Below the pieces are notes generated by a model. That model saw only the letters and a program-made list of their open reading frames with translations. It did not search any database and was not told the origin of the DNA. The translations under genes and the position numbers were made by a program. From the NCBI GenBank assembly GCA_949152475.1, contig OX424569.1:28627950-28691949 (forward strand): a DNA stretch of 64,000 nt. Reading direction: 5' to 3'. This stretch comes from Terebella lapidaria. Taxonomy: Eukaryota; Annelida; Polychaeta; Terebellida; Terebellidae. How positions within the stretch are numbered: the stretch's first letter is position 1; the number at the start of each line of letters is the position of its first letter. Below are positions 1 through 64,000 of the stretch, piece after piece.

Positions 1-600
1 ATCAATTCACCAAATCAATGAGTTTAGAATCTCGACGTTTATGTGCGGCACAAAATATTTCATTTAGCATCACAGTTGCTAAACTGCATCGTTATTTCGG
101 TGTAATGCATTGCTCATTCTCCCCGTGGTAGCGAGAATTGAAATGACCGCCATCGGACACCATAGCCTCGGATGGTCCTGCAGCTGTCAACTTGTCATTC
201 GGTTCAATAAATTTATAGAAATGAAGAGAATCCCGACCAGTTTTCCTTCTTGAATTGTCAGGAATAAATCTAGGGTGTTCAAGGGGTGGGCTTGTAAATA
301 TATGAGATTTTTATTCGTGTATGGTATTCACACTGGTTTATTCTGACAGATAAAACCGCCGCTGTCGTGCTGATGCACGTGTGGTTTGTTTACCCGAACT
401 TTACCTTATTTGGCAAACTGTAAACTGGTGTATTGAACGTTATTGCATTGTTTTGCGTGGTAAAATGAGCGCGCCTCTTGCCGCGTTCGCTTTTATAATG
501 GTTCATGTGAGCAATACACACAAAAATGTTACTAGGGAAACAGGTAAACACATCCACTAGAAACAAGCTCAGTTGGACCATGTACATAGTAGTCATAACA
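1..600. other. no gene recognised
   Basis: I see no convincing coding frame, splice pair or repeat structure here; short open frames lack any recognisable domain. Confidence 0.5.
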
Positions 601-732
601 ACAGAATGCTCTCTGGAGTTGAATGTCGCCATGTAAATATCTGAGTTGAGCCGAAGCCGTCAGTTGCATGTTACTGTTGATCTTGGTTCCACTTGACCGC
701 ATTTTGAAAACAGGGTTTTGCAATACATTAAT
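601..732. repeat. 132-bp direct repeat, copy 1
   Basis: This segment recurs base for base at 942-1073. The two copies bracket a LINE scrap, so this looks like a recent local tandem duplication of about 341 bp. I find no protein in it. Confidence 0.9.
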
Positions 733-758
733 TAAACTTTAAAGTCAGTCGCAAAATA

Positions 759-977
759 ATGGAATTATTCTATAAGTCGGTTGTGGAAAGCATTGTTACT
801 TTTGGTATCCTTGTGTACTATGGTGATTCTACAGTAAATGATCTCAATAACATATCCCGTGTCATCAGGCGCTGTGGAAAAATGACTGGAAATGATTTCA
901 TGTCGTTACAACAACTATTTCATAAGCTATGTAAATCCAAGACAGAATGCTCTCTGGAGTTGAATGTCGCCATGTAA
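759..977 (+). mobile_element. LINE reverse transcriptase C-terminal scrap
   Basis: The 72-codon frame begins ELFYKSVVESIVTFGILVYY and continues with NISRVIRRCGKMTG. This pattern (F/LYKSxxESxLTF...N.L..I.....K..G) is typical of the region after the polymerase domain in L2/CR1/Rex-like non-LTR elements from aquatic animals. Only about 60 residues are left, with no catalytic motifs, and the last part runs into the 132-bp direct repeat. It is a dead fragment. Family assignment within LINEs is a guess. Confidence 0.6.
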
Positions 978-1073
978 ATATCTGAGTTGAGCCGAAGCCG
1001 TCAGTTGCATGTTACTGTTGATCTTGGTTCCACTTGACCGCATTTTGAAAACAGGGTTTTGCAATACATTAAT
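942..1073. repeat. 132-bp direct repeat, copy 2
   Basis: Identical to 601-732 as far as I can read. The perfect identity implies a very recent duplication or gene conversion. Confidence 0.9.
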
Positions 1074-1678
1074 CGGCATCATATACAAGAGGTTATGTAT
1101 TCACTGTAATTATCATTCAAGTATTCTCAGTTATTGTGTCCATTCAAGTGTGACCATTTATGTACATGCTTGGTCGAACTGTAGCGATATGGGTGCTTTC
1201 GGCCAGGGGGTGAAATCATGCACTATATAGGATAATGACCACGCTTCGCGCTCGTGGGAGGTTACTAACTGGGCGAATCACTCAACCTGGGTCACTATCC
1301 CATACATAGTGGCTTGGGGACCCTATCAAGAATGCCAGCCAGAAATCTAAAAATGTTCGTTGTGCAATTAAAAAAACATAATAAGCATGACCCGAGAGAG
1401 GAAATGTGCGTTCGAGTACCGCGATAGGTATATACCAGGCGATAAAATCTCACTTGGACCCTCGTCAAACTTGGATGCCGAACTCACCAGCTGAGTCCAG
1501 AAAAAAAAAGATGCTGATGCCGGGATCAAGGTTATTTGGAAAACATGTCCATGCATACACAATGTGTACATTACTCACATACACGCATAAAAAACTCATT
1601 TTTCGGTCATTTGCATGATTCTCGAATTGCGATACCCAGTCCCGAAATCGAAACTACTTTATTCAGTTATAACATACA
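1074..1678. other. no gene recognised
   Basis: Unremarkable intergenic sequence with no supported feature. Confidence 0.4.
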
Positions 1679-1688
1679 CCTAATAACA

Positions 1689-1828
1689 CGATGTCTTCTA
1701 AACGCTGGTACACTGGTATGCTGGTACAAGCATTGCAAGGTGCATGAACTCAACAATACTTCTCATTCCGTGTATGCCTCACAATGCTTGTACCAGTATA
1801 CCAGCGTACCAGCGTTTAGAAGACATCG
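1689..1828. mobile_element. 140-bp palindromic MITE, Mutator-like
   Basis: Two 47-base arms (1689-1735 and 1782-1828) are inverted copies with about two mismatches, separated by a 46-base spacer. The arms start CGATGTCTTCTAAACGCTGG and carry internal CTGGTA repeats. The element is bracketed by a perfect 10-bp direct repeat, CCTAATAACA, at 1679-1688 and 1829-1838, which reads as its target-site duplication. Long inverted repeats with a 9-11 bp duplication are the habit of Mutator-like (MULE) non-autonomous elements. It has no coding capacity. When transcribed it would fold into a near-perfect hairpin. Confidence 0.8.
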
Positions 1829-1838
1829 CCTAATAACA

Positions 1839-2989
1839 GCAGTTTCTACCGATCGATCAGCAACATTTCGATATTTTAAAACCATATTATATAACCTTCA
1901 TCCTGTTACAACGCGTACACTTAAACAGGTATATTTTACATCCAAATCATAAAATTACCTGTACTTACTTAAACATTTCATGGATTCGTCTTCGATCCAA
2001 GATTCACAGTCGAACACCGTGTAACCGAAAAAAAATGATCGTGAAGGCCTGTTGCTAATGGGAGGTAGAAGAAAAAAATAGGCAGGAAAGGAAAAAAAAA
2101 GAATAAGAAAAGGAAGAGAGAAAGTGAAGATAAAGAAGATAAAAAAAGAGAAAAAACGACACGAAGAAAGACAGGTATAAGGTAGATTTAGATTACAATG
2201 AAATTTCAGTGTATATCTCAGCATATATCTTCTGTCACTGCCGTGACCGACTGATGTATCTCGGAACAAGATTGTATTACTGGCTACAATTATATGCAGG
2301 GCATTTCAGTATACAGAGTGTATTTACATGTTTTCTTGAATAAACTTATCTACATGTACATGTATAACCAAACCAGCGGTCATTAAAGCCATCTCATCAA
2401 TTAAGCTTTCCGTACATGCACCTCGCATATCATGCATTGAAACCGTCAGTAGATTCTAACATATGTAACAGTGGACTACAGTCGAGCTCGGGAATCACTG
2501 TGGGGCTCATCTAGTAGCTAATGTAGAAATTCTAGTAGCTGATGTAGAAATTATCGTGAGCACAGATAATCATTCAAAGAGCAATACTGTTGGTAATGGT
2601 CCCTTAAATCGACCTTAGTGCATGTAAAACAACTAAAGCTTGGCTATAATAATGAGTATAGTACTTTCCAGGTCTTTATAGGGACATCCGGAGTTTCACG
2701 TTTAAGGATGCTTATCAGTCAGGATCCATGCATTATCAGCAGAATTCTGGTATGTTTTGTTTGGCCTATAACTATAGCAGTTTTTTAATGGATTGCGCTG
2801 AAAATTGTTGCGTAGGTTCTATCCATGACTACAAGGCTTGTCCAATGGCCATATGGAAGACCCAGTCGATATTCATACAGATCCTGAACGTTATACACCG
2901 CCAATCAAATGTAACTTACATAGAAAACAGACAGCGTTTTAGGGTACAGTTGCTTGACTATGGTTAGACTACATATCATAGAACAATAA
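1839..2989. other. intergenic, purine-rich tract
   Basis: About 2030-2165 is an A/G-rich run (polypurine on the plus strand) that translates to low-complexity peptide on the minus strand and is not a gene. I see nothing else supported in this stretch. Confidence 0.4.
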
Positions 2990-3566
2990 CCTATACTCAG
3001 ATTTTTCTAACTCGTTTACACTGTTTTTCGTTGATATTGTTGCGATGCTAAAGGTTATCATTCTATAATTTGGCATACTTCATCTGGGAGTCCAACGGCA
3101 ATAATATACCAATTTTCAGAATTCTATGGCGAAAATTGAAAAAGTTGGCAATATACCCCCAATGTTAAATTTAGCCCTTTCATTTAATTTCTGAGTCCGC
3201 TTACAATTTTGTGCATTTGCTCTGTTTTGTGGCGATGCTATCTTATGAAGTCAGCATGTATGTGTAGAATTCACCCCAATGTGTCATCTGGTCCAAAATT
3301 ACAAGAATACTTCGAATTCTAGTGGATGTAAACAGGACTAAATCTTCGGAAATGCTTATATTCTCAAGATCTCGTTTTGACCTGTAATTTAACATTGGAG
3401 TAGATTGCCACCTTCTCTAATTTTTGCGAAAGAAGTCTGAAATTTAGTAGAAATTTGCCGTTTGACTCCTGGCTGAAGTATGCTAAGTTATAGAACGACA
3501 ACATTCAGCATCGCAAAATTATCGTCAAAAAACAGTGTAAACAAGTTAGAAAAATCAGAGTATACT
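2990..3566. mobile_element. foldback MITE, about 580 bp
   Basis: The sequence from about 2991 (CTATACTCAGATTTTTCTAA) returns inverted and diverged, ending near 3565. The arms are about 200 bases each and include matching GCATACTTCA and CCAATGTTAAAT blocks. Related half-copies lie at about 14628-14937, 31640-31870 and 55400-55750, so this is a dispersed family. No protein is encoded. Confidence 0.7.
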
Positions 3567-4604
3567 GCCTGTTTTGGGATTTACCTCAACACTTGATGGG
3601 ATTTTGATGGTAAAAATAGCATGTTATATATCATCGGCATTGAAGATACACTGGGCAAAAGAAATTGATTATCAATCGCATTAATAACGTCTATATCCGT
3701 TGGCATTGTAAACTCAACCGCAAACTACATCAAGAATTCAGCGACTCTAATTTTTTCTAAGTGCAGTATAGAACGAAAATCACAACAACATCTCATTCCT
3801 GAGTACAAAGTTCTCGACAGTTGAGCATTGACGGTATTTGCCATACGAATAATCCGCTGATCTGTACTTAGCGCTTCACTGACCAGCGGCACAAGACATT
3901 TTCAGGGGATCGCAATAGATATACACATTTGCGCATCAATTTGACATGAATACATATGGGATACTTGAAATATAAGGGTAGGTTATTGATCACAGATATG
4001 TGCACTCGCTGTAGTTAAGAAACTACACCATGTAATGCTTCGTGTACGCAACGTAAGTTACATTTGTTCAAGCAATATTCAACTCCATTTATATACTAAT
4101 TTATTAATGAAATCTTCATTCTCTTATTTGCGTCAGCTTCATGGATATATAGAGAATATATATTCCAAATTTCATGTAAGTTTGTTATGAAACGGCCGAG
4201 ATATGATCCAAACTTGCACATGGTATGGAACCATTGAAGTATGTGGATCGTGCTCGATACGCAATCTTAAACCCACGTATATTTATTCGTGCCTACGTAC
4301 GACTAAATTCACGTTTGGGGGGGCGTTCATTTTCACATTCACATAGTGAGGTGTCCTCAACAGCATTCGTCACATGTGGTGTGCAAAATATACATCAGAA
4401 TATCCCTATCCGTGAATGTATCCCAAAATCTGATCAATCTGACGATACTCATACTTATTCAATTATGTATAACGTACTTGTCGCTCATCATTGTCAGATT
4501 ATGTATATAAGAAGGACGGTGACATAGACTCAAACATTTTGTCAATTTTTAGTTTTCTTCCATTTCATCAATTTGTTGTTTTTGCTGGCTGTTGAGCTAA
4601 ACGC
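3567..4604. other. no gene recognised
   Basis: About 4268-4325 matches about 5300-5356 in inverted orientation (TTTATTCGTGCCTxCGTACG), which may be the ends of an old DNA element spanning 4.27-5.36 kb. I found no coding region. Confidence 0.35.
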
Positions 4605-5040
4605 CCTATATGGTCTGATAACCTATTGGCGTTGCATCCGTCGTCCGTCTGACCGTTCCTCCATTCATTGAGGCCCATCCACATTTTTATCTTTAGAGAT
4701 TATGAGCGAATCTTTCTAAAAATTTGGGAAAAAATAAATTAACATTTTTTTTAGAGTTTGATATCTAAATTCGTTCTCAAAAATGGTGGTCATTTTCGAT
4801 GAGAAATGCCAGATTCTAGAACTTGGAGGCCATTTCATCAAAATCTGTCAGACCTTTTTTTTACTTTATGCATAGGACTCTCATTATGTGCTCTTGCGAA
4901 GTGTATTTTGTTTGTTGCTCTTCAATCGCTGGTCTGCACATAACATCCATTCTCAATACTAGTATCTCTTTTGGGTCATTTCAAGTCAAATAAAACAATT
5001 TTGGGGATCAATAAATTGTTGAAACTTTTTTCTTCTTAGT
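4605..5040 (+). mobile_element. diverged copy of GATAACCTATTGGC repeat family
   Basis: It begins with TGGTCTGATAACCTATTGGC and GTCCGTC motifs, then matches the body at 18671-19110 (CACATTTTTATCTTT, a GGCCATTT block, and an ATAxxACTCxxATxTGxxCT block). It lacks the satellite tail seen in the other copies. It is non-coding and decayed. Confidence 0.55.
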
Positions 5041-5793
5041 TTCAGCTGTATGGAGTAAACCCCTGGTATACTTCAAGATAAAGCTTAACTACTGGCACAT
5101 CCAAATGGGAAGTCAATTTTGGTTGGAAAACATGGTATATTTTTTCAGTAATCTTTTTGGGCCTCCTCCCCTAATTTTAGATACATGTACTTTTTTTTTT
5201 TTTTTATATCGATAAAAATACGCGAAGCAGTTTGTCTTGTTTGGTTTTGCCATAGTATGAAATAATGCAATGAATAGCAATGAAATAATAAGGCTCCCTT
5301 TCCTAAAAGTGGATTTAGTCGTACGGAGGCACGAATAAATAAACGTGCGTTTAAACGTGGAACTCCGGATGTCCCTATTACAAAAAAGATCATCATCAAA
5401 ATAAATGAAAACAAATCGATCGATATGGACTACTAGTTGCTTGGTGTAGATATAGAGCTCTAAATACAGTGTATATTTGATACTCATTTCACAGTTGACA
5501 ACTATGCACCCATGCGGCTAACTGGGGTGCAGTACGAACACGGGGTAGAGTTGAGTTGTACTACACAGTTGTTCTAATTAAAGCGGTCATAATGCATGTA
5601 AACAACAACAATAACAACAAATCGTGTCTCCGAGATTCTTAATAACGAACTGCCGTCCATGCGAATAAAGAGCTAGGATGGGCTGCGGGTTGAGTTGTAC
5701 TATTGGCCTAAGTATTGAGGCCAGCGTGCACGTAAACAAACATGACTCCGAGAACAAAGAGCGCATTGAGAATTGACCTTACGACTGTGTATG
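5041..5793. repeat. local duplication partner of 6830-7260
   Basis: TGTACTATTGGCCTAAGTAT at about 5697 and its surroundings (CTGCCGTCCATGCGAA before, CGTGCACGTAAAC after) recur at 6905-7245. There the GGCC/GTATT junction is opened by the MITE at 6973-7220, so this copy serves as its empty site. No gene is seen. Confidence 0.6.
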
Positions 5794-5802
5794 CTTTGAG
5801 TT

Positions 5803-6594
5803 GGCTTAGACTAATTTGCACTCCGCGCGAGCGCGGTGCGCGGCGCGGCGCGCACGTATTTTATATTTTAGTCGGTGTTTAGCTTATCATATAGATCTAT
5901 AGCGACCGAAAAGGACCAAAGGTACGGTAACCTAAAAACTGCACCCGCCCCTGTCTGAAGATTGTCGATATCATAGGTCACAATTATCGTAGTTTAGTCC
6001 AATTACGGGTGATCGTGCTAAAATTATCGTGTTACTCAGAGAAATGTCATCACTGTTTTAACAGCATTAATTGCAGTGTTACAGCATTGTGGTAAACAAT
6101 TCTAGTAGTAAACAGTTCTAGGGGTAAACAAGTTTAGCGCTCTCAAAACCTACAAAAATAGTAGGACACACTGCCCTTCTTTGACAAATAGGGAGGACGA
6201 GAAAGGCCTGATGGATAAATATGACATCACGATTAACCAATGACAAAAAACAAAGGAATAAAAATAAAAACACTAACATCTACATTCTGAATGAAGTCCA
6301 TATTGAGCAAATCCATATTGAGTGTTTGTTTGGTAATTTTGGATTTAGTGCAGACTATTTGGCTTGCTTCTAAACTTCGAATATATTGTCCTATAAATTT
6401 GTCGTCGGTGTTTAATGCAATAACAGGAACTCCATCAGCGCGGGCGGATCGAAGCCATTTCTTTACAATGCACGTAGGCTAAATTAAATATTAGGCCTAC
6501 TTCCCTCCCTTCTGGAACAAACTAGCGCGCCGCGCCATATTTAGCGCGGCGCGCGGCGCGGCGCGCTGGCGCGGAGTGCAAATTAGTCCAAGCC
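5803..6594. mobile_element. 792-bp non-autonomous element with GC-rich inverted ends
   Basis: The left end reads GGCTTAGACTAATTTGCACT and the right end is its inverted complement with one change. Both run on into a CGCGG-rich stretch (5820-5860 and 6525-6575). CTTTGAGTT flanks both sides directly (5794-5802 and 6595-6603), a 9-bp target-site duplication. Long inverted ends with 9 bp suggest a Mutator-like element. The interior has no transposase frame and includes a short piece resembling the GGTTACCGGACC repeat end (near 5915-5935). Confidence 0.75.
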
Positions 6595-6604
6595 CTTTGA
6601 GTTG

Positions 6605-6970
6605 TTTGTCCGGGTGCATTACTATTGTCTGGCAATATTTGTCCGAGGTGTACGCTTCACAGAATAGTAGTTAAAGCCCGAGGAGCGCTCGGTCTCCAAT
6701 ACCGATAGGTAATGGAGCGTGACGAGGGCTTTGACTAATGTAAAGTCCACCACCCCATACGTTTCGGTAGTGCATGGAAATAACCCCCAGAAACCTATAT
6801 GAGTGAAATAGATGTCATAATATCCACCTCCCTCGCGGGATACACGTATATGATCGTTGACCTTACGACTGTTGAACACCTTCTCCCTAATAACCAGTGG
6901 GCTGCCGTCCATGCGAACAATGAGATCACGGGCAGAGGGTTCGGTTGTACTCTTGATGTACTATTGGCCT
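6605..6970. other. no gene recognised
   Basis: This holds part of the local duplication shared with 5540-5790; no supported coding region. Confidence 0.4.
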
Positions 6971-6972
6971 TA

Positions 6973-7220
6973 TGCTGCGTTCAAACCAACTTGTGAAGAC
7001 GGTGTTTCCCAGTTCACCACCAGTGATTTGCATTCAAGCCATGTTACCAACGGTGTTCACCAGCGGTGAAGTGGGAAGTATTTTAGCGCCTCCATTTTCA
7101 CCGCCAGTGAAATAGCTGTCGGTGGTTTATGATGCTGCGTTCAAACCAACAATCACCGCCTGTGACAGTCGACGTCACCGGCGGTGTGCACCGTCTTCAC
7201 AACTTGGTTTGAACGCAGCA
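6973..7220. mobile_element. 248-bp MITE with TGCTGCGTTCAAACCAA ends
   Basis: The ends TGCTGCGTTCAAACCAACTT and their inverted complement continue into matching GTGAAGACGGTG blocks. The interior is rich in CACCG/CGGTG. TA flanks both sides (6971-6972 and 7221-7222). The paralogous stretch at about 5697-5745 shows the same flanks joined without the insert, confirming a discrete insertion. It is non-coding. A TA or TWA target suggests a Tc1/mariner-like or Harbinger-like parent. Confidence 0.75.
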
Positions 7221-7222
7221 TA

Positions 7223-8045
7223 AGTATTGATGCCAACGTGCATGTAAACATAAATAAAACAGGCCTCCCAGATAAAATTATATATTCAGTTTCATATGTG
7301 AACGGTCATATATCATGCGAGAAAGGGTCTTAAGTGAATATTGTGATAAATAGCTCCACTCGGTTTCATTTCAGGGGTACACGACCAAAACATACCTACA
7401 TTTTTTTAATATCAAATGTTTTAGTATTTTCTCCTTTCAGTAATTTTCTCTTTCTAAAACCATCATCTGATCCAGTAAATTATAATCTATGAGCAAGTGT
7501 GAGGGAAGGCATGATCCGAGGTGATATGTGCGAATCTTACCCATTTATCAGGCTACTTGTATATAAACAAAGCCTGAAAGTATAATTTTAATATGGTCAG
7601 TTAGACCAATATTGTTGAATTGACCTTTTCATAGTGTTTTCCTAGAGTTTAAATACATTTTACATATGAACTATATTGGGAAGATAATGTGACAATCAAA
7701 TATAATGATGTATGGTAGTGATCAATAACTATTTGTTACAACAACAAAAATTTATTTTTTTAAACATACCTATATTGTGATAGCAAGTTTTGATACTCAT
7801 AAAAACAACATACTTCCAAAGCCACTGTTTTGAAATGTATATATGTATATATGTAGATATCATATTCAAGCATAATGGCCTGCTCTCAGTGACATGTTAA
7901 TTGTATGTATATACAGTCAGTTGCAAAGTTTTTAATATTATTGAGGTCTGTAGGGGCCAACCAGTTTTTTTTCCACAGATCAGTGTTTAAGTTCTGTATA
8001 TGGCTCATATATGCAACCTGCAAATTAAGCTTGACCTTGGAAGTT
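7223..8045. other. AT-rich intergenic, nothing recognised
   Basis: I see no coding frame with a recognisable domain and no clear repeat. Confidence 0.4.
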
Positions 8046-8627
8046 TCACCTGAGTGACATCAGGAGCTCACCGAGCTTGTTTTGACCGGTCCAGGAAGAG
8101 GGATCCTCGATGTTCTCCGAGTTGATGTTGCATCCGGCTCCCCAGAACTGTTCGTACTCCGAAGCTTCGACGATGGATGAATCCTTAGTATCCAGGAGGA
8201 ACTTTTTGAGGTCGCTATTCTGTTGGAACTTCTCTCTGATCCCTATTTCCATCACAAGAAGAGACTCTTCCTCCCACCTGTTTTCCTTTGGGATGCGAAG
8301 TTTCTTGAATAGTCGTTTCTGCTCTCCTGGATCCGATGATCGCATGATGGCACTTGCTATGGCTAGGTCCGTGAAGAAAGTGGCGTTTTGCTGGAGGAAA
8401 AACTGTTCGTTGCAGTTGTACGTTGTGTCACCGACGACGAAGCAGCACTTGTAGTGGTTTGATAGGGGTGAGTTTCTTCCCCAAAAGCAGGTGAGTTCAC
8501 CTTATTCCTGGGTGGCCAAAAGCTTCGGATTCAAGTCCCTAGGTAAGTCGTCTAGATTGGGTACTGTGTAAATGGCACCGTTGATTACCAATATATCCTC
8601 CCGTATGTATGGTCTTTGTAAATACAT
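8046..8627 (-). pseudogene. NADAR domain, C-terminal half of a LINE ORF1 protein
   Basis: From about 8627 down, the frame reads EDILVINGAIYTVPNLDDLP, then FWGRNSPLSNHYKC, VVGDTTYNCNEQFFLQ, IVEASEYEQFWGAGC and W.GQNKLGELLMSLR before its stop at 8046. The FWG-SPLSN start, the EQFFLQ helix, the IVEAS...WG strand and the N-LG-LLM end are the full set of NADAR (YbiA-like) landmarks, about 150 residues. NADAR proteins act on ADP-ribose or riboflavin-intermediate N-glycosidic bonds; the activity of this copy is unknown. One in-frame TAA (8502-8504) lies just before the domain. It sits immediately downstream of, and in the same orientation as, a LINE ORF1 coiled-coil frame. I therefore read it as the C-terminal part of that retroelement protein rather than as an independent host gene. 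Confidence 0.75.
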
Positions 8628-8639
8628 GTATCAATTTTC

Positions 8640-9284
8640 TTTGCAGCTCTCACGATAGGGAAAGGGATTTATGCAGTGCTTCCATCTCTCTCGGCAAGCT
8701 CAGATTAATGTGGATCACCTCTCTGCCATCCTCGTACGCAGCTTGCCTCTCCTCATAGGATGGGCGGGCTCTCCACACTCTCTGCTTGTCAGAGCCTTTC
8801 AGAAAGCTGACAATGATCGCGTGTGGATTTTACGGATGTGTGGATTATCTCGCTCTGACACTCTGGCGCCTATCCTGTGCAAATCAAAGGCCAAGCTGTC
8901 AGGATCTATATCAAAGGATTCTATTATATAGTTTTTTAGCCTTTCTTCTGTTTGTTCTTCCTTTTCCCAAACTTTTTCTTTGATGCCATGGAAGATCAGC
9001 TGTTCACGCCTGGAGTATGCTTCCAGACACAGGATGCGTTCTCCTAATTTCGATTCCATATCCTGGAGAGCCACAATTTGGGATTTTAGAGACTGGTTCT
9101 CCGCTTCCAGTACGTTGATTCTTTTGTCTTGCACTTTTAGCTTGATCTTCATTTCTGTCAAATCATCCGACACACTCTTTTTGATGCCTTGGATTTGACT
9201 TCGCAAATCTTCACGAAGAATCTTTGCCCATTTTGGTGTATCTTGTGGAAGAGTCGGTTTTTTTTGGAGTATGTTCGCTTCCAT
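8640..9284 (-). mobile_element. LINE ORF1 (L1/Tx1-like), coiled coil plus RRM-like part
   Basis: The frame starting MEANILQKKPTLP at 9284 encodes a coiled coil (about residues 25-85, heptads around KVQDKRINVLEAENQSLKSQ). It is followed by LEAYSRREQLIFHGI, the signature opening of the RRM-like domain of L1-type ORF1 proteins, which bind RNA. The frame ends at 8799. The continuing C-terminal part (AIIVSFLKGSDKQRVWRA, then INLSLPREMEALHK) lies in another frame from about 8830 to 8640, so there is one frameshift. Downstream comes the NADAR segment. No ORF2 with endonuclease or reverse transcriptase follows, so the copy is 3'-incomplete and dead. Confidence 0.75.
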
Positions 9285-9570
9285 TATAATTGGTGAAACC
9301 TAGTCCCTACGTCTTTTACGGTCTATATCCCGTGCACCAGTCTGCTGTGGTCTGACTTGTGACATTGTTTCTGTACTCAGCGTGTTTTGAGCACTATTTG
9401 ATTGCTCTCGATGGTGTACGTCGGTGCATGAATGGCCACCGCGTGGTTTGTATATTGTTCGCAGTCAAAAATATCTTCAGCGGTTTGGCATATCCAATAT
9501 TTTGACGAGTATTCCAGAGCAAGATCTATCGCACGTTGGTAGTTTCAAAACCGCCGGAGGTGCACATATA
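9285..9570. other. probable LINE 5' flank, nothing else recognised
   Basis: It lies upstream of the minus-strand LINE ORF1 and may include its 5' UTR. I see no motif to prove that. Confidence 0.3.
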
Positions 9571-10420
9571 GGAAATGATATAGTCCGAATATTTTGATGA
9601 CCTTGAATTTGACCTTTGACCTCATTTCAAGGTCAAAGCACAAAATGGCTAATATCTTGCTTATTATCGACTTTACAGCTTAGGAATCAATTGTGCGCAT
9701 ATAGGAAATGATATAGTCCGAATATTTTGATGACCTTGAATTGGACCTTTGACCTCATTTTCAAGGTCAAAGTACAAAATGGCTAATATCTCGCTTATTA
9801 TCGACTTTACAGCTTAGGAATCAATTGTGGACATATAGGAAATGATATAGTCCGAATATTTCGATGACCTTGAATTTGACCTTTGACCTCATTTTCAAAG
9901 TCAAAGTACAAATTGGCTAATATCTCACTTAATATCAACTTTACAGCTTAGGAATCAATTATGGACACATAGGAAGTGATATACGCTGAATACTCTCGTG
10001 ACCTTGAGTTTGACCTTTGACCTCAATGTCAAGGTCAGAGCACAAAATGGCTAATATCTCGCTTATTATTGACTTTACAGCTCAGGAATCAATTGTGAAC
10101 CTATAGGAAATAATATATGCTGCACATTGTTGTGACCTTGAATTCGACCTTTGACCTTATTTTCAAGGTCAGAGCACAAAATGACTAATATCTTGTTTAT
10201 CATCGACTTTGGGAATAGGTTGTGTACATGTAGAAAATTATATATGCTGAGTATTCTCATGACCTTGAAATTTGACCTTATTTTCTAGGTCGAATCACAA
10301 AATGACTAATATTGTGTTTGTTATCAACTTAACGGCTTGGAAATCAATTGTGAACATGAATTAATTAATATATGGTGAATATTGTTATGACGTTGAAATT
10401 GACCTTTGACATTTTTCCTT
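9571..10420. repeat. satellite block 1, about 133-bp monomers
   Basis: About six and a half tandem monomers, with starts near 9571, 9704, 9838, 9972, 10105 and 10236. Each holds GGAAATGATATA, then TGACCTTGAATTTGACCTTT, CTCATTTTCAAGGTC, CAAAATGGCTAATATC and TTTACAGCTTAGGAATCAAT. The unit carries a direct repeat TGACCTTTGACCT, which on the other strand is the nuclear-receptor DR1 AGGTCAAAGGTCA, plus single TCAAGGTCA sites. No coding potential. Confidence 0.9.
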
Positions 10421-10431
10421 CATGATCGGCC

Positions 10432-10676
10432 AGTTCGGAAATGTTTCTAGGTCAGGCCAAGTGGTATAAACAAAACGTTCTTACGCGCCATGTTCAAGTG
10501 TGAGTGACGCGGTGAACTCGAAGTAAACAAAGTATTTAGTATTGTACAAGCGAAATCGAGTAATGTGTTGATGACAGTTACTCGACAATGGTAACGGGAC
10601 AGCATGGATTGGCTATGTTTATACCACTTGACCCTGACCCAATTCCACTTACCTAACCTGAAAACATTTCCGAACT
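10432..10676. mobile_element. 245-bp MITE, copy 1
   Basis: The ends AGTTCGGAAATGTTTCTAGG and the inverted CCTGAAAACATTTCCGAACT enclose inner inverted blocks CAAGTGGTATAAAC / GTTTATACCACTTG. A second copy lies at 30342-30586 inside the LINE 3' region. Non-coding. Confidence 0.8.
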
Positions 10677-11162
10677 CACGTATGGGAGCTGTATGGAGTA
10701 AACTCGTAAAACACTTCAAGATATACTTAATAAATCGGTGCAGTATCAAATGGGAAATCATATTGCAGTGTCAATGGTAATCTTACATTTCACCTTCAAT
10801 GGCCATGAAAGGTCATTATGACAACTTGAATAAGAAATGTTATGGTTTCAAACTGAACATTTCTCCGGAAACCTCTCTTAGCCCTCGGGGTAATTTTTTT
10901 ACGTTCCAGAGCGATGCACGTCCGGCTATCAATCAAAACCTACTTGACCTCTGACATATCATATTTTTTGCATTCTCCATATCTGCCTATTTCGACCTAC
11001 TCTTTTGCAGGTTAAATGCTGTGTTGCTTTGTTCACGTGTGAACTTTGGAACAAAAAATCATACATTAAACCGCTTTGGTTACGTCTGCTAATGCGTTCA
11101 AACACGGTCAACCGCCGTGAAACTTAAACTGATTGTAAAAAAAATAACCCGAGAAGGATATT
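10677..11162. other. upstream region of cyclase gene 1
   Basis: About 10687-10770 repeats a stretch found at 5044-5120 (GCTGTATGGAGTAAAC then TTCAAGATA). No other feature recognised. Confidence 0.4.
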
Positions 11163-11170
11163 TATATATA
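11163..11170 (+). promoter_or_regulatory. TATA box of cyclase gene 1
   Basis: TATATATA-type element about 55 bp before the start codon. The surrounding GAGAAGGATAT...TATATAG.ACAA is conserved, in inverted orientation, upstream of gene 3 (32634-32642). That supports a real core promoter. Confidence 0.65.
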
Positions 11171-11223
11171 GTACAAGAACGGGTTGATGTACATCTGGCT
11201 CGCAATTAAATCAAGCAAACACG

Positions 11224-11399
11224 ATGGACCTTCCAAGAGTTGTTTTCTACTTGGTAGGAATTATACAGCTGGTTGATGCTGAAATCATTCTACTAGATAT
11301 GACTCACACATTTGATAGCGAAAGTCTCTACTGGCCCAATGGACAGGCGTCTTTCAGTTCGGATGTCGTGACCAAAGGAGTGACTGATCAAGGATTCTT
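11224..11399 (+). CDS. cyclase family gene 1, exon 1 (signal peptide)
   Basis: The exon encodes MDLPRVVFYLVGIIQLVDA, a clear signal peptide. It continues with the N-terminal strand of the cyclase fold, EIILLDMTHTFDSESLYWPN, where DMTHT...YWP is the usual family opening. It ends in phase 2 at TT|GTAAGT. The same length (176 nt) and phase are found in gene 3, and the same phase in gene 2. The start is chosen because it opens the signal peptide and matches gene 3. It joins the exon at 16710 over a 5.3-kb intron. Confidence 0.8.
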
Positions 11400-11973
11400 G
11401 TAAGTAGTGCTGGTCATCCCATTGACCATCCGCCCTGCATGGATAGGTTCTGCTGCTTGTTCTATGTTCTATACGGATTTTAAATGTGCTAGATGAGATG
11501 AATAGTGTGTGTTCAGTGGACGTGTATTACTGAGAGCAGCATGACAGATCTGGGAGGACAAGGGTTGCCTTCTGACTTAGCTACAGAAGTCCGGTTTAGG
11601 GGCGGATCTGGGGTTGATTCTGAGCGTTTGAAAGGCACCCAATATGGGCTCAGATCCAGTTAGTTTTTGACGTGTGATAAAAATTGAAATTTTCAATGAG
11701 CAACCCATGACGTTACATTCCATCGATGATCGATGATCGACTCTGGTAAGGTACCGTATATATGCACCTGGTTGGTTTGCCTGACTAGCTCTGGTTAACA
11801 CACTGCAAGTGCCCAACAATGTGTCCCGTATTGACGCGCAAAATGATATACTTTTAAAAATTCACGAAATTCTGTTTTGTTCAGATATAATGCCATGGCC
11901 TTATATAGTTATAGGACCACCCTGTATTTTTAGCCAATAAGGGCCGATAAGCTATTGTCGAGGTTTTTCGTCT

Positions 11974-12005
<32 letters not shown>

Positions 12006-12429
12006 TCGCCACATCATCTGTTAACATTTTTTTTATTTTTTTTCGGGTTGATGAATTTGTCCATAAATTTGTGTGAATATGTATTGGGTCAATACCCTCA
12101 GACATTTTTTTTCTTTTTTTTATTGAAGCGATTATGCAGTTTTGGCCGCCATTTTTATGCCGAAAATGGCCATATTTGCATGTTTTCCACTTAATTATTT
12201 TCTCAAAAACTGTCTGATCAGTTTTGAGATTTTAGCTTCAAAATGTTCTCCACATGTATCCTTATAATGCTTATAAGTTTCGATGCTCTTGAATCGCCGG
12301 TCTGCGTGTGACGGCCATTTTGATGTTTTTTGCGGGGCCCAAATAGGACTTTCCCATGTTAAATTCTCTTATGCTTTATAATGGGCCACAATGTTCTTGA
12401 TATCTCACTTAATATTGAGATTAGAGACT
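11400..12429 (+). repeat. intron 1 of gene 1: conserved start, then repeat body
   Basis: The first ~150 bases match, inverted, the start of the gene 3 intron (about 32220-32405). From about 11930 comes a copy of the GTCCGATAACC repeat body with a (TCG)n microsatellite at about 11970-12005, leading into the satellite array that follows. No additional exon is needed, since the phases of the two exons fit directly. Confidence 0.6.
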
Positions 12430-13440
12430 TGGAATCAGTTGTGGACATATAGGAAATTATATATGCTCAATATTTTATGACCTTGAATTTGACCTTTGAG
12501 CTCATTTTCAAGGTCAGAGCACAAAATCGCTAATATCTCGCTTATTATTCACTTTACAGCTTGGGAATCAACTGTGGACATATAGGAAGTGATATATGCT
12601 GAATATTTTCGTGACTTTGAATTTGACCTTGAACCTCATTTTCAAGGTCAGAGCACAAAATGGCCAATGTCTCGCTTATTATTGACTTTACAGCTTAGGA
12701 ATCAATTGTGGACATATAGGAAGTGATATATGCTGAATATTCTCGTGACTTTGAATTTGACCTTTGACTCCATTTTCAAGGTCAGAGCTCAAAATGGCCC
12801 AAATCTCTCTTATTATCGACTTTACAGCTTAGAAATCTATCGTGACCATATAGGAAATGATATCTGCCGAATATTCTGATGACCTTGAATTTGACCTTTG
12901 ACCTCATTTTCAAGGTCAGAGCACAAAACGGCCAATATCTCGCTTATGATTCACCTTACAGTTTGGGAATCAATTGTGGACACATAAGAAATGATATATG
13001 CTGAATATTCTCATGACCGTGAATATGATCTTTGACCTCATTTTCAAGGTCAAAGCACAAAATGGCTAATATCTTGCTTATTATCGACTTTACAGCTTAG
13101 AAATCAATTGTGGACATATAGGAAATGATATATGCTGAATATTCTGATTACCTTGAATTTGACCTTTGACCTCATTTTCAAGGTCAGAGCACAAAATGGC
13201 TAATATCGCGCTTATTATTTACTTTTCAGCTTGGGAATCAATTGTGGACATATAAGAAATAATATATACTGAAAATTCTCGTGACTTTAGATATGACCTT
13301 TGACCTCATTTTCAAGGTCGGAGCACAAAATGGCGCATATCTCACTTGTTGTCAAATTTACAGCTTACGAATCAATTGTGAACATATAGGAAATGATATA
13401 TGCTGAATATACTTGTAACCTTGAAGTTACCAGATCATCA
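12430..13440. repeat. satellite block 2, about 133-bp monomers
   Basis: About eight monomers of the same family as 9571-10420, lying inside the intron of cyclase gene 1. It ends near 13435 with GTTACCAGATCATCAGTCTG, a diverged form of the terminus GGTTACCGGACC seen on other copies. The matching intron of gene 3 lacks this block at this place. Confidence 0.9.
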
Positions 13441-14509
13441 GTCTGATCACCTATTGGCTAGACGGTCAGTTACAGGTCCCTTGGGCCTATGTTTCGAATA
13501 TAGGTTCACACTGTATTTTCACATATAGGGCCTCTTATCATGCCCAGCATACTAGCAATGACGTTGCAGCCCAACCCCTACGCCCTCGATCTCAGGCTTA
13601 ATGATGGTACATGTTCAATGCTTTTTATACTGGGATTGGGAGATATGTAGGCTCAGATAGCACCTGATCGATATATTAAAGCAACTGCCTTCGAAACCAG
13701 TCAATATTTTTGAAAACTACATTTCATATTAAATATGCTAAATTAACTGTATGAGACGTACTCACATCAAATGTAATGACTATAACCAGTCCTGTGTGAA
13801 ATTTTGCTCATTTGAACAGGCGGTTTCACACGTAAATACAGGGACTACATCCATCACACGTAGATGTTAACAAAGCATAAAGCGCAAGATGGACTGACAA
13901 ATCCACGTATTTCATGGTATATCACTGATTATTTTCTCATAACTACACTGTATATGCAGAATGAGATACGAACTGGACAATGTACTCGGTGTGGACTTTT
14001 AGGCGTGATTTGGGCATTTGTTTACATTCGGGTTTGATGGATACAATTCGATTGTTTATATACAAAACCGGTACAGATTGTGTATTAAAACGGTCGAAAA
14101 GACAACTAAATCGGACAATTGTAATGGTAAAAATCATCGAGCACACCTTTTGTTATTTTGCATAAGATGTGTTGCACAAAAAAGATAGTTTTGAAAAAAA
14201 ATATTGCCTACATTCGAAGGCAGTAGCTTTAAATAATATTTCTGCATTGAATGTCAAATTGAAATTTTTTTTTATTCATATATATATATAAGACCGTGAC
14301 CGTATATTCTGATACGAAACCACTGTATTCAGGTATAAACATACTGATAAAGCCACCACTCGGATATAAAAGTTGTTCAAAGTGGAAACGAACTCGGTGG
14401 GAATTTTCCAGACACATGTAATGTGAAAAATGAGATCGTCATTTGATTGATTTTGAAACTGCCGGATGAACTCACTAGTATTTAAAACAACGACAAAAAA
14501 TCAAAGGCC
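13441..14509. other. intronic sequence, nothing recognised
   Basis: Apart from a short TA repeat near 14278-14292, I see no feature. Confidence 0.4.
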
Positions 14510-14940
14510 TGTTTCATCAATCCAATATTGAATGGTATCTAATTGCACATCCTCTGTACATACATTTCACATTGTTATATGCTCATGTGATTTTGATACT
14601 TCAGCACAATTATATTGAGTATCGGGCGAATGTCCTTCACATGGGAGTCAATCGGTAGTTTCCTACCAATTACAAGACTTATATCCCCAAACTTGAAAAA
14701 GGTTATCAATCTACCCCAATGTTGAATTACAGCCCAAAGCGGATCTCAGAAATCTGAGCATATGGAATATTTGGTCGTGTTTGTATCCACCAGTATTGTT
14801 GTATTGTTTTGATTATGGACCAGGAAACACATTGATATGTATTCTACACAATCATGATTGTTCATCTACAAAAGCAAGCAAATGCACATAACCGTTTACC
14901 GACACAGAAATTCTATGATGTGACATATTTTTGTCATGAC
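14510..14940. repeat. conserved intron block with half foldback MITE
   Basis: The block from CTGTTTCATCAATCCAATAT through GTTTACCGACACAGAAATTC matches about 31640-31985 in inverted orientation, i.e. in the same sense relative to genes 1 and 3. Part of it belongs to the foldback family at 2990-3566. The insertion therefore predates the gene duplication. Confidence 0.7.
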
Positions 14941-15110
14941 TTAGCACTCATACATATGTGATAAGTATTTCATATGTATGACTTAGTATTTCCTACATAT
15001 ATGTTAGTATCCCATGCGTATGACTTATTATCTCATACGTATGACATGGTATCTCAAACAAATGTGTTAGTATCTCACATTTATGACTTATTATCTCATA
15101 CGTATGAGTC
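14941..15110. repeat. minisatellite of CATACGTATGAC units
   Basis: Imperfect repeats of TATGACTTAxTATCTCATACG with a period of about 25-30 bases. Palindromic CATACGTATG cores recur. Confidence 0.7.
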
Positions 15111-15339
15111 AGAGAAAAAATAACTTCTCTGTTTGTGGCACGAACGGGGCGCCATAGTATACTACCCCTGAGAGTCAAACGGTAATTTTCTACATTTCAT
15201 ACCATATCGCGAAATTCGAAGTATTCATTCATGATATCCACCATACAAAATAACATACCCATACATGTAAATATAAATAACACATTTCAATGCATAGTAG
15301 ACAATACAATGGGGGTACCTGCTGATACCATAAACCTGA

Positions 15340-16390
15340 AATCCCATATGGCCGCCATCGCTATTTTGAATGTGTAATGTCCAGTATCTCTGTGGCCGAA
15401 TCAGAACTAATGATGAAAAAGCATTTTACTGGTTTCAGCATGATAAAGCTACTGGAATGGTTATGTCCGAGTTTCGGATCAATGCTAGTCTCGAAATCCA
15501 AGATGGCCGCCATCTCAGATCCGAAAAATGGCCTAATTTGACACAATTTGCCAAAATGAGCTAATATATGGCTAATTGTAGATTGAAATGTCAAATTTTA
15601 CTAGCAACTACATGTACATATCTAACACAATTCAGTATGTATTTTATTTTCTCAAGGATTGTTTGGACATGGATATCCAAGATGGCCGCCGTCTGCAATA
15701 TTGAATATTAGCTAGGCAGATAAATTTATGTGAAAAAAAAGATGCTCATTGCCTGCAGATAGTACAAAAACTTATCCCTGGGGGTTTTAGGGACATGCTG
15801 AATCCGATTTGAATGGGAACCACGTCGTCAGAGCAAGGGATCTCACTCAAAATGGCTTTTTTCGAAATGGCCGTCGTCCAAACTTTCAAAATCATGTTTT
15901 GGGCTATAACTCAGCTTCTATTGCAAGTAGAGACAAGATTTTGTCGTCTCTACCCATGTTTGTGGGGCTGAGGAATACAATGGTGTCATTGCTGAGAAAC
16001 CGTGACTGTGACAATTCAATACCACAGATGGCGGCCATCCTGGATTTTATTGTCCGAACAATCCTTGGAAAAAGAAAATGAGAACTGAATTGTGTTAGAT
16101 ATGTAGTTGCTAGTAAAATATGACATCTCAATCTCAATCCAAATCCATATATTAGCTCATTTTGGCAGGTTGTGTCAAATTAGGCCATTTTTCGTATCTG
16201 AGATGGCGGACATTATGGATTTCGAGACTAGGATTAATCTGAAGATCAAAAACAACCATTTTCATGGCTTTATCATGCTGAAATCAGTGAGAATGATAGT
16301 TTGTTCATTGTTATAGCTGATTCATCCAATGCGATAGTGTTTATTGCACATTTCAAAATTACGATGGTGGCCATTTTGGATTTTACGCTC
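15340..16390. mobile_element. foldback element, about 1.05 kb
   Basis: The left arm (about 15345-15700) returns inverted at about 16020-16390, including AAGATGGCCGCCATC-type motifs, TTGACACAATTTGCCAAAAT and CTAGCAACTACATGTACATA blocks. The centre is near 15860. It lies about 320 bp before exon 2 of gene 1. The AAGATGGC words match the core bound by YY1-type factors in other animals. No protein. Confidence 0.75.
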
Positions 16391-16709
16391 TGGCAGAGTT
16401 AGCCGTAAAATTCCAGAGGTGCATAGGAGCTTATTTTTTATCAAAATAGCTCAGGTAATTGAATCAATAATAAAAAAAATGTACGGGAAAAGAGTTACGG
16501 AATCCAGGGAAATGATCGTACTATTTTGAACACGTGTGTGGGTTGTGTACACAGTTCTAGACATTGTTCCTTCCATGGTATGGTTCACGACATACAGAAG
16601 CAGGTCAGCTTAGAAATACACCATACATGTGCGAGTCATGTACCGATGAAGTCAGGAAATCATTGTGACAAGCTGTTACTTTAACTCAATGTTCTCGTTA
16701 TATTTTCAG

Positions 16710-17379
16710 TGTATTTTCTGATGAGTACCAAAGTGGGACACACCTGGGAACACACATCGACGCACCCATTCACTTCCACGAACAAAGTCACGCTATAGAC
16801 GAGATCCCGCTCGCAAATCTCATCGCGCCCGCAGTCGCCATCGATATTCGCCAGAGGGCAGCTAGCGACCCCGATGTTAACATCACACTGGATGACGTAC
16901 AGTCGTGGGAAACGCAGCATGGGCGGATTCCGGACAAGGCGGTAATATTCCAATGTGCTGGATGGAGTGATCGATATCCCAACAAATCGGCAGTCTTCGG
17001 GAATGATCGGAATGACACAAGTGATTTTCACTTTCCTGCGTTCAGCCTGGATGCGGCCGAGTGGCTGGTAACGGAGCGGAATGTCGTCGGGCTTGGCGTT
17101 GATACGCCTAGCATTGACTACGGGCAGGGCGATCAGTTTCTAGTTCACCGCTACACCGCATCGAAGAACATATTCCTCTTGGAAAACGTCAAAGACACTT
17201 GCGAGTTGCCGCCAGGTGGGGCTACCGTATACGTGATGCCCATGAAGATCGCTGGAGCCAGTGGCGCCCCCGTCCGGATTCTGGCCACGTGGGACACAGA
17301 AACAAACCGGGCGGTCTCGATCAGTATTGGACTGTTTACAATCGTTATTACATGTGTGCTCTGTGGCCTTCGGTTTTGA
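16710..17379 (+). CDS. cyclase family gene 1, exon 2 (catalytic body)
   Basis: After TATTTTCAG the exon completes a phase-2 codon and reads VFSDEYQSG, then THLGTHIDAPIHF, the metal-binding and catalytic motif of the cyclase superfamily (isatin hydrolase, kynurenine formamidase, bacterial Kyn B). It continues with IDIRQ, FQCAGWSDRYPNKSAVFGND, FHFPAF, LGVDTPS, VHRYTA, ENVKDTCELPP and MKIAGASGAPVRILA, all standard blocks of the family. With exon 1 the protein is 281 residues, normal for a secreted member. The last ~20 residues (ISIGLFTIVITCVLCGLRF) are hydrophobic after a small polar stretch, suggesting a GPI-anchor signal or membrane tail. These enzymes usually hydrolyse amide bonds of small cyclic or formylated substrates with Mn or Zn; the substrate here is unknown. 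An AATAAA lies at 17647-17652. Confidence 0.85.
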
Positions 17380-17844
17380 GATCTTGTTTTGTTGTGGATT
17401 TGATGCAAGTGTGTTGTCGATATGATGATGTTCACCTAGAATCACATAGATAATTTGAAATCGGAACGGTTCGAAGTACGTCTGTATGGTTGTGTGGCTT
17501 CATGTTGTTAAACGACACCATAAAGTTTTCAGTTTCGATGTGACTGTTGTAATTGCACATGTATTGATATGGAGTGACATTTTTCTGCCCCTGATATTGG
17601 TGAATTATTCGACTATTCTATCCACAAATGTGACGTTATTACCATGAATAAAATGCTTGTTTTCGTGTATCCAGTATAAAACATTCTGTTTGTGTGAAAA
17701 ACAATTTTAACCCAAAAAAACGCGTTACTTGTTATATGAATTATTATAGGCGGTCTATGTTTCAATACTCTCGATCAAAATTATAAACGTTGAAAATTGT
17801 AACTGAGACGTTGCTGGCCTTCACTTTGCTGAATTGTAATCGTG
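17380..17844 (+). other. 3' UTR and downstream of gene 1
   Basis: It matches, inverted and diverged, the 3' region of gene 3 (about 23990-24425). Shared blocks include ACATGTATTGATATG, CTGATATTG.TGAATTATTC and CTGTTTGTGTGAAAAAC. AATAAA at 17647 is a plausible polyadenylation signal. Confidence 0.65.
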
Positions 17845-18197
17845 CACGCGGTTTTTTTTACCCCTACCGTACATGTAATTCACAATTAAAAAGCATTCAA
17901 GAACTATAGTTCCCCTCTTTTATATTTGAAATATTTCAGCACATCACAGTATCAAGGCACAATGTATGTGCCTGCTCTACATGCATGACCAATGTGTTTA
18001 CAAATGTTTGCCTTTAGAAATGCAACCCTACCAATATTTCTCTTGATTGATACAATAATTGCCGACAATTATGGAGAATAAAATTGCATTCAACCAACAC
18101 ATCATTTCGGAAGCGTTGTTAGTGTACTATATCGCTACCACTCTTGTGGGGGCGCCACTGGTACTAGCGATCTTGGCGGGAAACACGTAGAGTGATA
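17845..18197 (-). pseudogene. 3' tail of a fourth cyclase gene, gene 2-like, antisense
   Basis: Read on the minus strand from about 18197, this is the end of a cyclase gene. It has GTGTTTCCCGCCAAGATCGC, then ACCAGTGGCGCCCCCACAAG, then a hydrophobic tail ending before a stop near 18033. The 3' flank follows to about 17845 (CATCACAGTATCAAGGCACA on the plus strand). The same stretch occurs in opposite orientation at the end of gene 2 (about 22940-23280). Only the last 40-50 codons are left; upstream coding sequence, including the catalytic motif, is absent and replaced by unrelated DNA. It marks the second half of an inverted duplication. Confidence 0.8.
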
Positions 18198-18670
18198 TTG
18201 GGAGTAAAACTACATGTATTTGTTCCAAATCAACTGCAAATATGCCTGTGGTCTCAGAAAAATAAATTGCAAAACAAACTATGTTTGGTCAGATGGATAA
18301 TTCAAGCATATGACAGTACTGGCAGCCGCTCATGTTTTGTTTTGTGCGCCACTCAGAATTACCTCTGACCTGAACCAGGTCACGCTCGATTGGCTCGAAC
18401 ATACGAGTAGCTAGGCTAGAATCGCAACCGCATTGCATCTAGGGATACAAAGCACCGAGAATGGCGGTAATATCAACAAGCTCGAACTGTCTCCACCAGA
18501 GACTTGCAACGAAATCAATGAGAAAAGGGAATCTATTAGGTACGGTGGCTGGCATCATAAAGAAAAAACTTATTTATTTCTTGAAGTAATCCAGACTGAT
18601 ACATAATTAACAGAATTTACGCGGAAATATCATTTTTTATGCGAATTATGCGAAATGTCATTTACTTGTT
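18198..18670. other. no gene recognised
   Basis: Sequence beyond the breakpoint of the truncated gene copy; nothing recognised. Confidence 0.4.
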
Positions 18671-19800
18671 AGGTTACCGGACCTATGGTCCGATAACCTA
18701 TTGGCATGGCGTTGCGTCCGTCGTCCGTCGTCGTCGTCGTCGTCCACATTTTTATCTTTTTTGTTCACAGGCGAATTTTTCTGTAATTTTGCACAAAAAT
18801 GCTCAAAAATAATTAAAGAAGGAGGTATTTTTTAGTTTTTTGATTTGCGCAATTTTTTTCAAAATGGCGGCCGATTTCCACGAAAAATGCCTGATTTTGG
18901 ACTTTGGCGGCCATTTTCTCAAAATCTGTTCAGTAACTTTTTTTTCTTTTTGATACATAACACTCCTCATATGTACTCCTATGATGTCTATAAGTTTCGT
19001 TGCGCTTGAATCGCTCGAAGTGGGCCATTTTGGCCCAAACTCGGCCCAAATGGGACTTTCCCATGTTAAATTCTCCTATGCTTTATAATGGGACACATTT
19101 TGTCTAATATCTCACTTAAGAGATAAGAGTTTAGGAATCAATTGTGGATATATAGGAAATGATATATACTGAATATTCTCGTGAACATGAATTTGACCTC
19201 TGACCTCAGTTTCAAGGTCAGAGCACAAAATGGCTTATATCTCGCTTATTATCGACTCTACAGCTTAGGGATCAATTGTGGACATATATGAAATGATATA
19301 TGCTGAATATTCTGATGACCTTGAATTTGACCTTTGACCTCATTTTCAAGGTCACAGGACAAAATGACTAATATCTCACTAATTATCGATTTTACAGCTT
19401 AGGAATCAATTGTGGACATATAGGAAATGCTATACGCTGAATATTCTCGTGAGCTTGAATTCGACCGTTGATCTCATTTTCAAGGTCAAGACCACAAAAT
19501 GACTAATATTTCGCTTATTATCGACTTTACAGCTTATCAAATTGTGAACATATAGGAAATGTTATATTCTGAATATTGTCATGACCTTGAGTATGACCTT
19601 TGACCGAATTTTCAAGGTCACAGGACAAAATGGCTAATATTTTTCTTCTGACCGACTTTACAGCTCAGGAATCAATTATGAACAAATAGGAAATTATATA
19701 TATTGTATACAGATTATTCTCATGACCTTCAATTTGACCTTTGACCTAAATTTCAAGGGCACAGGACAACCTGTGCCCTTGATATTTAGGTCAAAGGTCT
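18671..19800 (+). mobile_element. GGTTACCGGACC repeat with satellite tail (block 3)
   Basis: It starts GTTAGGTTACCGGACCTATG, then GATAACCTATTGGCATGGCG, a GTCGTCGTC run, GGCGGCC/GGCCATTTT blocks, and TAATGGGACACATTTTGTC. It then passes into about five 133-bp satellite monomers (19110-19760). The array ends in an inverted pair of ~30-base arms (19736-19765 and 19770-19799) built from GACCTTTGACC. The head-plus-satellite arrangement recurs at 11930-13440 and, inverted, at 28040-29823. It is non-coding, and the class of transposon is not known to me. Confidence 0.75.
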
Positions 19801-21062
19801 TGTCGTGATAAATTTCACGTTAAGATGACTTGTTGTGATATTGCAAGACATCTTGCTGAATTTATCAGGTTGAGACATCTTGACCTGATATTTTCACGTT
19901 AACACGTCTTGTTGCGTAAGTTAACACGACAAGTCACGATGAAACAACAGCCTATGTGCATGATCAAAGTATGCTTCCATAGTTTACATGCTTCGCTGCT
20001 CGAAGGAATGTATACGTTATATATGCCAGGTTGGAGCTCACTGTGTAATAGGGGTACAATGTGTGATAGGTTGGGATTTTTCTCGTTTCACGTGTCAGTG
20101 CATAAAAGTATGTACCTCTCGCCAAAGAGCAATTTAAATGCTTTTTCAAGTTTGTTTGTTTTCTGTTATCAAGTATAGGTGTGGTCAATTGAATAAACTT
20201 GTTTCAGAAAACATTCTTAGTTTGTTCCTGAAATATTGCCATCAATCCGGAGTTTACATGTGTCACTGTTGCAGTATTCAAATTAATACATATGTAGAAA
20301 TGTACTTTTGGGTGCAGTATGTTGATATCATAGCGGCCAGGTCATACACGTAAACATTGCTTCTGTATTTGCATGAACTTCCAAACTTTTCACGTGCATA
20401 ATAAAATAACGAAAATATTAACTTTTGATTACGGTGGATACGTGAAAAATATGTACGTATCGCCAAAAGTCAGTAATTGTGTAATATATACTCGTATGAA
20501 ATTAGTGAAGTGCATATAAATGAATGACCCTCCAATATTAATATTGATACATAAATTGAAATAGACTTGGCTACGCAGGGTGCGTCCAGAAATGTTAAAA
20601 GCGGTTGGGAGGTTTCAGATCATAGGGCCGGGGGACCGGAGTGGCGGAAACCCAGGAGATCTTGGAGGAAACTATTTGACAAACTGTGAGGGCGGTTATG
20701 AGCCACCGTAGATAAGAAATTCAATATTGTTAACTACGAAATATGTTATAATTATAAAAACAAAGTCGTATCTAAGGCACTATCAGATGATTGCATATTT
20801 TGTACACACTGTTTACATATGGTAATTGTGTCACTGTTTCGTAAACAATGTGTCAAACAAGTAATTCGGAGATGTTTGTTTGTGCATTGTTATGACAGCT
20901 TGATAAGCTGAAGATATATCAAAGTACAGTTGTTGTTCCATCAACTGATTTCAAACAAACATATTTCTGCTATATTTGTTAGTTGAGATTCCTAGTCGTA
21001 ACAAGTGATGCATGTTTTAACAATAACTTTGATTTTGAATAAACACAGATCTCGTGTAGGTC
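19801..21062. other. no gene recognised
   Basis: It begins with repeated CTTGTCGTGATAAATTTCACG-like and ACATCTTGACCTGATA words (19801-19945). The rest is plain sequence upstream of gene 2. Confidence 0.4.
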
Positions 21063-21069
21063 TATAAAA
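21063..21069 (+). promoter_or_regulatory. TATA box of cyclase gene 2
   Basis: TATAAAA 75 bp before the start codon. A transcription start near 21093 would give a short leader. Inferred from position only. Confidence 0.5.
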
Positions 21070-21143
21070 CTGCTGCAGATATCGGCCAAACTGGAAATGA
21101 CAAAACACCACGTTAAGTCAGAGGTTTCAATCTTCTGATCATT

Positions 21144-21322
21144 ATGACCATGAATTGTGTCCATATCATTTGCATACTACATGTATGCATTGCCAATTCG
21201 GTATGGAGTGAGATGGTGGACATGACGCATTCTAACACAGAGGAAACGATTTTCTGGCCTAACGGCCAAGAAAACTTTCATCACGAGGATGTTTTCGAGG
21301 GAGTCTCTCCTAAAGGGTTCTG
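21144..21322 (+). CDS. cyclase family gene 2, exon 1 (signal peptide)
   Basis: It reads MTMNCVHIICILHVCIANSV then WSEMVDMTHSNTEETIFWPN and ends GFW in phase 2 at TG|GTGAGT. The signal peptide and the DMTHS...FWPNGQ opening mirror exon 1 of genes 1 and 3, but identity is much lower, so this is a distinct paralogue. ATG at 21144 is the first in frame; an internal ATG two codons later would also keep the signal peptide. Confidence 0.8.
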
Positions 21323-22416
21323 GTGAGTACATTCAGATCAGGCCGTTCCTGTTTAATTTTCCGTTTCCGTCCCCGCGCGCCAGTTTTTTTTTTTACGAAA
21401 TTTTGAGAAAAAAACAAACAACATAAATATGTGATATCGTGGAAATAATTACGATTTTTGACACACAAAATTCTATCGATCTTAGTAACGCTTCCCAAGC
21501 GTGGTCTCGTAGCACCACTGAACCGAATAGCGAGTGTTTATACAAAATATAACCTTTGTTTTGCTCAAACATTTTAAATAAACATTTCTTACCATAAAAA
21601 AAGTTCTGAGATATAATGTGTAAATATTGGACATTATTAAACATACCCAAACATCATTTGCATTCATAGGTTCATTGCAAGGTATATTGTTTCTTATTCA
21701 AGGGCTCGTGTTTTTTTTCCATCCTCCCTCCTAGCTTTTAATTTTCCGAAGGACGAGAAACAAAAAAATATTCAGGAGTGGCCTCATGACAAATAAGTGT
21801 TTCTCGTCCTCACGTTTTTCTCGGACAGAGGTCATATTCAAATAGGCCTATTAGTCAGGCAAAATGACCGTCTCCGCATTCTTTCAAAACAGAGACGGGG
21901 TCGAGGGTTTTTTTTTCTATATTTTGTATAGGTCATTAAAGAATGAAGGGCTATTTGCCACCTCTGCCTATAATTCTACTCTTGACATGGATTTAATCGG
22001 CAGGAATGTGTTTCATTGAACATTTAATATATTTTATGTAACCGGCTAAAGGCGGGAGTATATTTTTATAATTTGTTTCATCGGAAAATTCAAGAAAAAT
22101 TCAAGTAGGCCACTTTCAGCAAGGTAGAAATCGAGGATGCGATAAACAATTATGAAATTCTCAACGGCTTATGATAATAGTTATATTTGGAATTTCTGAT
22201 TAAAGAGTAGTACAAGTTTTCTTTTGGTGTGCCGCTAACATATTTCACAACGCTCCCAGAATGATTTTTTTTGAATGAAAATAATTTTTTTGAATGATTT
22301 TTTTTTTGAATGAAAATCTCACGAAAATCCATGAAAAATGGGCGAAATTTTACGAATCGATATACCCACGCTTTCTATTTGTATTACACGTAGGCTACTG
22401 TCCGATATTTTGCCAG
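21323..22416 (+). other. intron of gene 2
   Basis: 1.1 kb, GT...AG. T-rich runs; no transposon recognised, in contrast to the swollen introns of genes 1 and 3. Confidence 0.6.
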
Positions 22417-23098
22417 GGTGCACGCCGACCAGTTCAGCAGTGGAATACACGTTGGAACGCACATGGATGCCCCTAATCACTTCAGCCAGCAAGGGCTGAC
22501 CGCCGACCGCATTCCATTGGAAAATCTCGTCGGTCCGGCAGTTGTCATCGACATTCGCCAGGCGGCCGCACGTGACCCGGACGTGAACCTCACTTTGGCT
22601 GATGTTGCATCGTGGGAACGGAATTACGGACGGATTCCAAAAGGGGCGATAGTTCTTCAGTGTGCGGACTGGAGTGATAGGCACCCGAATAAGCGGGAAG
22701 TGTTCGGCAACGATCGCGAGGAAATAAGCGACTTCCATTTTCCCTCTTTCGATATTGATGCTATTCAATGGCTTATCACTGAACGGGGAATCGTGGGTTT
22801 CGGAGTGGACACACCATCACTCGACTGGGGTCAAAGCAAGTCCTACCCGGTGCATAGGTTCTCAGCTTCACGCGATGTTTACGGACTGGAGAACGTTAAG
22901 GACACATGTAAAATCCCGCCAGTCGGCGCCACGCTCTACGTGTTTCCCGCCAAGATCGCTGGTGCCAGTGGCGCCCCCACAAGAGTGGTAGCGATGTGGG
23001 AAACTAACAACGCTTCCGAAATGATGTGTTCGTTGAATGCAGTTTTATTATTTATAACTGTCGCCAATTTTTGTATCAATCAAGAGAAATACCTCTAA
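22417..23098 (+). CDS. cyclase family gene 2, exon 2 (catalytic body)
   Basis: After TTTTGCCAG the codon is completed as W and the frame reads VHADQFSSG, IHVGTHMDAPNHF (metal-binding motif intact), IDIRQAAA, LQCADWSDRHPNKREVFGND, FHFPSFD, FGVDTPSLDWGQSKSYPVHR, ENVKDTCKIPP and PAKIAGASGAPTR. The whole protein is 286 residues. The C-terminus, ETNNASEMMCSLNAVLLFIT and onward, is a small-residue site followed by a hydrophobic tail, consistent with GPI anchoring. Gene 2 and gene 3 converge, with 1.3 kb between their stops. AATAAA at 23266-23271 follows at a plausible distance. Function is by family only. Confidence 0.85.
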
Positions 23099-23290
23099 GG
23101 TTGCATTTCTAAAGGTAAACAATTTGTAAATAGTGCATCTTGGTTATGTATGTAGATCAGAAACATACATTGTGCCTCAATACTGTGATGTGCTGAAATA
23201 TTTCAAATATGAAAGAGGGGAACTATGTTTCTCGAATGCTTTTTACTTGTGAATTGTATGGTATGAATAAAAAAAAAACGCGTGCACGAA
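23099..23290 (+). other. 3' UTR of gene 2
   Basis: It matches, inverted, 17845-18110. It includes AATAAA at 23266. Confidence 0.6.
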
Positions 23291-23990
23291 GAACTTGCGT
23301 GCTACTTGTTTTATATTCGACAGTTTTTTATTCAAAAGGTGCGAATAAAAAAAGTGTGAATACATGTAAATGGTATGATTTCACTGGACGAGTACAAGAT
23401 ACATGTACAAGTGCCATTGATTCTATGAAAGTTGAACTAATCATTGCTTCAACAGCAAATTTCATTATACACTACAAAAACTTTGTAACCAGAGGCTGAT
23501 GTAACAATACAAAGTTGAAGCGACCAACGTTTCGGTTACAATGCTTCATCATAAACATAAGGCCAAAAAAAAGTTTTAAGGTGGTCTCCGAAAAAGTGAT
23601 GCGGCGAGGCGATTTTTTTTTATTACTCCCTAAAATTGGCTGCTGGTGAATGATCCGGCCAAATATTGCCCATTTGGGCAACCATCGTCCCCTAAAATTT
23701 CCTGCTGATAACTAACCCGGTCGAATTTGGCCCATTTGGCCAGCCACCACATTTTGCAATGTCAAAGACAATCGGGACCATTTTACTTGATCATTATCTC
23801 ACCAAAATCGGCGTACGGGTGTCAATTTACTATTTAGAAAATCGTCTCTCAGGAAGTGATGCACACGATTTTTTCTTCGTTTGAAAAAAAAATTATTCGC
23901 AGGGTTTGAAGTGATGCGCGCTCAACCAGAACCATAATACTTTTGTTTTGGCCGAACGTCTATGGTTTGATTCATGAATAAATATGGACC
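23291..23990. other. between convergent genes 2 and 3, nothing recognised
   Basis: This sequence has no counterpart in the equivalent gap after gene 1, so it is probably an insertion. I recognise no element. Confidence 0.4.
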
Positions 23991-24425
23991 CTAAATATAG
24001 CCTATAATAATTTTATTCGTCAAGTGAAACGTTTTGTGTTGGAGCTGTAGAACTGTTTTTCACACAAACAGGAATATTCTATTCCCGGTAAAAGAAGAGA
24101 ACATTTTACTCGTGGCTGTAACGTGACATTTGTGGATAGAGTCGAATAATTCGAATAATTCAACAATATCAGAGGCAGAAAAAATATTACTACATATCAA
24201 TACATGTGTACTTATAACAGTAACATCGTATGTGACAACTTATGATGTGGATTGACGATTTATGTGCCACACAACAATGGAGACGTAAAGGTTCACCAAT
24301 AATACACAATTATGAAGCGTTCTGATTTCGAATTAGATGTGACCAACTTTTGTACCTAGATCGTTTTAGGTGAATATCATCATCGCGACAACACACTTTC
24401 ATTAAACCAACAACAAAACACTCTA

Positions 24426-25095
24426 TCAAAACTGAAGGCCACAGAGCACATTGATAGTGACGATCGTAAACAGTCCAACACTGATCGAGCTTGCCCGGTT
24501 TGTTTCGGTGTCCCACGTGGCCAGAATCCGGACGGGGGCGCCACTGGCTCCAGCGATCTTCATGGGCATCACGTATACGGTAGCGCCACTTGGCGGCAAC
24601 TCGCAAGTGTCTTTGACGTTTTCCAAATGGAAGACGTTCCTCGGTGCGGTGTAGCGGTGAACTGGATACTGATCCGACTGTCCGTAGTCTGCGCTTGGCG
24701 TATCAACGCCGAGACCGACGATATTCCGATCCGTTACCAGCCACTCGGCCGCATCCAAGCTGAACGCCGGAAAGTGAAAATCACTTGCGTCGTTCCGATC
24801 ATTCCCGAAGACGGCCGATTTGTTGGGGTATCGATCACTCCATCCAGCACATTGGAATATTACCGCCTTGTCCGGAATCCGGCCATGCTGCGTTTCCCAT
24901 GACTGTACGTCATCCAGCGTGATGTTAACATCGGGGTCGCTAGCTGCCCTCTGGCGAATATCGATGGCGACTGCGGGTGCGATGAGATTGGCAAGCGGGA
25001 TCTCGTCTACAGCGTGACCTTGTTCGTGGAAGTGAATGGGTGCGTCCATGTGTGTTCCTACGTGTGTCCCGCTTTGAAACTCATCAGAGAATACA
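24426..25095 (-). CDS. cyclase family gene 3, exon 2 (catalytic body)
   Basis: Read on the minus strand after TTATTTTTCAG, it completes a phase-2 codon and gives VFSDEFQSG, THVGTHMDAPIHF, IDIRQRAASDPDVNITLDDV, FQCAGWSDRYPNKSAVFGND, LGVDTPSADYGQSDQYPVHR, ENVKDTCELPP, MKIAGASGAPVRILATWDTE and a hydrophobic tail ending VLCGLQF. It has the same length (670 nt) and phase as gene 1 exon 2, and most residues agree, so genes 1 and 3 are recent duplicates while gene 2 is an older paralogue. All metal-binding positions are present. It is probably a secreted or surface-anchored hydrolase; the substrate is unknown. Confidence 0.85.
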
Positions 25096-25514
25096 CTGAA
25101 AAATAACGAAAACAATGAAATAAAGTAAGAGTGACAATGATTCCCTGACTTCACCGGTACATGGCTCGCACATGTATGGCGTATTCCTACTAAAATAAGT
25201 CGACCTGCTTCAGTATGTAAGTGTCAATCTATTACCACCGATACAACTAGATTTTGACAAAAGCAAACGTAAAATACAACATTTTGCAATAGAAACAAAG
25301 CCCGACCAATTAGCTTATCCAAAGATATAATGGTAGCTCGTGATATCTCGTGAGTATATCGTGAACCAAGCGATGGAACGAACACTATCTAGGATATTAT
25401 ACATTTCACATTCCACACACTTGTGCAAAACATTATGAGATCACAACATCTATAACATTAGGCCTACATCACACATTCGAAATCATGGAATAATGCATGC
25501 GATCGTAGACTAAG
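25096..25514 (-). other. gene 3 intron next to exon 2
   Basis: It matches the 170 bp before exon 2 of gene 1 (GTTCCxTCCAT...TGGTTCACGA, GAAGCAGGTC, CATACATGTGCGAG). About 150 bp (25215-25365) is inserted relative to gene 1. The insert is a dispersed repeat beginning GTAAGTGTCAATCTATTACC, also present at 28320-28470 and 52434-52480. Confidence 0.65.
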
Positions 25515-25631
25515 CAAATACTGCATTGTACTGGGTTTTATTCCGCACGGGTCCTTTCACGGAGCACGAGTTTACGAGTGCTCCGCGAAAGGACCAAGTG
25601 CGGAATAAAACACAGTACAATGTAGTATTTG
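25515..25631. repeat. 117-bp near-perfect palindrome
   Basis: The arms of about 53 bases (from CAAATACTGCATTGTACTGG to its inverted complement ending AGTATTTG) surround a ~10-base loop. They hold TTTATTCCGCAC, GGTCCTTTC and GGAGCAC and their complements. A small palindromic MITE is likely. It lies in the intron of gene 3. Confidence 0.8.
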
Positions 25632-25681
25632 GTTTATTATATGTCTACAATAACCTTTTTCAGCACAAAAGAGACAATGAG

Positions 25682-25704
25682 TGACGTCACAATGAGTGAC
25701 GTCA
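25682..25704. promoter_or_regulatory. two consensus CRE sites
   Basis: Two perfect TGACGTCA palindromes (25682-25689 and 25697-25704) start 15 bp apart, in an AATGAG-TGACGTCA direct repeat. This is the consensus bound by CREB/ATF factors. It lies just beyond the 117-bp palindrome in the gene 3 intron. A role is inference only. Confidence 0.5.
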
Positions 25705-27299
25705 TAGCAACGGTTTCTGGCCAGTGCAGTAATGACAACAGTGCAATACGGATATTTATTGCACTCGCCAAATTACATTGAATAAGATAGGAATGCACTG
25801 ATTAGACATATAATAAATGTCATTATTCACCTGTGGATCGCATAAAGGATGGAAATAAACGTATTGTCTACTAAGCGTTGAGATGTATGATTTTAATTTA
25901 CATGTATAAGTATGTTGTTTTGTGCGGTGGATATCACGAATGAATACTTCAATGTGTTGCGTATTAAATAAACATGACAAAGGTTATCATGGTACAAAAT
26001 ATACATATACCGGTATGCATGGTGAAACATTTGAACAAAATTCAGTTTGATAAATAGGATTCAAAACCCAAATAAAATACAAGATCGAGTTGAGACGAGT
26101 ACTCTGAGGCATCCCGACGGCGGCCAAAAACACGAAGCGAAAACTCGAAACTGAATCTCGTCTTCTCGCTTCGTGTTTTCGTCTTTGTGTTTTCGAGTTT
26201 TCGCCACGTACTTTCGTGTTTTCGCGTTCTCGCCCTACTTTTTAAGGCGAAGACAAAGGCAACAATAATCAAATACCCGCAGACACAATCGTTTGCATCC
26301 TAGTGTACACGAACCTAAACCAAATCAGACCTACATACATAGCAACAACATAACCATACTGTCACGATTCTATTGCGTGCAATTAGAAGGTTGGCAAGTC
26401 ACCCGGTCATGCCTGGGCCGAGGTCACCGTGACCGGGGTCACCGTACCCTGTTGTACTATGGTCATTCGATTTTCTTTCAATTTCGAGAAAACAAATACC
26501 TTAGAATGATTCATTACTATGAGAGAGAAAATTTGTGGATTCTCTGGATTTTTTCCTTCAAAATATTTGCCATTGCAACGAAAAGGGGACAAGTTTCAAC
26601 AAGAAATTCAATGGTAATGCTCTCAAAATCTGTCCAGTACCTTTTCCCTTGAACTCGGGCAATCAAGGAAAGTCAAGCCATTGGCAAGATGTATGACGAT
26701 TGAATGCCTTGAATTGTAAGACTAGAAAGGTCAGAATTTCATACTTCGGTCTTTACGAAAAAAAAACATCAATAATTAGGACATTTCGACACGAACTTGA
26801 AAATGTACCACGTGCTTATCGGAAGTCATATGCCGATCTTTGTCACGTGTGCAGGATCTTCTGATGACAATAAACTTCGTCTACGATGACCTTGAGTGCC
26901 CTTGTTCAATATAATGCCGCTAAGGCTCTCCACAAAATCTGTAAAATTGTATTTGGGGGAAGACATTTTGGAAGAGATTACTATCATAATATGAACAGAT
27001 GAGTATGAGTTAGAAGATTTGACTGTGTGTAGTTTACACTTCGCGTTTTAGTTCATAGACTGTGTGCCTTATCGCTCTAACCTTGCTTTTTCATGTGCAC
27101 GTAGTAATCACAAAGATATCAGAAATTCCACCAATTTAGCCATCTATCAACAGCGTCATGGAACATTTAACTCCCGGGCCATAAAGTATGTCAGATCTGA
27201 CCCCATGCAGTCACGTCCAGCCCGGGTGTTAATGACTTGCCAGAGGGCAGCAACCTCCACCTGGACTTAAGATTAGCTGTAGAAATGACTGTATGGACA
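25705..27299. other. intronic, simple TTTTCG-rich hairpin, else nothing
   Basis: About 26125-26240 holds repeated GTTTTCG / CGAAAAC words in both orientations, forming weak hairpins. About 27060-27270 has a short open frame without recognisable domain, next to the LINE. Nothing else supported. Confidence 0.35.
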
Positions 27300-28034
27300 C
27301 CAGTCAGGTTTTCGCACAAATCATTCCACAGACACTTGTTTGATTGACATAATGGACTATCTTAAACTACAGGCTGACCACGGTAAATACACTGGTATGG
27401 TGGTCTTAGACCTGCAAAAAGCGTTCGACACGGTAAATCATTGTATATTGACTAGCAAGTTGTCCGCTATGGGTGTAAATGACCAATCATGTAAATGGTT
27501 TGAATCATATTTGTGTAACCGAAAACAAGTCGTTGATGTAAAAGGTACCTACTCAGAATCTATGACCATCACCTGTGGTTTTCCTCAGGGGTCCATTTTG
27601 GGACCTTTATTGTTCCTGGTTTATATAAATGACATGCCTGCGTCCACCGACTGTAAACTTCTACTATATGCTGACGACTCAGCTTTGATTGTATCCCACA
27701 AAAATGTTGAAACAATCGAAAGTACCCTCACTCGAGAACTACATAAAGTATGTGACTGGCTTATAAACAACAAACTCTCCATTCACTTGGGCAAAACTGA
27801 ATCAATTCTGTTCGCCTCCAGCAGGAAGTTGAGTATTGTAAACCAACTAAATGTTGAATGTAATGGTAGACAAATTACACCTAAATATGAAGTAACATAT
27901 TTGGGCTTGGTAATTGACCAATGTTTTTCGGGTAATGTGAATGCTGCAAATGTCATCTCAAAATGTACAAACAAACCCAAATTTCTGTACAGAAACTGCA
28001 TTAATTTTCCTTTCAAATGTAAAAATTAGCCCAA

Positions 28035-29823
28035 GGGCTAAGAAAGGTTACCGGACAATATACATTTTAGATATTAGTCTTTTGTCCAGTGACCTTGAAA
28101 ATAAAGTCACTGATAAATTCAAGGCCATTAAATTTTCAACCAATATATCACTTCTAGTATGTCCACAATAAATTCCTAAGCTGTAAAGTCGATAATAAGT
28201 GAGACATTAGCCATTCTGTGATATGACCTTGAAAATGAGGTCAAAGTTCAAGTTCAAGGTCATGAAAATATTCAGTATATATCATTCCTCTATATTCGCA
28301 ATTGATTCCTATGCTGTAAATGTAAGTATCAATCTATTACCACCAATACAATCAGATTTTGATGATGCCAATAAGAAACGTAAAATACTACATTTTGCAA
28401 TAGAAACAAACAAAGCCCGACCAAACAGTTTATCCAAAGACACACTGGCGTCTTCAGGGGCAGATAATGTGTTAAATGTAGTTGTTTCTACTGTACACCA
28501 GATGGAATTAGTATACAACTGCCCAACAACCTATGAAAATAATTTAGAAATCCGAATCTAACCCCATGGAATAGATACATGACAAGTACAAAAGTACCCA
28601 ATCACAAGCCCGAAGGCTACTGAGTTGATGGTATCCTCGGGAACAGATTTAACGTCCGCCAGCAGTGACACCGACTCAGTGGTATAAATGTAAGTATCAA
28701 TCTATTTCCTATATGTTCACAATAGATTCCTAAACTGTAAAGTCGATAATAAGCGAGATATTAGCCATTTTGTCCTGTGACCTTGAAAATGAGGTCAAAG
28801 GTCAAATTCAAGGTCTTGAGAATATTCAGCATATATCATTTCCTATATGTTCACAATTGATTTCTAAGCTGTAAAGTTGATAATAAGCGAGATATTAGCC
28901 ATTTTGTCCTGTGACCTTGAAAATGAGGTCAAAGGTCAGAATCAAGGTCACGAAAATATTCAGCATATATCATTTCCTATATGTCCAAAATTGATTCCTA
29001 GTCTCTAATCTCAATATTAAGTGAGATATTAGGCTTAATGTGTCCCATTATAAAGCATAGGAAAATTTAACATGGGAAAGTCACATCTGGGCCGAGTTTG
29101 GGCCCAAAATGGCCCACTTCGAGTGATTCAAGCGCAACGAAGTTTATACATGTCACAGAAGTACATATGAGGAGTGTTATGCATCAATAAGAAAAAAAGT
29201 TACTGAACAGATTTTGAGAAAACGACCATCAAAGTCCAAAATTAGCCATTTTCGACGAGAACGGCCGCTATGACCTTGAAACCAAGGTCAGAGGTCAAAT
29301 TCAAGGTCACGAGAATATTCAGCATATATCATTTCCTATATGTCCACAATTGATTCCTAGTCTCTAATCTCAATATTAAGTGAGATATTAGGCTTAATGT
29401 GTCCCATTATAAAGCATAGGAGAATTTAACATGGGAAAGTCCCATTTGGGCCGAGTATGGGCCAAAATGGCCCACTTCGAGCGATTCAAACGCGACGAAA
29501 TTTATAGACGTCATAGGAGTACATATGAGGAGTGTTATGTATCAAAAAGAAAAAAAGTTACTGAACAGATTTTGAGAAAATGGCCGCCAAAGTCCAAAAT
29601 TGGCAGATTTTCGACAAAAACGGCCGCCATTTTGAAAAAATTGAGAAAATCAAAAAACTAAAAAATACCTCCTTCTTGAATTATTTTTGTGCATTTTTGT
29701 GCAAAATTTCAGAAAGATTGGTTCGTAAACAAAAAAGATAAAAATGTGGACGACGCCGACGCCGGACGACGGACGCAACGCCATGCCAATAGGTTAGCGG
29801 ACCAAAGGTCCGGTAACCTAAAA
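28035..29823 (-). mobile_element. satellite-bearing GGTTACCGGACC repeat inserted in the LINE
   Basis: It begins AAGGTTACCGGAC near 28046 and ends GGTCCGGTAACC near 29818. Inside, on the minus strand, are satellite monomers (28080-28320, 28700-29010, 29270-29370), two copies of the head region (29020-29265 and 29375-29820), and a dispersed GTAAGTATCAATCTATTACC repeat (28320-28690). The LINE reading AAATGTAAAAA before it continues as CTCCTGGTGTC after it, and TAAAAA is found on both sides, compatible with a 6-bp target duplication. Confidence 0.7.
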
Positions 29824-30341
29824 ACTCCTGGTGTCAGCTCTATTACAGGCACAGCTCGATTATGCAAGTGTGGCCTGGTATTCGGGTATCTCCAAACACT
29901 ACAAACATAGGCTACAAACTACCCAAAACAAAATCCTAAGGTTTATGTTGAGTGAGCACTCCCGTTTTCATGTTGGTGCCGATCAATTTTCAATGGTTGA
30001 TGTATTACCTGTACAATATCGTGTGGATCAATTCAAGTTAAGCCATATGTTCAGAGTCAACTCGGGTAGAGCACCGTCGTACATGTGTAACAGCTTTGTT
30101 GTAAACAACTCTGGTATCAATACTCGTAACAGTTCTCAATCTTTTCAAATACCCCATGTCAAAAGTTATGGACAATCTTCGTTTGTATTCACTGCAACAA
30201 AATTGTGGAATGGTCTTCCAACAGGTATCAAAAACATATCCTACAAACAAGGCTTTAAAAAAGCAGTCAAATCTTTGTTATTCGAGCGCTATAACTCTAG
30301 CGAATCGAATCCATTTGTACACTACTAGTAGGAAATAAGTC

Positions 30342-30586
30342 AGTTCGGAAATGTTTCTAGGTCAGGTCAAGTGGTATAAACAAAACATTCGTACACACCA
30401 TGCTCAAACGTGAGTGACGCGGTGAACTCCAAGTACACAAAGAGTTTAGTATTGTACAGGCGAAATCGAGTAAGGTGTTGGTGACAGTGACTCGACAATG
30501 GTAGCGTGACAGCATGGTTTGGCTATGTTTATACCGCTTGACCCCGACCCAATTCCACTGACCTGACCTGAAAACATTTCCGAACT
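30342..30586. mobile_element. 245-bp MITE, copy 2
   Basis: Same ends and inner inverted blocks as 10432-10676. Inserted in the 3' UTR of the LINE. Confidence 0.8.
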
Positions 30587-30970
30587 CACGTATTATGTTA
30601 TATACAGTAACCACGTGCTGCATTATGTGGCACAAGTATTCAATATACAACCAAGCTTTGCCTGCCGGCATACATATATATTGTTATACATATCATACTT
30701 TCACTGTAATATATATATAATTTTCAAATCAAACTTATCGAAAAACCATCCTGGAGGACCACAATGGAAATAAGCGTAAACCAATGCTTTTTGTGCTATC
30801 GTCGGCAATAATACATTATTACTAATTACAATACTTATAATACTTGTTTTTTGTTTCCATATGTCATCCAATTTGTCATCCGAACCTGTATTGTATAAGT
30901 CAAAGTTGCCATGTAATTTTTTATGTACTTTTATTATTGCCAAATAAATCAAATCAAATCAAAAAATAAA

Positions 30971-31639
30971 AAATTTCAAGCTTTTGTATTCTACATTTGT
31001 CCGTCAGTTCAGGATTAGGCAGCAAACCATTCAAATCGCAAAGCACAATTCTCGATCTCTAACTATCTGTTTTCTCAACTCACATCTATTGAATTACGGA
31101 TATTACTTTTACATGAAATACCATATTCTATAGCTAATCTACAGTGTTTTCACCTGGATAGATGTATACTTTGGAACGCCAATACCTGGATTAATGTACA
31201 GTTTCAACTCGTCAAATAAACATAAATGTTAGAAGTACCTGCCTGTCGGACACTCATTATATCCATCTAGTCCAGAGTAGTCAGATTACAATGCAGCTAT
31301 TGATTACCTTGAACTGGTCTGAGTTGAGTTCAAATAAAGTATATTCAATTTCAACAATTTGTCAACCCAAATGTCAATTAGTCTTTCAAGACGATACAAA
31401 TATATTGTATATTTATACAGTAACTTCTCTTACTAGTCTTTTGTACGGTGACTCCTAAATGACTTGATTATCACCACACAAGTATTTAAATCGGAACAAA
31501 AATCATTTTAGCTGAGACCCAATCCCGAGTCACTGGTCAATAAACTACAGACCTAGCCTGATTTGCACGACCTGTTTACATGTACACATGTTTTGTCTAT
31601 AGTTCAACGATACTGCAAGCTAATCATAACGAAACTTGA
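30971..31639. other. intronic, nothing recognised
   Basis: No supported feature in this part of the gene 3 intron. Confidence 0.4.
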
Positions 31640-32405
31640 CGAACGCCTGTTAGTGAAAAAAAATGACAAAAATACGCCACACCATAGAATTTCTGTGTCG
31701 GTACACGGTTAGGTGCATTTGCTTTGCTTTTATAGCTGAACAATCTCTTTAGAACTCTATGTTTGTATGGACTACCTATCAATGTGTCTTCTGGGCCAAA
31801 ACAACAAGAACTCAATTCCTGGCGGATGTAAACATGACCAAATATCCATATGCTCTGATTTCTGAGATATAGTATCACTTTAATATGAGCATAAAACAAT
31901 GTAAAATGTATATACAGAGTAATGTGCACTGAGGTATCATTCAATATTAATATTGATGAAACGGGCCGATGATTTTAATGTACTTTCTTGAATATTAGTG
32001 AGTTTGTTAGGTGGTTTCATAATCAATGAATGGCCTTATATCTATGAATTTTCAAATTTAAGTTATTTCGCACATAAGGTCATGACCTTATATGCGCTTC
32101 AATACAGTATACTTTGGCGGGCACTTGCAGTGTGTTGGTGAGAGCTAATCAGGTCACCAACCATGTGCATATATACGGTAACTTTCCAGAGTCAAACGAA
32201 AGCGGGACCCATTGGAGAAATAAAGTGTCAGACATATCCTCCCAGATATGTTATGCTGCATGCTCTTTTAGTACCGTAATACACGCCTAATGAACACACA
32301 CTATTTATCTCATCTAGCACATTTAAAATCCGTATTGAACATAGACGACCAAGCAGCATAACCTATCCAGGGCGGAATGTCAATGGGATGACCAGCATTA
32401 CTTAC
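31640..32405 (-). repeat. gene 3 intron, block shared with gene 1 intron
   Basis: About 31640-31985 matches 14510-14940 and about 32220-32405 matches 11400-11550, both inverted. These are homologous intron pieces rather than independent insertions. Confidence 0.7.
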
Positions 32406-32581
32406 AAGTATCCTTGATCAGTATCTCCTCTAAACACGACATCCAAACTGAAAGACACCTGTCCATTGGGCCAGTAGATGCTTTCGTTATCAGTTGTGTG
32501 AGTCATGTCTAGTCGAATAATTTCAGCATCCACCAGCTGAATAATTACTACCAAGTAGAACAAAACTCCTGGAAGGCCCAT
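32406..32581 (-). CDS. cyclase family gene 3, exon 1 (signal peptide)
   Basis: It reads MGLPGVLFYLVVIIQLVDAE on the minus strand, a signal peptide, then IIRLDMTHTTDNESIYWPNG and ends GY in phase 2 at TT|GTAAGT. It is 176 nt like gene 1 exon 1 and differs at a modest number of residues. The ATG at 32581 aligns with gene 1; an upstream in-frame ATG at 32617 would add 12 residues but lies between the TATA box and the conserved start. It splices to the exon at 25095 over 7.3 kb. Confidence 0.8.
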
Positions 32582-32904
32582 GGTGTTTGCTAGATTGAAT
32601 GCGAACCAAATGTACATGAGCCGGTTTTTGTGCTATATATATCCTTCTCAGGGTTCTTTCTACGACCCGTTTCAGTTTTCACGCTGGTTGAGTGTGTTTG
32701 AATGCATTCGTTGACGAAACCGAAGCGATTTATTCACTGAGGAGAAGCTTGCCCATGCGTGAGGAGATTTTTCACCAGAAATTGCCCTTGATTTTTTCCG
32801 GCGGTACACAACACGCTGGTGTATAAGCATAGTAGATGTATATTTCTCATTGATTATATATATTTGCTGAGAAGACAATGAAGGCTGATGGTGCTAACAA
32901 AAGT
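32582..32904 (-). promoter_or_regulatory. gene 3 promoter region, tandem copy P1
   Basis: A TATATATAT box lies at 32634-32642, about 53 bp upstream of the start, with the same flanks as in gene 1. The region from TGGTGTTTGCTAGATTGAAT to CTGATGGTGCTAACAAAAGT is repeated directly at 32905-33008 plus 35414-35757. The proximal copy keeps the TATA box. In the distal copy this box reads GTGCTGTATCAGGG, so only P1 looks like the working core. Confidence 0.65.
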
Positions 32905-33008
32905 CATGGTGTTTGCTAGATTTAAATGCGAGCCAAACATACATGAGCCGGTTTTTGTGCTGTATCAGGGTCCTTTTCACGTCCGGTTCAGTTTTCACGG
33001 CGATTGAG
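32905..33008 (-). repeat. tandem promoter copy P2, first part
   Basis: This is the direct repeat of P1 (CATGAGCCGGTTTTTGTGCT shared). It is cut by the foldback at 33009 and resumes at 35414 with GTTGAGCGTGTTTGAATGCA, continuing to about 35757. Confidence 0.75.
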
Positions 33009-35413
33009 TAGGGTGGCTGATAGCGTCCATTTGTCAATCTCGCTCCCTCGTGGCGAGAGAGCGAAGCGCGGCAGCGAAAGAGCGATGCCAGTGCAGGAGG
33101 AAGCGATGTGAGAGAGCATGAGAGCAATGCGGGGTAGCGAGAGAGCGATGCGAGGGAACGAGTGAGCGATACGATATTCACATAGATCAACCTTGCTGCC
33201 TCGCATCGCTCTGTCGCTCTCTTGCTCCCTCGTTTTCTCGCTTCCTCGTTCCCTCGTTCCCTCGTTCTCTCGCTCCCCCAAAGTTTACGTTTATTTAACA
33301 TGTTTAATTGAGTTTGATTTTTCAGTAAATTCAAATTATATTCCCCACTAAACGTGACATTTGATGGTGAATTTAACTGCCCAAAACATCAACAAAAGTT
33401 GCGTGTTTTGTGAACAATTGAATCAGAATTTAACAGTCCTTAAAGTCCGAGTTTAGTGTGGATTTAATCGACATTATACTATACTAAACTTCAGGTTTAG
33501 TTCGAATAATACGGGCGTTTAGTGAATACGTAAATTCCACTTTTCGCGCAGTGCTTGCTCCCTCGTTTTCTCGCTCTCTCGTTCCCTCGTTCCATCGTTC
33601 TCTCGCTCCCTCGCTGTCTCGTGTGCAGAAACAAATTTTCATGTACTAGGTATGCAGTATCAGATTAACTAAATATTTTAGCAGACAAATAAAACGCACT
33701 TTTGATAACTCGCACGATAAATTTCTTTGTTCTAATATAACCATGCATACGATCATGTATGTACATGTACATTCATCCACAAAGCTAACTGTTATATGTA
33801 TATTTTAATGATATTGATAAAGGTTTCGACATCGTCAGTGCTATTACAATACTCATGGATGTGTAAAGAAATAATGGAAGGGAAGGAGCACGTACGGACT
33901 GTACCCACCCTTCCCTGGACACGCCCCTGTCATACCAGTTTCATTGTTGGACATATAAAACTGAGACATATGAAATAGATGAATAATATATGAAATTTAC
34001 AGCATATTTCCTATTTAATAATGTATTCTTTGAAATACCAGTGTAAGCATAGACGATTAAGTGGTAAAATTATGCAATATGAGTCCCATGCACATTGTTC
34101 CGAAAAGTACAATCCCAAATCGTGCTCTATAATGATGATGTAATATCACAATAAAAGGTGATAATTGTGGTGTTATTCGAAGTACGTGTATAGTATGCTC
34201 ATCCGTGAACCACCTCCCACCTAGCCGCCCTACACTCACCCCCCCCCCCCCTCCCCCTCCACCCAGTTTACACCTTCATCCGCTGCAAGTCACCTCATTA
34301 GTTATATCACTGTCACGTGGTAGCGAGCCTTATCCACTCACCAAGCTCTCTTACTTAATCTTCTGGGCTGTAGGATCGGAGCATGATGCAAATCACATGT
34401 ATGTGAGATGCCGTTAGCGAAATCTAAATGCTTGAACCATGTACAATTATGATATATAGGGCCTATAAAATACATATATGTAATCCGACGAAATTATAAT
34501 ATTAATACATAAGAATTAACCATAAAATCCTCACATATTTTATTCAGATTGAGAATATTCATTAAATATCAGTAGTTAGATAAATAATAAGTAAGTTACG
34601 TGTCAGAATGTGATTTGAACGGAGATATATCAATTGAGATATCTTTAATTACAATTGTTTTTGTCACAATTGACACAAAATTGTTGTATGAATAACGTTC
34701 AATAAATAATTTTATTTCTTAATAACACGAAATATAATTTGTTGACATCGGTTATTGTGCGAAGGGAGGGGGCGGGGTATATAGGTGAATAGATGGTACA
34801 AAAAACCATCTATTCATGTTAATAAATTAATTATAAATCGTTATTTCGGTATTGAAAGTCATATATGTTTTGCGCTTGATTGAATATGTACAGGGAGATT
34901 GGTTTGCCGTAAAGGATTAACTGATCATATTTGACCATATGAAATAAATATAATTTGACCATATTCACTGGTAGGCATACATATATAAATATTAATGCAG
35001 CAGAGTGGACGTGATTATTTTTCGTGTGCGCGAAAAATATCGTGGTAACGAATAAAATTAGCATTTCAACGAAAAAAAAAAAACTCGCGATAACGAAGGA
35101 ATTAATCGTGAGAACGGAGAAATTTATTGTGACCTGTCATATGAGCGAGAGCGAGAGAACAAGGAAACGAGGGAAGGGTGAGTGAGAGAACGAAAGAACG
35201 AGGGAGCGAGAGAACTCTCTCGCCGCCTCGCATCGCTCTCTCGCCCCTTGCATCGCTCTCTTGCTCCCTCGCATCGCTCTCTCGCCCCCTCGCATCGCTC
35301 TCTTGCTCCCTCGCATCGCTGTCTCGTGTGCTCATATCACTCTTTTGCTACCTCGCTTCGCTCTCTCACCGGGAGGGAGCGAGATTGTGAAATGGACGCT
35401 ATCAGCCACCATA
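33009..35413. mobile_element. 2.4-kb foldback element with tandem-repeat arms
   Basis: The ends TAGGGTGGCTGATAGCGTCC and the inverted GGACGCTATCAGCCACCATA enclose, on each side, arrays of GAGAGCGATGCGAGG / CTCTCGCTCCCTCGCATCG words (33040-33290, 33545-33625, 35140-35380). The centre is unique and AT-rich. The uninterrupted paralogue at about 32683-32712 gives an empty site. An imperfect TTGAG-containing repeat flanks the insert. Inverted ends made of tandem repeats are the hallmark of foldback elements. The Arg/Ser-rich open frames in the arrays are translation of simple repeats, not genes. (C)n at about 34241-34258. Confidence 0.75.
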
Positions 35414-35757
35414 GTTGAGCGTGTTTGAATGCATTACTTGACGTAACCGCAGCGGTTTATTCACTGTGCCGGAGCTTGCCCATGCGTGAAGAGATTTTAC
35501 CCGAAATTTCCCTTGATTTTTCCCAGGAAGCCCGTGATTCTTTCCGGCGGTACACAACACGCTGGTGTATAGGCATAGTAGTTGTGTATTTCTCATTTAT
35601 TATGTATATTTGATTGATGCATTGAAATAAACATTTATATTTAAACATATTTCTACATTGACTTTAACAATATGAAGTGCCCGATAGGCTTCTTCACAGC
35701 TTCTTCACACAGCTTCTTCACAAGAAGACAATGAAGGCTGATGGTGCTAACAAAGGT
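35414..35757 (-). repeat. tandem promoter copy P2, second part
   Basis: It matches 32690-32904 (TTTGAATGCATT, TTTATTCACTG, CTTGCCCATGCGTGA, GGCGGTACACAACACGCTGG, CTGATGGTGCTAACAAAGGT), with some extra bases. Confidence 0.75.
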
Positions 35758-36419
35758 CTCTTCAAAGCAATTACCCAGTAAGAGTTATTGAGTCTATGAA
35801 ACACAATTGATCATTAGACGTGCATCTCAGACCGAAATATGCCCTTATGATTGTGTATGTGTTATCTTCCCCCTTGTTTTGCCTTCCTCCGTTTTGGTTT
35901 GTGATCAATAACTCGTGAATGTCTGAATGGATTTTGACCACATTTTCGTCATTGGTTCAGCATATAATGCAGATGACCCTCAATTGTTACCCTCGCCCCC
36001 GTCGGGGGGGGGGGGGGGGGGGCGAGGGTATTGCATTTGGGTCTGTCTGTCCGTCTCCCTATACCACGATGGCCAGACACACCAAATTGTCAAATTGTTA
36101 CATTGGCATAGACAGTGCTTTTTATACAAAACTATTAGGTTTTTCTATTTGCCATCTATACCTGACATGGGAATGGATATACTTTGCAACATATCTGAAA
36201 ACTGGAGTGTTATCTCATAAACCTGGTGTACAGTACACATTCAAATCTATCTGTGTGTTAATTTGTTACATTCGACACATGTTTTATTTATTAGTGTATG
36301 CAAATGACGTCTGAGGATTAAGATAGTCCATGAAAAAGTGGCAATTAATAGTGTGTTCATTCATTGAAAAGACCATTTTCAAAATTTCATTTTTTATCCA
36401 ACCTACAAAAAATATGCTC
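35758..36419. other. intergenic with G-run hairpin
   Basis: At about 35989-36032, TACCCTCGCCCCCGTC is followed by a long G run and GCGAGGGTA, a strong hairpin and G-quadruplex-prone tract. The rest shows nothing. Confidence 0.4.
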
Positions 36420-38636
36420 CAGACAGCCAAGACAACAGCCCGAGTCCTTTACGACAGCTTTGTGGTCCATTACGGAATTCCAGCAAAACTTCACTCCGAC
36501 CAGGGTAGAAATTTCGAAAGCCGTGTCATCACGGAGCTTTGTCACCTTCTTGGAACCAAAAAATCTCGCACAACACCTCACCATCCGATGGGGAACGGTT
36601 TGAGCGAGCGTTTCATCAGGACACTCCTTGGAATGCTTGGAACCCTGGAAGCAGACAAGAAAAAGAACTGGAAAGATCACCTGGGTACGGTAACACACGC
36701 CTACAACTGCACCAAGCATACCAGCACAGACTACAGTCCCAATCAGCTCATGTTTGGCCGAGCACCTCAACTTCCAGTGGACATCCAGTTTGGTCTGGAT
36801 GGAATCGTCGCCGACTACGAGGAAGGTCCACCAGAGGCTGCCAACTACACTGAGTATGTGCTGAAGATGAGGGAGCGGTTGCAGTATGCCTGGCAACTAA
36901 CAAGAGCTAGTCAGCGGAAGGCGTCCGGGCGGCAGAAGGAACTCTTTAATGAGCGACAGAGGGGAGCCATCCTGGGGCGTGGTGATGTTGTGCTGGTCAG
37001 GAAGCTTGGCGTGAAGGGCAGGCACAAGCTGGAGAACCGATGGGAGGATGACCCTTGGTGTGTAGATGACCAACCAAACCCGGACATCCCAGTCTACCGT
37101 GTGATTCCTGCATCTGGTGGTGGTAGGGTGCGGACGCTTCACAGGAATCATCTACTCCCGACAGGGGTACTCACGACACTGCCCCAGCACGATGACCACG
37201 ACCCGAGAGAAGAAGGCAATAAAACAGGTCCAGGGATGATTCATCAGAGTCAAGGTCGAGCTCATCTTCCTCAGATGAACAACTGATCCAGCTTGTGTTA
37301 CGACCAAGGACGAAGATGAACACTGGATTGGATGACCTTAACCCTCCCTCTGATCACAGATCTTCAGCAGATCCTGGTGATCTAACAGCCTCTGAGGTTC
37401 CCGAGGATGACGCTAAGGATGATGTGATGGACCCACATGAAGAACCGATCACAGATGCTGAAGAAGCTGGAATCCTGGGATCTGGGACTGAAGAGGCAGA
37501 TCAGTCTGAGACTGAGATGGTGGAAGGGGTGATGGAGCCTGTCGAGGACCAACAAGTCCTGGAGGATGTGGTAGTCCCACCAGAGAGTCCACCGGTCCCA
37601 GCTCCTCGACGGTTCACCAGGCAAAGAAGACCACCCCAGTGGCTTCAGGGTGATGCCTGGCAACTCTCGCAGCTGGCAGATCCAGGAAGTAGTCCGGACT
37701 GGAAGGCCAAGACACAGTTCCTGATTCAGCTGGTGGAGCTGCATGTCTCCCTGCAGACACAACCAGCACTGCTACAGGCAGTAGTGGATTTGGTCAAGTC
37801 CAAACCCGGATCGTAACCTGATTTGATTTTAATGCTCATTTGTACATTTCTCATAATCATTGTCATTCCATTTCAGGTCTAAGGTAATTTGTTTCAGTTG
37901 GGTAATTCCGTCTTGGGATTCGGCAGGACAGCTGTGGTTGTATTTGAATTTTGTATGAATGTGATTCGTTTATTTATTCCTTTACCTGATTGTTGTAATT
38001 ATAACTACTGATATTGCAGGTATGACGGTGAGCAGTCTTGAAAATGATATGATACCGATGTTGATTAATTATTATCTCCGTTTTCATATATGTATATTGT
38101 GTTGTCTTTTAGGGTGTAAATGTCGGGACGACATTTTCCGAAGTAGGGGAGGATGTGATAGTGTTGCCCTCAGGTGGCATTTCTTATGATATGTTTCACA
38201 TTCACTAGGTGGCAGCACTAATTACCATATTAACTTTATCTGTATTCAGCAGGTGGCAGCGGTTCCAGTTATTTTCCAATCACCCTAATTAATTATGCAA
38301 ACCAGTTCCAGTCCAATAATATTTGTTGTTAGTTACAGCCCTGTATTTTCCACCAACTTTCCCTCCAAAACTTCATTCCTTTGTCAACACTCCACCGTAA
38401 AGGTTGTACTTGGAGAATCAAATACTGAATCTGCACAATTGTGTCTTTATTGTCTTTAGATCCCTGGAAGGTTCCTGAGCGGATATATTTATTGCTTGTT
38501 GGCATATTATTAGCCTCAGCCAGGTCAGTTCACAAATATTTCATTCCTAACAGTAGCAGATAGTCATTTACTCATATTCTCAGGGTTAATATCATAACGG
38601 TTACGGATAGTCATTTAGTTATATTTATCATATAAC
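36420..38636 (+). mobile_element. element A: 3' portion of a Ty3/Gypsy-type fossil
   Basis: Recognisable parts are a stretch of integrase catalytic core with C-terminal part (about 36420-37286, with HSDQGRNFES and TTPHHPMGNGLSERF), a further acidic, proline-rich frame (37295-37816), a polypurine tract just before 38154, and the first part of an LTR starting TGTGATAGTG at 38154. The LTR is interrupted at 38636 by element B and resumes after it (49697-49934, ending TTACA, with AATAAA inside). It is an incomplete, broken copy, older than B because B is inside it. Confidence 0.8.
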
Positions 38637-39590
38637 TGTAACAAAACCATGCAACTGCCGCGCTGAAACGTTCGTTAGGAACGGTCACGTGATCTACAAA
38701 GTCCACTTGCGAAGACACCGTTCGCGGAAGAACCGTTCGCGGAAGCACGATTGCGGAAGCATCATCAGCGGAAGCATCGTTCGCGGAAGAACCGTTCGCG
38801 GAAGCACGATTGCGGAAGCATCATCAGCGGAAGCATCGTTCGCGGAAGAACCGTTCGCGGAAGCACGATTGCGGAAGCATCGTCAGCGGAAGCATCAGTC
38901 GCGGAAGCACCGTTCGCGGAAGAGGAGCCTTCGCGGAAGAACCGTTCGCGGACGCAGTCTTCACCACGTGGAGAAGAGTGCGGAAGATACGTTCGCGGAC
39001 GAAGATGCGCGCGCAGCCACCCTGGCTATATAAGGGAGAGCGGACGGCCGCTCTGAGAGCACTGCAACAGCGACATCGACCGTGGGGAGATCGTCACCGC
39101 CACAGCCAAGGGACTCGACGAACTCCGTGCGGACGACTCCTTCTTCAGGGCCTTAGAGTCAACCAGGATTAGACCGACTACCTGGAGAAACCATTCGACT
39201 AAACGGGACGGGAAACTTCAACGGGAAGGGACAGAGAGACGCCGCCGGCTAAGAACTCTTTTTAGTTGTGCCCTCGTGCACTATTTATTTTTGAAATGTG
39301 ATCATACAGTGCTCCATGTCTGAACTTCATATTTGTACGTCACGTGGGTGACCAGCCATACAATTGTAAGTTGATTTGATGTATATAAATCTTCAATTTA
39401 TTTACATCTGAGTTGCTTCTTGCCTAAGTGAAGCCGGTAAGCTACGGAGTGATGATACACCAGCGTTGGGGGACACCAATTTAGTGACGGCTCTCGAATC
39501 ACAACGAGCGGGAGTTACATAAAGTCTATACGATCAGAGAAACCAGGTTTTTTGGGCCACACCGAAAACAAGTCATTACCAAACGTCACA
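38637..39590 (+). repeat. element B 5' LTR, 954 bp
   Basis: It starts TGTAACAAAACC and ends CGTCACA. It contains ten TTCGCGGA words between about 38721 and 39000, including three tandem 59-bp units (38721-38779, 38780-38838, 38839-38897), then TATATAAG at 39027-39034. Just after that, AGAGCGGACGGCCGCTCT can fold on itself near the expected transcript start. Arginine/serine-rich open frames across the array are by-products of the repeat. Confidence 0.9.
39027..39034 (+). promoter_or_regulatory. element B LTR TATA box
   Basis: TATATAAG downstream of the TTCGCGGA array, in GGCTATATAAGGGAGAG context. The 3' LTR carries the same at 49129-49136. Confidence 0.75.
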
Positions 39591-39653
39591 ACTTGGTGCC
39601 GTGACCAGGATCCCCGAGGGTCTACTGCCAGGGAACGAACCTCAGCATCACTC

Positions 39654-42185
39654 ATGTCCGGCGGAAACGACGAAACTGCCCCAGGGAAGACAGGAGGTGA
39701 AGAGGAAGACTCTTCACGGACGGCCTCACTTGCGGACGAGGAAGACAGCGGTTCGCGGAAGCCGACCTTTGCGGAAGGGGGAGACGACCGTTCGCGGGGG
39801 ACGTTCGCGGAAGACGACCGTTCGCGGAAGACGTTCGCGGACGACCACCGTTCGCGGAAGACGACCTTGGCGGAAGAGGCCGACGACCGTTCGCGGAAGA
39901 CAACGTTCGCGGAAGACGACCGTTCGCGGAAGAGCAGCTTCACAGCCAGGGGTAGACGGGACGTTTCGACGAGTGAGGAGCAACCAGGGAGGTCGAGACC
40001 TTCCATGGGCCAGTCGACTAGTCAACAGAGACCCCGGAGCCAGACACCCGACAACCGTTTTCTTTTCAGACACGACTCTGGGTGGCAGCACGATCGAGAC
40101 AGGGAGAGGTCAACCTACCTTGAGAGCGTTAGGAGGGGCCCTGAGTTCCGACGAGTGCTGGGACCGGAGTACGTCAATCTGGACGGGGAGGACGGCGAAA
40201 TCTGGGCGAGGAGGGATCGGCTACAGCTACCGGAGCAGAGTCCAAGTGTGGCACCTCCAGAGAATGCAGCATTGAGACGGCTTTGGGACCAGTCCCAGCA
40301 GCAGTCTGGTGCAACAGAGCAGCAGTCTGGTGCAACAGGGCAGCGGTCGGGTGTGACGAGTCGACAAACGGGAGTGACTGGAGGACGGGTTACTTGGGCT
40401 CCGACCCAAGAGAGCAGCTCGAGAGGGAGAGGACTTTTCGCGGAAGAGAACATTCGCGGACGAGAGGCATTCTTCGGCGACAGGGACGCTTGCAGCCGGG
40501 GATCCTTCGTGGATGAACGGGCTCGTGGGCGAGGGGGAGTCTTTGGTGACGAGGACGCTTGTGACCGGGGAGGGCCCTTCGCGGACGACCACGTTCGCGG
40601 ACGAGGACGACTCGCGGAAGAGAGTGTTCGCGGAAGAGAGGAGTCTTCACCCAGACGGCGGCTCGACGAAAGGAGTGATCCAGGCGACCAATCTTCCTTT
40701 CCAGTTTTTCAGAATAGACGGGGAAGACCATTCGCGGATGAGCCGGTTCGCGGAAGACTCGCGGAAGATGGCGTTCGCGGACGTACATCTTTTGTGGAGG
40801 GACGTCTCCGAGACATCTTGGCGGACGAGCCCGTTCGCGGAAGACTCGCGGAAGACGGCGTTCGCGGGAGAGGCCTGTTCGCGGAAGAACTTCTTCGGGA
40901 GCTGTTGGCGGAGGAGTCCGTTCGCGGAAGGTTCGCGGAAGACAGCGTTCGCGGAAGAGGGGGGTCTTCACCCAGTCGACAACCGAGACAGCCAGCCTCC
41001 TGGAGAAATCCAGCTTCTATTTCAGTCACCCAGGGAGGCCGGAGACAGCACCCTTTCTCATCATCGGGCGATGAGGGGCCTTCATCTGATGGAGGGACCG
41101 AGAGCAGCCATGGTTACCCAGGACGGGGGAGGAGACCACCGAGGCGGGGACCGCCGCTGCACCGACGAAGCCCTAGGCCGAGACGGAGGCAGGAGGACTC
41201 GTCGTCCGAGGACAGCACAGCCTGGAATCAGAACGGCAGAAGGAACCGGAAGATGCTGACCCCTGACAAGTTCGATGGGACTTCCATAGAGTGGCCGGTG
41301 TACCGGGCCCACTTTGACGTCATCGCAGAGGTCAACGGATGGAGCAAGCGGGAACAGGGCGTCTACTTAGCCGGGAGCTTGACAGGAGAGGCGCGACGAA
41401 TGCTGACCAGCCTGAGTCCTGCAGACCGGAGGGACATCGACGTTCTGACCGACAAGCTGACCCTACGATTCGACCCTGACTGTCAGGAGGAGTCCTACAA
41501 GGCGACCTTGGGACAGAGAACCCGCAGGAAGGCAGAGACACCCCAGCAGTACGGCTATGAGTTGCAGCGACTGGCCGGCCGTGGTTATCCGGATCTGAAC
41601 TCCGCAGCTCAGGAGGCTATCGCCTTAGACCACTTCTGGAAGGGCCATCCAGATGGGGACATGAAGGTGATGGCGCTCATGAGGAAGATGAAGACCATGG
41701 AGGAGGCCATAGCGTTCGTGACCCAGTACGAATGTGTCAAACCCAAGCCTGGGAAGCCGGTGATGTCCATAGAGTCGGAGGACTCCGAGCCAGCTCTAGG
41801 ACGGGTCCTACAGCTATTAAAGAACCAGCAGGGAGGCGAGATTACCACCAGTGGGCAGCAGAGCAACCAGCCGAACGTAGCGGGTCTACCCAGACTTCCC
41901 TACTTCAAGGGGCTCTTTGAGAGCCAAGACAGGAAGCTGGATCGACTAATCGAGCTGTGTGAGCAGGTGCTATCCATCAAGCCGAGGGCCGCCACTGCTG
42001 AGAACAAGGGACCAAGCGCTAGGCCGGGACCAGATGACTGTTGGTACTGTGGGAAGCCGGGTCATCGGAAGTACCAGTGTCCAGATCGGCCGCCACCTCG
42101 GACCAAGGAGGAGCGCTTGAGTCGACTAATCGAGGAGATTGGTGAGCGGAACAGTTTGACAGACGAGGTGTCGGAAAACCAGTAG
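39654..42185 (+). CDS. element B gag
   Basis: The ATG at 39654 opens a frame of 843 residues. The first ~500 are low-complexity: repeated FAEDDRSRKTFAD and VRGRGxFAEE units encoded by the same TTCGCGGAAG words seen in the LTR, and a Gln-rich QQSGATGQRSG repeat. Then comes a capsid-type Gag domain (about residues 540-700, KFDGTSIEWPVYRAHFDVIA onward, with TPQQYGYELQRLAGRGYP). Near the end is a CCHC zinc knuckle, CWYCGKPGHRKYQC, for nucleic-acid binding. The long charged repetitive N-terminus is unusual for Gypsy Gag. Confidence 0.85.
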   Translation: MSGGNDETAPGKTGGEEEDSSRTASLADEEDSGSRKPTFAEGGDDRSRGTFAEDDRSRKTFADDHRSRKTTLAEEADDRSRKTTFAEDDRSRKSSFTARGRRDVSTSEEQPGRSRPSMGQSTSQQRPRSQTPDNRFLFRHDSGWQHDRDRERSTYLESVRRGPEFRRVLGPEYVNLDGEDGEIWARRDRLQLPEQSPSVAPPENAALRRLWDQSQQQSGATEQQSGATGQRSGVTSRQTGVTGGRVTWAPTQESSSRGRGLFAEENIRGREAFFGDRDACSRGSFVDERARGRGGVFGDEDACDRGGPFADDHVRGRGRLAEESVRGREESSPRRRLDERSDPGDQSSFPVFQNRRGRPFADEPVRGRLAEDGVRGRTSFVEGRLRDILADEPVRGRLAEDGVRGRGLFAEELLRELLAEESVRGRFAEDSVRGRGGSSPSRQPRQPASWRNPASISVTQGGRRQHPFSSSGDEGPSSDGGTESSHGYPGRGRRPPRRGPPLHRRSPRPRRRQEDSSSEDSTAWNQNGRRNRKMLTPDKFDGTSIEWPVYRAHFDVIAEVNGWSKREQGVYLAGSLTGEARRMLTSLSPADRRDIDVLTDKLTLRFDPDCQEESYKATLGQRTRRKAETPQQYGYELQRLAGRGYPDLNSAAQEAIALDHFWKGHPDGDMKVMALMRKMKTMEEAIAFVTQYECVKPKPGKPVMSIESEDSEPALGRVLQLLKNQQGGEITTSGQQSNQPNVAGLPRLPYFKGLFESQDRKLDRLIELCEQVLSIKPRAATAENKGPSARPGPDDCWYCGKPGHRKYQCPDRPPPRTKEERLSRLIEEIGERNSLTDEVSENQ

Positions 42186-42208
42186 GGCTCATACCAGCCC
42201 CCAACCGT

Positions 42209-45200
42209 ATGGGCCATTGGCAGGTGTGTGCACGGCTTCACAGGCGAGAAGCTCGACGAAGACGTGAAGAACACATTGCCAGGGGGGAATTTTTAGTTTC
42301 ACAGATTTTTAATAGGTTTTTCCGGTGTGCATCCGAAGTAACTGGATGGGCGCAGGAGGAGCTCGAGGATCGAATTCTCGACTATTTGGAGGGCAAGCCT
42401 GTCAACACAGACGGGAGTGCCAATGTACAGCAAACCGATGGAGCCGTGGAGCGTCTAATGCCCCGCGGAGACGTCAAGGAAATGCAGACCGATGGAGCCG
42501 TGGAGCGTCTAATGACCCGCGGAGACGTCGACGAAATGCAGACCGATGGAGCCGTGGAGCGTCTGGGGACCCACGGAGACATCAACGAAGTTTCTGCTAG
42601 CAGCAAGGAGAACCAACAGGTTACAACCTTGAGGCTGGAGGCTGCGAAACAGCAGGGACCCCCCTATGCAACTGAACCACAAGCGGCCGTGAAAGAGGAG
42701 ACGGAGGGCCGGTGGAGCGGAATGACCAAGGGGCCAGCGCAGCAGCTATTGCTGGTGGACGACTCATTACTTATCCGGAGCGGCGGTTCCGAGGGGAGTG
42801 ATTCCCTTAAGACTGACAGAGAGGACCAGGGTGGTGCATCACTGTGGGTGGACGACTCAGTACTTATCCAGGGCGGCGTCCCTGAGGAGAGTGGCAGCTC
42901 TCTTAAGATTGACAGAAATGGCCAGGTGGTGTCGCTGTCAGCCGGTGCCCGAGGCACATTGGCGTGGTATGCGGCGTGCCACGTTATGGGGAAGGCGACT
43001 CGTATGTTGGTGGACACGGGTGCCTCTTCCACCGTTCTGGACGAGTGTCTCTTCGACCAAATGGATGACGAACATAAAGCAATGATAAGGCAGACGAGAA
43101 TAAGGTTACGGGCAGCAACCGGAGACTACTTACAGGTTCAAGGAGAGATGACAGTTCAACTTCTACTGGGCACACGACTCGTGTCGGCAGATGTACTGGT
43201 AGCCAAACTAGGGATCCCGGGAGTGTTGGGGCTTGATGTACTTCAACAGATTGGGGGACAGCTGGATCTGCGTAAGGGCGAGTGGCAGGTGGGCGACACT
43301 ACCGTAGTGATGAGCTCGGGCCACGAGGACGCCGTCTACACACTGGTGACGGAGGAGACGGTCGTCTTGCCACCCTTTTCAGAGATGATGGTGGACCTCA
43401 AGCTGACAGGAAGTGAGGGAGGAGTTCCGAAGGCCGGCCTCGTGCAGTCCGCAAGAGAGCCGTTGGAGGACGACCCCCTCGTAGTGGGACGAGCCCTGGT
43501 ACGACCCCGAGGACGCCTGGTACCGGTGGTACTTCTGAACGCCGGCGCTGGAGCTTGCACTGTGCTGATGGGGACCATCCTAGCCGAGCTTCACGGAATA
43601 GAGGCCGTGATCGACCTAGGATTTCGTCCCGATGGAGGGAAAACAACCCAGAATGAACCTAAAAGGGAACAGTGGTACCGGGAGGAGAGCGGGAGGGAGC
43701 ATGAGCCCCTTACACCAAACTCCACCAAGTGGCGGAACCGGACGCCTGAGCAGCCCGAAACCAGAGTGCACGCCATGCACGCAGAATCGTCGACGAAGAC
43801 ACCAGAGTGCCCGGAGCATTTAGAACCGCTCCTGGAGGGAATGCATCCGAACTTGACGGAAAAGGAGGTGGAGGTCGTCAGCGATCTCCTTCGACGCCAC
43901 CAGCAGGTCTTTATGGGACCAGATGGGAGGTTGGGCCGGACGTCCCTGGCGAAACACGTCATCGACACGGGAGATCACCCCCCGATCAAGCAGCCTCTGA
44001 GGAGAGCCCCGTACTACCAACAAGAGCTGATCGAGGACGAGGTCGACAAGATGTTGAAAGCTGACGTTGTGGAGCCAAGCGACAGTCCATGGTCGTCTCC
44101 CATCGTGCTAGTGAAAAAGAAGGATGGTGCACTGAGATTTTGCGTCGACTACCGCCGTCTAAATGATGTCACCCGGAAGGATGCGTACCCCCTGCCTCGA
44201 GTCGACGAGAGTTTTGATACCTTGTCAGGAGGACGATATTTTTCGACGCTAGACTTGGCTAGTGGTTACTGGCAGGTCGAGATGGACGACAGGGACAAGG
44301 AGAAGACGGCGTTCACTACCCGTAGTGGACTCTATCAATTTAAAGTGATGCCGTTTGGATTGGCGACGGCCGCGGCTACTTTTGAACGTCTAATGGAGCT
44401 GGCACTGAGGGGACTCCAATGGAAGCGTTGTCTAATTTATTTGGACGATGTCGTCTGTCTTGGAAAGACTTTCCAAGAAGCCGTGGACAACCTCGAGGAC
44501 GTGTTCCGGAGACTGCAGGCTGCCGGGCTGAAGCTGAAACCCGCCAAGTGTGAGCTGTTTCGACAACAGGTCAACTTCCTGGGCCATGTCGTGTCCGACC
44601 GAGGCATCCAGTGCGACCCTGCCAAGGTCGAAGCTGTAACAAAAATGGTTCCTCCGACCACCTTGACAGAACTAAGGAGCTTCCTTGGGTTCGTGGGGTA
44701 CTACCGCAGATTCATCCCTGACTTTGCCACCCGAGCGGGACCCCTCAACCACCTGTTAAAGAAGGAAGTCAACTACCATTGGAGCGAGGCTCATCAGCAG
44801 GCGTTCGAGGCGCTGCGTCAACCCCTGACCGAGCACCCCCTGCTGGTGTACCCTGACATGGACCAAGAATTTATTTTAGATACTGATGCTAGCGGCTACG
44901 GAGTGGGAGGCGTCTTATCCCAAGTGCAGGACGGACGAGAGCGGGTGATCGCCTATGCTTCCAGAACCCTGAGGGACACCCAGCGGAATTACTGCACCAC
45001 CAAGCGGGAGCTCCTGGCCATCGTCAGTATGATACACCATTTCAGACATTTCTTGTGGGGGAGAGCGTTCTTACTACGAACCGACCACGCCTCTCTCAAG
45101 TGGCTACTGAACTTTCGGGATGCGGAAGGAATGATCGCTAGATGGGCAGCTCGCATCGCCAGCTACGCCTTCAGGTGTGAGGTCCGACCGGGAGTACAAC

Positions 45201-47281
45201 ACGGGAATGCAGACGGGATGTCCAGATGCCGACAGTGCCGGAGACCGGATTGTCCCGCCCCTCGCCACACCACAAGACCCGAAGGAGAAGAGGAGGCCTG
45301 TCCGACTCAGGAGGAGTGTCCCCTACCCCTGGAGGACCTCTCTGACGAGGATCTGCTTCCACCGATCAGCGGAGAAGGATGGAGCCCCGGAGGACCTCAA
45401 GTTAACATCTTGCGGGAGGTCCCTGTGGAGCCCTGGACGGAGGACTACTATTGCGGAGATGGAGTCGGGATATTCCAGATCTGGGAGGTGCGCTGCCAGG
45501 AGGACCCGAGGACGACTACCCAGCCGACCGAGGAATGCCTGCCTGACCGGAGCCCCCCACAGACGGAGGAAGGAGCCAGGAGCGTCTGCAGAACCCTGCA
45601 TCAGCTCCGCCCCTCTGCCTGGGTTTGGTTTCTCCTGATGATGCTCCTCGCACTGCATGGTTTGGGACCGGAGGTTGTGGTCGGAGCAGCGATCGGCGCG
45701 ACGGCCGACGTGTGGATGCGCTGCCGAGAGGAGCCCTTCCTGGACCCATGCCCCAACCCTGTGATCCGAGATCCAGACAAACAAATGCTAGCTGTCACGC
45801 GGGCTATGGCTACGGGAGGACGCCGGAATCCGATGGAGGGAGCCCCGGAGGCCCAGGTCCTGAATGGTTATTCCCAGGAGGACCTAGTGACCCTTCAACG
45901 AGCCGACCCTGAAGTTGGAGGCATCCTCGGGTGGAAGAATATTTTCACTGAGAGACCTGCATGGCCCGAAGTCAGAACAAAAAGTCAGCAAATGAAGACT
46001 CTGTGGCAACAGTGGGACCAGCTGGAGCTACGTGATGGGCTTCTGTACCGGCGGTACCAAGCGGCTTGCCAGAACGCACCAATCCATCAACTGGTCGTTC
46101 CACAGGTCCTGAGACGCGCCGTCATGAAGGAGGTCCACACCGGCAAGCTGATGAGTCACCAGGGAGTCACCAAAACAGTCCACCGACTAAAAGCGAGAAT
46201 GTACTGGCCGGGTATGACGAAGGACGTGGAGCGTTGGTGCCGGGAGTGCCTGAAGTGTAGTGGGAGAAAGCCGCGACCGGGGCCCAAGTACCACCCCATG
46301 GGAAATCTACCGGTAGGCGATCGGCTAGAAAGGGTGGCCATGGACATTTTGGAGCCTGGAACGATCACCAATTCTGGGAACCGGTATATACTGGTCGTGG
46401 GTGATTATTTCACCAAGTGGACTGAGGCCTACGCTCTACCCAACCATGAGGCTCAGACGGTGGCGGACGTCTTTGTGACTGAGTTCGTGTGCCGCCTGGG
46501 AATGCCAGCCAAGATACACACCGACCAGGGACGAGAGTTCGAGAGTAAGCTTTTCCTTGAGATGATCAAGATCCTAGGAGGGGAGAAGACTCGGACGACC
46601 CCTTATCACGCCAAATCAGACGGGATGGTCGAGCGATTCAACCGGACCCTGCTGAACCTTCTGGCCGTGGTCGTGGACGAGAACCATGACGACTGGGACG
46701 ACCATCTGCCCTACGTGATGGCGACTTATAGAACATCAGTACACGAAAGCACCGGGTGTACACCATTTCGAATGATGATGGGACGGGAGGCAACCACCCC
46801 ATTGGACCTGAGGTACCGGACGAAACCGGACAATTTGGGAGGACCAGTCCCCGAGTGTGCGTCCGAATACGTCGAATGGGTGAAGGAAGCCACCATACAA
46901 GCTCACGAGACTGCCCGAGAGTGCCTGAAGACGGCTACGGTGCGACAAAAGCGCCATCATGACGTAAAATCAGCCGCTCGACATTTTCCGGTGGGCACCT
47001 GGGTGATGTATTGGTACCCTCCAAAGGCTAGACCAAAACTAGGACTAGGGTGGACGGGACCTTATCTCGTTGTGAAGTCTCATCTCGGATGGATGGTGTC
47101 CATACAAGATCGACCCGGTGGCAAGATTAAAGATGTCCACATTGACAATATAAAAAGGTGCTGGTTTACCCCTGAAACCGACGCCTGGATACCCAATCCG
47201 GACGATGTGACCCCAGTCCGGACCCCCAGTGATGACGAGGGACGAGTGGAAAACAGCGGGAATGCAGTCCAAACGATGTAA
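42209..47281 (+). CDS. element B pol polyprotein
   Basis: 1690 residues, opening 23 bp after gag in a different frame with its own ATG. Parts: an N-terminal extension with a 20-residue unit (TDGAVERLMxRGDVxEMQ) three times (about residues 75-130); aspartic protease (LVDTGASSTVLD, near 268); reverse transcriptase (FCVDYRRLND...YPLP, catalytic YLDD near 744); RNase H (FILDTDASGYGVGG, then TDHASLKWLL); a hydrophobic stretch (about 1136-1160, SAWVWFLLMMLLALHGLG); integrase zinc-binding HHCC (about 1305-1350); the D,D-35-E core (DYFTKWTEAY, HTDQGREFES, KSDGMVERFN); and a GPY-type C-terminus (GWTGPYLVVKS). Family members use frameshift, read-through or reinitiation to reach pol; which applies here is not shown. 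Confidence 0.9.
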   Translation: MGHWQVCARLHRREARRRREEHIARGEFLVSQIFNRFFRCASEVTGWAQEELEDRILDYLEGKPVNTDGSANVQQTDGAVERLMPRGDVKEMQTDGAVERLMTRGDVDEMQTDGAVERLGTHGDINEVSASSKENQQVTTLRLEAAKQQGPPYATEPQAAVKEETEGRWSGMTKGPAQQLLLVDDSLLIRSGGSEGSDSLKTDREDQGGASLWVDDSVLIQGGVPEESGSSLKIDRNGQVVSLSAGARGTLAWYAACHVMGKATRMLVDTGASSTVLDECLFDQMDDEHKAMIRQTRIRLRAATGDYLQVQGEMTVQLLLGTRLVSADVLVAKLGIPGVLGLDVLQQIGGQLDLRKGEWQVGDTTVVMSSGHEDAVYTLVTEETVVLPPFSEMMVDLKLTGSEGGVPKAGLVQSAREPLEDDPLVVGRALVRPRGRLVPVVLLNAGAGACTVLMGTILAELHGIEAVIDLGFRPDGGKTTQNEPKREQWYREESGREHEPLTPNSTKWRNRTPEQPETRVHAMHAESSTKTPECPEHLEPLLEGMHPNLTEKEVEVVSDLLRRHQQVFMGPDGRLGRTSLAKHVIDTGDHPPIKQPLRRAPYYQQELIEDEVDKMLKADVVEPSDSPWSSPIVLVKKKDGALRFCVDYRRLNDVTRKDAYPLPRVDESFDTLSGGRYFSTLDLASGYWQVEMDDRDKEKTAFTTRSGLYQFKVMPFGLATAAATFERLMELALRGLQWKRCLIYLDDVVCLGKTFQEAVDNLEDVFRRLQAAGLKLKPAKCELFRQQVNFLGHVVSDRGIQCDPAKVEAVTKMVPPTTLTELRSFLGFVGYYRRFIPDFATRAGPLNHLLKKEVNYHWSEAHQQAFEALRQPLTEHPLLVYPDMDQEFILDTDASGYGVGGVLSQVQDGRERVIAYASRTLRDTQRNYCTTKRELLAIVSMIHHFRHFLWGRAFLLRTDHASLKWLLNFRDAEGMIARWAARIASYAFRCEVRPGVQHGNADGMSRCRQCRRPDCPAPRHTTRPEGEEEACPTQEECPLPLEDLSDEDLLPPISGEGWSPGGPQVNILREVPVEPWTEDYYCGDGVGIFQIWEVRCQEDPRTTTQPTEECLPDRSPPQTEEGARSVCRTLHQLRPSAWVWFLLMMLLALHGLGPEVVVGAAIGATADVWMRCREEPFLDPCPNPVIRDPDKQMLAVTRAMATGGRRNPMEGAPEAQVLNGYSQEDLVTLQRADPEVGGILGWKNIFTERPAWPEVRTKSQQMKTLWQQWDQLELRDGLLYRRYQAACQNAPIHQLVVPQVLRRAVMKEVHTGKLMSHQGVTKTVHRLKARMYWPGMTKDVERWCRECLKCSGRKPRPGPKYHPMGNLPVGDRLERVAMDILEPGTITNSGNRYILVVGDYFTKWTEAYALPNHEAQTVADVFVTEFVCRLGMPAKIHTDQGREFESKLFLEMIKILGGEKTRTTPYHAKSDGMVERFNRTLLNLLAVVVDENHDDWDDHLPYVMATYRTSVHESTGCTPFRMMMGREATTPLDLRYRTKPDNLGGPVPECASEYVEWVKEATIQAHETARECLKTATVRQKRHHDVKSAARHFPVGTWVMYWYPPKARPKLGLGWTGPYLVVKSHLGWMVSIQDRPGGKIKDVHIDNIKRCWFTPETDAWIPNPDDVTPVRTPSDDEGRVENSGNAVQTM

Positions 47282-47282
47282 A

Positions 47283-47486
47283 CGATGACGGGAGCGTTCG
47301 CGGAAGAACCGTTCGCGGAAGCAGCGTTCGCGGAAGCAGCGTTCGCGGAAGTACCGTTCGCGGAAGCACGTTCGCGGAAGCAGCGTTCGCGGAAGAACCG
47401 TTCGCGGAAGCAAGCGAAAAACGTTATTTCGTTCCACGACAATGCTTTTTCCCCCAGATCCCTGGTCCGCGCCTTTTCTATATAAG
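47283..47486 (+). promoter_or_regulatory. element B internal array and TATA box
   Basis: Eight copies of TTCGCGGAAG at roughly 15-bp spacing (47293-47412), then about 65 bp of unrelated sequence, then TATATAAG at 47479-47486. A start codon follows 35 bp later. The order, array then TATATAAG, is that of the LTR promoter. I infer an internal promoter for the third ORF; transcription is not shown. Confidence 0.65.
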
Positions 47487-47520
47487 CAGGCCAGCCTACG
47501 ATTCCGTCATCACTTCAACC

Positions 47521-48618
47521 ATGAACACACCAACTCTGCAGATCATTGAGATACCCGCATTTGCAGACGAAGATTTCGGGGACGTTCCAGATTTCGACTT
47601 GGCTGACTTTCTGCCCCTCGAAGTCGACAAGATGAGCGACCCACCTACCAAGATAGACAAGCCTGACCGGAAGCGGGAGCGCTCGAGGAGCCGGGAGCGT
47701 CGTGAGGAGCCCCGAGGAGGTCGACGGTCCCCTGCCCGGAAGTTGTCCACCGAGAGAGGGCGACGCTGGTGCAGCCCCTGCCGGATCCACGTGACGGCAT
47801 CCAACTTTAGCCGACACGTGGCGACCAAACACACGCAGAAGGAGGGGCGGCACCTCTGCAAGATGTGCAGCCAGCGATTCGCCCGCCGAGCTGACAGAGA
47901 CCGGCATGAGACGTCGCATGCCAGCGGCAACACCCTCAAGCCAGGACGGAGGAGGACGACGACCGACACGCCCGTGTCCGACCCCCGAGATGGTCCGACT
48001 ACTGTGTCTGCCCCTGAGCTGAAGACTGTCAGCTTTGCGGCCAGCGGGACGACCAGCTCCACGCCGTCAAGCCCCCGGGAGGACGCCCCCAGGTCAGAGG
48101 ACGCCCCAGACCCCGAGGACGACCCCCCGAATAGCGAAGAGGAACCGGAGTCTCAGCAGGAGCGGAGAGAGGCGGAATCCCCGGAGGCCCCCACCCCCGA
48201 GGACGACGGACCCCCCGTTCCCAGAGACTCGGCCCCTACCTACAAGCCCCTAGACCTGAGTTGGTACCTCAAGCCCGTTCCGGAGGAGGAGGACCAACTG
48301 CGACCGTATGTGGAGGGCCTGGGCAGAGCGGTCACTGCCGGAGAGAAGGCCCTGGAGGACCTGGCATCCACGATAGCCATGGGACGACGCCACCTCACCC
48401 AAGCGGAGGCTCGGCTCCAAGCCAAGGAGGAGCAGAGACAGCTCGAGGCCGAGGTGCTGCAGCTGCGAGGGGAGGCCTCTCAACGAGAGAAGAGCCACCG
48501 GAAGGAGCTGCGAGCCCACGTCCGAGAGACCAAGCTGCTCCGGGAACAGCTCCGAGCATATACAGACACTCGGGACAGGCTGGCGGAGACGTCCGAAAGC
48601 GAGGTGGATCGCCAGTGA
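47521..48618 (+). CDS. element B third ORF: acidic, C2H2 zinc-finger, coiled-coil protein
   Basis: 365 residues in four parts. Residues 14-36 are acidic with bulky hydrophobics (DEDFGDVPDFDLADFLPL), the composition of an activation domain. Residues 47-72 are basic, Arg/Ser-rich, a likely nuclear signal (KPDRKRERSRSRERREEPRG). Two zinc fingers follow: C84-x2-C-x11-H-x4-H104 and the canonical C113-x2-C-x12-H-x3-H133. Then comes a Pro/Glu/Asp-rich linker and a C-terminal coiled coil (about 280-355) for self-association. It has no signal peptide or membrane span, so it is not an envelope protein despite lying in that position. The layout is that of a DNA-binding transcription factor. I do not recognise a close family. 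An alternative role is a nucleocapsid-like or chromatin-targeting accessory protein. Confidence 0.75.
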   Translation: MNTPTLQIIEIPAFADEDFGDVPDFDLADFLPLEVDKMSDPPTKIDKPDRKRERSRSRERREEPRGGRRSPARKLSTERGRRWCSPCRIHVTASNFSRHVATKHTQKEGRHLCKMCSQRFARRADRDRHETSHASGNTLKPGRRRTTTDTPVSDPRDGPTTVSAPELKTVSFAASGTTSSTPSSPREDAPRSEDAPDPEDDPPNSEEEPESQQERREAESPEAPTPEDDGPPVPRDSAPTYKPLDLSWYLKPVPEEEDQLRPYVEGLGRAVTAGEKALEDLASTIAMGRRHLTQAEARLQAKEEQRQLEAEVLQLRGEASQREKSHRKELRAHVRETKLLREQLRAYTDTRDRLAETSESEVDRQ

Positions 48619-48738
48619 AGTGGAGGGAGAGAGCCCTGTAAACAACAGACAGGCAGGAAAAGACGAAGAAGGAGGAAGAAGAGAAAAGAAGAGAGAGAAA
48701 GGATCAACGGGGACGTTGATCTCCAGAAAGGATGGAGT

Positions 48739-49692
48739 TGTAACAAAACCATGCAACTGCCGCGCTGAAACGTTCGTTAGGAACGGTCACGTGATCTACA
48801 AAGTCCACTTGCGAAGACACCGTTCGCGGAAGAACCGTTCGCGGAAGCACGATTGCGGAAGCATCATCAGCGGAAGCATCGTTCGCGGAAGAACCGTTCG
48901 CGGAAGCACGATTGCGGAAGCATCATCAGCGGAAGCATCGTTCGCGGAAGAACCGTTCGCGGAAGCACGATTGCGGAAGCATCGTCAGCGGAAGCATCAG
49001 TCGCGGAAGCACCGTTCGCGGAAGAGGAGCCTTCGCGGAAGAACCGTTCGCGGACGCAGTCTTCACCACGTGGAGAAGAGTGCGGAAGATACGTTCGCGG
49101 ACGAAGATGCGCGCGCAGCCACCCTGGCTATATAAGGGAGAGCGGACGGCCGCTCTGAGAGCACTGCAACAGCGACATCGACCGTGGGGAGATCGTCACC
49201 GCCACAGCCAAGGGACTCGACGAACTCCGTGCGGACGACTCCTTCTTCAGGGCCTTAGAGTCAACCGGGATTAGACCGACTACCTGGAGAAACCATTCGA
49301 CTAAACGGGACGGGAAACTTCAACGGGAAGGGACAGAGAGACGCCGCCGGCTAAGAACTCTTTTTAGTTGTGCCCTCGTGCACTATTTATTTTTGAAATG
49401 TGATCATACAGTGCTCCATGTCTGAACTTCATATTTGTACGTCACGTGGGTGACCAGCCATACAATTGTAAGTTGATTTGATGTATATAAATCTTCAATT
49501 TATTTACATCTGAGTTGCTTCTTGCCTAAGTGAAGCCGGTAAGCTACGGAGTGATGATACACCAGCGTTGGGGGACACCAATTTAGTGACGGCTCTCGAA
49601 TCACAACGAGCGGGAGTTACATAAAGTCTATACGATCAGAGAAACCAGGTTTTTTGGGCCACACCGAAAACAAGTCATTACCAAACGTCACA
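48739..49692 (+). repeat. element B 3' LTR, 954 bp
   Basis: Same length and ends as the 5' LTR, with one difference noticed, in the segment about 140 bp after the TATA box. TATATAAG at 49129-49136. Confidence 0.9.
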
Positions 49693-49934
49693 TAACTACG
49701 TAGTATCCTGTATCATTCAGTCATTTCTAGCTCTGTGTATTTTATTATTCCATGTATTATGGTTTAGCTCTGTCTGTCTGACACTGCTGTAAATAGATGT
49801 ATGTTCGAACTACTTACCTGATGTGTTCATATTTTACTGGTTGGTTACAAAATATTCAAACGTCTGTTATTATTTTGTTCTCAGTTTTACGGGAGAATAA
49901 AGCTTGATAGAACCTATCGACTCGCTTTATTACA
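49693..49934 (+). repeat. element A LTR, remainder after element B
   Basis: It begins with the second TAAC of B's target duplication, continues the A LTR with GAGAATAAAGCTTGATAG, and ends TTACA at 49934. Confidence 0.65.
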
Positions 49935-51642
49935 CTAGGTATACATATATTGCACGTCTCGAGTCACGTAAGAGCTATAAAGATGATTATGTGATTGTAC
50001 AGAACAAGTTGCTTGAAAAGAGTACTCAACACTTGTAGCAGTTTTATTTGTTGATAGTACACATATCTGAGCATTGGTGTGAAGCCAGTATCAGAATTTT
50101 GAGCAAAATCTGCATTTCAAAATTTTGCTGTTTGTATGGTCAAAATGTTACATTTATGGGTTTTGGAAATCTTGAGAAGACCCTAACTCAAGTTGAGTTC
50201 CACTTAAAAATATAAAAATTGGTACACGTGTGGAGAAGTATTGGAGCTTCCGCATGTATAAAATATGGACATGCATTAATATATAATAATGAGCGTTTAG
50301 AGGTTTATGGGACTTGGATGGCATGTGTCTGCTGCTCATATGAAGAATTTTGTGTCTAAAATTAAGTAAACAACACTCTTGATATCTCAGATCATGAGGA
50401 ACAGAGCCAAGTTGGTCGTTGTTGGATGAATTAAGTATATTGTTTGTAATAATTATGTTTGTCACAAAACATATATAACTCGCTTTCCAATATCAGCATT
50501 GTCCTATATATCACATATGTTACGTGAGAAGTGAAAAGAATAGGTGTATAGTTATCTCCAATCTTTCTTTATTCTAATTATTTTGTACGGAATCAGGAAT
50601 TTTGTTACCATTTTTTGTTACATAACAACCACCAATTATCTATCTACTCGGTAGGTCGATCATGCACCACCTAGCGAATGAAATAAGCATTACCTCGTGA
50701 TTCCGTACTGTAGCATCAATCAAGCCGCTAGGGTCACTCAACAACTGCTCAAGCCAAGGTACCACTGCCAGCATGGTGCAGGAAAATTTCCGGAAAAGCA
50801 ATCTTCGTTTGAGCGACAATACACATCTGCAGTGGGATTAGGCATAAATATCAATGAATATCAACAAACATCGTAAGTTACATGTACAGTACGCTATATT
50901 TATTCATTTGCTAGACAAAGTAACGGCGAAGTGCAAACCGCATACACACCCCCTGTTCGCGGCACAGCGGTAGGTCAATTTTTTGACGTTATCGGTTCTA
51001 AATTCTTGGCGTTATGTGGGAAATTCTTGACGTTTTGTGGGAAATTCTTGACGATATCTTTTTGTGTAGCCACAGAAAGGACCAATGAGTACGCTTAATA
51101 ATAAGTGCGCAGATAATTATATAAATCTTGATATGTAACCCAAATGTGTATTCAAGCACCACTGTAAGTAACATAAAACGTTCGATTGTTAACTCTAAAT
51201 ATTATTCCCCAGTTCTTAAAAAGGCACAAAACGCTCAATAGATATCTGTTATGGTTATTTGATCCATCAGTAATTTGTACAATGATGTTACGTGCACAAA
51301 AAGGAGTTATTATTAGGGAAAACATACGCATCCCCATTTTTGCACGGCACTAAATTATTGACGTTATGATTACACAAGTACATCACGCTTGACGTTTTAT
51401 CACAGAGAAGTTCGTCATGCTTGACGATTTTGGTTTTTATTGATTTAAAGAAAAAGCATCTTTAAAAAAGAAAGAACAATTTAATTATAGTATTATGCTT
51501 TATTATTGAGAGTATTTATTTTTATGTTGACGTTTAACCTGCTATAAAGCGCCATGGTGCTCCATAAGAAATATATTATACATGTACATTTATATGACAA
51601 TATATTTCAGGCATCAGTCTGATAAAAGGTGAATGCTACAGG
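49935..51642. other. no gene recognised
   Basis: AT-rich. Short repeats of AAATTCTTGACGTT at about 50995-51055 and related TTGACGTT words at 51355-51430. No coding region seen. Confidence 0.4.
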
Positions 51643-51885
51643 TATTCATACGAGCCCATCGGCCAAGCAGCTTTGCATCTCTCCAACTGTAACAGCATCA
51701 TTATCCAAGATGAAGTCCGTGGACTGGCATGTGTTATCCGCGCGGAAAACCACCTCTCCACTATGTGTCACGTTGAGGAATGTTGGCAGTCCTGCACGGG
51801 TGTCATTGCTGCATGAAGAGAAGCCAATGTCTGGGAGGAAGCCACTGCCGTCCAGCACGATCTCACATGGAGCAACAAACCCTGA
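51643..51885 (-). CDS. possible terminal exon of an unrecognised gene
   Basis: After a pyrimidine-rich tract and GACGATCAG on the minus strand, a frame reads FVAPCEIVLDGSGFLPDIGF, then CSNDTRAGLPTFLNVTHSGE, VVFRADNTCQSTDFILDNDA and VGEMQSCLADGLV to a stop. The composition, four cysteines and an NVT glycosylation site look like a real extracellular domain, but I do not recognise the family. The acceptor phase (two bases needed) does not fit directly to the signal-peptide exon at 54830-54939, so at least one more exon would be required. Confidence 0.35.
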
Positions 51886-52433
51886 TCGTCAACAAAAAAG
51901 GGGCCAAGTGTACACATATATACTATGTACGTCCAATTCAGCAGACAAGCCCATGAGGACATAAGGCAACAAAAAGCCCTATTACAAAACCAGCAACAAA
52001 TTCATGTACTTGAGGCCAAATTTACCAAGATGCCCCTCAAATATGTTTCTATCTATCGCCTGGAACTACTGTCCCAATATTCACAATACTGTCACAATAA
52101 TGGATGATTCACTCTTAAAATTAATTGCAATTTTTTTGGCGAAGCAAAGGTTCATCTACGCTTCACTAATATAAACCATGTCAAATTTTTATTTCCCAGA
52201 CATTTACCGCAGGCAAGAGTGCTGGGGGTGCAGGATGTGTCCTGTATATTTATCACATGCTATGAATTTATCTTAAACTACAAACAGTAGGAACACACAG
52301 TGATTTCCGACAGTGTGATAACCCTTGCTGGAAACATCATGTTTGCACTACTTTTTTCTTCACGTTTTTGCTTCACATTTCACAGATTCACATGCACTTG
52401 TCTGAATGCGTTTTGATTTTGAAGAACAATGAA

Positions 52434-52480
52434 TGTAAGTATCAGTCTATTACCACCAATACAACCAAATGTTGATGAAT
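52434..52480. repeat. dispersed GTAAGTATCAATCTATTACC repeat
   Basis: The ATGTAAGTATCAGTCTATTA-type sequence is shared with 25218-25310 and 28320-28470. Short non-autonomous element or SINE fragment, class unknown. Confidence 0.5.
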
Positions 52481-54302
52481 CACGAGTGTTCTATGACGTG
52501 ACAATGAGACATGACGCGATTCAGCCTTAGTAACATATACCCATGCAGATAACGTACAACCACCGTGACGTCATAATACAAAATATTTGACGACCAGGGG
52601 TCCGTTTCACTAAGATAGCGAGCTCGTTATATAAAGTCCTCATTGAAGTTTATAACAATGGAAATAAAAACACAAAAATAACCATGACAACATATTGTTA
52701 ACGATGGATACAACGAGCATTTTTAACGATGGAAATCTTAGTGATTGATAACCCTCGTTATTAACGAGGATTCTTTAATTTAACGAGAATTTTGCTGCTA
52801 AGGAGCTCTTTATGATCTTATAGTCGAGTTGCGGGTTGTATCCCTTCCACAGTGAACCTAGAAATTGTTGAAACAGCAAGGTTTTTTTTAGTGATATGCA
52901 TTCATATATGTCTCCAGGAGATTATGAGCTTTGTTGGCACTGCGCCAACTTTGGGGAAATTTTTTTATTCGTTAATTAGTTAATTTTTATTCGTTAACCG
53001 CCAAATATGGATATTCAGCATAATCAAATATATAACTTTTTTAATAATAGGCCTAGAATCAAGTGTGATAGCACTTTTCTATACAAGCCTGTCCCAGGGA
53101 ATTCATTTCTGGGGAAACATTTGTGATCCAAGGTCAATGTGACCACATAAGATCAAGATCAAGGTCAGTTTTCACACAAAAATGTCAAAACTTCTGGTTT
53201 AAGGGGATATGGCTATTTTTTTTGCATTTCTTGATTTCACTGATTCACTCCTGTGTTTATGTAATACTACTACACGAATGCGTTTTGAATTAACTTCAAA
53301 GTGACCACATAAGATCCTGATCAAGGTCAGTTTTCACACAAAATTGTCAAATCTTCTGGTTTAAGGGGATAGGGCTATTCTTTTGCATTTCTTGATTTCA
53401 CTGATTCACTTCTGTGTTTATGTAACACTACTACATGAATGCGTTTTGAATTAACTTTAAGACGGTTCATTAATTACTGATGTGCAATATATCGTTGACC
53501 AATATCCAAGCCTTCAACGTGACGTTGGCTTGACATGTGGCCTTGATGTGATCTACAGAGTTGCTGTTCGTAGTCTGCTATGATTCTTGTCATTATTTGG
53601 TGCACCCAAACGATATAATCTGACTATTATGTGTACTCATAAGTTCATGTCCATTACTGCTTGATCGATTGCTCATCCTCACTGTTCAATATCATCTTCT
53701 CTTTTAGGGACAACGTAAAAGCGAACATCACGAACCGGTTCACTGTGCATATGAAATAATGTGCATGTTGTTAACAGTTATGGTCCAGATGGGTCTCTGT
53801 TGATACAACGAGATGAAATCTCATCTTCCATTTCCCAAATATAATCTTTTATGCTGACATCCAGATGACACAATTTCAAGTGCCTAGCATAGCAGCATAG
53901 ATGAGTAGGACGCCTGGTAAGTTATTGTCTGGCCGAGTTAGTGACCCAACCCTTATTGGCTTCCCCTTCTCTTGACATACAGATTATCACAATTTTTTTT
54001 ATTAGTGAGGAATCAATCGGTTGTCAATACGGCACTGCGAAAACGTGCTCCCTAACTGGTCCGATGTTGCTTCTGTTGCATTATCCTCACCTGTCGAACA
54101 GTTATGAGAGTCACCTTTCTCCAAAGCTGGGCATCTTATTGCATGATGAAGCAGGTGTCTCAAGCCGTTGATTCTCTGTCAGGTGGTCAGAGTTCTCTGC
54201 GACTACACTGATATTTCAGTGCTTCTAGTTATTGAACGTGTGTGATGTCATCTACAGAGTTGCTGTTCCGATGAAAAAGTAGGAACGGACTCGATGCCAA
54301 CG

Positions 54303-54460
54303 TCACATAATTATGCCAACATGGGAGAGAGGCTCTGCTCCCAGCTGTTTGTGCCCATGCGACTTGTTGTGATATTGTGTAGTATCCATTTTCCAAAGCA
54401 AGTTTTCATTCCTAAAGAAGCTGGCCCAAGTATCATATCCTGCGCCTTTCTCTATATTCA
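54303..54460 (-). CDS. possible exon of an unrecognised gene
   Basis: On the minus strand YDTWASFFRNENLLWKMDTT and QYHNKSHGHKQLGAEPLSHV read to a stop at 54303. Composition looks coding, but no family is recognised and its junctions are uncertain. Confidence 0.2.
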
Positions 54461-54829
54461 ATAAGGATTTAAAAGGTGACAGACGGATTAAATGGCATTC
54501 ATTTAGTGGACGAGTAGTATTAAGGCGCAGTGTATGATACTTGGGCCAAGAAGCTGAAGACTGCACATGCTAGATGAGGACAATGCAACAGAAGCTGTTG
54601 TTGGACAGCAGTTTTTTTTGCAGGTGTCATATGGGTAACTGATTGATACTTCAATAACACAAGTCTCTCAACCACGGACATATGCCAACTTGTCTCTTCA
54701 TGGGTGCTGTGCTCATCTCCATATGCTGCTATAGTCGGCAGCTGACAAAATGCGTTCAAAGAATATAGTTATATGAATATGGAATATATTTGGGAAATGA
54801 CAGATGACATTGTATAAGAAGAGGCCCAC

Positions 54830-54939
54830 CTGGACCACCACTGTTGATGAGGGCCATCAGTTGCGGCTACTGAGCAAAGGACAAGGCCTGCTAGGATACC
54901 AGCTGCGGTTGTCACCATCAGAACTGAGCTGAACCACAT
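54830..54939 (-). CDS. possible signal-peptide exon
   Basis: On the minus strand the frame reads MWFSSVLMVTTAAGILAGLV then LCSVAATDGPHQQWWS and stops at CAG|GTGGGC, a plausible donor in phase 2. This is a well-formed signal peptide. It lies upstream of the possible terminal exon at 51643-51885, but the intervening exons are not identified. Confidence 0.35.
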
Positions 54940-55399
54940 ATTTTTTTCTGCAGGTGATGATTGTTTTGAATTGTTGACACAAAAAAGATAAGGCGGTGGT
55001 GAACAGTGTGGATGAGCATGAACATAATAATGGATTTGTCCTGTAGGATAATCGCGGCAAGCTGGGAGATGATAAGTTGGATATTAAGTTTTCTTGTATA
55101 ACTTTACAGCCGCAGCTGATCACAGAATTGGACATGAAGTTATGAGTCCACAAAAGTATTCAACACGTACTGTTTCTATTACTACCATGAACGCTAAAAT
55201 CGTTGTACTTTTTTCCAATGCTACGTTCAATGTAAAATATATATTTTCTGTCCAATGATTCACCCTGTGTTGACCTCATGATTAAAAAATGTAGTGAATG
55301 CTTGATGGGTAATGATTTGCACTGTTTGATGTCATTATTGCGTAGTTGAAGATAAATGTTGTAAATCTGAAGCAAGGTTTATTTACAATACGATATACT

Positions 55400-55750
55400 C
55401 CGATATTTATTCTAACTCATTTACATCGTTTTTGCAGATATCTTTTAGATGCTTGACGGTATTGTATTATAATGTAACTTGGCATACTTCATCGGGCAGT
55501 CAAATGGCACTTTTTTAAACGAATCTCAGACCTCTATAACAAAAATTGAATACCTACCCATCCTACACAAACATATCGATTTTGTACAAAAGCAAGGAAA
55601 TACACAAAGTTGTAGGCGAACCAATAAATTCAATGATGGAGCTAAAATTAACATTGGGAAAAATGCCAACTTTTTCAAATTTTGCGATAGATGTCTGAAA
55701 TTTGGTAGGAAACATCCGTTTGACTTTGCTAAAAGTGAACATTGCTCAAT
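55400..55750. mobile_element. half foldback MITE
   Basis: TTTATTCTAACTCATTTACA, TTGGCATACTTCATCGGGCA and TGCGATAGATGTCTGAAATT blocks match the family at 2990-3566. Confidence 0.6.
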
Positions 55751-56086
55751 GGTTTATCACACATAAGTAATCGATGCACCATTCCAGGTAACAATAGTCA
55801 TTCCAACAATGCGAACTATACACAGCAGTGAAAAGGTAAAATCAACTGGTGTGGGTGAATGTCCATATCCCTTAAAACCGGGAATTTTGACAATTTTGTG
55901 TGAAAACTGACCTTGACCTCGATCTTATACGGTGACCTTGACCTTGGATCACAAAAAAATCACCAGAAATGAATTCCTTGGGTCAGACTTGTGTAGAAAA
56001 GTGCTATCACACTTGATTTTAGGCCTATTACTAAAAAAAGTTATATTTTGGTTATGCTAATTTTCCATATCTGGCGGTTAGTATGC

Positions 56087-56838
56087 TAATGGACCGATTC
56101 ACAGAGTTTCCCGCCAAGTCATGAATACTCGTAATTTTCCGTAATTTGAATGAACTAATGGGCGACTGGGCGCACATACGGGCATTCGAAGGCGAATATT
56201 AAATAAAACCACACATCAGAAATGGCGGGAGTTAAGTGCAGGAGTTCAAGAAGTGTGTAGAGCATAATGGACCTACAACAAAACCATTTTTTTGACGAAC
56301 TATCCTACAAACAACATACATTAATCACACAAATACAACTAGAAGTCACATGCAGCCTATCTTGTTGTATTCAGTTGCACGTGCCAGCCTATGCCCTGGG
56401 CGAGCCTGTCACAGGGCCGTTGTAAACATACCGAAGGGACCAGTTCATTATTTTGTGCACGCACTGATAGATGGAGGAAACAGTGATAGATGGAGGAAAA
56501 AATAATGATGTTGGACCACGTACTAAATGAATGTGTTTCTTTTTTTTAAAAACAACAACCATTTAACTGGTCCCCAAATCAGATCTGCCCGCAACGTGGT
56601 TATCCACCCTGCACGTGCGCATGTGATGGTTATGGCGAAATCGGTCCCACTAATGCTCAAGCTGCGATAATAAATGCAAAAATGACAATGCACTTTCACA
56701 TATTATCGAACACTATTGTCAATTTAATGTCAAACACTGATAAATGTGTGTTTTCATAGGGTTGGTCAATTTGTTTACGACCGTTACAGTGCCCAGCTTC
56801 TGATTGGTCGGCACTTCATTTTGTGAATCGGTCCATTA
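56087..56838. mobile_element. 752-bp MITE nested in the foldback
   Basis: The ends TAATGGACCGATTCACA and the inverted TGTGAATCGGTCCATTA, with TA on both sides, interrupt the right arm of the composite foldback. The left arm shows the sequence without it. The interior has no frame of note. TA target suggests a Tc1/mariner-type parent. Confidence 0.75.
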
Positions 56839-56991
56839 ACGAATAAAAAAATTTCCCCAAAGTAGGCGCAGTGCCAACAAAGCCAAATCTCCTGGAGACA
56901 CGTATGAATGCAAATCAATAAAAAAAAATTGCTGTTTCAACAATTTCCAAGTTCGTTGTCTGGCAACTGGACTATTAGTTAAACGGGCCCC

Positions 56992-57558
56992 AGATGATCC
57001 GCATTGTTTATATACTGTTTCCTAGCAACACACATGTTTACGGGTCTTCTACTCATGAGTAGAGGGGGTCTTTGAGTACAATCAAAGATTTTAAGAAGTT
57101 CTTGCAATCTTTTGTACAATTTCATTTCAATTTGCATGGGTTGGGTTTTCAAATATTTCAGAATCATAAATTCATAGCATGTGATAAAAAAAACCCTGTG
57201 TTTTCCAGCCTGCAGGAGAGATCTCGTTTGAACTGGAGGAAGAACACCAGAAAGCACTCGACCTTCGGTCTGTCTTGTATTCTTCCGCCAGTTCAAACTC
57301 AATCTTTCCCGCGTGCTGGAATAGACGTGGAATCAATACCCAGTATTAAGTATTCCGAGCAAACAAAACAGGGTCCGTTATCCAATCTCATAGTCCGGGG
57401 ACAGAAAGTCATATCAGGCATATGTAGTGAGAGAAAACAAAAATGACAGGGAAACTCATGAACCCCCAAAAATGGCCATTATGAGGTGAAATCAGGTGTT
57501 CCGGAAAGAGTGAGCATTTCCTGCCCCACTAGTGGCACCCGTCATGAATTCCCCAAAA
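56992..57558. other. no gene recognised
   Basis: Around 57213-57315, GTTTGAACTGG...GGAAGAA is followed by CTTCCGCCAGTTCAAAC in inverted orientation, a weak hairpin. Otherwise nothing. Confidence 0.35.
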
Positions 57559-57795
57559 TTAACATGAAAATAGATCTAGTTGCATGGCAGACATGGATTT
57601 GCTGTATTTATCAACCAGATCATGATGACGTCCATAGAATTTCTTAAACGCAGCTATAAGTCTTGGTAAAACATATCCTTGTCGCAGCAGTTTAGAGACT
57701 AGCTGGGCACTTCGATAGACAAAGTCCTCATATTTGCAACTAGCTCTGGAATAGCGTATAAGTTGAGAAACAAACACACCATATGCCGGTGACAT
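57559..57795 (-). mobile_element. retroelement-derived fragment, uncertain family
   Basis: The 78-residue frame (YGVFVSQLIRYSRASCKYED, then LLRQGYVLPRLIAAFKKFYG and RHHDLVDKY) resembles a segment that recurs in reverse-transcriptase-bearing repeats of marine animals. I cannot name the family. It is a fossil fragment. Confidence 0.4.
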
Positions 57796-57939
57796 ACATC
57801 TATTTTTGTCATTTTACATGCTCTGTGACACTTTTTGGGCTTTTTACACAGAGCTTGATTCTTGATCCTGGGCGAGGGCGAGGCAGACTGAGCTAACTTC
57901 CATGTTGAGTCTCCATAGGCATGACGTCGCAGCCTTCAG

Positions 57940-59646
57940 CTACTTTTTCAACACACAAAAGGTGGAATCGCAACAATCCCCTGTTTTTTTACACTCCATG
58001 TAATTTCTCAATGTGAACACATTGGGCCCGACTTCAGTCTCAATGTACTTGTTGTCAGCATTGGCAAGTTCATAGGTATAGCTCTCAACAGTTCCAAGTT
58101 TGCAGTTTTCCCTTTTGGGGGAGAAGGCCTCTCGAACGTCATCCAAAAACTCTTCATATGTAGCATCATGTTTCGGCTGGAACTGAGGGCGAGATTTCGC
58201 ATGTGCGTCATACCCCATTTTCTGGCGGGTTGCAGCTTTTTGCAGATGATCTTGCGCAAACCCATGGGCAGCTCTGATAGCAGTTCGGAGATACTCGACG
58301 TATTCGGGTCCGCATGGAGGTAGCGGTTCTGGGTCATACGTAGGAAACATCAAGTCAACAGGCAAATTGCATTCATGTCCGTATACCATCAGGTGTGGTG
58401 TGCACCCGGTTGAGGAATGCACTGAGGTGCGGTACGCCATGAGTACATATGGTAAGTGCAAATCCCAGTCATTTCCACGATCACTGACGAATGCACTCAA
58501 CATATTCAACAAAGTCCGATTTAATCGTTCGACTTGACCGTCACTTTGTGGGCGGTAGGGCGTGGTCCGAATTTTCTTAGCGCCCAGAAGGCGTACAACG
58601 CTCCGAAATAATGACGACTCAAATTCCGTTCCTTGGTCGCTGTGTATGGCTTTCGGTACCCCGTGGTACACGATCCAACGATTCACCAGAACATCGGCGA
58701 CATTTTTGGCCGTATGGCGGCGGAGCGGGAATGCGTCCATGTACTTTGAAAAGTAGTCCGATATGACAAGAATGTACCTGTTTCCACGTCCGGTAACTTT
58801 ATGGGTATCTAAGATATCCATGGCAATACGATCGAATGGCGCCCCAGTTGGTAGTTGCGTTAGAGGCGATTTCTTGGGCGCTGGTTTTCCTTTCCGTGAC
58901 ACACACTGCGGGCAGCGGGCGCACCAGCGGGCAACATCCAAGGCGAGACCTGGCCAGTAAAACCGGCGCTTTACTCTCTCAACAGTCCGTTGTATTCCGA
59001 GGTGGCCTACGACCTTGAGGTCGTGGAGTTGGTGTAGAACCACCGTTCGTAATGCCGCTGGTAACACAGTTTGTACGACAGTCCGGCCAGCTGGGTCCGG
59101 CTTGGTATTTCGTATGAGGACTCCATCCTGTAGCGCTAACAAAGTCCATCGTGAAACCAAAGTTTTCACTTCCTCGCCGTAGCGGGTGACTTCCTTTGAC
59201 GTGGGTTTCGTTCCGTTCAATACCCACTGTCGTACGAATCCGACGCTCGGGTCGGCTTGCTGTGCGGCAACGATATCGGCACTGGAGTAGTCGGATAACC
59301 ATGTTTGTCTGTTCAACTTCGCATCCAGCGCTCGCACACGGGCGGCCTGGCGCACTGAGATCATCCGAGACAAGACCGGTGATGTCATAGTATCACTGTC
59401 CAGGGGGTCTTTCTCGGGTCCGACGGGAACCACCTCAATCCGTCTGACGGTGCGTGACGACACCCCTTCGTGACGATTAGTCCGTGATAGCCTGCGCGGC
59501 AATGGTTCCGACACCCCTTCGTGGAGGGATTCCGTACCTGAAGTCGACGAAGCACACTTGGCGCACACCCCTTCGCGGAGCGGAAGGGCCCGTGGTGTCG
59601 GCGCCAACTTGAGCGGTGTCGTGTTGGTGGCTGTGAACACAACCAC
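57940..59646 (-). CDS. element C integrase region
   Basis: 568 residues. A zinc-binding HHCC module (HQLHDLKVVGHLGIQRTVER ... CARCPQC) and a D,D-35-E integrase core (ISDYFSKYMDAFPL, HSDQGTEFES, PQSDGQVERLNRTL) are present. The last ~70 residues (from ATYEEFLDDVREAFSP, with CKKTGDCCDSTFC) do not look like integrase and may derive from adjoining sequence. Confidence 0.8.
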   Translation of the reverse strand: MVVFTATNTTPLKLAPTPRALPLREGVCAKCASSTSGTESLHEGVSEPLPRRLSRTNRHEGVSSRTVRRIEVVPVGPEKDPLDSDTMTSPVLSRMISVRQAARVRALDAKLNRQTWLSDYSSADIVAAQQADPSVGFVRQWVLNGTKPTSKEVTRYGEEVKTLVSRWTLLALQDGVLIRNTKPDPAGRTVVQTVLPAALRTVVLHQLHDLKVVGHLGIQRTVERVKRRFYWPGLALDVARWCARCPQCVSRKGKPAPKKSPLTQLPTGAPFDRIAMDILDTHKVTGRGNRYILVISDYFSKYMDAFPLRRHTAKNVADVLVNRWIVYHGVPKAIHSDQGTEFESSLFRSVVRLLGAKKIRTTPYRPQSDGQVERLNRTLLNMLSAFVSDRGNDWDLHLPYVLMAYRTSVHSSTGCTPHLMVYGHECNLPVDLMFPTYDPEPLPPCGPEYVEYLRTAIRAAHGFAQDHLQKAATRQKMGYDAHAKSRPQFQPKHDATYEEFLDDVREAFSPKRENCKLGTVESYTYELANADNKYIETEVGPNVFTLRNYMECKKTGDCCDSTFCVLKK

Positions 59647-59829
59647 TGGTTTGGAGCTGTGAGCGTAGCTCGGTTTAACGGAAGGTTCTTGCTCCGCAGT
59701 TCCTTCCTCTCTTAGTTTGACGGCCTGGCCTGTGGTGGTGGCTGGGCCGGTGGCGTTGTAGCCATTGGCTGAGAGTTCGAGTTCGGTATACTGATCTGTC
59801 CGTTATTCCGATTTGCGCCAGAGCGTGGC

Positions 59830-62240
59830 GGGAACGGTTTCATTCCGTTTCGTATCAATATGTCCTTCAAATGGAAACACCGTATCCATCTGTGTCCGGG
59901 TTTCTTACAAAAGAAACATATTTCAGTTCGACCTTGAGGCGTAGGACGGTTGCCACGAGCCTGAGCGATAGCTCGTAGAACAGAGTATAGTGCGTCCTCA
60001 CCATATTGTCCGCACTCATCACTAACAACACACTGGAACGCTTCCGCGACTCATTCGCGGGAGCAGGAAGGGACGGAATGTTCTTCACACCCTTGCAGCC
60101 CGGTCGTGTCGCTATCGGCAGGGTCGTAGTATGCAGCGATCTGATCGGGAGTGGGCGTATCCCAATGGTTCGATTGTCCGATCGCACATGAAAGTTCGTC
60201 GTTCGCTTCCGTGTCGTCGGCATACCCGTGGTAGGTAGCGTCCGTTCGGCGGGTACCGTGGGGCCGATCTCTCTTGGTCCGCTGCTGGCGACTCTCCGCT
60301 TTCAGTACAGCCGTGAGTGCGTCACTGTACGAAGTAAATGTCATGACACAAAGTCTATCCGCAATATGGTCCGGCTGACCATTGACAAATTGCGAAATAA
60401 CAGTTCGTTGGAGAAACTCGGGCGTGACGTCATCAAATACCTGCTCCGCTATGGCTTGTAACCGTTCAAGGAAATGTTCGGCATCCTCTTTCCGTTCACG
60501 CTTCAAGAACGGAAAGTCGTCACGTTTCGACTGTCGACGGGCGGCGGGTTCCCACCCTTCCAGGAGACGACGCCTGAATTCATCCCAAGGCGTGTTGAAT
60601 GGAATGTTCAGAGCGATTGCTTCCGCTCGTCCGCGTAACGTACTACGGAATGTCGTAGTTTTGTTTAAGTCCGTGTACGTAAAGGCAGCCGTAAACTGTT
60701 CGAAGCTGCGGAGCTACTGGTTCAGATTACCCTCCTTGAACGTGGCTCGCCACTGTGCTGGTTTGGCAGTGCTCAGCGCTGGCGTCGGGATGATGGGCGC
60801 TTGTGATGCCGCTGTCGTAGTTGGCGGCGCGACCTCCATGGTCAGTGCGGCAGTGGTCGTGGTGACCGGTACGACGTATGGCGTGGCGTCGGGTGCGGGC
60901 GGATAGCCGGCGTGATTTGGCAACGGCGCGGTTTGGGAGACCGGTCCGTATGGCGGCGACATTTCCGGCATTCCGTATGACGGAGTTGGGGGTGACATTT
61001 GTGGGAACTGATATCCCGAACCAGGAGCGTACACACTTGGAACTGCTACTCCAGGGTTTTGTGGCACAATTCCCAGATTGGGCACTATTCCGCGATTGTA
61101 CACGGCGACACCGTACGCTGGTACTCCAAGGTTTGATACAGCTACTCCCCCATGATTGGGTACTGCTATTCCCCCATGATTGTGCATGGGCACCGCATTT
61201 CCATAGTTCGATACTGCTACTCCCCCATGATTTTGCATGGGCACCGCATTTCCATGGTTGGGCACATAGCCGTGTGAGGCGGAATGTTCCGCTGGTAGCG
61301 ACGGTTCGCCATTCGATGTTGACTACCGGTGGTGGTATATGCGCAGGGTGCGTGTTTTCGCTGGTGTCGGAGATCGGTACTCCGATGTTGCGCGGCCGGC
61401 GATCGATGGTGTCGCTGGTGTATCGGACCTCCGATCTCGGCGCGGGTGCGTGGAATCGTGTCGGCGGGTCGTTCGTCTGGGCGGCGTTGAACCTGGGGTC
61501 GGCCACGGGGGTACTCTCGGTGGCAGCTCTTCTCCTGTTCGGCAGGTGGACATCCGGCAGCTCTCCCGTGACGACTAGGTCGGCCGGTACTCTGGAGTAC
61601 ACCGGCGGGGTTCGGTCGGGTCGCGTCAGTGTGTGGATCGTTACCGATGGGCGCGACATTACATTGTCGTGTCGCGGATACAGTTCAGCATGCGTATCCG
61701 ATCCGTGCGACCATTGTTGGACACGCGACCGACTCGGCGGGTGCGTTAGCATTGAATTGTCATAGATTGTTGGGCGTACACTCACCGACTTGGGTAGCGG
61801 GTCGGTATTGGGTTGGCGCTGGAAGCGCGCATAGTCCGTTTCACTTCCGTCGCTTAGTCGCGACCTTGGCGGTCCGGCAGGTGTCGCGTGGTACGACCGC
61901 GCGTGCACGTCAAGGATGTCTGTCACCGTGCGTGACCGCTGGTACGGGTCACCGTCCAACAGTTCTTCGAGGTCACTATCGGCTCGCATCCAGTCCGGCA
62001 TGTACTCTACGGATGCCGCCGACGATAGTTCGTACAGTTCGTTTGGCGGTTGCACTTGCGATAGCGTAACAGTATCGCTCATCGCCACTGACCTTGGTCG
62101 TGAAGTTCGCTGGTTCGACTGGACCGGATTCCTCGTCACCTCATCTTCCGGGCTGGTCCGATCGGGTTCCGAATCGTAGATCGGGTATTCATTGGAAGTT
62201 CGTACGTCGGGATAGTTCGTAAGCCGAGAACTGGCCTTCG
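59830..62240 (-). pseudogene. element C gag-like region
   Basis: It holds a Pro/Gly/Asn-rich part with repeated MHNHGG and VAVSNYGNAVP units (about 60720-61265), a capsid-type stretch (ERKEDAEHFLERLQAIAEQV and FVNGQPDHIADRL, near 60300-60506) and a zinc knuckle near 59835-59890. This is a fossil region, interrupted in several places. Confidence 0.65.
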
Positions 62241-62261
62241 CTATCCTGGTCACGGCACCAA

Positions 62262-62854
62262 TGTGACGGAATAGCGGAGTTCTTCGGGCGGCTATTACGC
62301 CCACTGATCGAATAGTTCGATGTATGTTGTGCGTTGACACACCAACAAGAAGTCCGACGTAGATTTCAACAATATCCGAGTTTATTGGATGATTTAGTCC
62401 GATGTATGATCACGGTCACTCACACAATCGTAATCCCCACAATAGTCCGAGGTATTAAATAGTCCGATATGAATTTGATAACTTCTAATGACAATATTTG
62501 GCGTAGTACCTCTCAATCCAACTCTCTCTATCCAACTCCTAGAATCAAGTGTGGGAAAGCGCGGGGCTAAGTCTATGATGTGTGTGGGTTTTCCCGCGTA
62601 ATGTGGCAGGTGTTCATGTAAATGGCGGGAGAGTGATGTCATGTCTGTGTGGGCGGAGTCATGTGTCTGGAAATGTGGTGATTGGAGGGAATGTTGGAAG
62701 TGATAGCGTGAGCGGTGTTGTTTACATGTAGGTGCGGTGCGAGGACGGTGCGTGCCCGGTGACGTAAGGTAAATAAGTATGAAGTCATGTGATGAATCTG
62801 TGCCGTGTATGTCGAGTGGGAGAATGTGTCAGGGACGGGTTTCGGGCCATAACA
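62262..62854 (-). repeat. element C LTR, about 593 bp
   Basis: Boundaries inferred from TG...CA ends and the adjoining primer-binding site. No partner LTR seen in the window. Confidence 0.6.
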
Positions 62855-64000
62855 GTCATAAATATTCTACATTATTACACACACTACCGTTATAAAATGA
62901 TCTATGGATGATGGACATCGCTAGTGGTTACAATGGCTTGTTTACAATGAGCACACCATGTGATATGTTCAAATAGCAGTAATTTTGGGATTCCAAATTC
63001 GATCATAACGTTTGACATAAAGTCCCATTTTGATGTTTCCAGGTCATCGAAGGTCAAGTACAAGGTCACCATACAAGTCATCATTCTCACCCATGGCACT
63101 ATTGGAAATTCGGTATTATCGTCCTATTGGTTTTCCCCTAAGATGGCCCCTAACTCAAATATGATCTCCAATATGATCTTACAAAGGTATTCCGTCAGTG
63201 AGCTATGCGTTTGGTAAGTCAATTTTGTTGATTATCTGAGATGAGTACAAGTCATATCCATGGCACTTTGAACAATGCCAAGGCCATGTTTGGGGAAGAC
63301 AACAGGGTGATATTACCTAATTTCCAATAGTGCAATAGGTGTATATGAATTCCCTTTTGAAAGGGAAAGCATTCTATGGGTACAATATGAACGAGTAGTC
63401 ATATCCGTAGGGCCTACAACACGGTGGCTAGGCGTTGCGAGTTATTCGGGGAGTGCCACGTAGATTCATGAGTATTTCGCGTTATTCATCAGTAAATGAC
63501 AGCCTTTGAGTGACTGATAGCAGTTTCGCTATTTTGCCTGAACATGTCTACCGTATTTATGCGGTTTCAGGCGCATTCGCTCATACGCGAGATATTGCAT
63601 TTTTGGTTTTTTTTTTTTTTTTTCATCTTTCCCGCTTATGAGCACATACTCGAGAATAGACGCACTATATTGTTTCGAGTATAATCACACCCCCATACAA
63701 TTTGAGTTTAGAAACACCGTATTTGTTAAATTATGTATTAATTAATTTCTAAAAAAAATAGTTTAATCATTATATTAATATATATGATCAAAACTATCAT
63801 CAAACTGATATTGGCTGACGTGATATGTATCATTAATGATGGTTGTGCAACGTCTACTAGTATCTGCTGCTGTCTTGAATATCGCAGGTATCAAAAGCAG
63901 TAACTTGACACAATTTAAATCAAATTAAAATTTATCTATCAGTGAAACAGTGAACGCTTTTTGGGCGTAGTTTTGTTTTGGATATTAGGATCAATTTAAA
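62855..64000. other. no gene recognised
   Basis: At about 63030-63085 there are AGGTCA half-sites (CAGGTCATCGAAGGTCA, CAAGGTCACC). A T run lies at about 63607-63623. No coding region recognised. Confidence 0.4.

Follow-up and report, generated by a model that had tools for sequence, protein, structure and literature searches.

The window, the whole 64,000-nt stretch of DNA analysed here, contains an intact-looking Ty3/Gypsy retrotransposon of 11,056 nt (38637-49692, forward strand), in which gag, pol and a third ORF are open. The 5' and 3' LTRs (38637-39590 and 48739-49692) show a single difference over 954 sites and are flanked by a TAAC target-site duplication (38633-38636 and 49693-49696), alternatively a 5-bp ATAAC duplication if the LTR end is set one base earlier. 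The 5' LTR adjoins a primer binding site region (39591-39615), which we take to be similar to the end of invertebrate tRNA-His, and a purine-rich tract (48725-48737) adjoins the 3' LTR. ORF1 (39654-42185) encodes a gag-like protein of 843 aa with a sub-threshold CCHC knuckle (PF00098 at 18.7 bits, below the Pfam cut-off of 20.8). ORF2 (42209-47281) encodes pol, whose Pfam domains follow the Ty3/Gypsy order protease-RT-RNase H-integrase. With its LTRs, short target duplication and pol order, the element is a Ty3/Gypsy LTR retrotransposon, and the original prediction of a whole-looking, very young element of 11.06 kb was borne out by the nearly identical LTRs and the open ORFs. ORF3 (47521-48618) encodes the proposed self-regulator, a protein of 365 aa.

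The word TTCGCGGAAG occurs exactly 39 times on the forward strand and never on the reverse strand of the window, and every copy lies inside the element: 8 in each LTR, 15 in gag and 8 before ORF3. Its part GCGGAAG turns up 67 times in the window when both strands are counted, where 4.5 would be expected, a total reached in 0/100 shuffles. When up to three mismatches from TTCGCGGAAG are allowed, the U3 array comprises 18 words (38721-39001; its 3' LTR counterpart is at 48823-49103) and the gag array 35, 15 of them exact (39713-40957), while the pre-ORF3 array consists of 8 perfect words (47297-47410). An array of the same word in the LTR promoter and before the third ORF had been noted, and it is found at both, with 8 exact words each; the gag array had been overlooked. 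As gag is filled too, with more exact words than either LTR or the pol-ORF3 gap, the array is not a promoter mark alone.

The word is not conserved over its whole length in U3. The TTC positions of the 18 U3 words vary in 5, 4 and 7 cases, TTC being lost in 8/18, whereas GCGGA is intact in 18/18 and is followed by A or C, which defines the U3 core as GCGGA-M-G. The base following GCGGA differs in 2/18 U3 words and in 13/35 gag words, in which GCGGA itself is imperfect (1, 3, 0, 0 and 2 mismatches by position). Among 512 five-mers, GCGGA ranks third in the U3 array, seventh in the pre-ORF3 array and fourth in gag. Over the initial 1300 nt of gag it uses all three reading frames (16, 8 and 5 occurrences), and GCGGAAG is observed 20 times in gag against a mean of 2.4 and a maximum of 8 in synonymous codon shuffles (n=2000), an excess that tandem growth alone would also raise. 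The gag sequence itself indicates that the word recurs there as nucleic acid and not as peptide. Given that an exact 29-nt stretch, spacer included, is common to the U3 and pre-ORF3 arrays, one of these was probably copied from the other. Their CpG observed/expected ratios are 1.79 and 1.91, respectively.

The TATA box CTATATAAG is found in the window only at 39026, 47478 and 49128, i.e. once per LTR and once ahead of the third ORF, always downstream of a word array, as had been claimed; its chance expectation in the 239-nt pol-ORF3 gap is about 0.0004. In the 5' LTR, the TATA box (39026-39034; 3' LTR copy 49128-49136) is followed by an Inr-like CACTGCAAC (39060-39068), 33 nt past the first T of TATATAAG and containing the inferred start site, and by a DPE-like AGATC (39088-39092), at +28 from that start and 61 nt past the first T. 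The candidate internal promoter has its TATA box at 47478-47486, an Inr-like CACTTCAAC at 47511-47519, 32 nt past the first T of TATATAAG, and AGATC inside ORF3 (47540-47544), again 61 nt past the first T. The word array, CTATATAAG and AGATC are present together at two places, one in U3 of the LTR and the other immediately at the third ORF. These words were labelled by what we take to be the Inr and DPE consensus. With regard to chance, an 8/9 match within one base of register arose in 26/1000 shuffled pairs, an in-register 5-mer in 83/1000, and both together in 7/1000.

The element also contains splice-like sites. A candidate donor in the leader, CCG/GTAAGC (39437-39438), is tied second of 533 GT sites and is repeated in the 3' LTR at 49539. 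Before ORF3, an acceptor-like tract (47443-47457, first exon base 47458) ranks 10 and a second site (first exon base 47490) ranks 4 of the 955 AG sites in the element, all ranks coming from a rough matrix. With such a high-ranking donor and acceptors, a spliced ORF3 mRNA is possible.

The predicted architecture of ORF3 stood in part: the acidic N-terminus, the basic stretch and a long C-terminal helix were found, but the two C2H2 fingers are degenerate. Residues 1-38 (47521-47634) include 10 D/E and 1 K and are proposed, by inference, to be an activation domain; the following 44 residues contain 18 K/R. Residues 257-364 (48289-48612) form a long helix, probably a coiled coil, in a single-sequence AlphaFold2 model (pLDDT 91-97 over residues 271-360). 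Finger 1 (residues 84-104, 47770-47832, C-x2-C-x11-H-x4-H) has 11 residues between Cys and His rather than the canonical 12 and is modelled as a hairpin-helix. Finger 2 (residues 113-133, 47857-47919, C-x2-C-x12-H-x3-H) has 12, but is off register in the model, with a helix that begins too early and a pLDDT of 59 over residues 121-130. The C2H2 Pfam matches are below curated cut-offs, and homologue searches, one of them scoring 8000 candidates, returned no homologue besides ORF3 itself.

The published zinc-finger code, for which TFIIIA finger 3 with Lys/Asn/Thr offers a precedent in the available text of PMC12264921, was applied to these fingers. Finger 2 (R, D, R) would read GCG and finger 1 (R, N, T) GA-N, the Thr facing the variable base, and the combined GCG-GA-N fits the core GCGGA. 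The specificity predicted for the fingers agrees with the array core, in a reading that was made with the word already known and was not blind. The case that ORF3 reads GCGGA-M-G with its two fingers, as predicted, is fairly strong. By the same code, it is Asp and not Glu that would read the CpG cytosine of GCG, so binding may be methylation-sensitive. An engineered finger with solved structures, the RADR variant of Zif268 (1a1i and others), presumably carries R, A, D and R as finger 2 does in ORF3 and in the relative described below (positions -7, -5, -4 and -1). It reportedly accepts GCA as well as GCG, so that, in the triplet read by finger 2, the last base is less certain than the two preceding it. 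The best ORF3 match among solved structures is the two-finger domain of tramtrack (2drp, E 0.029), with S-N-F-x-R-H at the finger-1 helix in both; the tramtrack finger 1 has 12 residues from Cys to His, and the finger-2 recognition residues differ. Arg is common at recognition positions, and the eight of ORF3 are also matched at 4/8 by tramtrack and 1/8 by ZBTB7A, as counted by eye from alignments.

One relative, P0038, has an RT 67% identical to that of the element. After pol, 14 AE dipeptides occur within 128 residues; the first 11 recur at intervals of exactly 7 residues, and the three residues preceding each AE are varied. This array can be read as GCNGAR at 21-base spacing, inferred from the protein; since G (8/11) and P (6/11) are also frequent after AE, a peptide constraint is possible. 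A two-finger segment, fused in frame to pol, follows the array and is the sole C2H2 pair among the 120 relatives listed. Its finger 1 has the same odd spacing as that of ORF3, with an Asp at a position where, by the code, C would be expected as the third base. Recognition residues are identical to those of ORF3 at 6/8 positions, against 4/40 other non-ligand columns (hypergeometric P 0.0004), and BLAST aligns the fingers at E 3e-5, a score reached in 0/500 shuffles. With ORF3 as query, phmmer reported no match among the 120 listed relatives up to an E of 100 (scaled to PDB size). CTCF fingers, too, are matched by the P0038 pair (E 7.5e-5), so its resemblance to ORF3 may be of a general C2H2 kind. 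Common descent of the two pairs is not proven. As regards the co-occurrence of array and third ORF in relatives, P0038 shows a word-compatible array, read from protein, together with a two-finger segment.

The predicted target of ORF3 is the word that stands before its own gene and in the LTR promoter, and the element may therefore switch itself on. Our best reading, with a probability of roughly 0.4, is that this Ty3/Gypsy retrotransposon has a transcription circuit of its own, regulated through the array. A basal internal promoter near 47478-47544 would make ORF3 (moderate confidence), and multimers formed via the long helix would sit on the dense same-strand arrays, a step for which the case is fairly strong. 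With moderate confidence in each step, ORF3 would then raise the activity of the internal promoter as well as that of the LTR via its acidic N-terminus, and the outcome would be delayed positive feedback. Of the predicted two-promoter circuit with a zinc-finger regulator, the array and the TATA, Inr-like and DPE-like words common to both promoters are in place, the array core is the sequence expected from the finger code, and in P0038 a word-compatible array is followed by a two-finger segment. The gag array, the acceptor-like sites, the finger 1 spacing, the finger 2 model and the non-blind code were counted against it. A wider and more tentative proposal, in which we have less confidence, is an animal Ty3/Gypsy lineage with a two-finger reader of a short CpG-containing word, whose tandem arrays would mark two promoters, that of the LTR and a private internal one, and also occupy part of gag. 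Reader and word would have been kept while the other non-ligand finger columns diverged to 4/40 identities, and with Asp at the CpG, silenced copies would stay off and unmethylated copies would self-activate.

An unlikely alternative, drawn by analogy with VANC, is that ORF3 coats the arrays and thereby shields the element from host silencing, promoter activation being a by-product. The single orientation of all 39 words, the tandem arrays and their high CpG ratios are in keeping with it, and the gag array, which is not next to any CTATATAAG, suits coating better than promoter activation. It accounts less well for the position of each CTATATAAG downstream of an array and for the acidic N-terminus, and VANC sites are described chiefly in non-coding DNA in the accessible part of PMC5735166.

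We consider it rather improbable that ORF3 comes from a spliced, LTR-started mRNA and acts on RNA, in export or packaging, with the word as an RNA site within gag, upstream of ORF3 and in U3 of the 3' LTR. The ranks of the donor and acceptors would fit, as would the sense-strand position of every exact word. As far as the cited texts go, Cer1 of C. elegans makes CERV by a spliced mRNA, with export of genomic RNA (PMC10309623), and ORF3s of LTR retrotransposons typically come from spliced messages (PMC5408684). Of four array stretches, one has a more favourable fold than the majority of its shuffled versions (z -2.1, 6/200); the other three have z -1.4, 0.7 and 0.7. Moreover, splicing leaves the TATA-Inr-DPE likeness before ORF3 unexplained, the U3 array lies upstream of the inferred start, a position that suits a DNA element serving the LTR promoter, and the fingers match a DNA code.

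To much the same low degree, a host factor could drive both promoters, with ORF3 as an unrelated accessory protein: TTCGCGGAAG contains what we take to be both the ETS (GGAAG) and the STAT (TTC-N3-GAA) consensus. Sirevirus LTR motifs, placed before TATA and again before env, are discussed as candidate stress-factor sites in the available text of PMC2829016. The loss of TTC but never of GCGGA in U3 argues against STAT and leaves ETS unaffected; the finger code match and the pairing in P0038 of a core-compatible array with 6/8 recognition residues would be left unexplained by either. Finally, functionless tandem repeats grown by slippage and recombined among U3, gag and the pol-ORF3 gap, with a coincidental finger match, would fit the shared 29-nt stretch and the codon-shuffle excess, but are very improbable given the U3 core kept amid varying flanks, the three frames used in open gag and the separate 21-base-period array of P0038.

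If the self-regulatory circuit is real, a Ty3/Gypsy retrotransposon has independently evolved a foamy-virus-like two-promoter feedback logic with a compact, code-readable protein-DNA pair. The co-evolution of a transposon-encoded protein with the word it binds would be open to direct study, and one could ask whether selection favours self-activation or protection from silencing. No Gypsy element with such an arrangement was found in titles or abstract openings of the openly licensed literature. A close likeness is to foamy virus Tas/Bel-1, described in the accessible text of PMC7390438 as a regulator that is encoded near the 3' end, preceded by an internal promoter, and that acts on the internal and LTR promoters, as would be expected of ORF3. 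The element differs in its C2H2-like fingers, its lack of an env ORF and its long word arrays common to both promoters; the two foamy promoters show little sequence relatedness in the same source. Neither Tas nor VANC families are among the Pfam matches of the element, and ORF3 found only itself in the homologue searches, so that the element would work like the foamy Tas system and is not a member by homology. VANC of the Arabidopsis VANDAL transposons, in the part of PMC5735166 available, is likewise a sequence-specific protein encoded by a transposable element, with dense, same-orientation, tandem-grown motifs, a feature present here (39/39 exact words forward). VANDALs are DNA transposons with another protein type, VANC acts by methylation loss, and its motif is chiefly non-coding, unlike here, where 15/31 exact words outside the 3' LTR lie in gag. 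In Cer1, as far as PMC10309623 describes it, an extra regulatory protein stands beside gag and pol in Gypsy/Ty3 order, as here; CERV comes from a spliced mRNA and is concerned with nuclear RNA export, and a word array is not mentioned there. The Sireviruses, plant Ty1/copia elements, repeat a CpG-rich word upstream of the LTR TATA and 5' of a third gene, as here, but their CGG-CCG word is palindromic, unlike the core GCGGA-M-G; the available text of PMC2829016 describes no element-encoded reader of the word and no conclusively identified internal promoter. By analogy, foamy virus Tas, plant VANC and the Sirevirus repeats are functional precedents for the arrangement proposed here.

The Ty3/Gypsy LTR retrotransposon at 38637-49692 may have a transcription circuit of its own, in which the third ORF (ORF3) would act through arrays of the word TTCGCGGAAG. 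We give this reading a probability of about 0.4, its basis being the sequence of one copy and one relative. The element was found to be 11,056 nt long, with 954-nt LTRs differing from each other at a single site and TAAC on either side. All three ORFs are open on the plus strand: ORF1, or gag (39654-42185), in which Pfam detected a sub-threshold CCHC knuckle; ORF2, or pol (42209-47281), with protease, RT, RNase H and integrase domains in the Ty3/Gypsy order (Pfam); and ORF3 (47521-48618), of 365 residues. The LTRs, the flanks and the open ORFs bear out the original prediction of a whole-looking, very young element. Its coding parts have a GC content of 57-64%, against 38-39% in the flanks. The window gave no match in Rfam or tRNA scans. 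The primer binding site region resembles the end of an invertebrate tRNA-His. Two features of pol were also observed: a 54-bp unit repeated three times near its start (42430-42589), encoding TDGAVERL peptides, and a hydrophobic stretch between RNase H and integrase (residues 1136-1164), membrane-spanning-like by eye and odd in a pol.

The surrounding DNA holds other elements. A fragment with a piece of integrase core (36327-37286) lies just 5' of the element at 35919-37816 on the plus strand, another reverse transcriptase fragment (PF00078) lies at 27289-28029 (+), and the remains of a second Ty3/Gypsy-type element occupy 57940-62828 on the minus strand, in which an ORF for integrase (57940-59802) and, more weakly matched, a gag stretch (60051-60713) can be recognized. 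At 52995-53460 and 55857-56080 there are direct repeats spaced by about 160 bp; their inverted copies, 78-83% complementary, lie some 2.5-2.6 kb off. A putative cyclase domain (PF04199) occurs at 16669-17379 (+), 22394-23098 (+) and 24426-25223 (-), perhaps as a small host gene cluster.

With regard to the promoters, CTATATAAG is present at 39026 and 49128 in the LTRs and at 47478, 43 nt 5' of the ORF3 start codon, and at no other site in the window; its expectation in the 239-nt gap between pol and ORF3 is approximately 0.0004. In the LTR and in the candidate internal promoter alike, AGATC follows the first T of TATATAAG by 61 nt, and CACTGCAAC (LTR) and CACTTCAAC (before ORF3) follow it by 33 and 32 nt, so that AGATC starts at +28 / +29 if the A of CACT is taken as +1. 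By their consensus, CACTGCAAC and CACTTCAAC would be Inr-like and AGATC DPE-like. In a test designed once the match had been seen, shuffled promoter pairs gave an equal nine-base match at most one base off register in 26 of 1000 cases, an in-register five-mer in 83 of 1000 and both in 7 of 1000. A bacterial-type scan, not a relevant type for this DNA, found no promoter in the gap. That ORF3 is instead made from a spliced, LTR-initiated mRNA is a real alternative, given that a donor in the leader at 39437 ties for second of 533 and acceptor-like sites just 5' of ORF3, at 47490 and 47458, rank 4 and 10 of 955, by rough matrices. The ORF3 frame is also free of stops for 95 codons 5' of its ATG (47236-47520), a stretch that spans the array and reaches the end of pol, which is in another frame, so that a frameshift fusion to pol is formally possible.

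The word occurs 39 times in the 64 kb, always within the element and on the sense strand, with 8 copies in each LTR, 15 in gag and 8 before ORF3; none of the 39 falls in the second-element remains. Its shorter form GCGGAAG has 67 occurrences over the two strands where 4.5 would be expected, a number reached in 0 of 100 shuffles. Conservation was assessed on words with at most 3 mismatches from the full word, a separate tally of 57 words being anchored on GCGGA and hence uninformative for the core. Among the 18 such words in U3, the three bases of TTC deviate in 5, 4 and 7 cases and the ninth base in 2, whereas GCGGA and the last G are invariant. Among the 35 in gag, TTC deviates 5, 1 and 6 times, GCGGA 1, 3, 0, 0 and 2 times and the ninth base 13 times; before ORF3, all 8 words are perfect. 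The core GCGGA-M-G (M = A or C) is thus kept strictly in U3 and mostly in gag. The word also contains matches to the ETS and STAT consensus sequences, and a STAT-type host factor driving the promoters through it is a weakened explanation, because in U3 it is TTC that varies and GCGGA that stays constant.

GCGGA ranks third, seventh and fourth among the 512 five-mers in the U3, pre-ORF3 and gag arrays, respectively. In the first 1300 nt of gag it falls 16, 8 and 5 times in the three reading frames, and the words are translated as FAE, VRGR or RSRK accordingly. GCGGAAG was observed 20 times in gag, against a mean of 2.4 and a maximum of 8 in 2000 synonymous-codon permutations within gag. As far as codon permutation can tell, this shows an origin or a constraint at the nucleic-acid level; since tandem duplication alone also raises the count, the test is blind to which of the two applies. 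The array in U3 and the one before ORF3 have an exact 29-nt stretch in common, spacer included, which points to copying of one from the other. RNA folding of four array stretches gave z values of -1.4, 0.7, 0.7 and -2.1, with no general fold. The LTR promoter and the candidate internal promoter share the word, the TATA box and the Inr- and DPE-like words, but the word is not a mark of promoters alone, given its 15 exact copies in gag.

ORF3 comprises an acidic N-terminus (10 D/E in 38 residues), a basic RS-rich stretch (18 K/R in 44), two Cys2His2 motifs (residues 84-104 and 113-133), a middle part that is acidic and rich in proline, and a long helix at 257-364. In a single-sequence model (mean pLDDT 64), finger 1 appears as a hairpin and helix (block pLDDT 77-80 over residues 81-120), and the helix of finger 2 begins at 114, early for a canonical finger, with pLDDT down to 59 over 121-130. 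The acidic, basic and helical parts of the predicted architecture are present; the fingers are degenerate, and finger 1 alone is modelled as canonical. A structure search with this model gave no significant match (best E 1.4), the best sequence match among solved structures is tramtrack (E 0.029), and two protein searches, one scoring 8000 candidates, revealed no further ORF3 homologue. The catalogue entry for ORF3 itself gives two member sequences from a single contig, longest 1767 nt. Being shorter than the window, this contig is a separate record, perhaps a transcript or a small piece of an assembly.

In the zinc-finger code, as far as the cited text sets it out, the 5', middle and 3' bases are read by positions -1, -4 and -7, counted from the first His, with R specifying G, N specifying A and D specifying unmodified C, and TFIIIA finger 3 has K, N and T, of which the Thr at -7 falls short of its base (PMC12264921). 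The corresponding residues R, D, R of ORF3 finger 2 predict GCG, and R, N, T of finger 1 predict G-A-any. As fingers bind antiparallel, the predicted site would be GCG-GA-N, which is the word's core; the sole variable base of this core coincides with the Thr of finger 1. This agreement is what the original prediction called for, although the site was predicted with the word already known, finger 1 lacks one residue and Arg is frequent at recognition positions, for which reasons we put the chance of coincidence no lower than one or a few per cent. Finger 2 carries the R, A, D, R of the RADR variant of Zif268, whose target may be GCA as well as GCG, which would make the third base of the finger-2 triplet less certain than the first two.

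Among 8000 candidates scored for RT relatedness, the best 120 of 7973 were taken; the named organisms among them are mostly animals, with a few plants and one bacterial bin. All 120 were scanned, and only P0038, an 11,977-nt contig from ENA that is 67% identical over the RT region, has a C2H2-like pair, located after pol and fused to it in frame. Past its pol C-terminus come 128 residues with 14 AE dipeptides, of which the first 11 recur at a period of exactly 7 residues (21 nt); the three residues ahead of each vary throughout, the next residue is G in 8 of 11 and the one after it P in 6 of 11, and back-translation from protein gives GCN-GAR in each repeat. The two fingers lie 3' of these repeats and have the spacing of ORF3 (11 residues from Cys to His in finger 1, 8 residues to finger 2). 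At positions -1, -4, -5 and -7 of both fingers, 6 of 8 residues equal those of ORF3, against 4 of 40 other non-ligand columns (hypergeometric P 0.0004); tramtrack shares 4 of 8 and ZBTB7A 1 of 8, by eye and as a small control. Finger 1 of P0038 has Asp at -7, for which the code expects C.

The finger pairs match with a BLAST E of 3e-5, a score reached by 0 of 500 shuffles, which leave general C2H2 likeness uncontrolled. A weak likeness is seen between the C-terminal parts, with a score equalled in 22 of 500 shuffles, and none between the N-terminal parts (174 of 500). Common descent of the pairs is favoured by their location after pol and array, by the odd finger spacing and by the recognition residues, with general C2H2 likeness as the alternative. 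This falls short of proof, because a phmmer search with ORF3 among the best 120 of 7973 relatives gave no match up to an E of 100 (scaled to PDB size), and CTCF fingers in PDB are matched by the P0038 pair (E 7.5e-5, 26 bits). On the original question of whether array and third ORF co-occur in relatives, one relative, P0038, has a similar layout. Four viral-contig scans by protein or alignment found no relative, and none of 75 stretches from a fifth such scan, for three spaced GCGGAAG words, matched pol by tblastn at an E of 1e-3 or lower. In a genome-contig search, 12 loci from bacterial bins were retrieved, with 35-61% identity over their best pieces. Short peptide repeats of other kinds occur in the pol tails of the relatives P0040, P0043 and P0050, for example SALRP/SDLRT in P0040 (15-nt period), and arrays of other words may exist in the pol tails of other elements.

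In the proposed circuit, basal activity of the internal promoter would yield ORF3, multimers of which would assemble on the GCGGA-M-G arrays; its acidic end would bring the transcription machinery to both promoters, resulting in positive feedback of the element on its own expression. The gag array is the least explained part, and may be a downstream enhancer or a mark of coating against silencing. More doubtful is an animal Ty3/Gypsy lineage with a two-finger reader and its CpG word at LTR, internal promoter and gag as a methylation-sensitive switch. Both estimates are held down by the tramtrack and ZBTB7A alignments and by the CTCF match of the P0038 pair.

A Ty3/Gypsy element that joins a candidate internal promoter with a word array to its own reader is a combination that none of the foamy virus, VANC, Sirevirus, Cer1 and Bdelloid descriptions contains in the text cited here. 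The Bdelloid ORF3 types given are lipase, exonuclease, env-like, TM and CC, 'zinc finger' occurring 0 times in the main text (PMC5408684), and Cer1 makes an accessory regulator from a spliced message (PMC10309623). VANC is described with dense same-orientation motifs, tandem growth and anti-silencing (PMC5735166), and Sireviruses with a repeated motif that precedes both the TATA box of the LTR and the env gene (PMC2829016). In foamy viruses, the system to which the original prediction had likened this element, Tas binds sites in the LTR and in the internal promoter, the latter providing the basal activity (PMC7390438).
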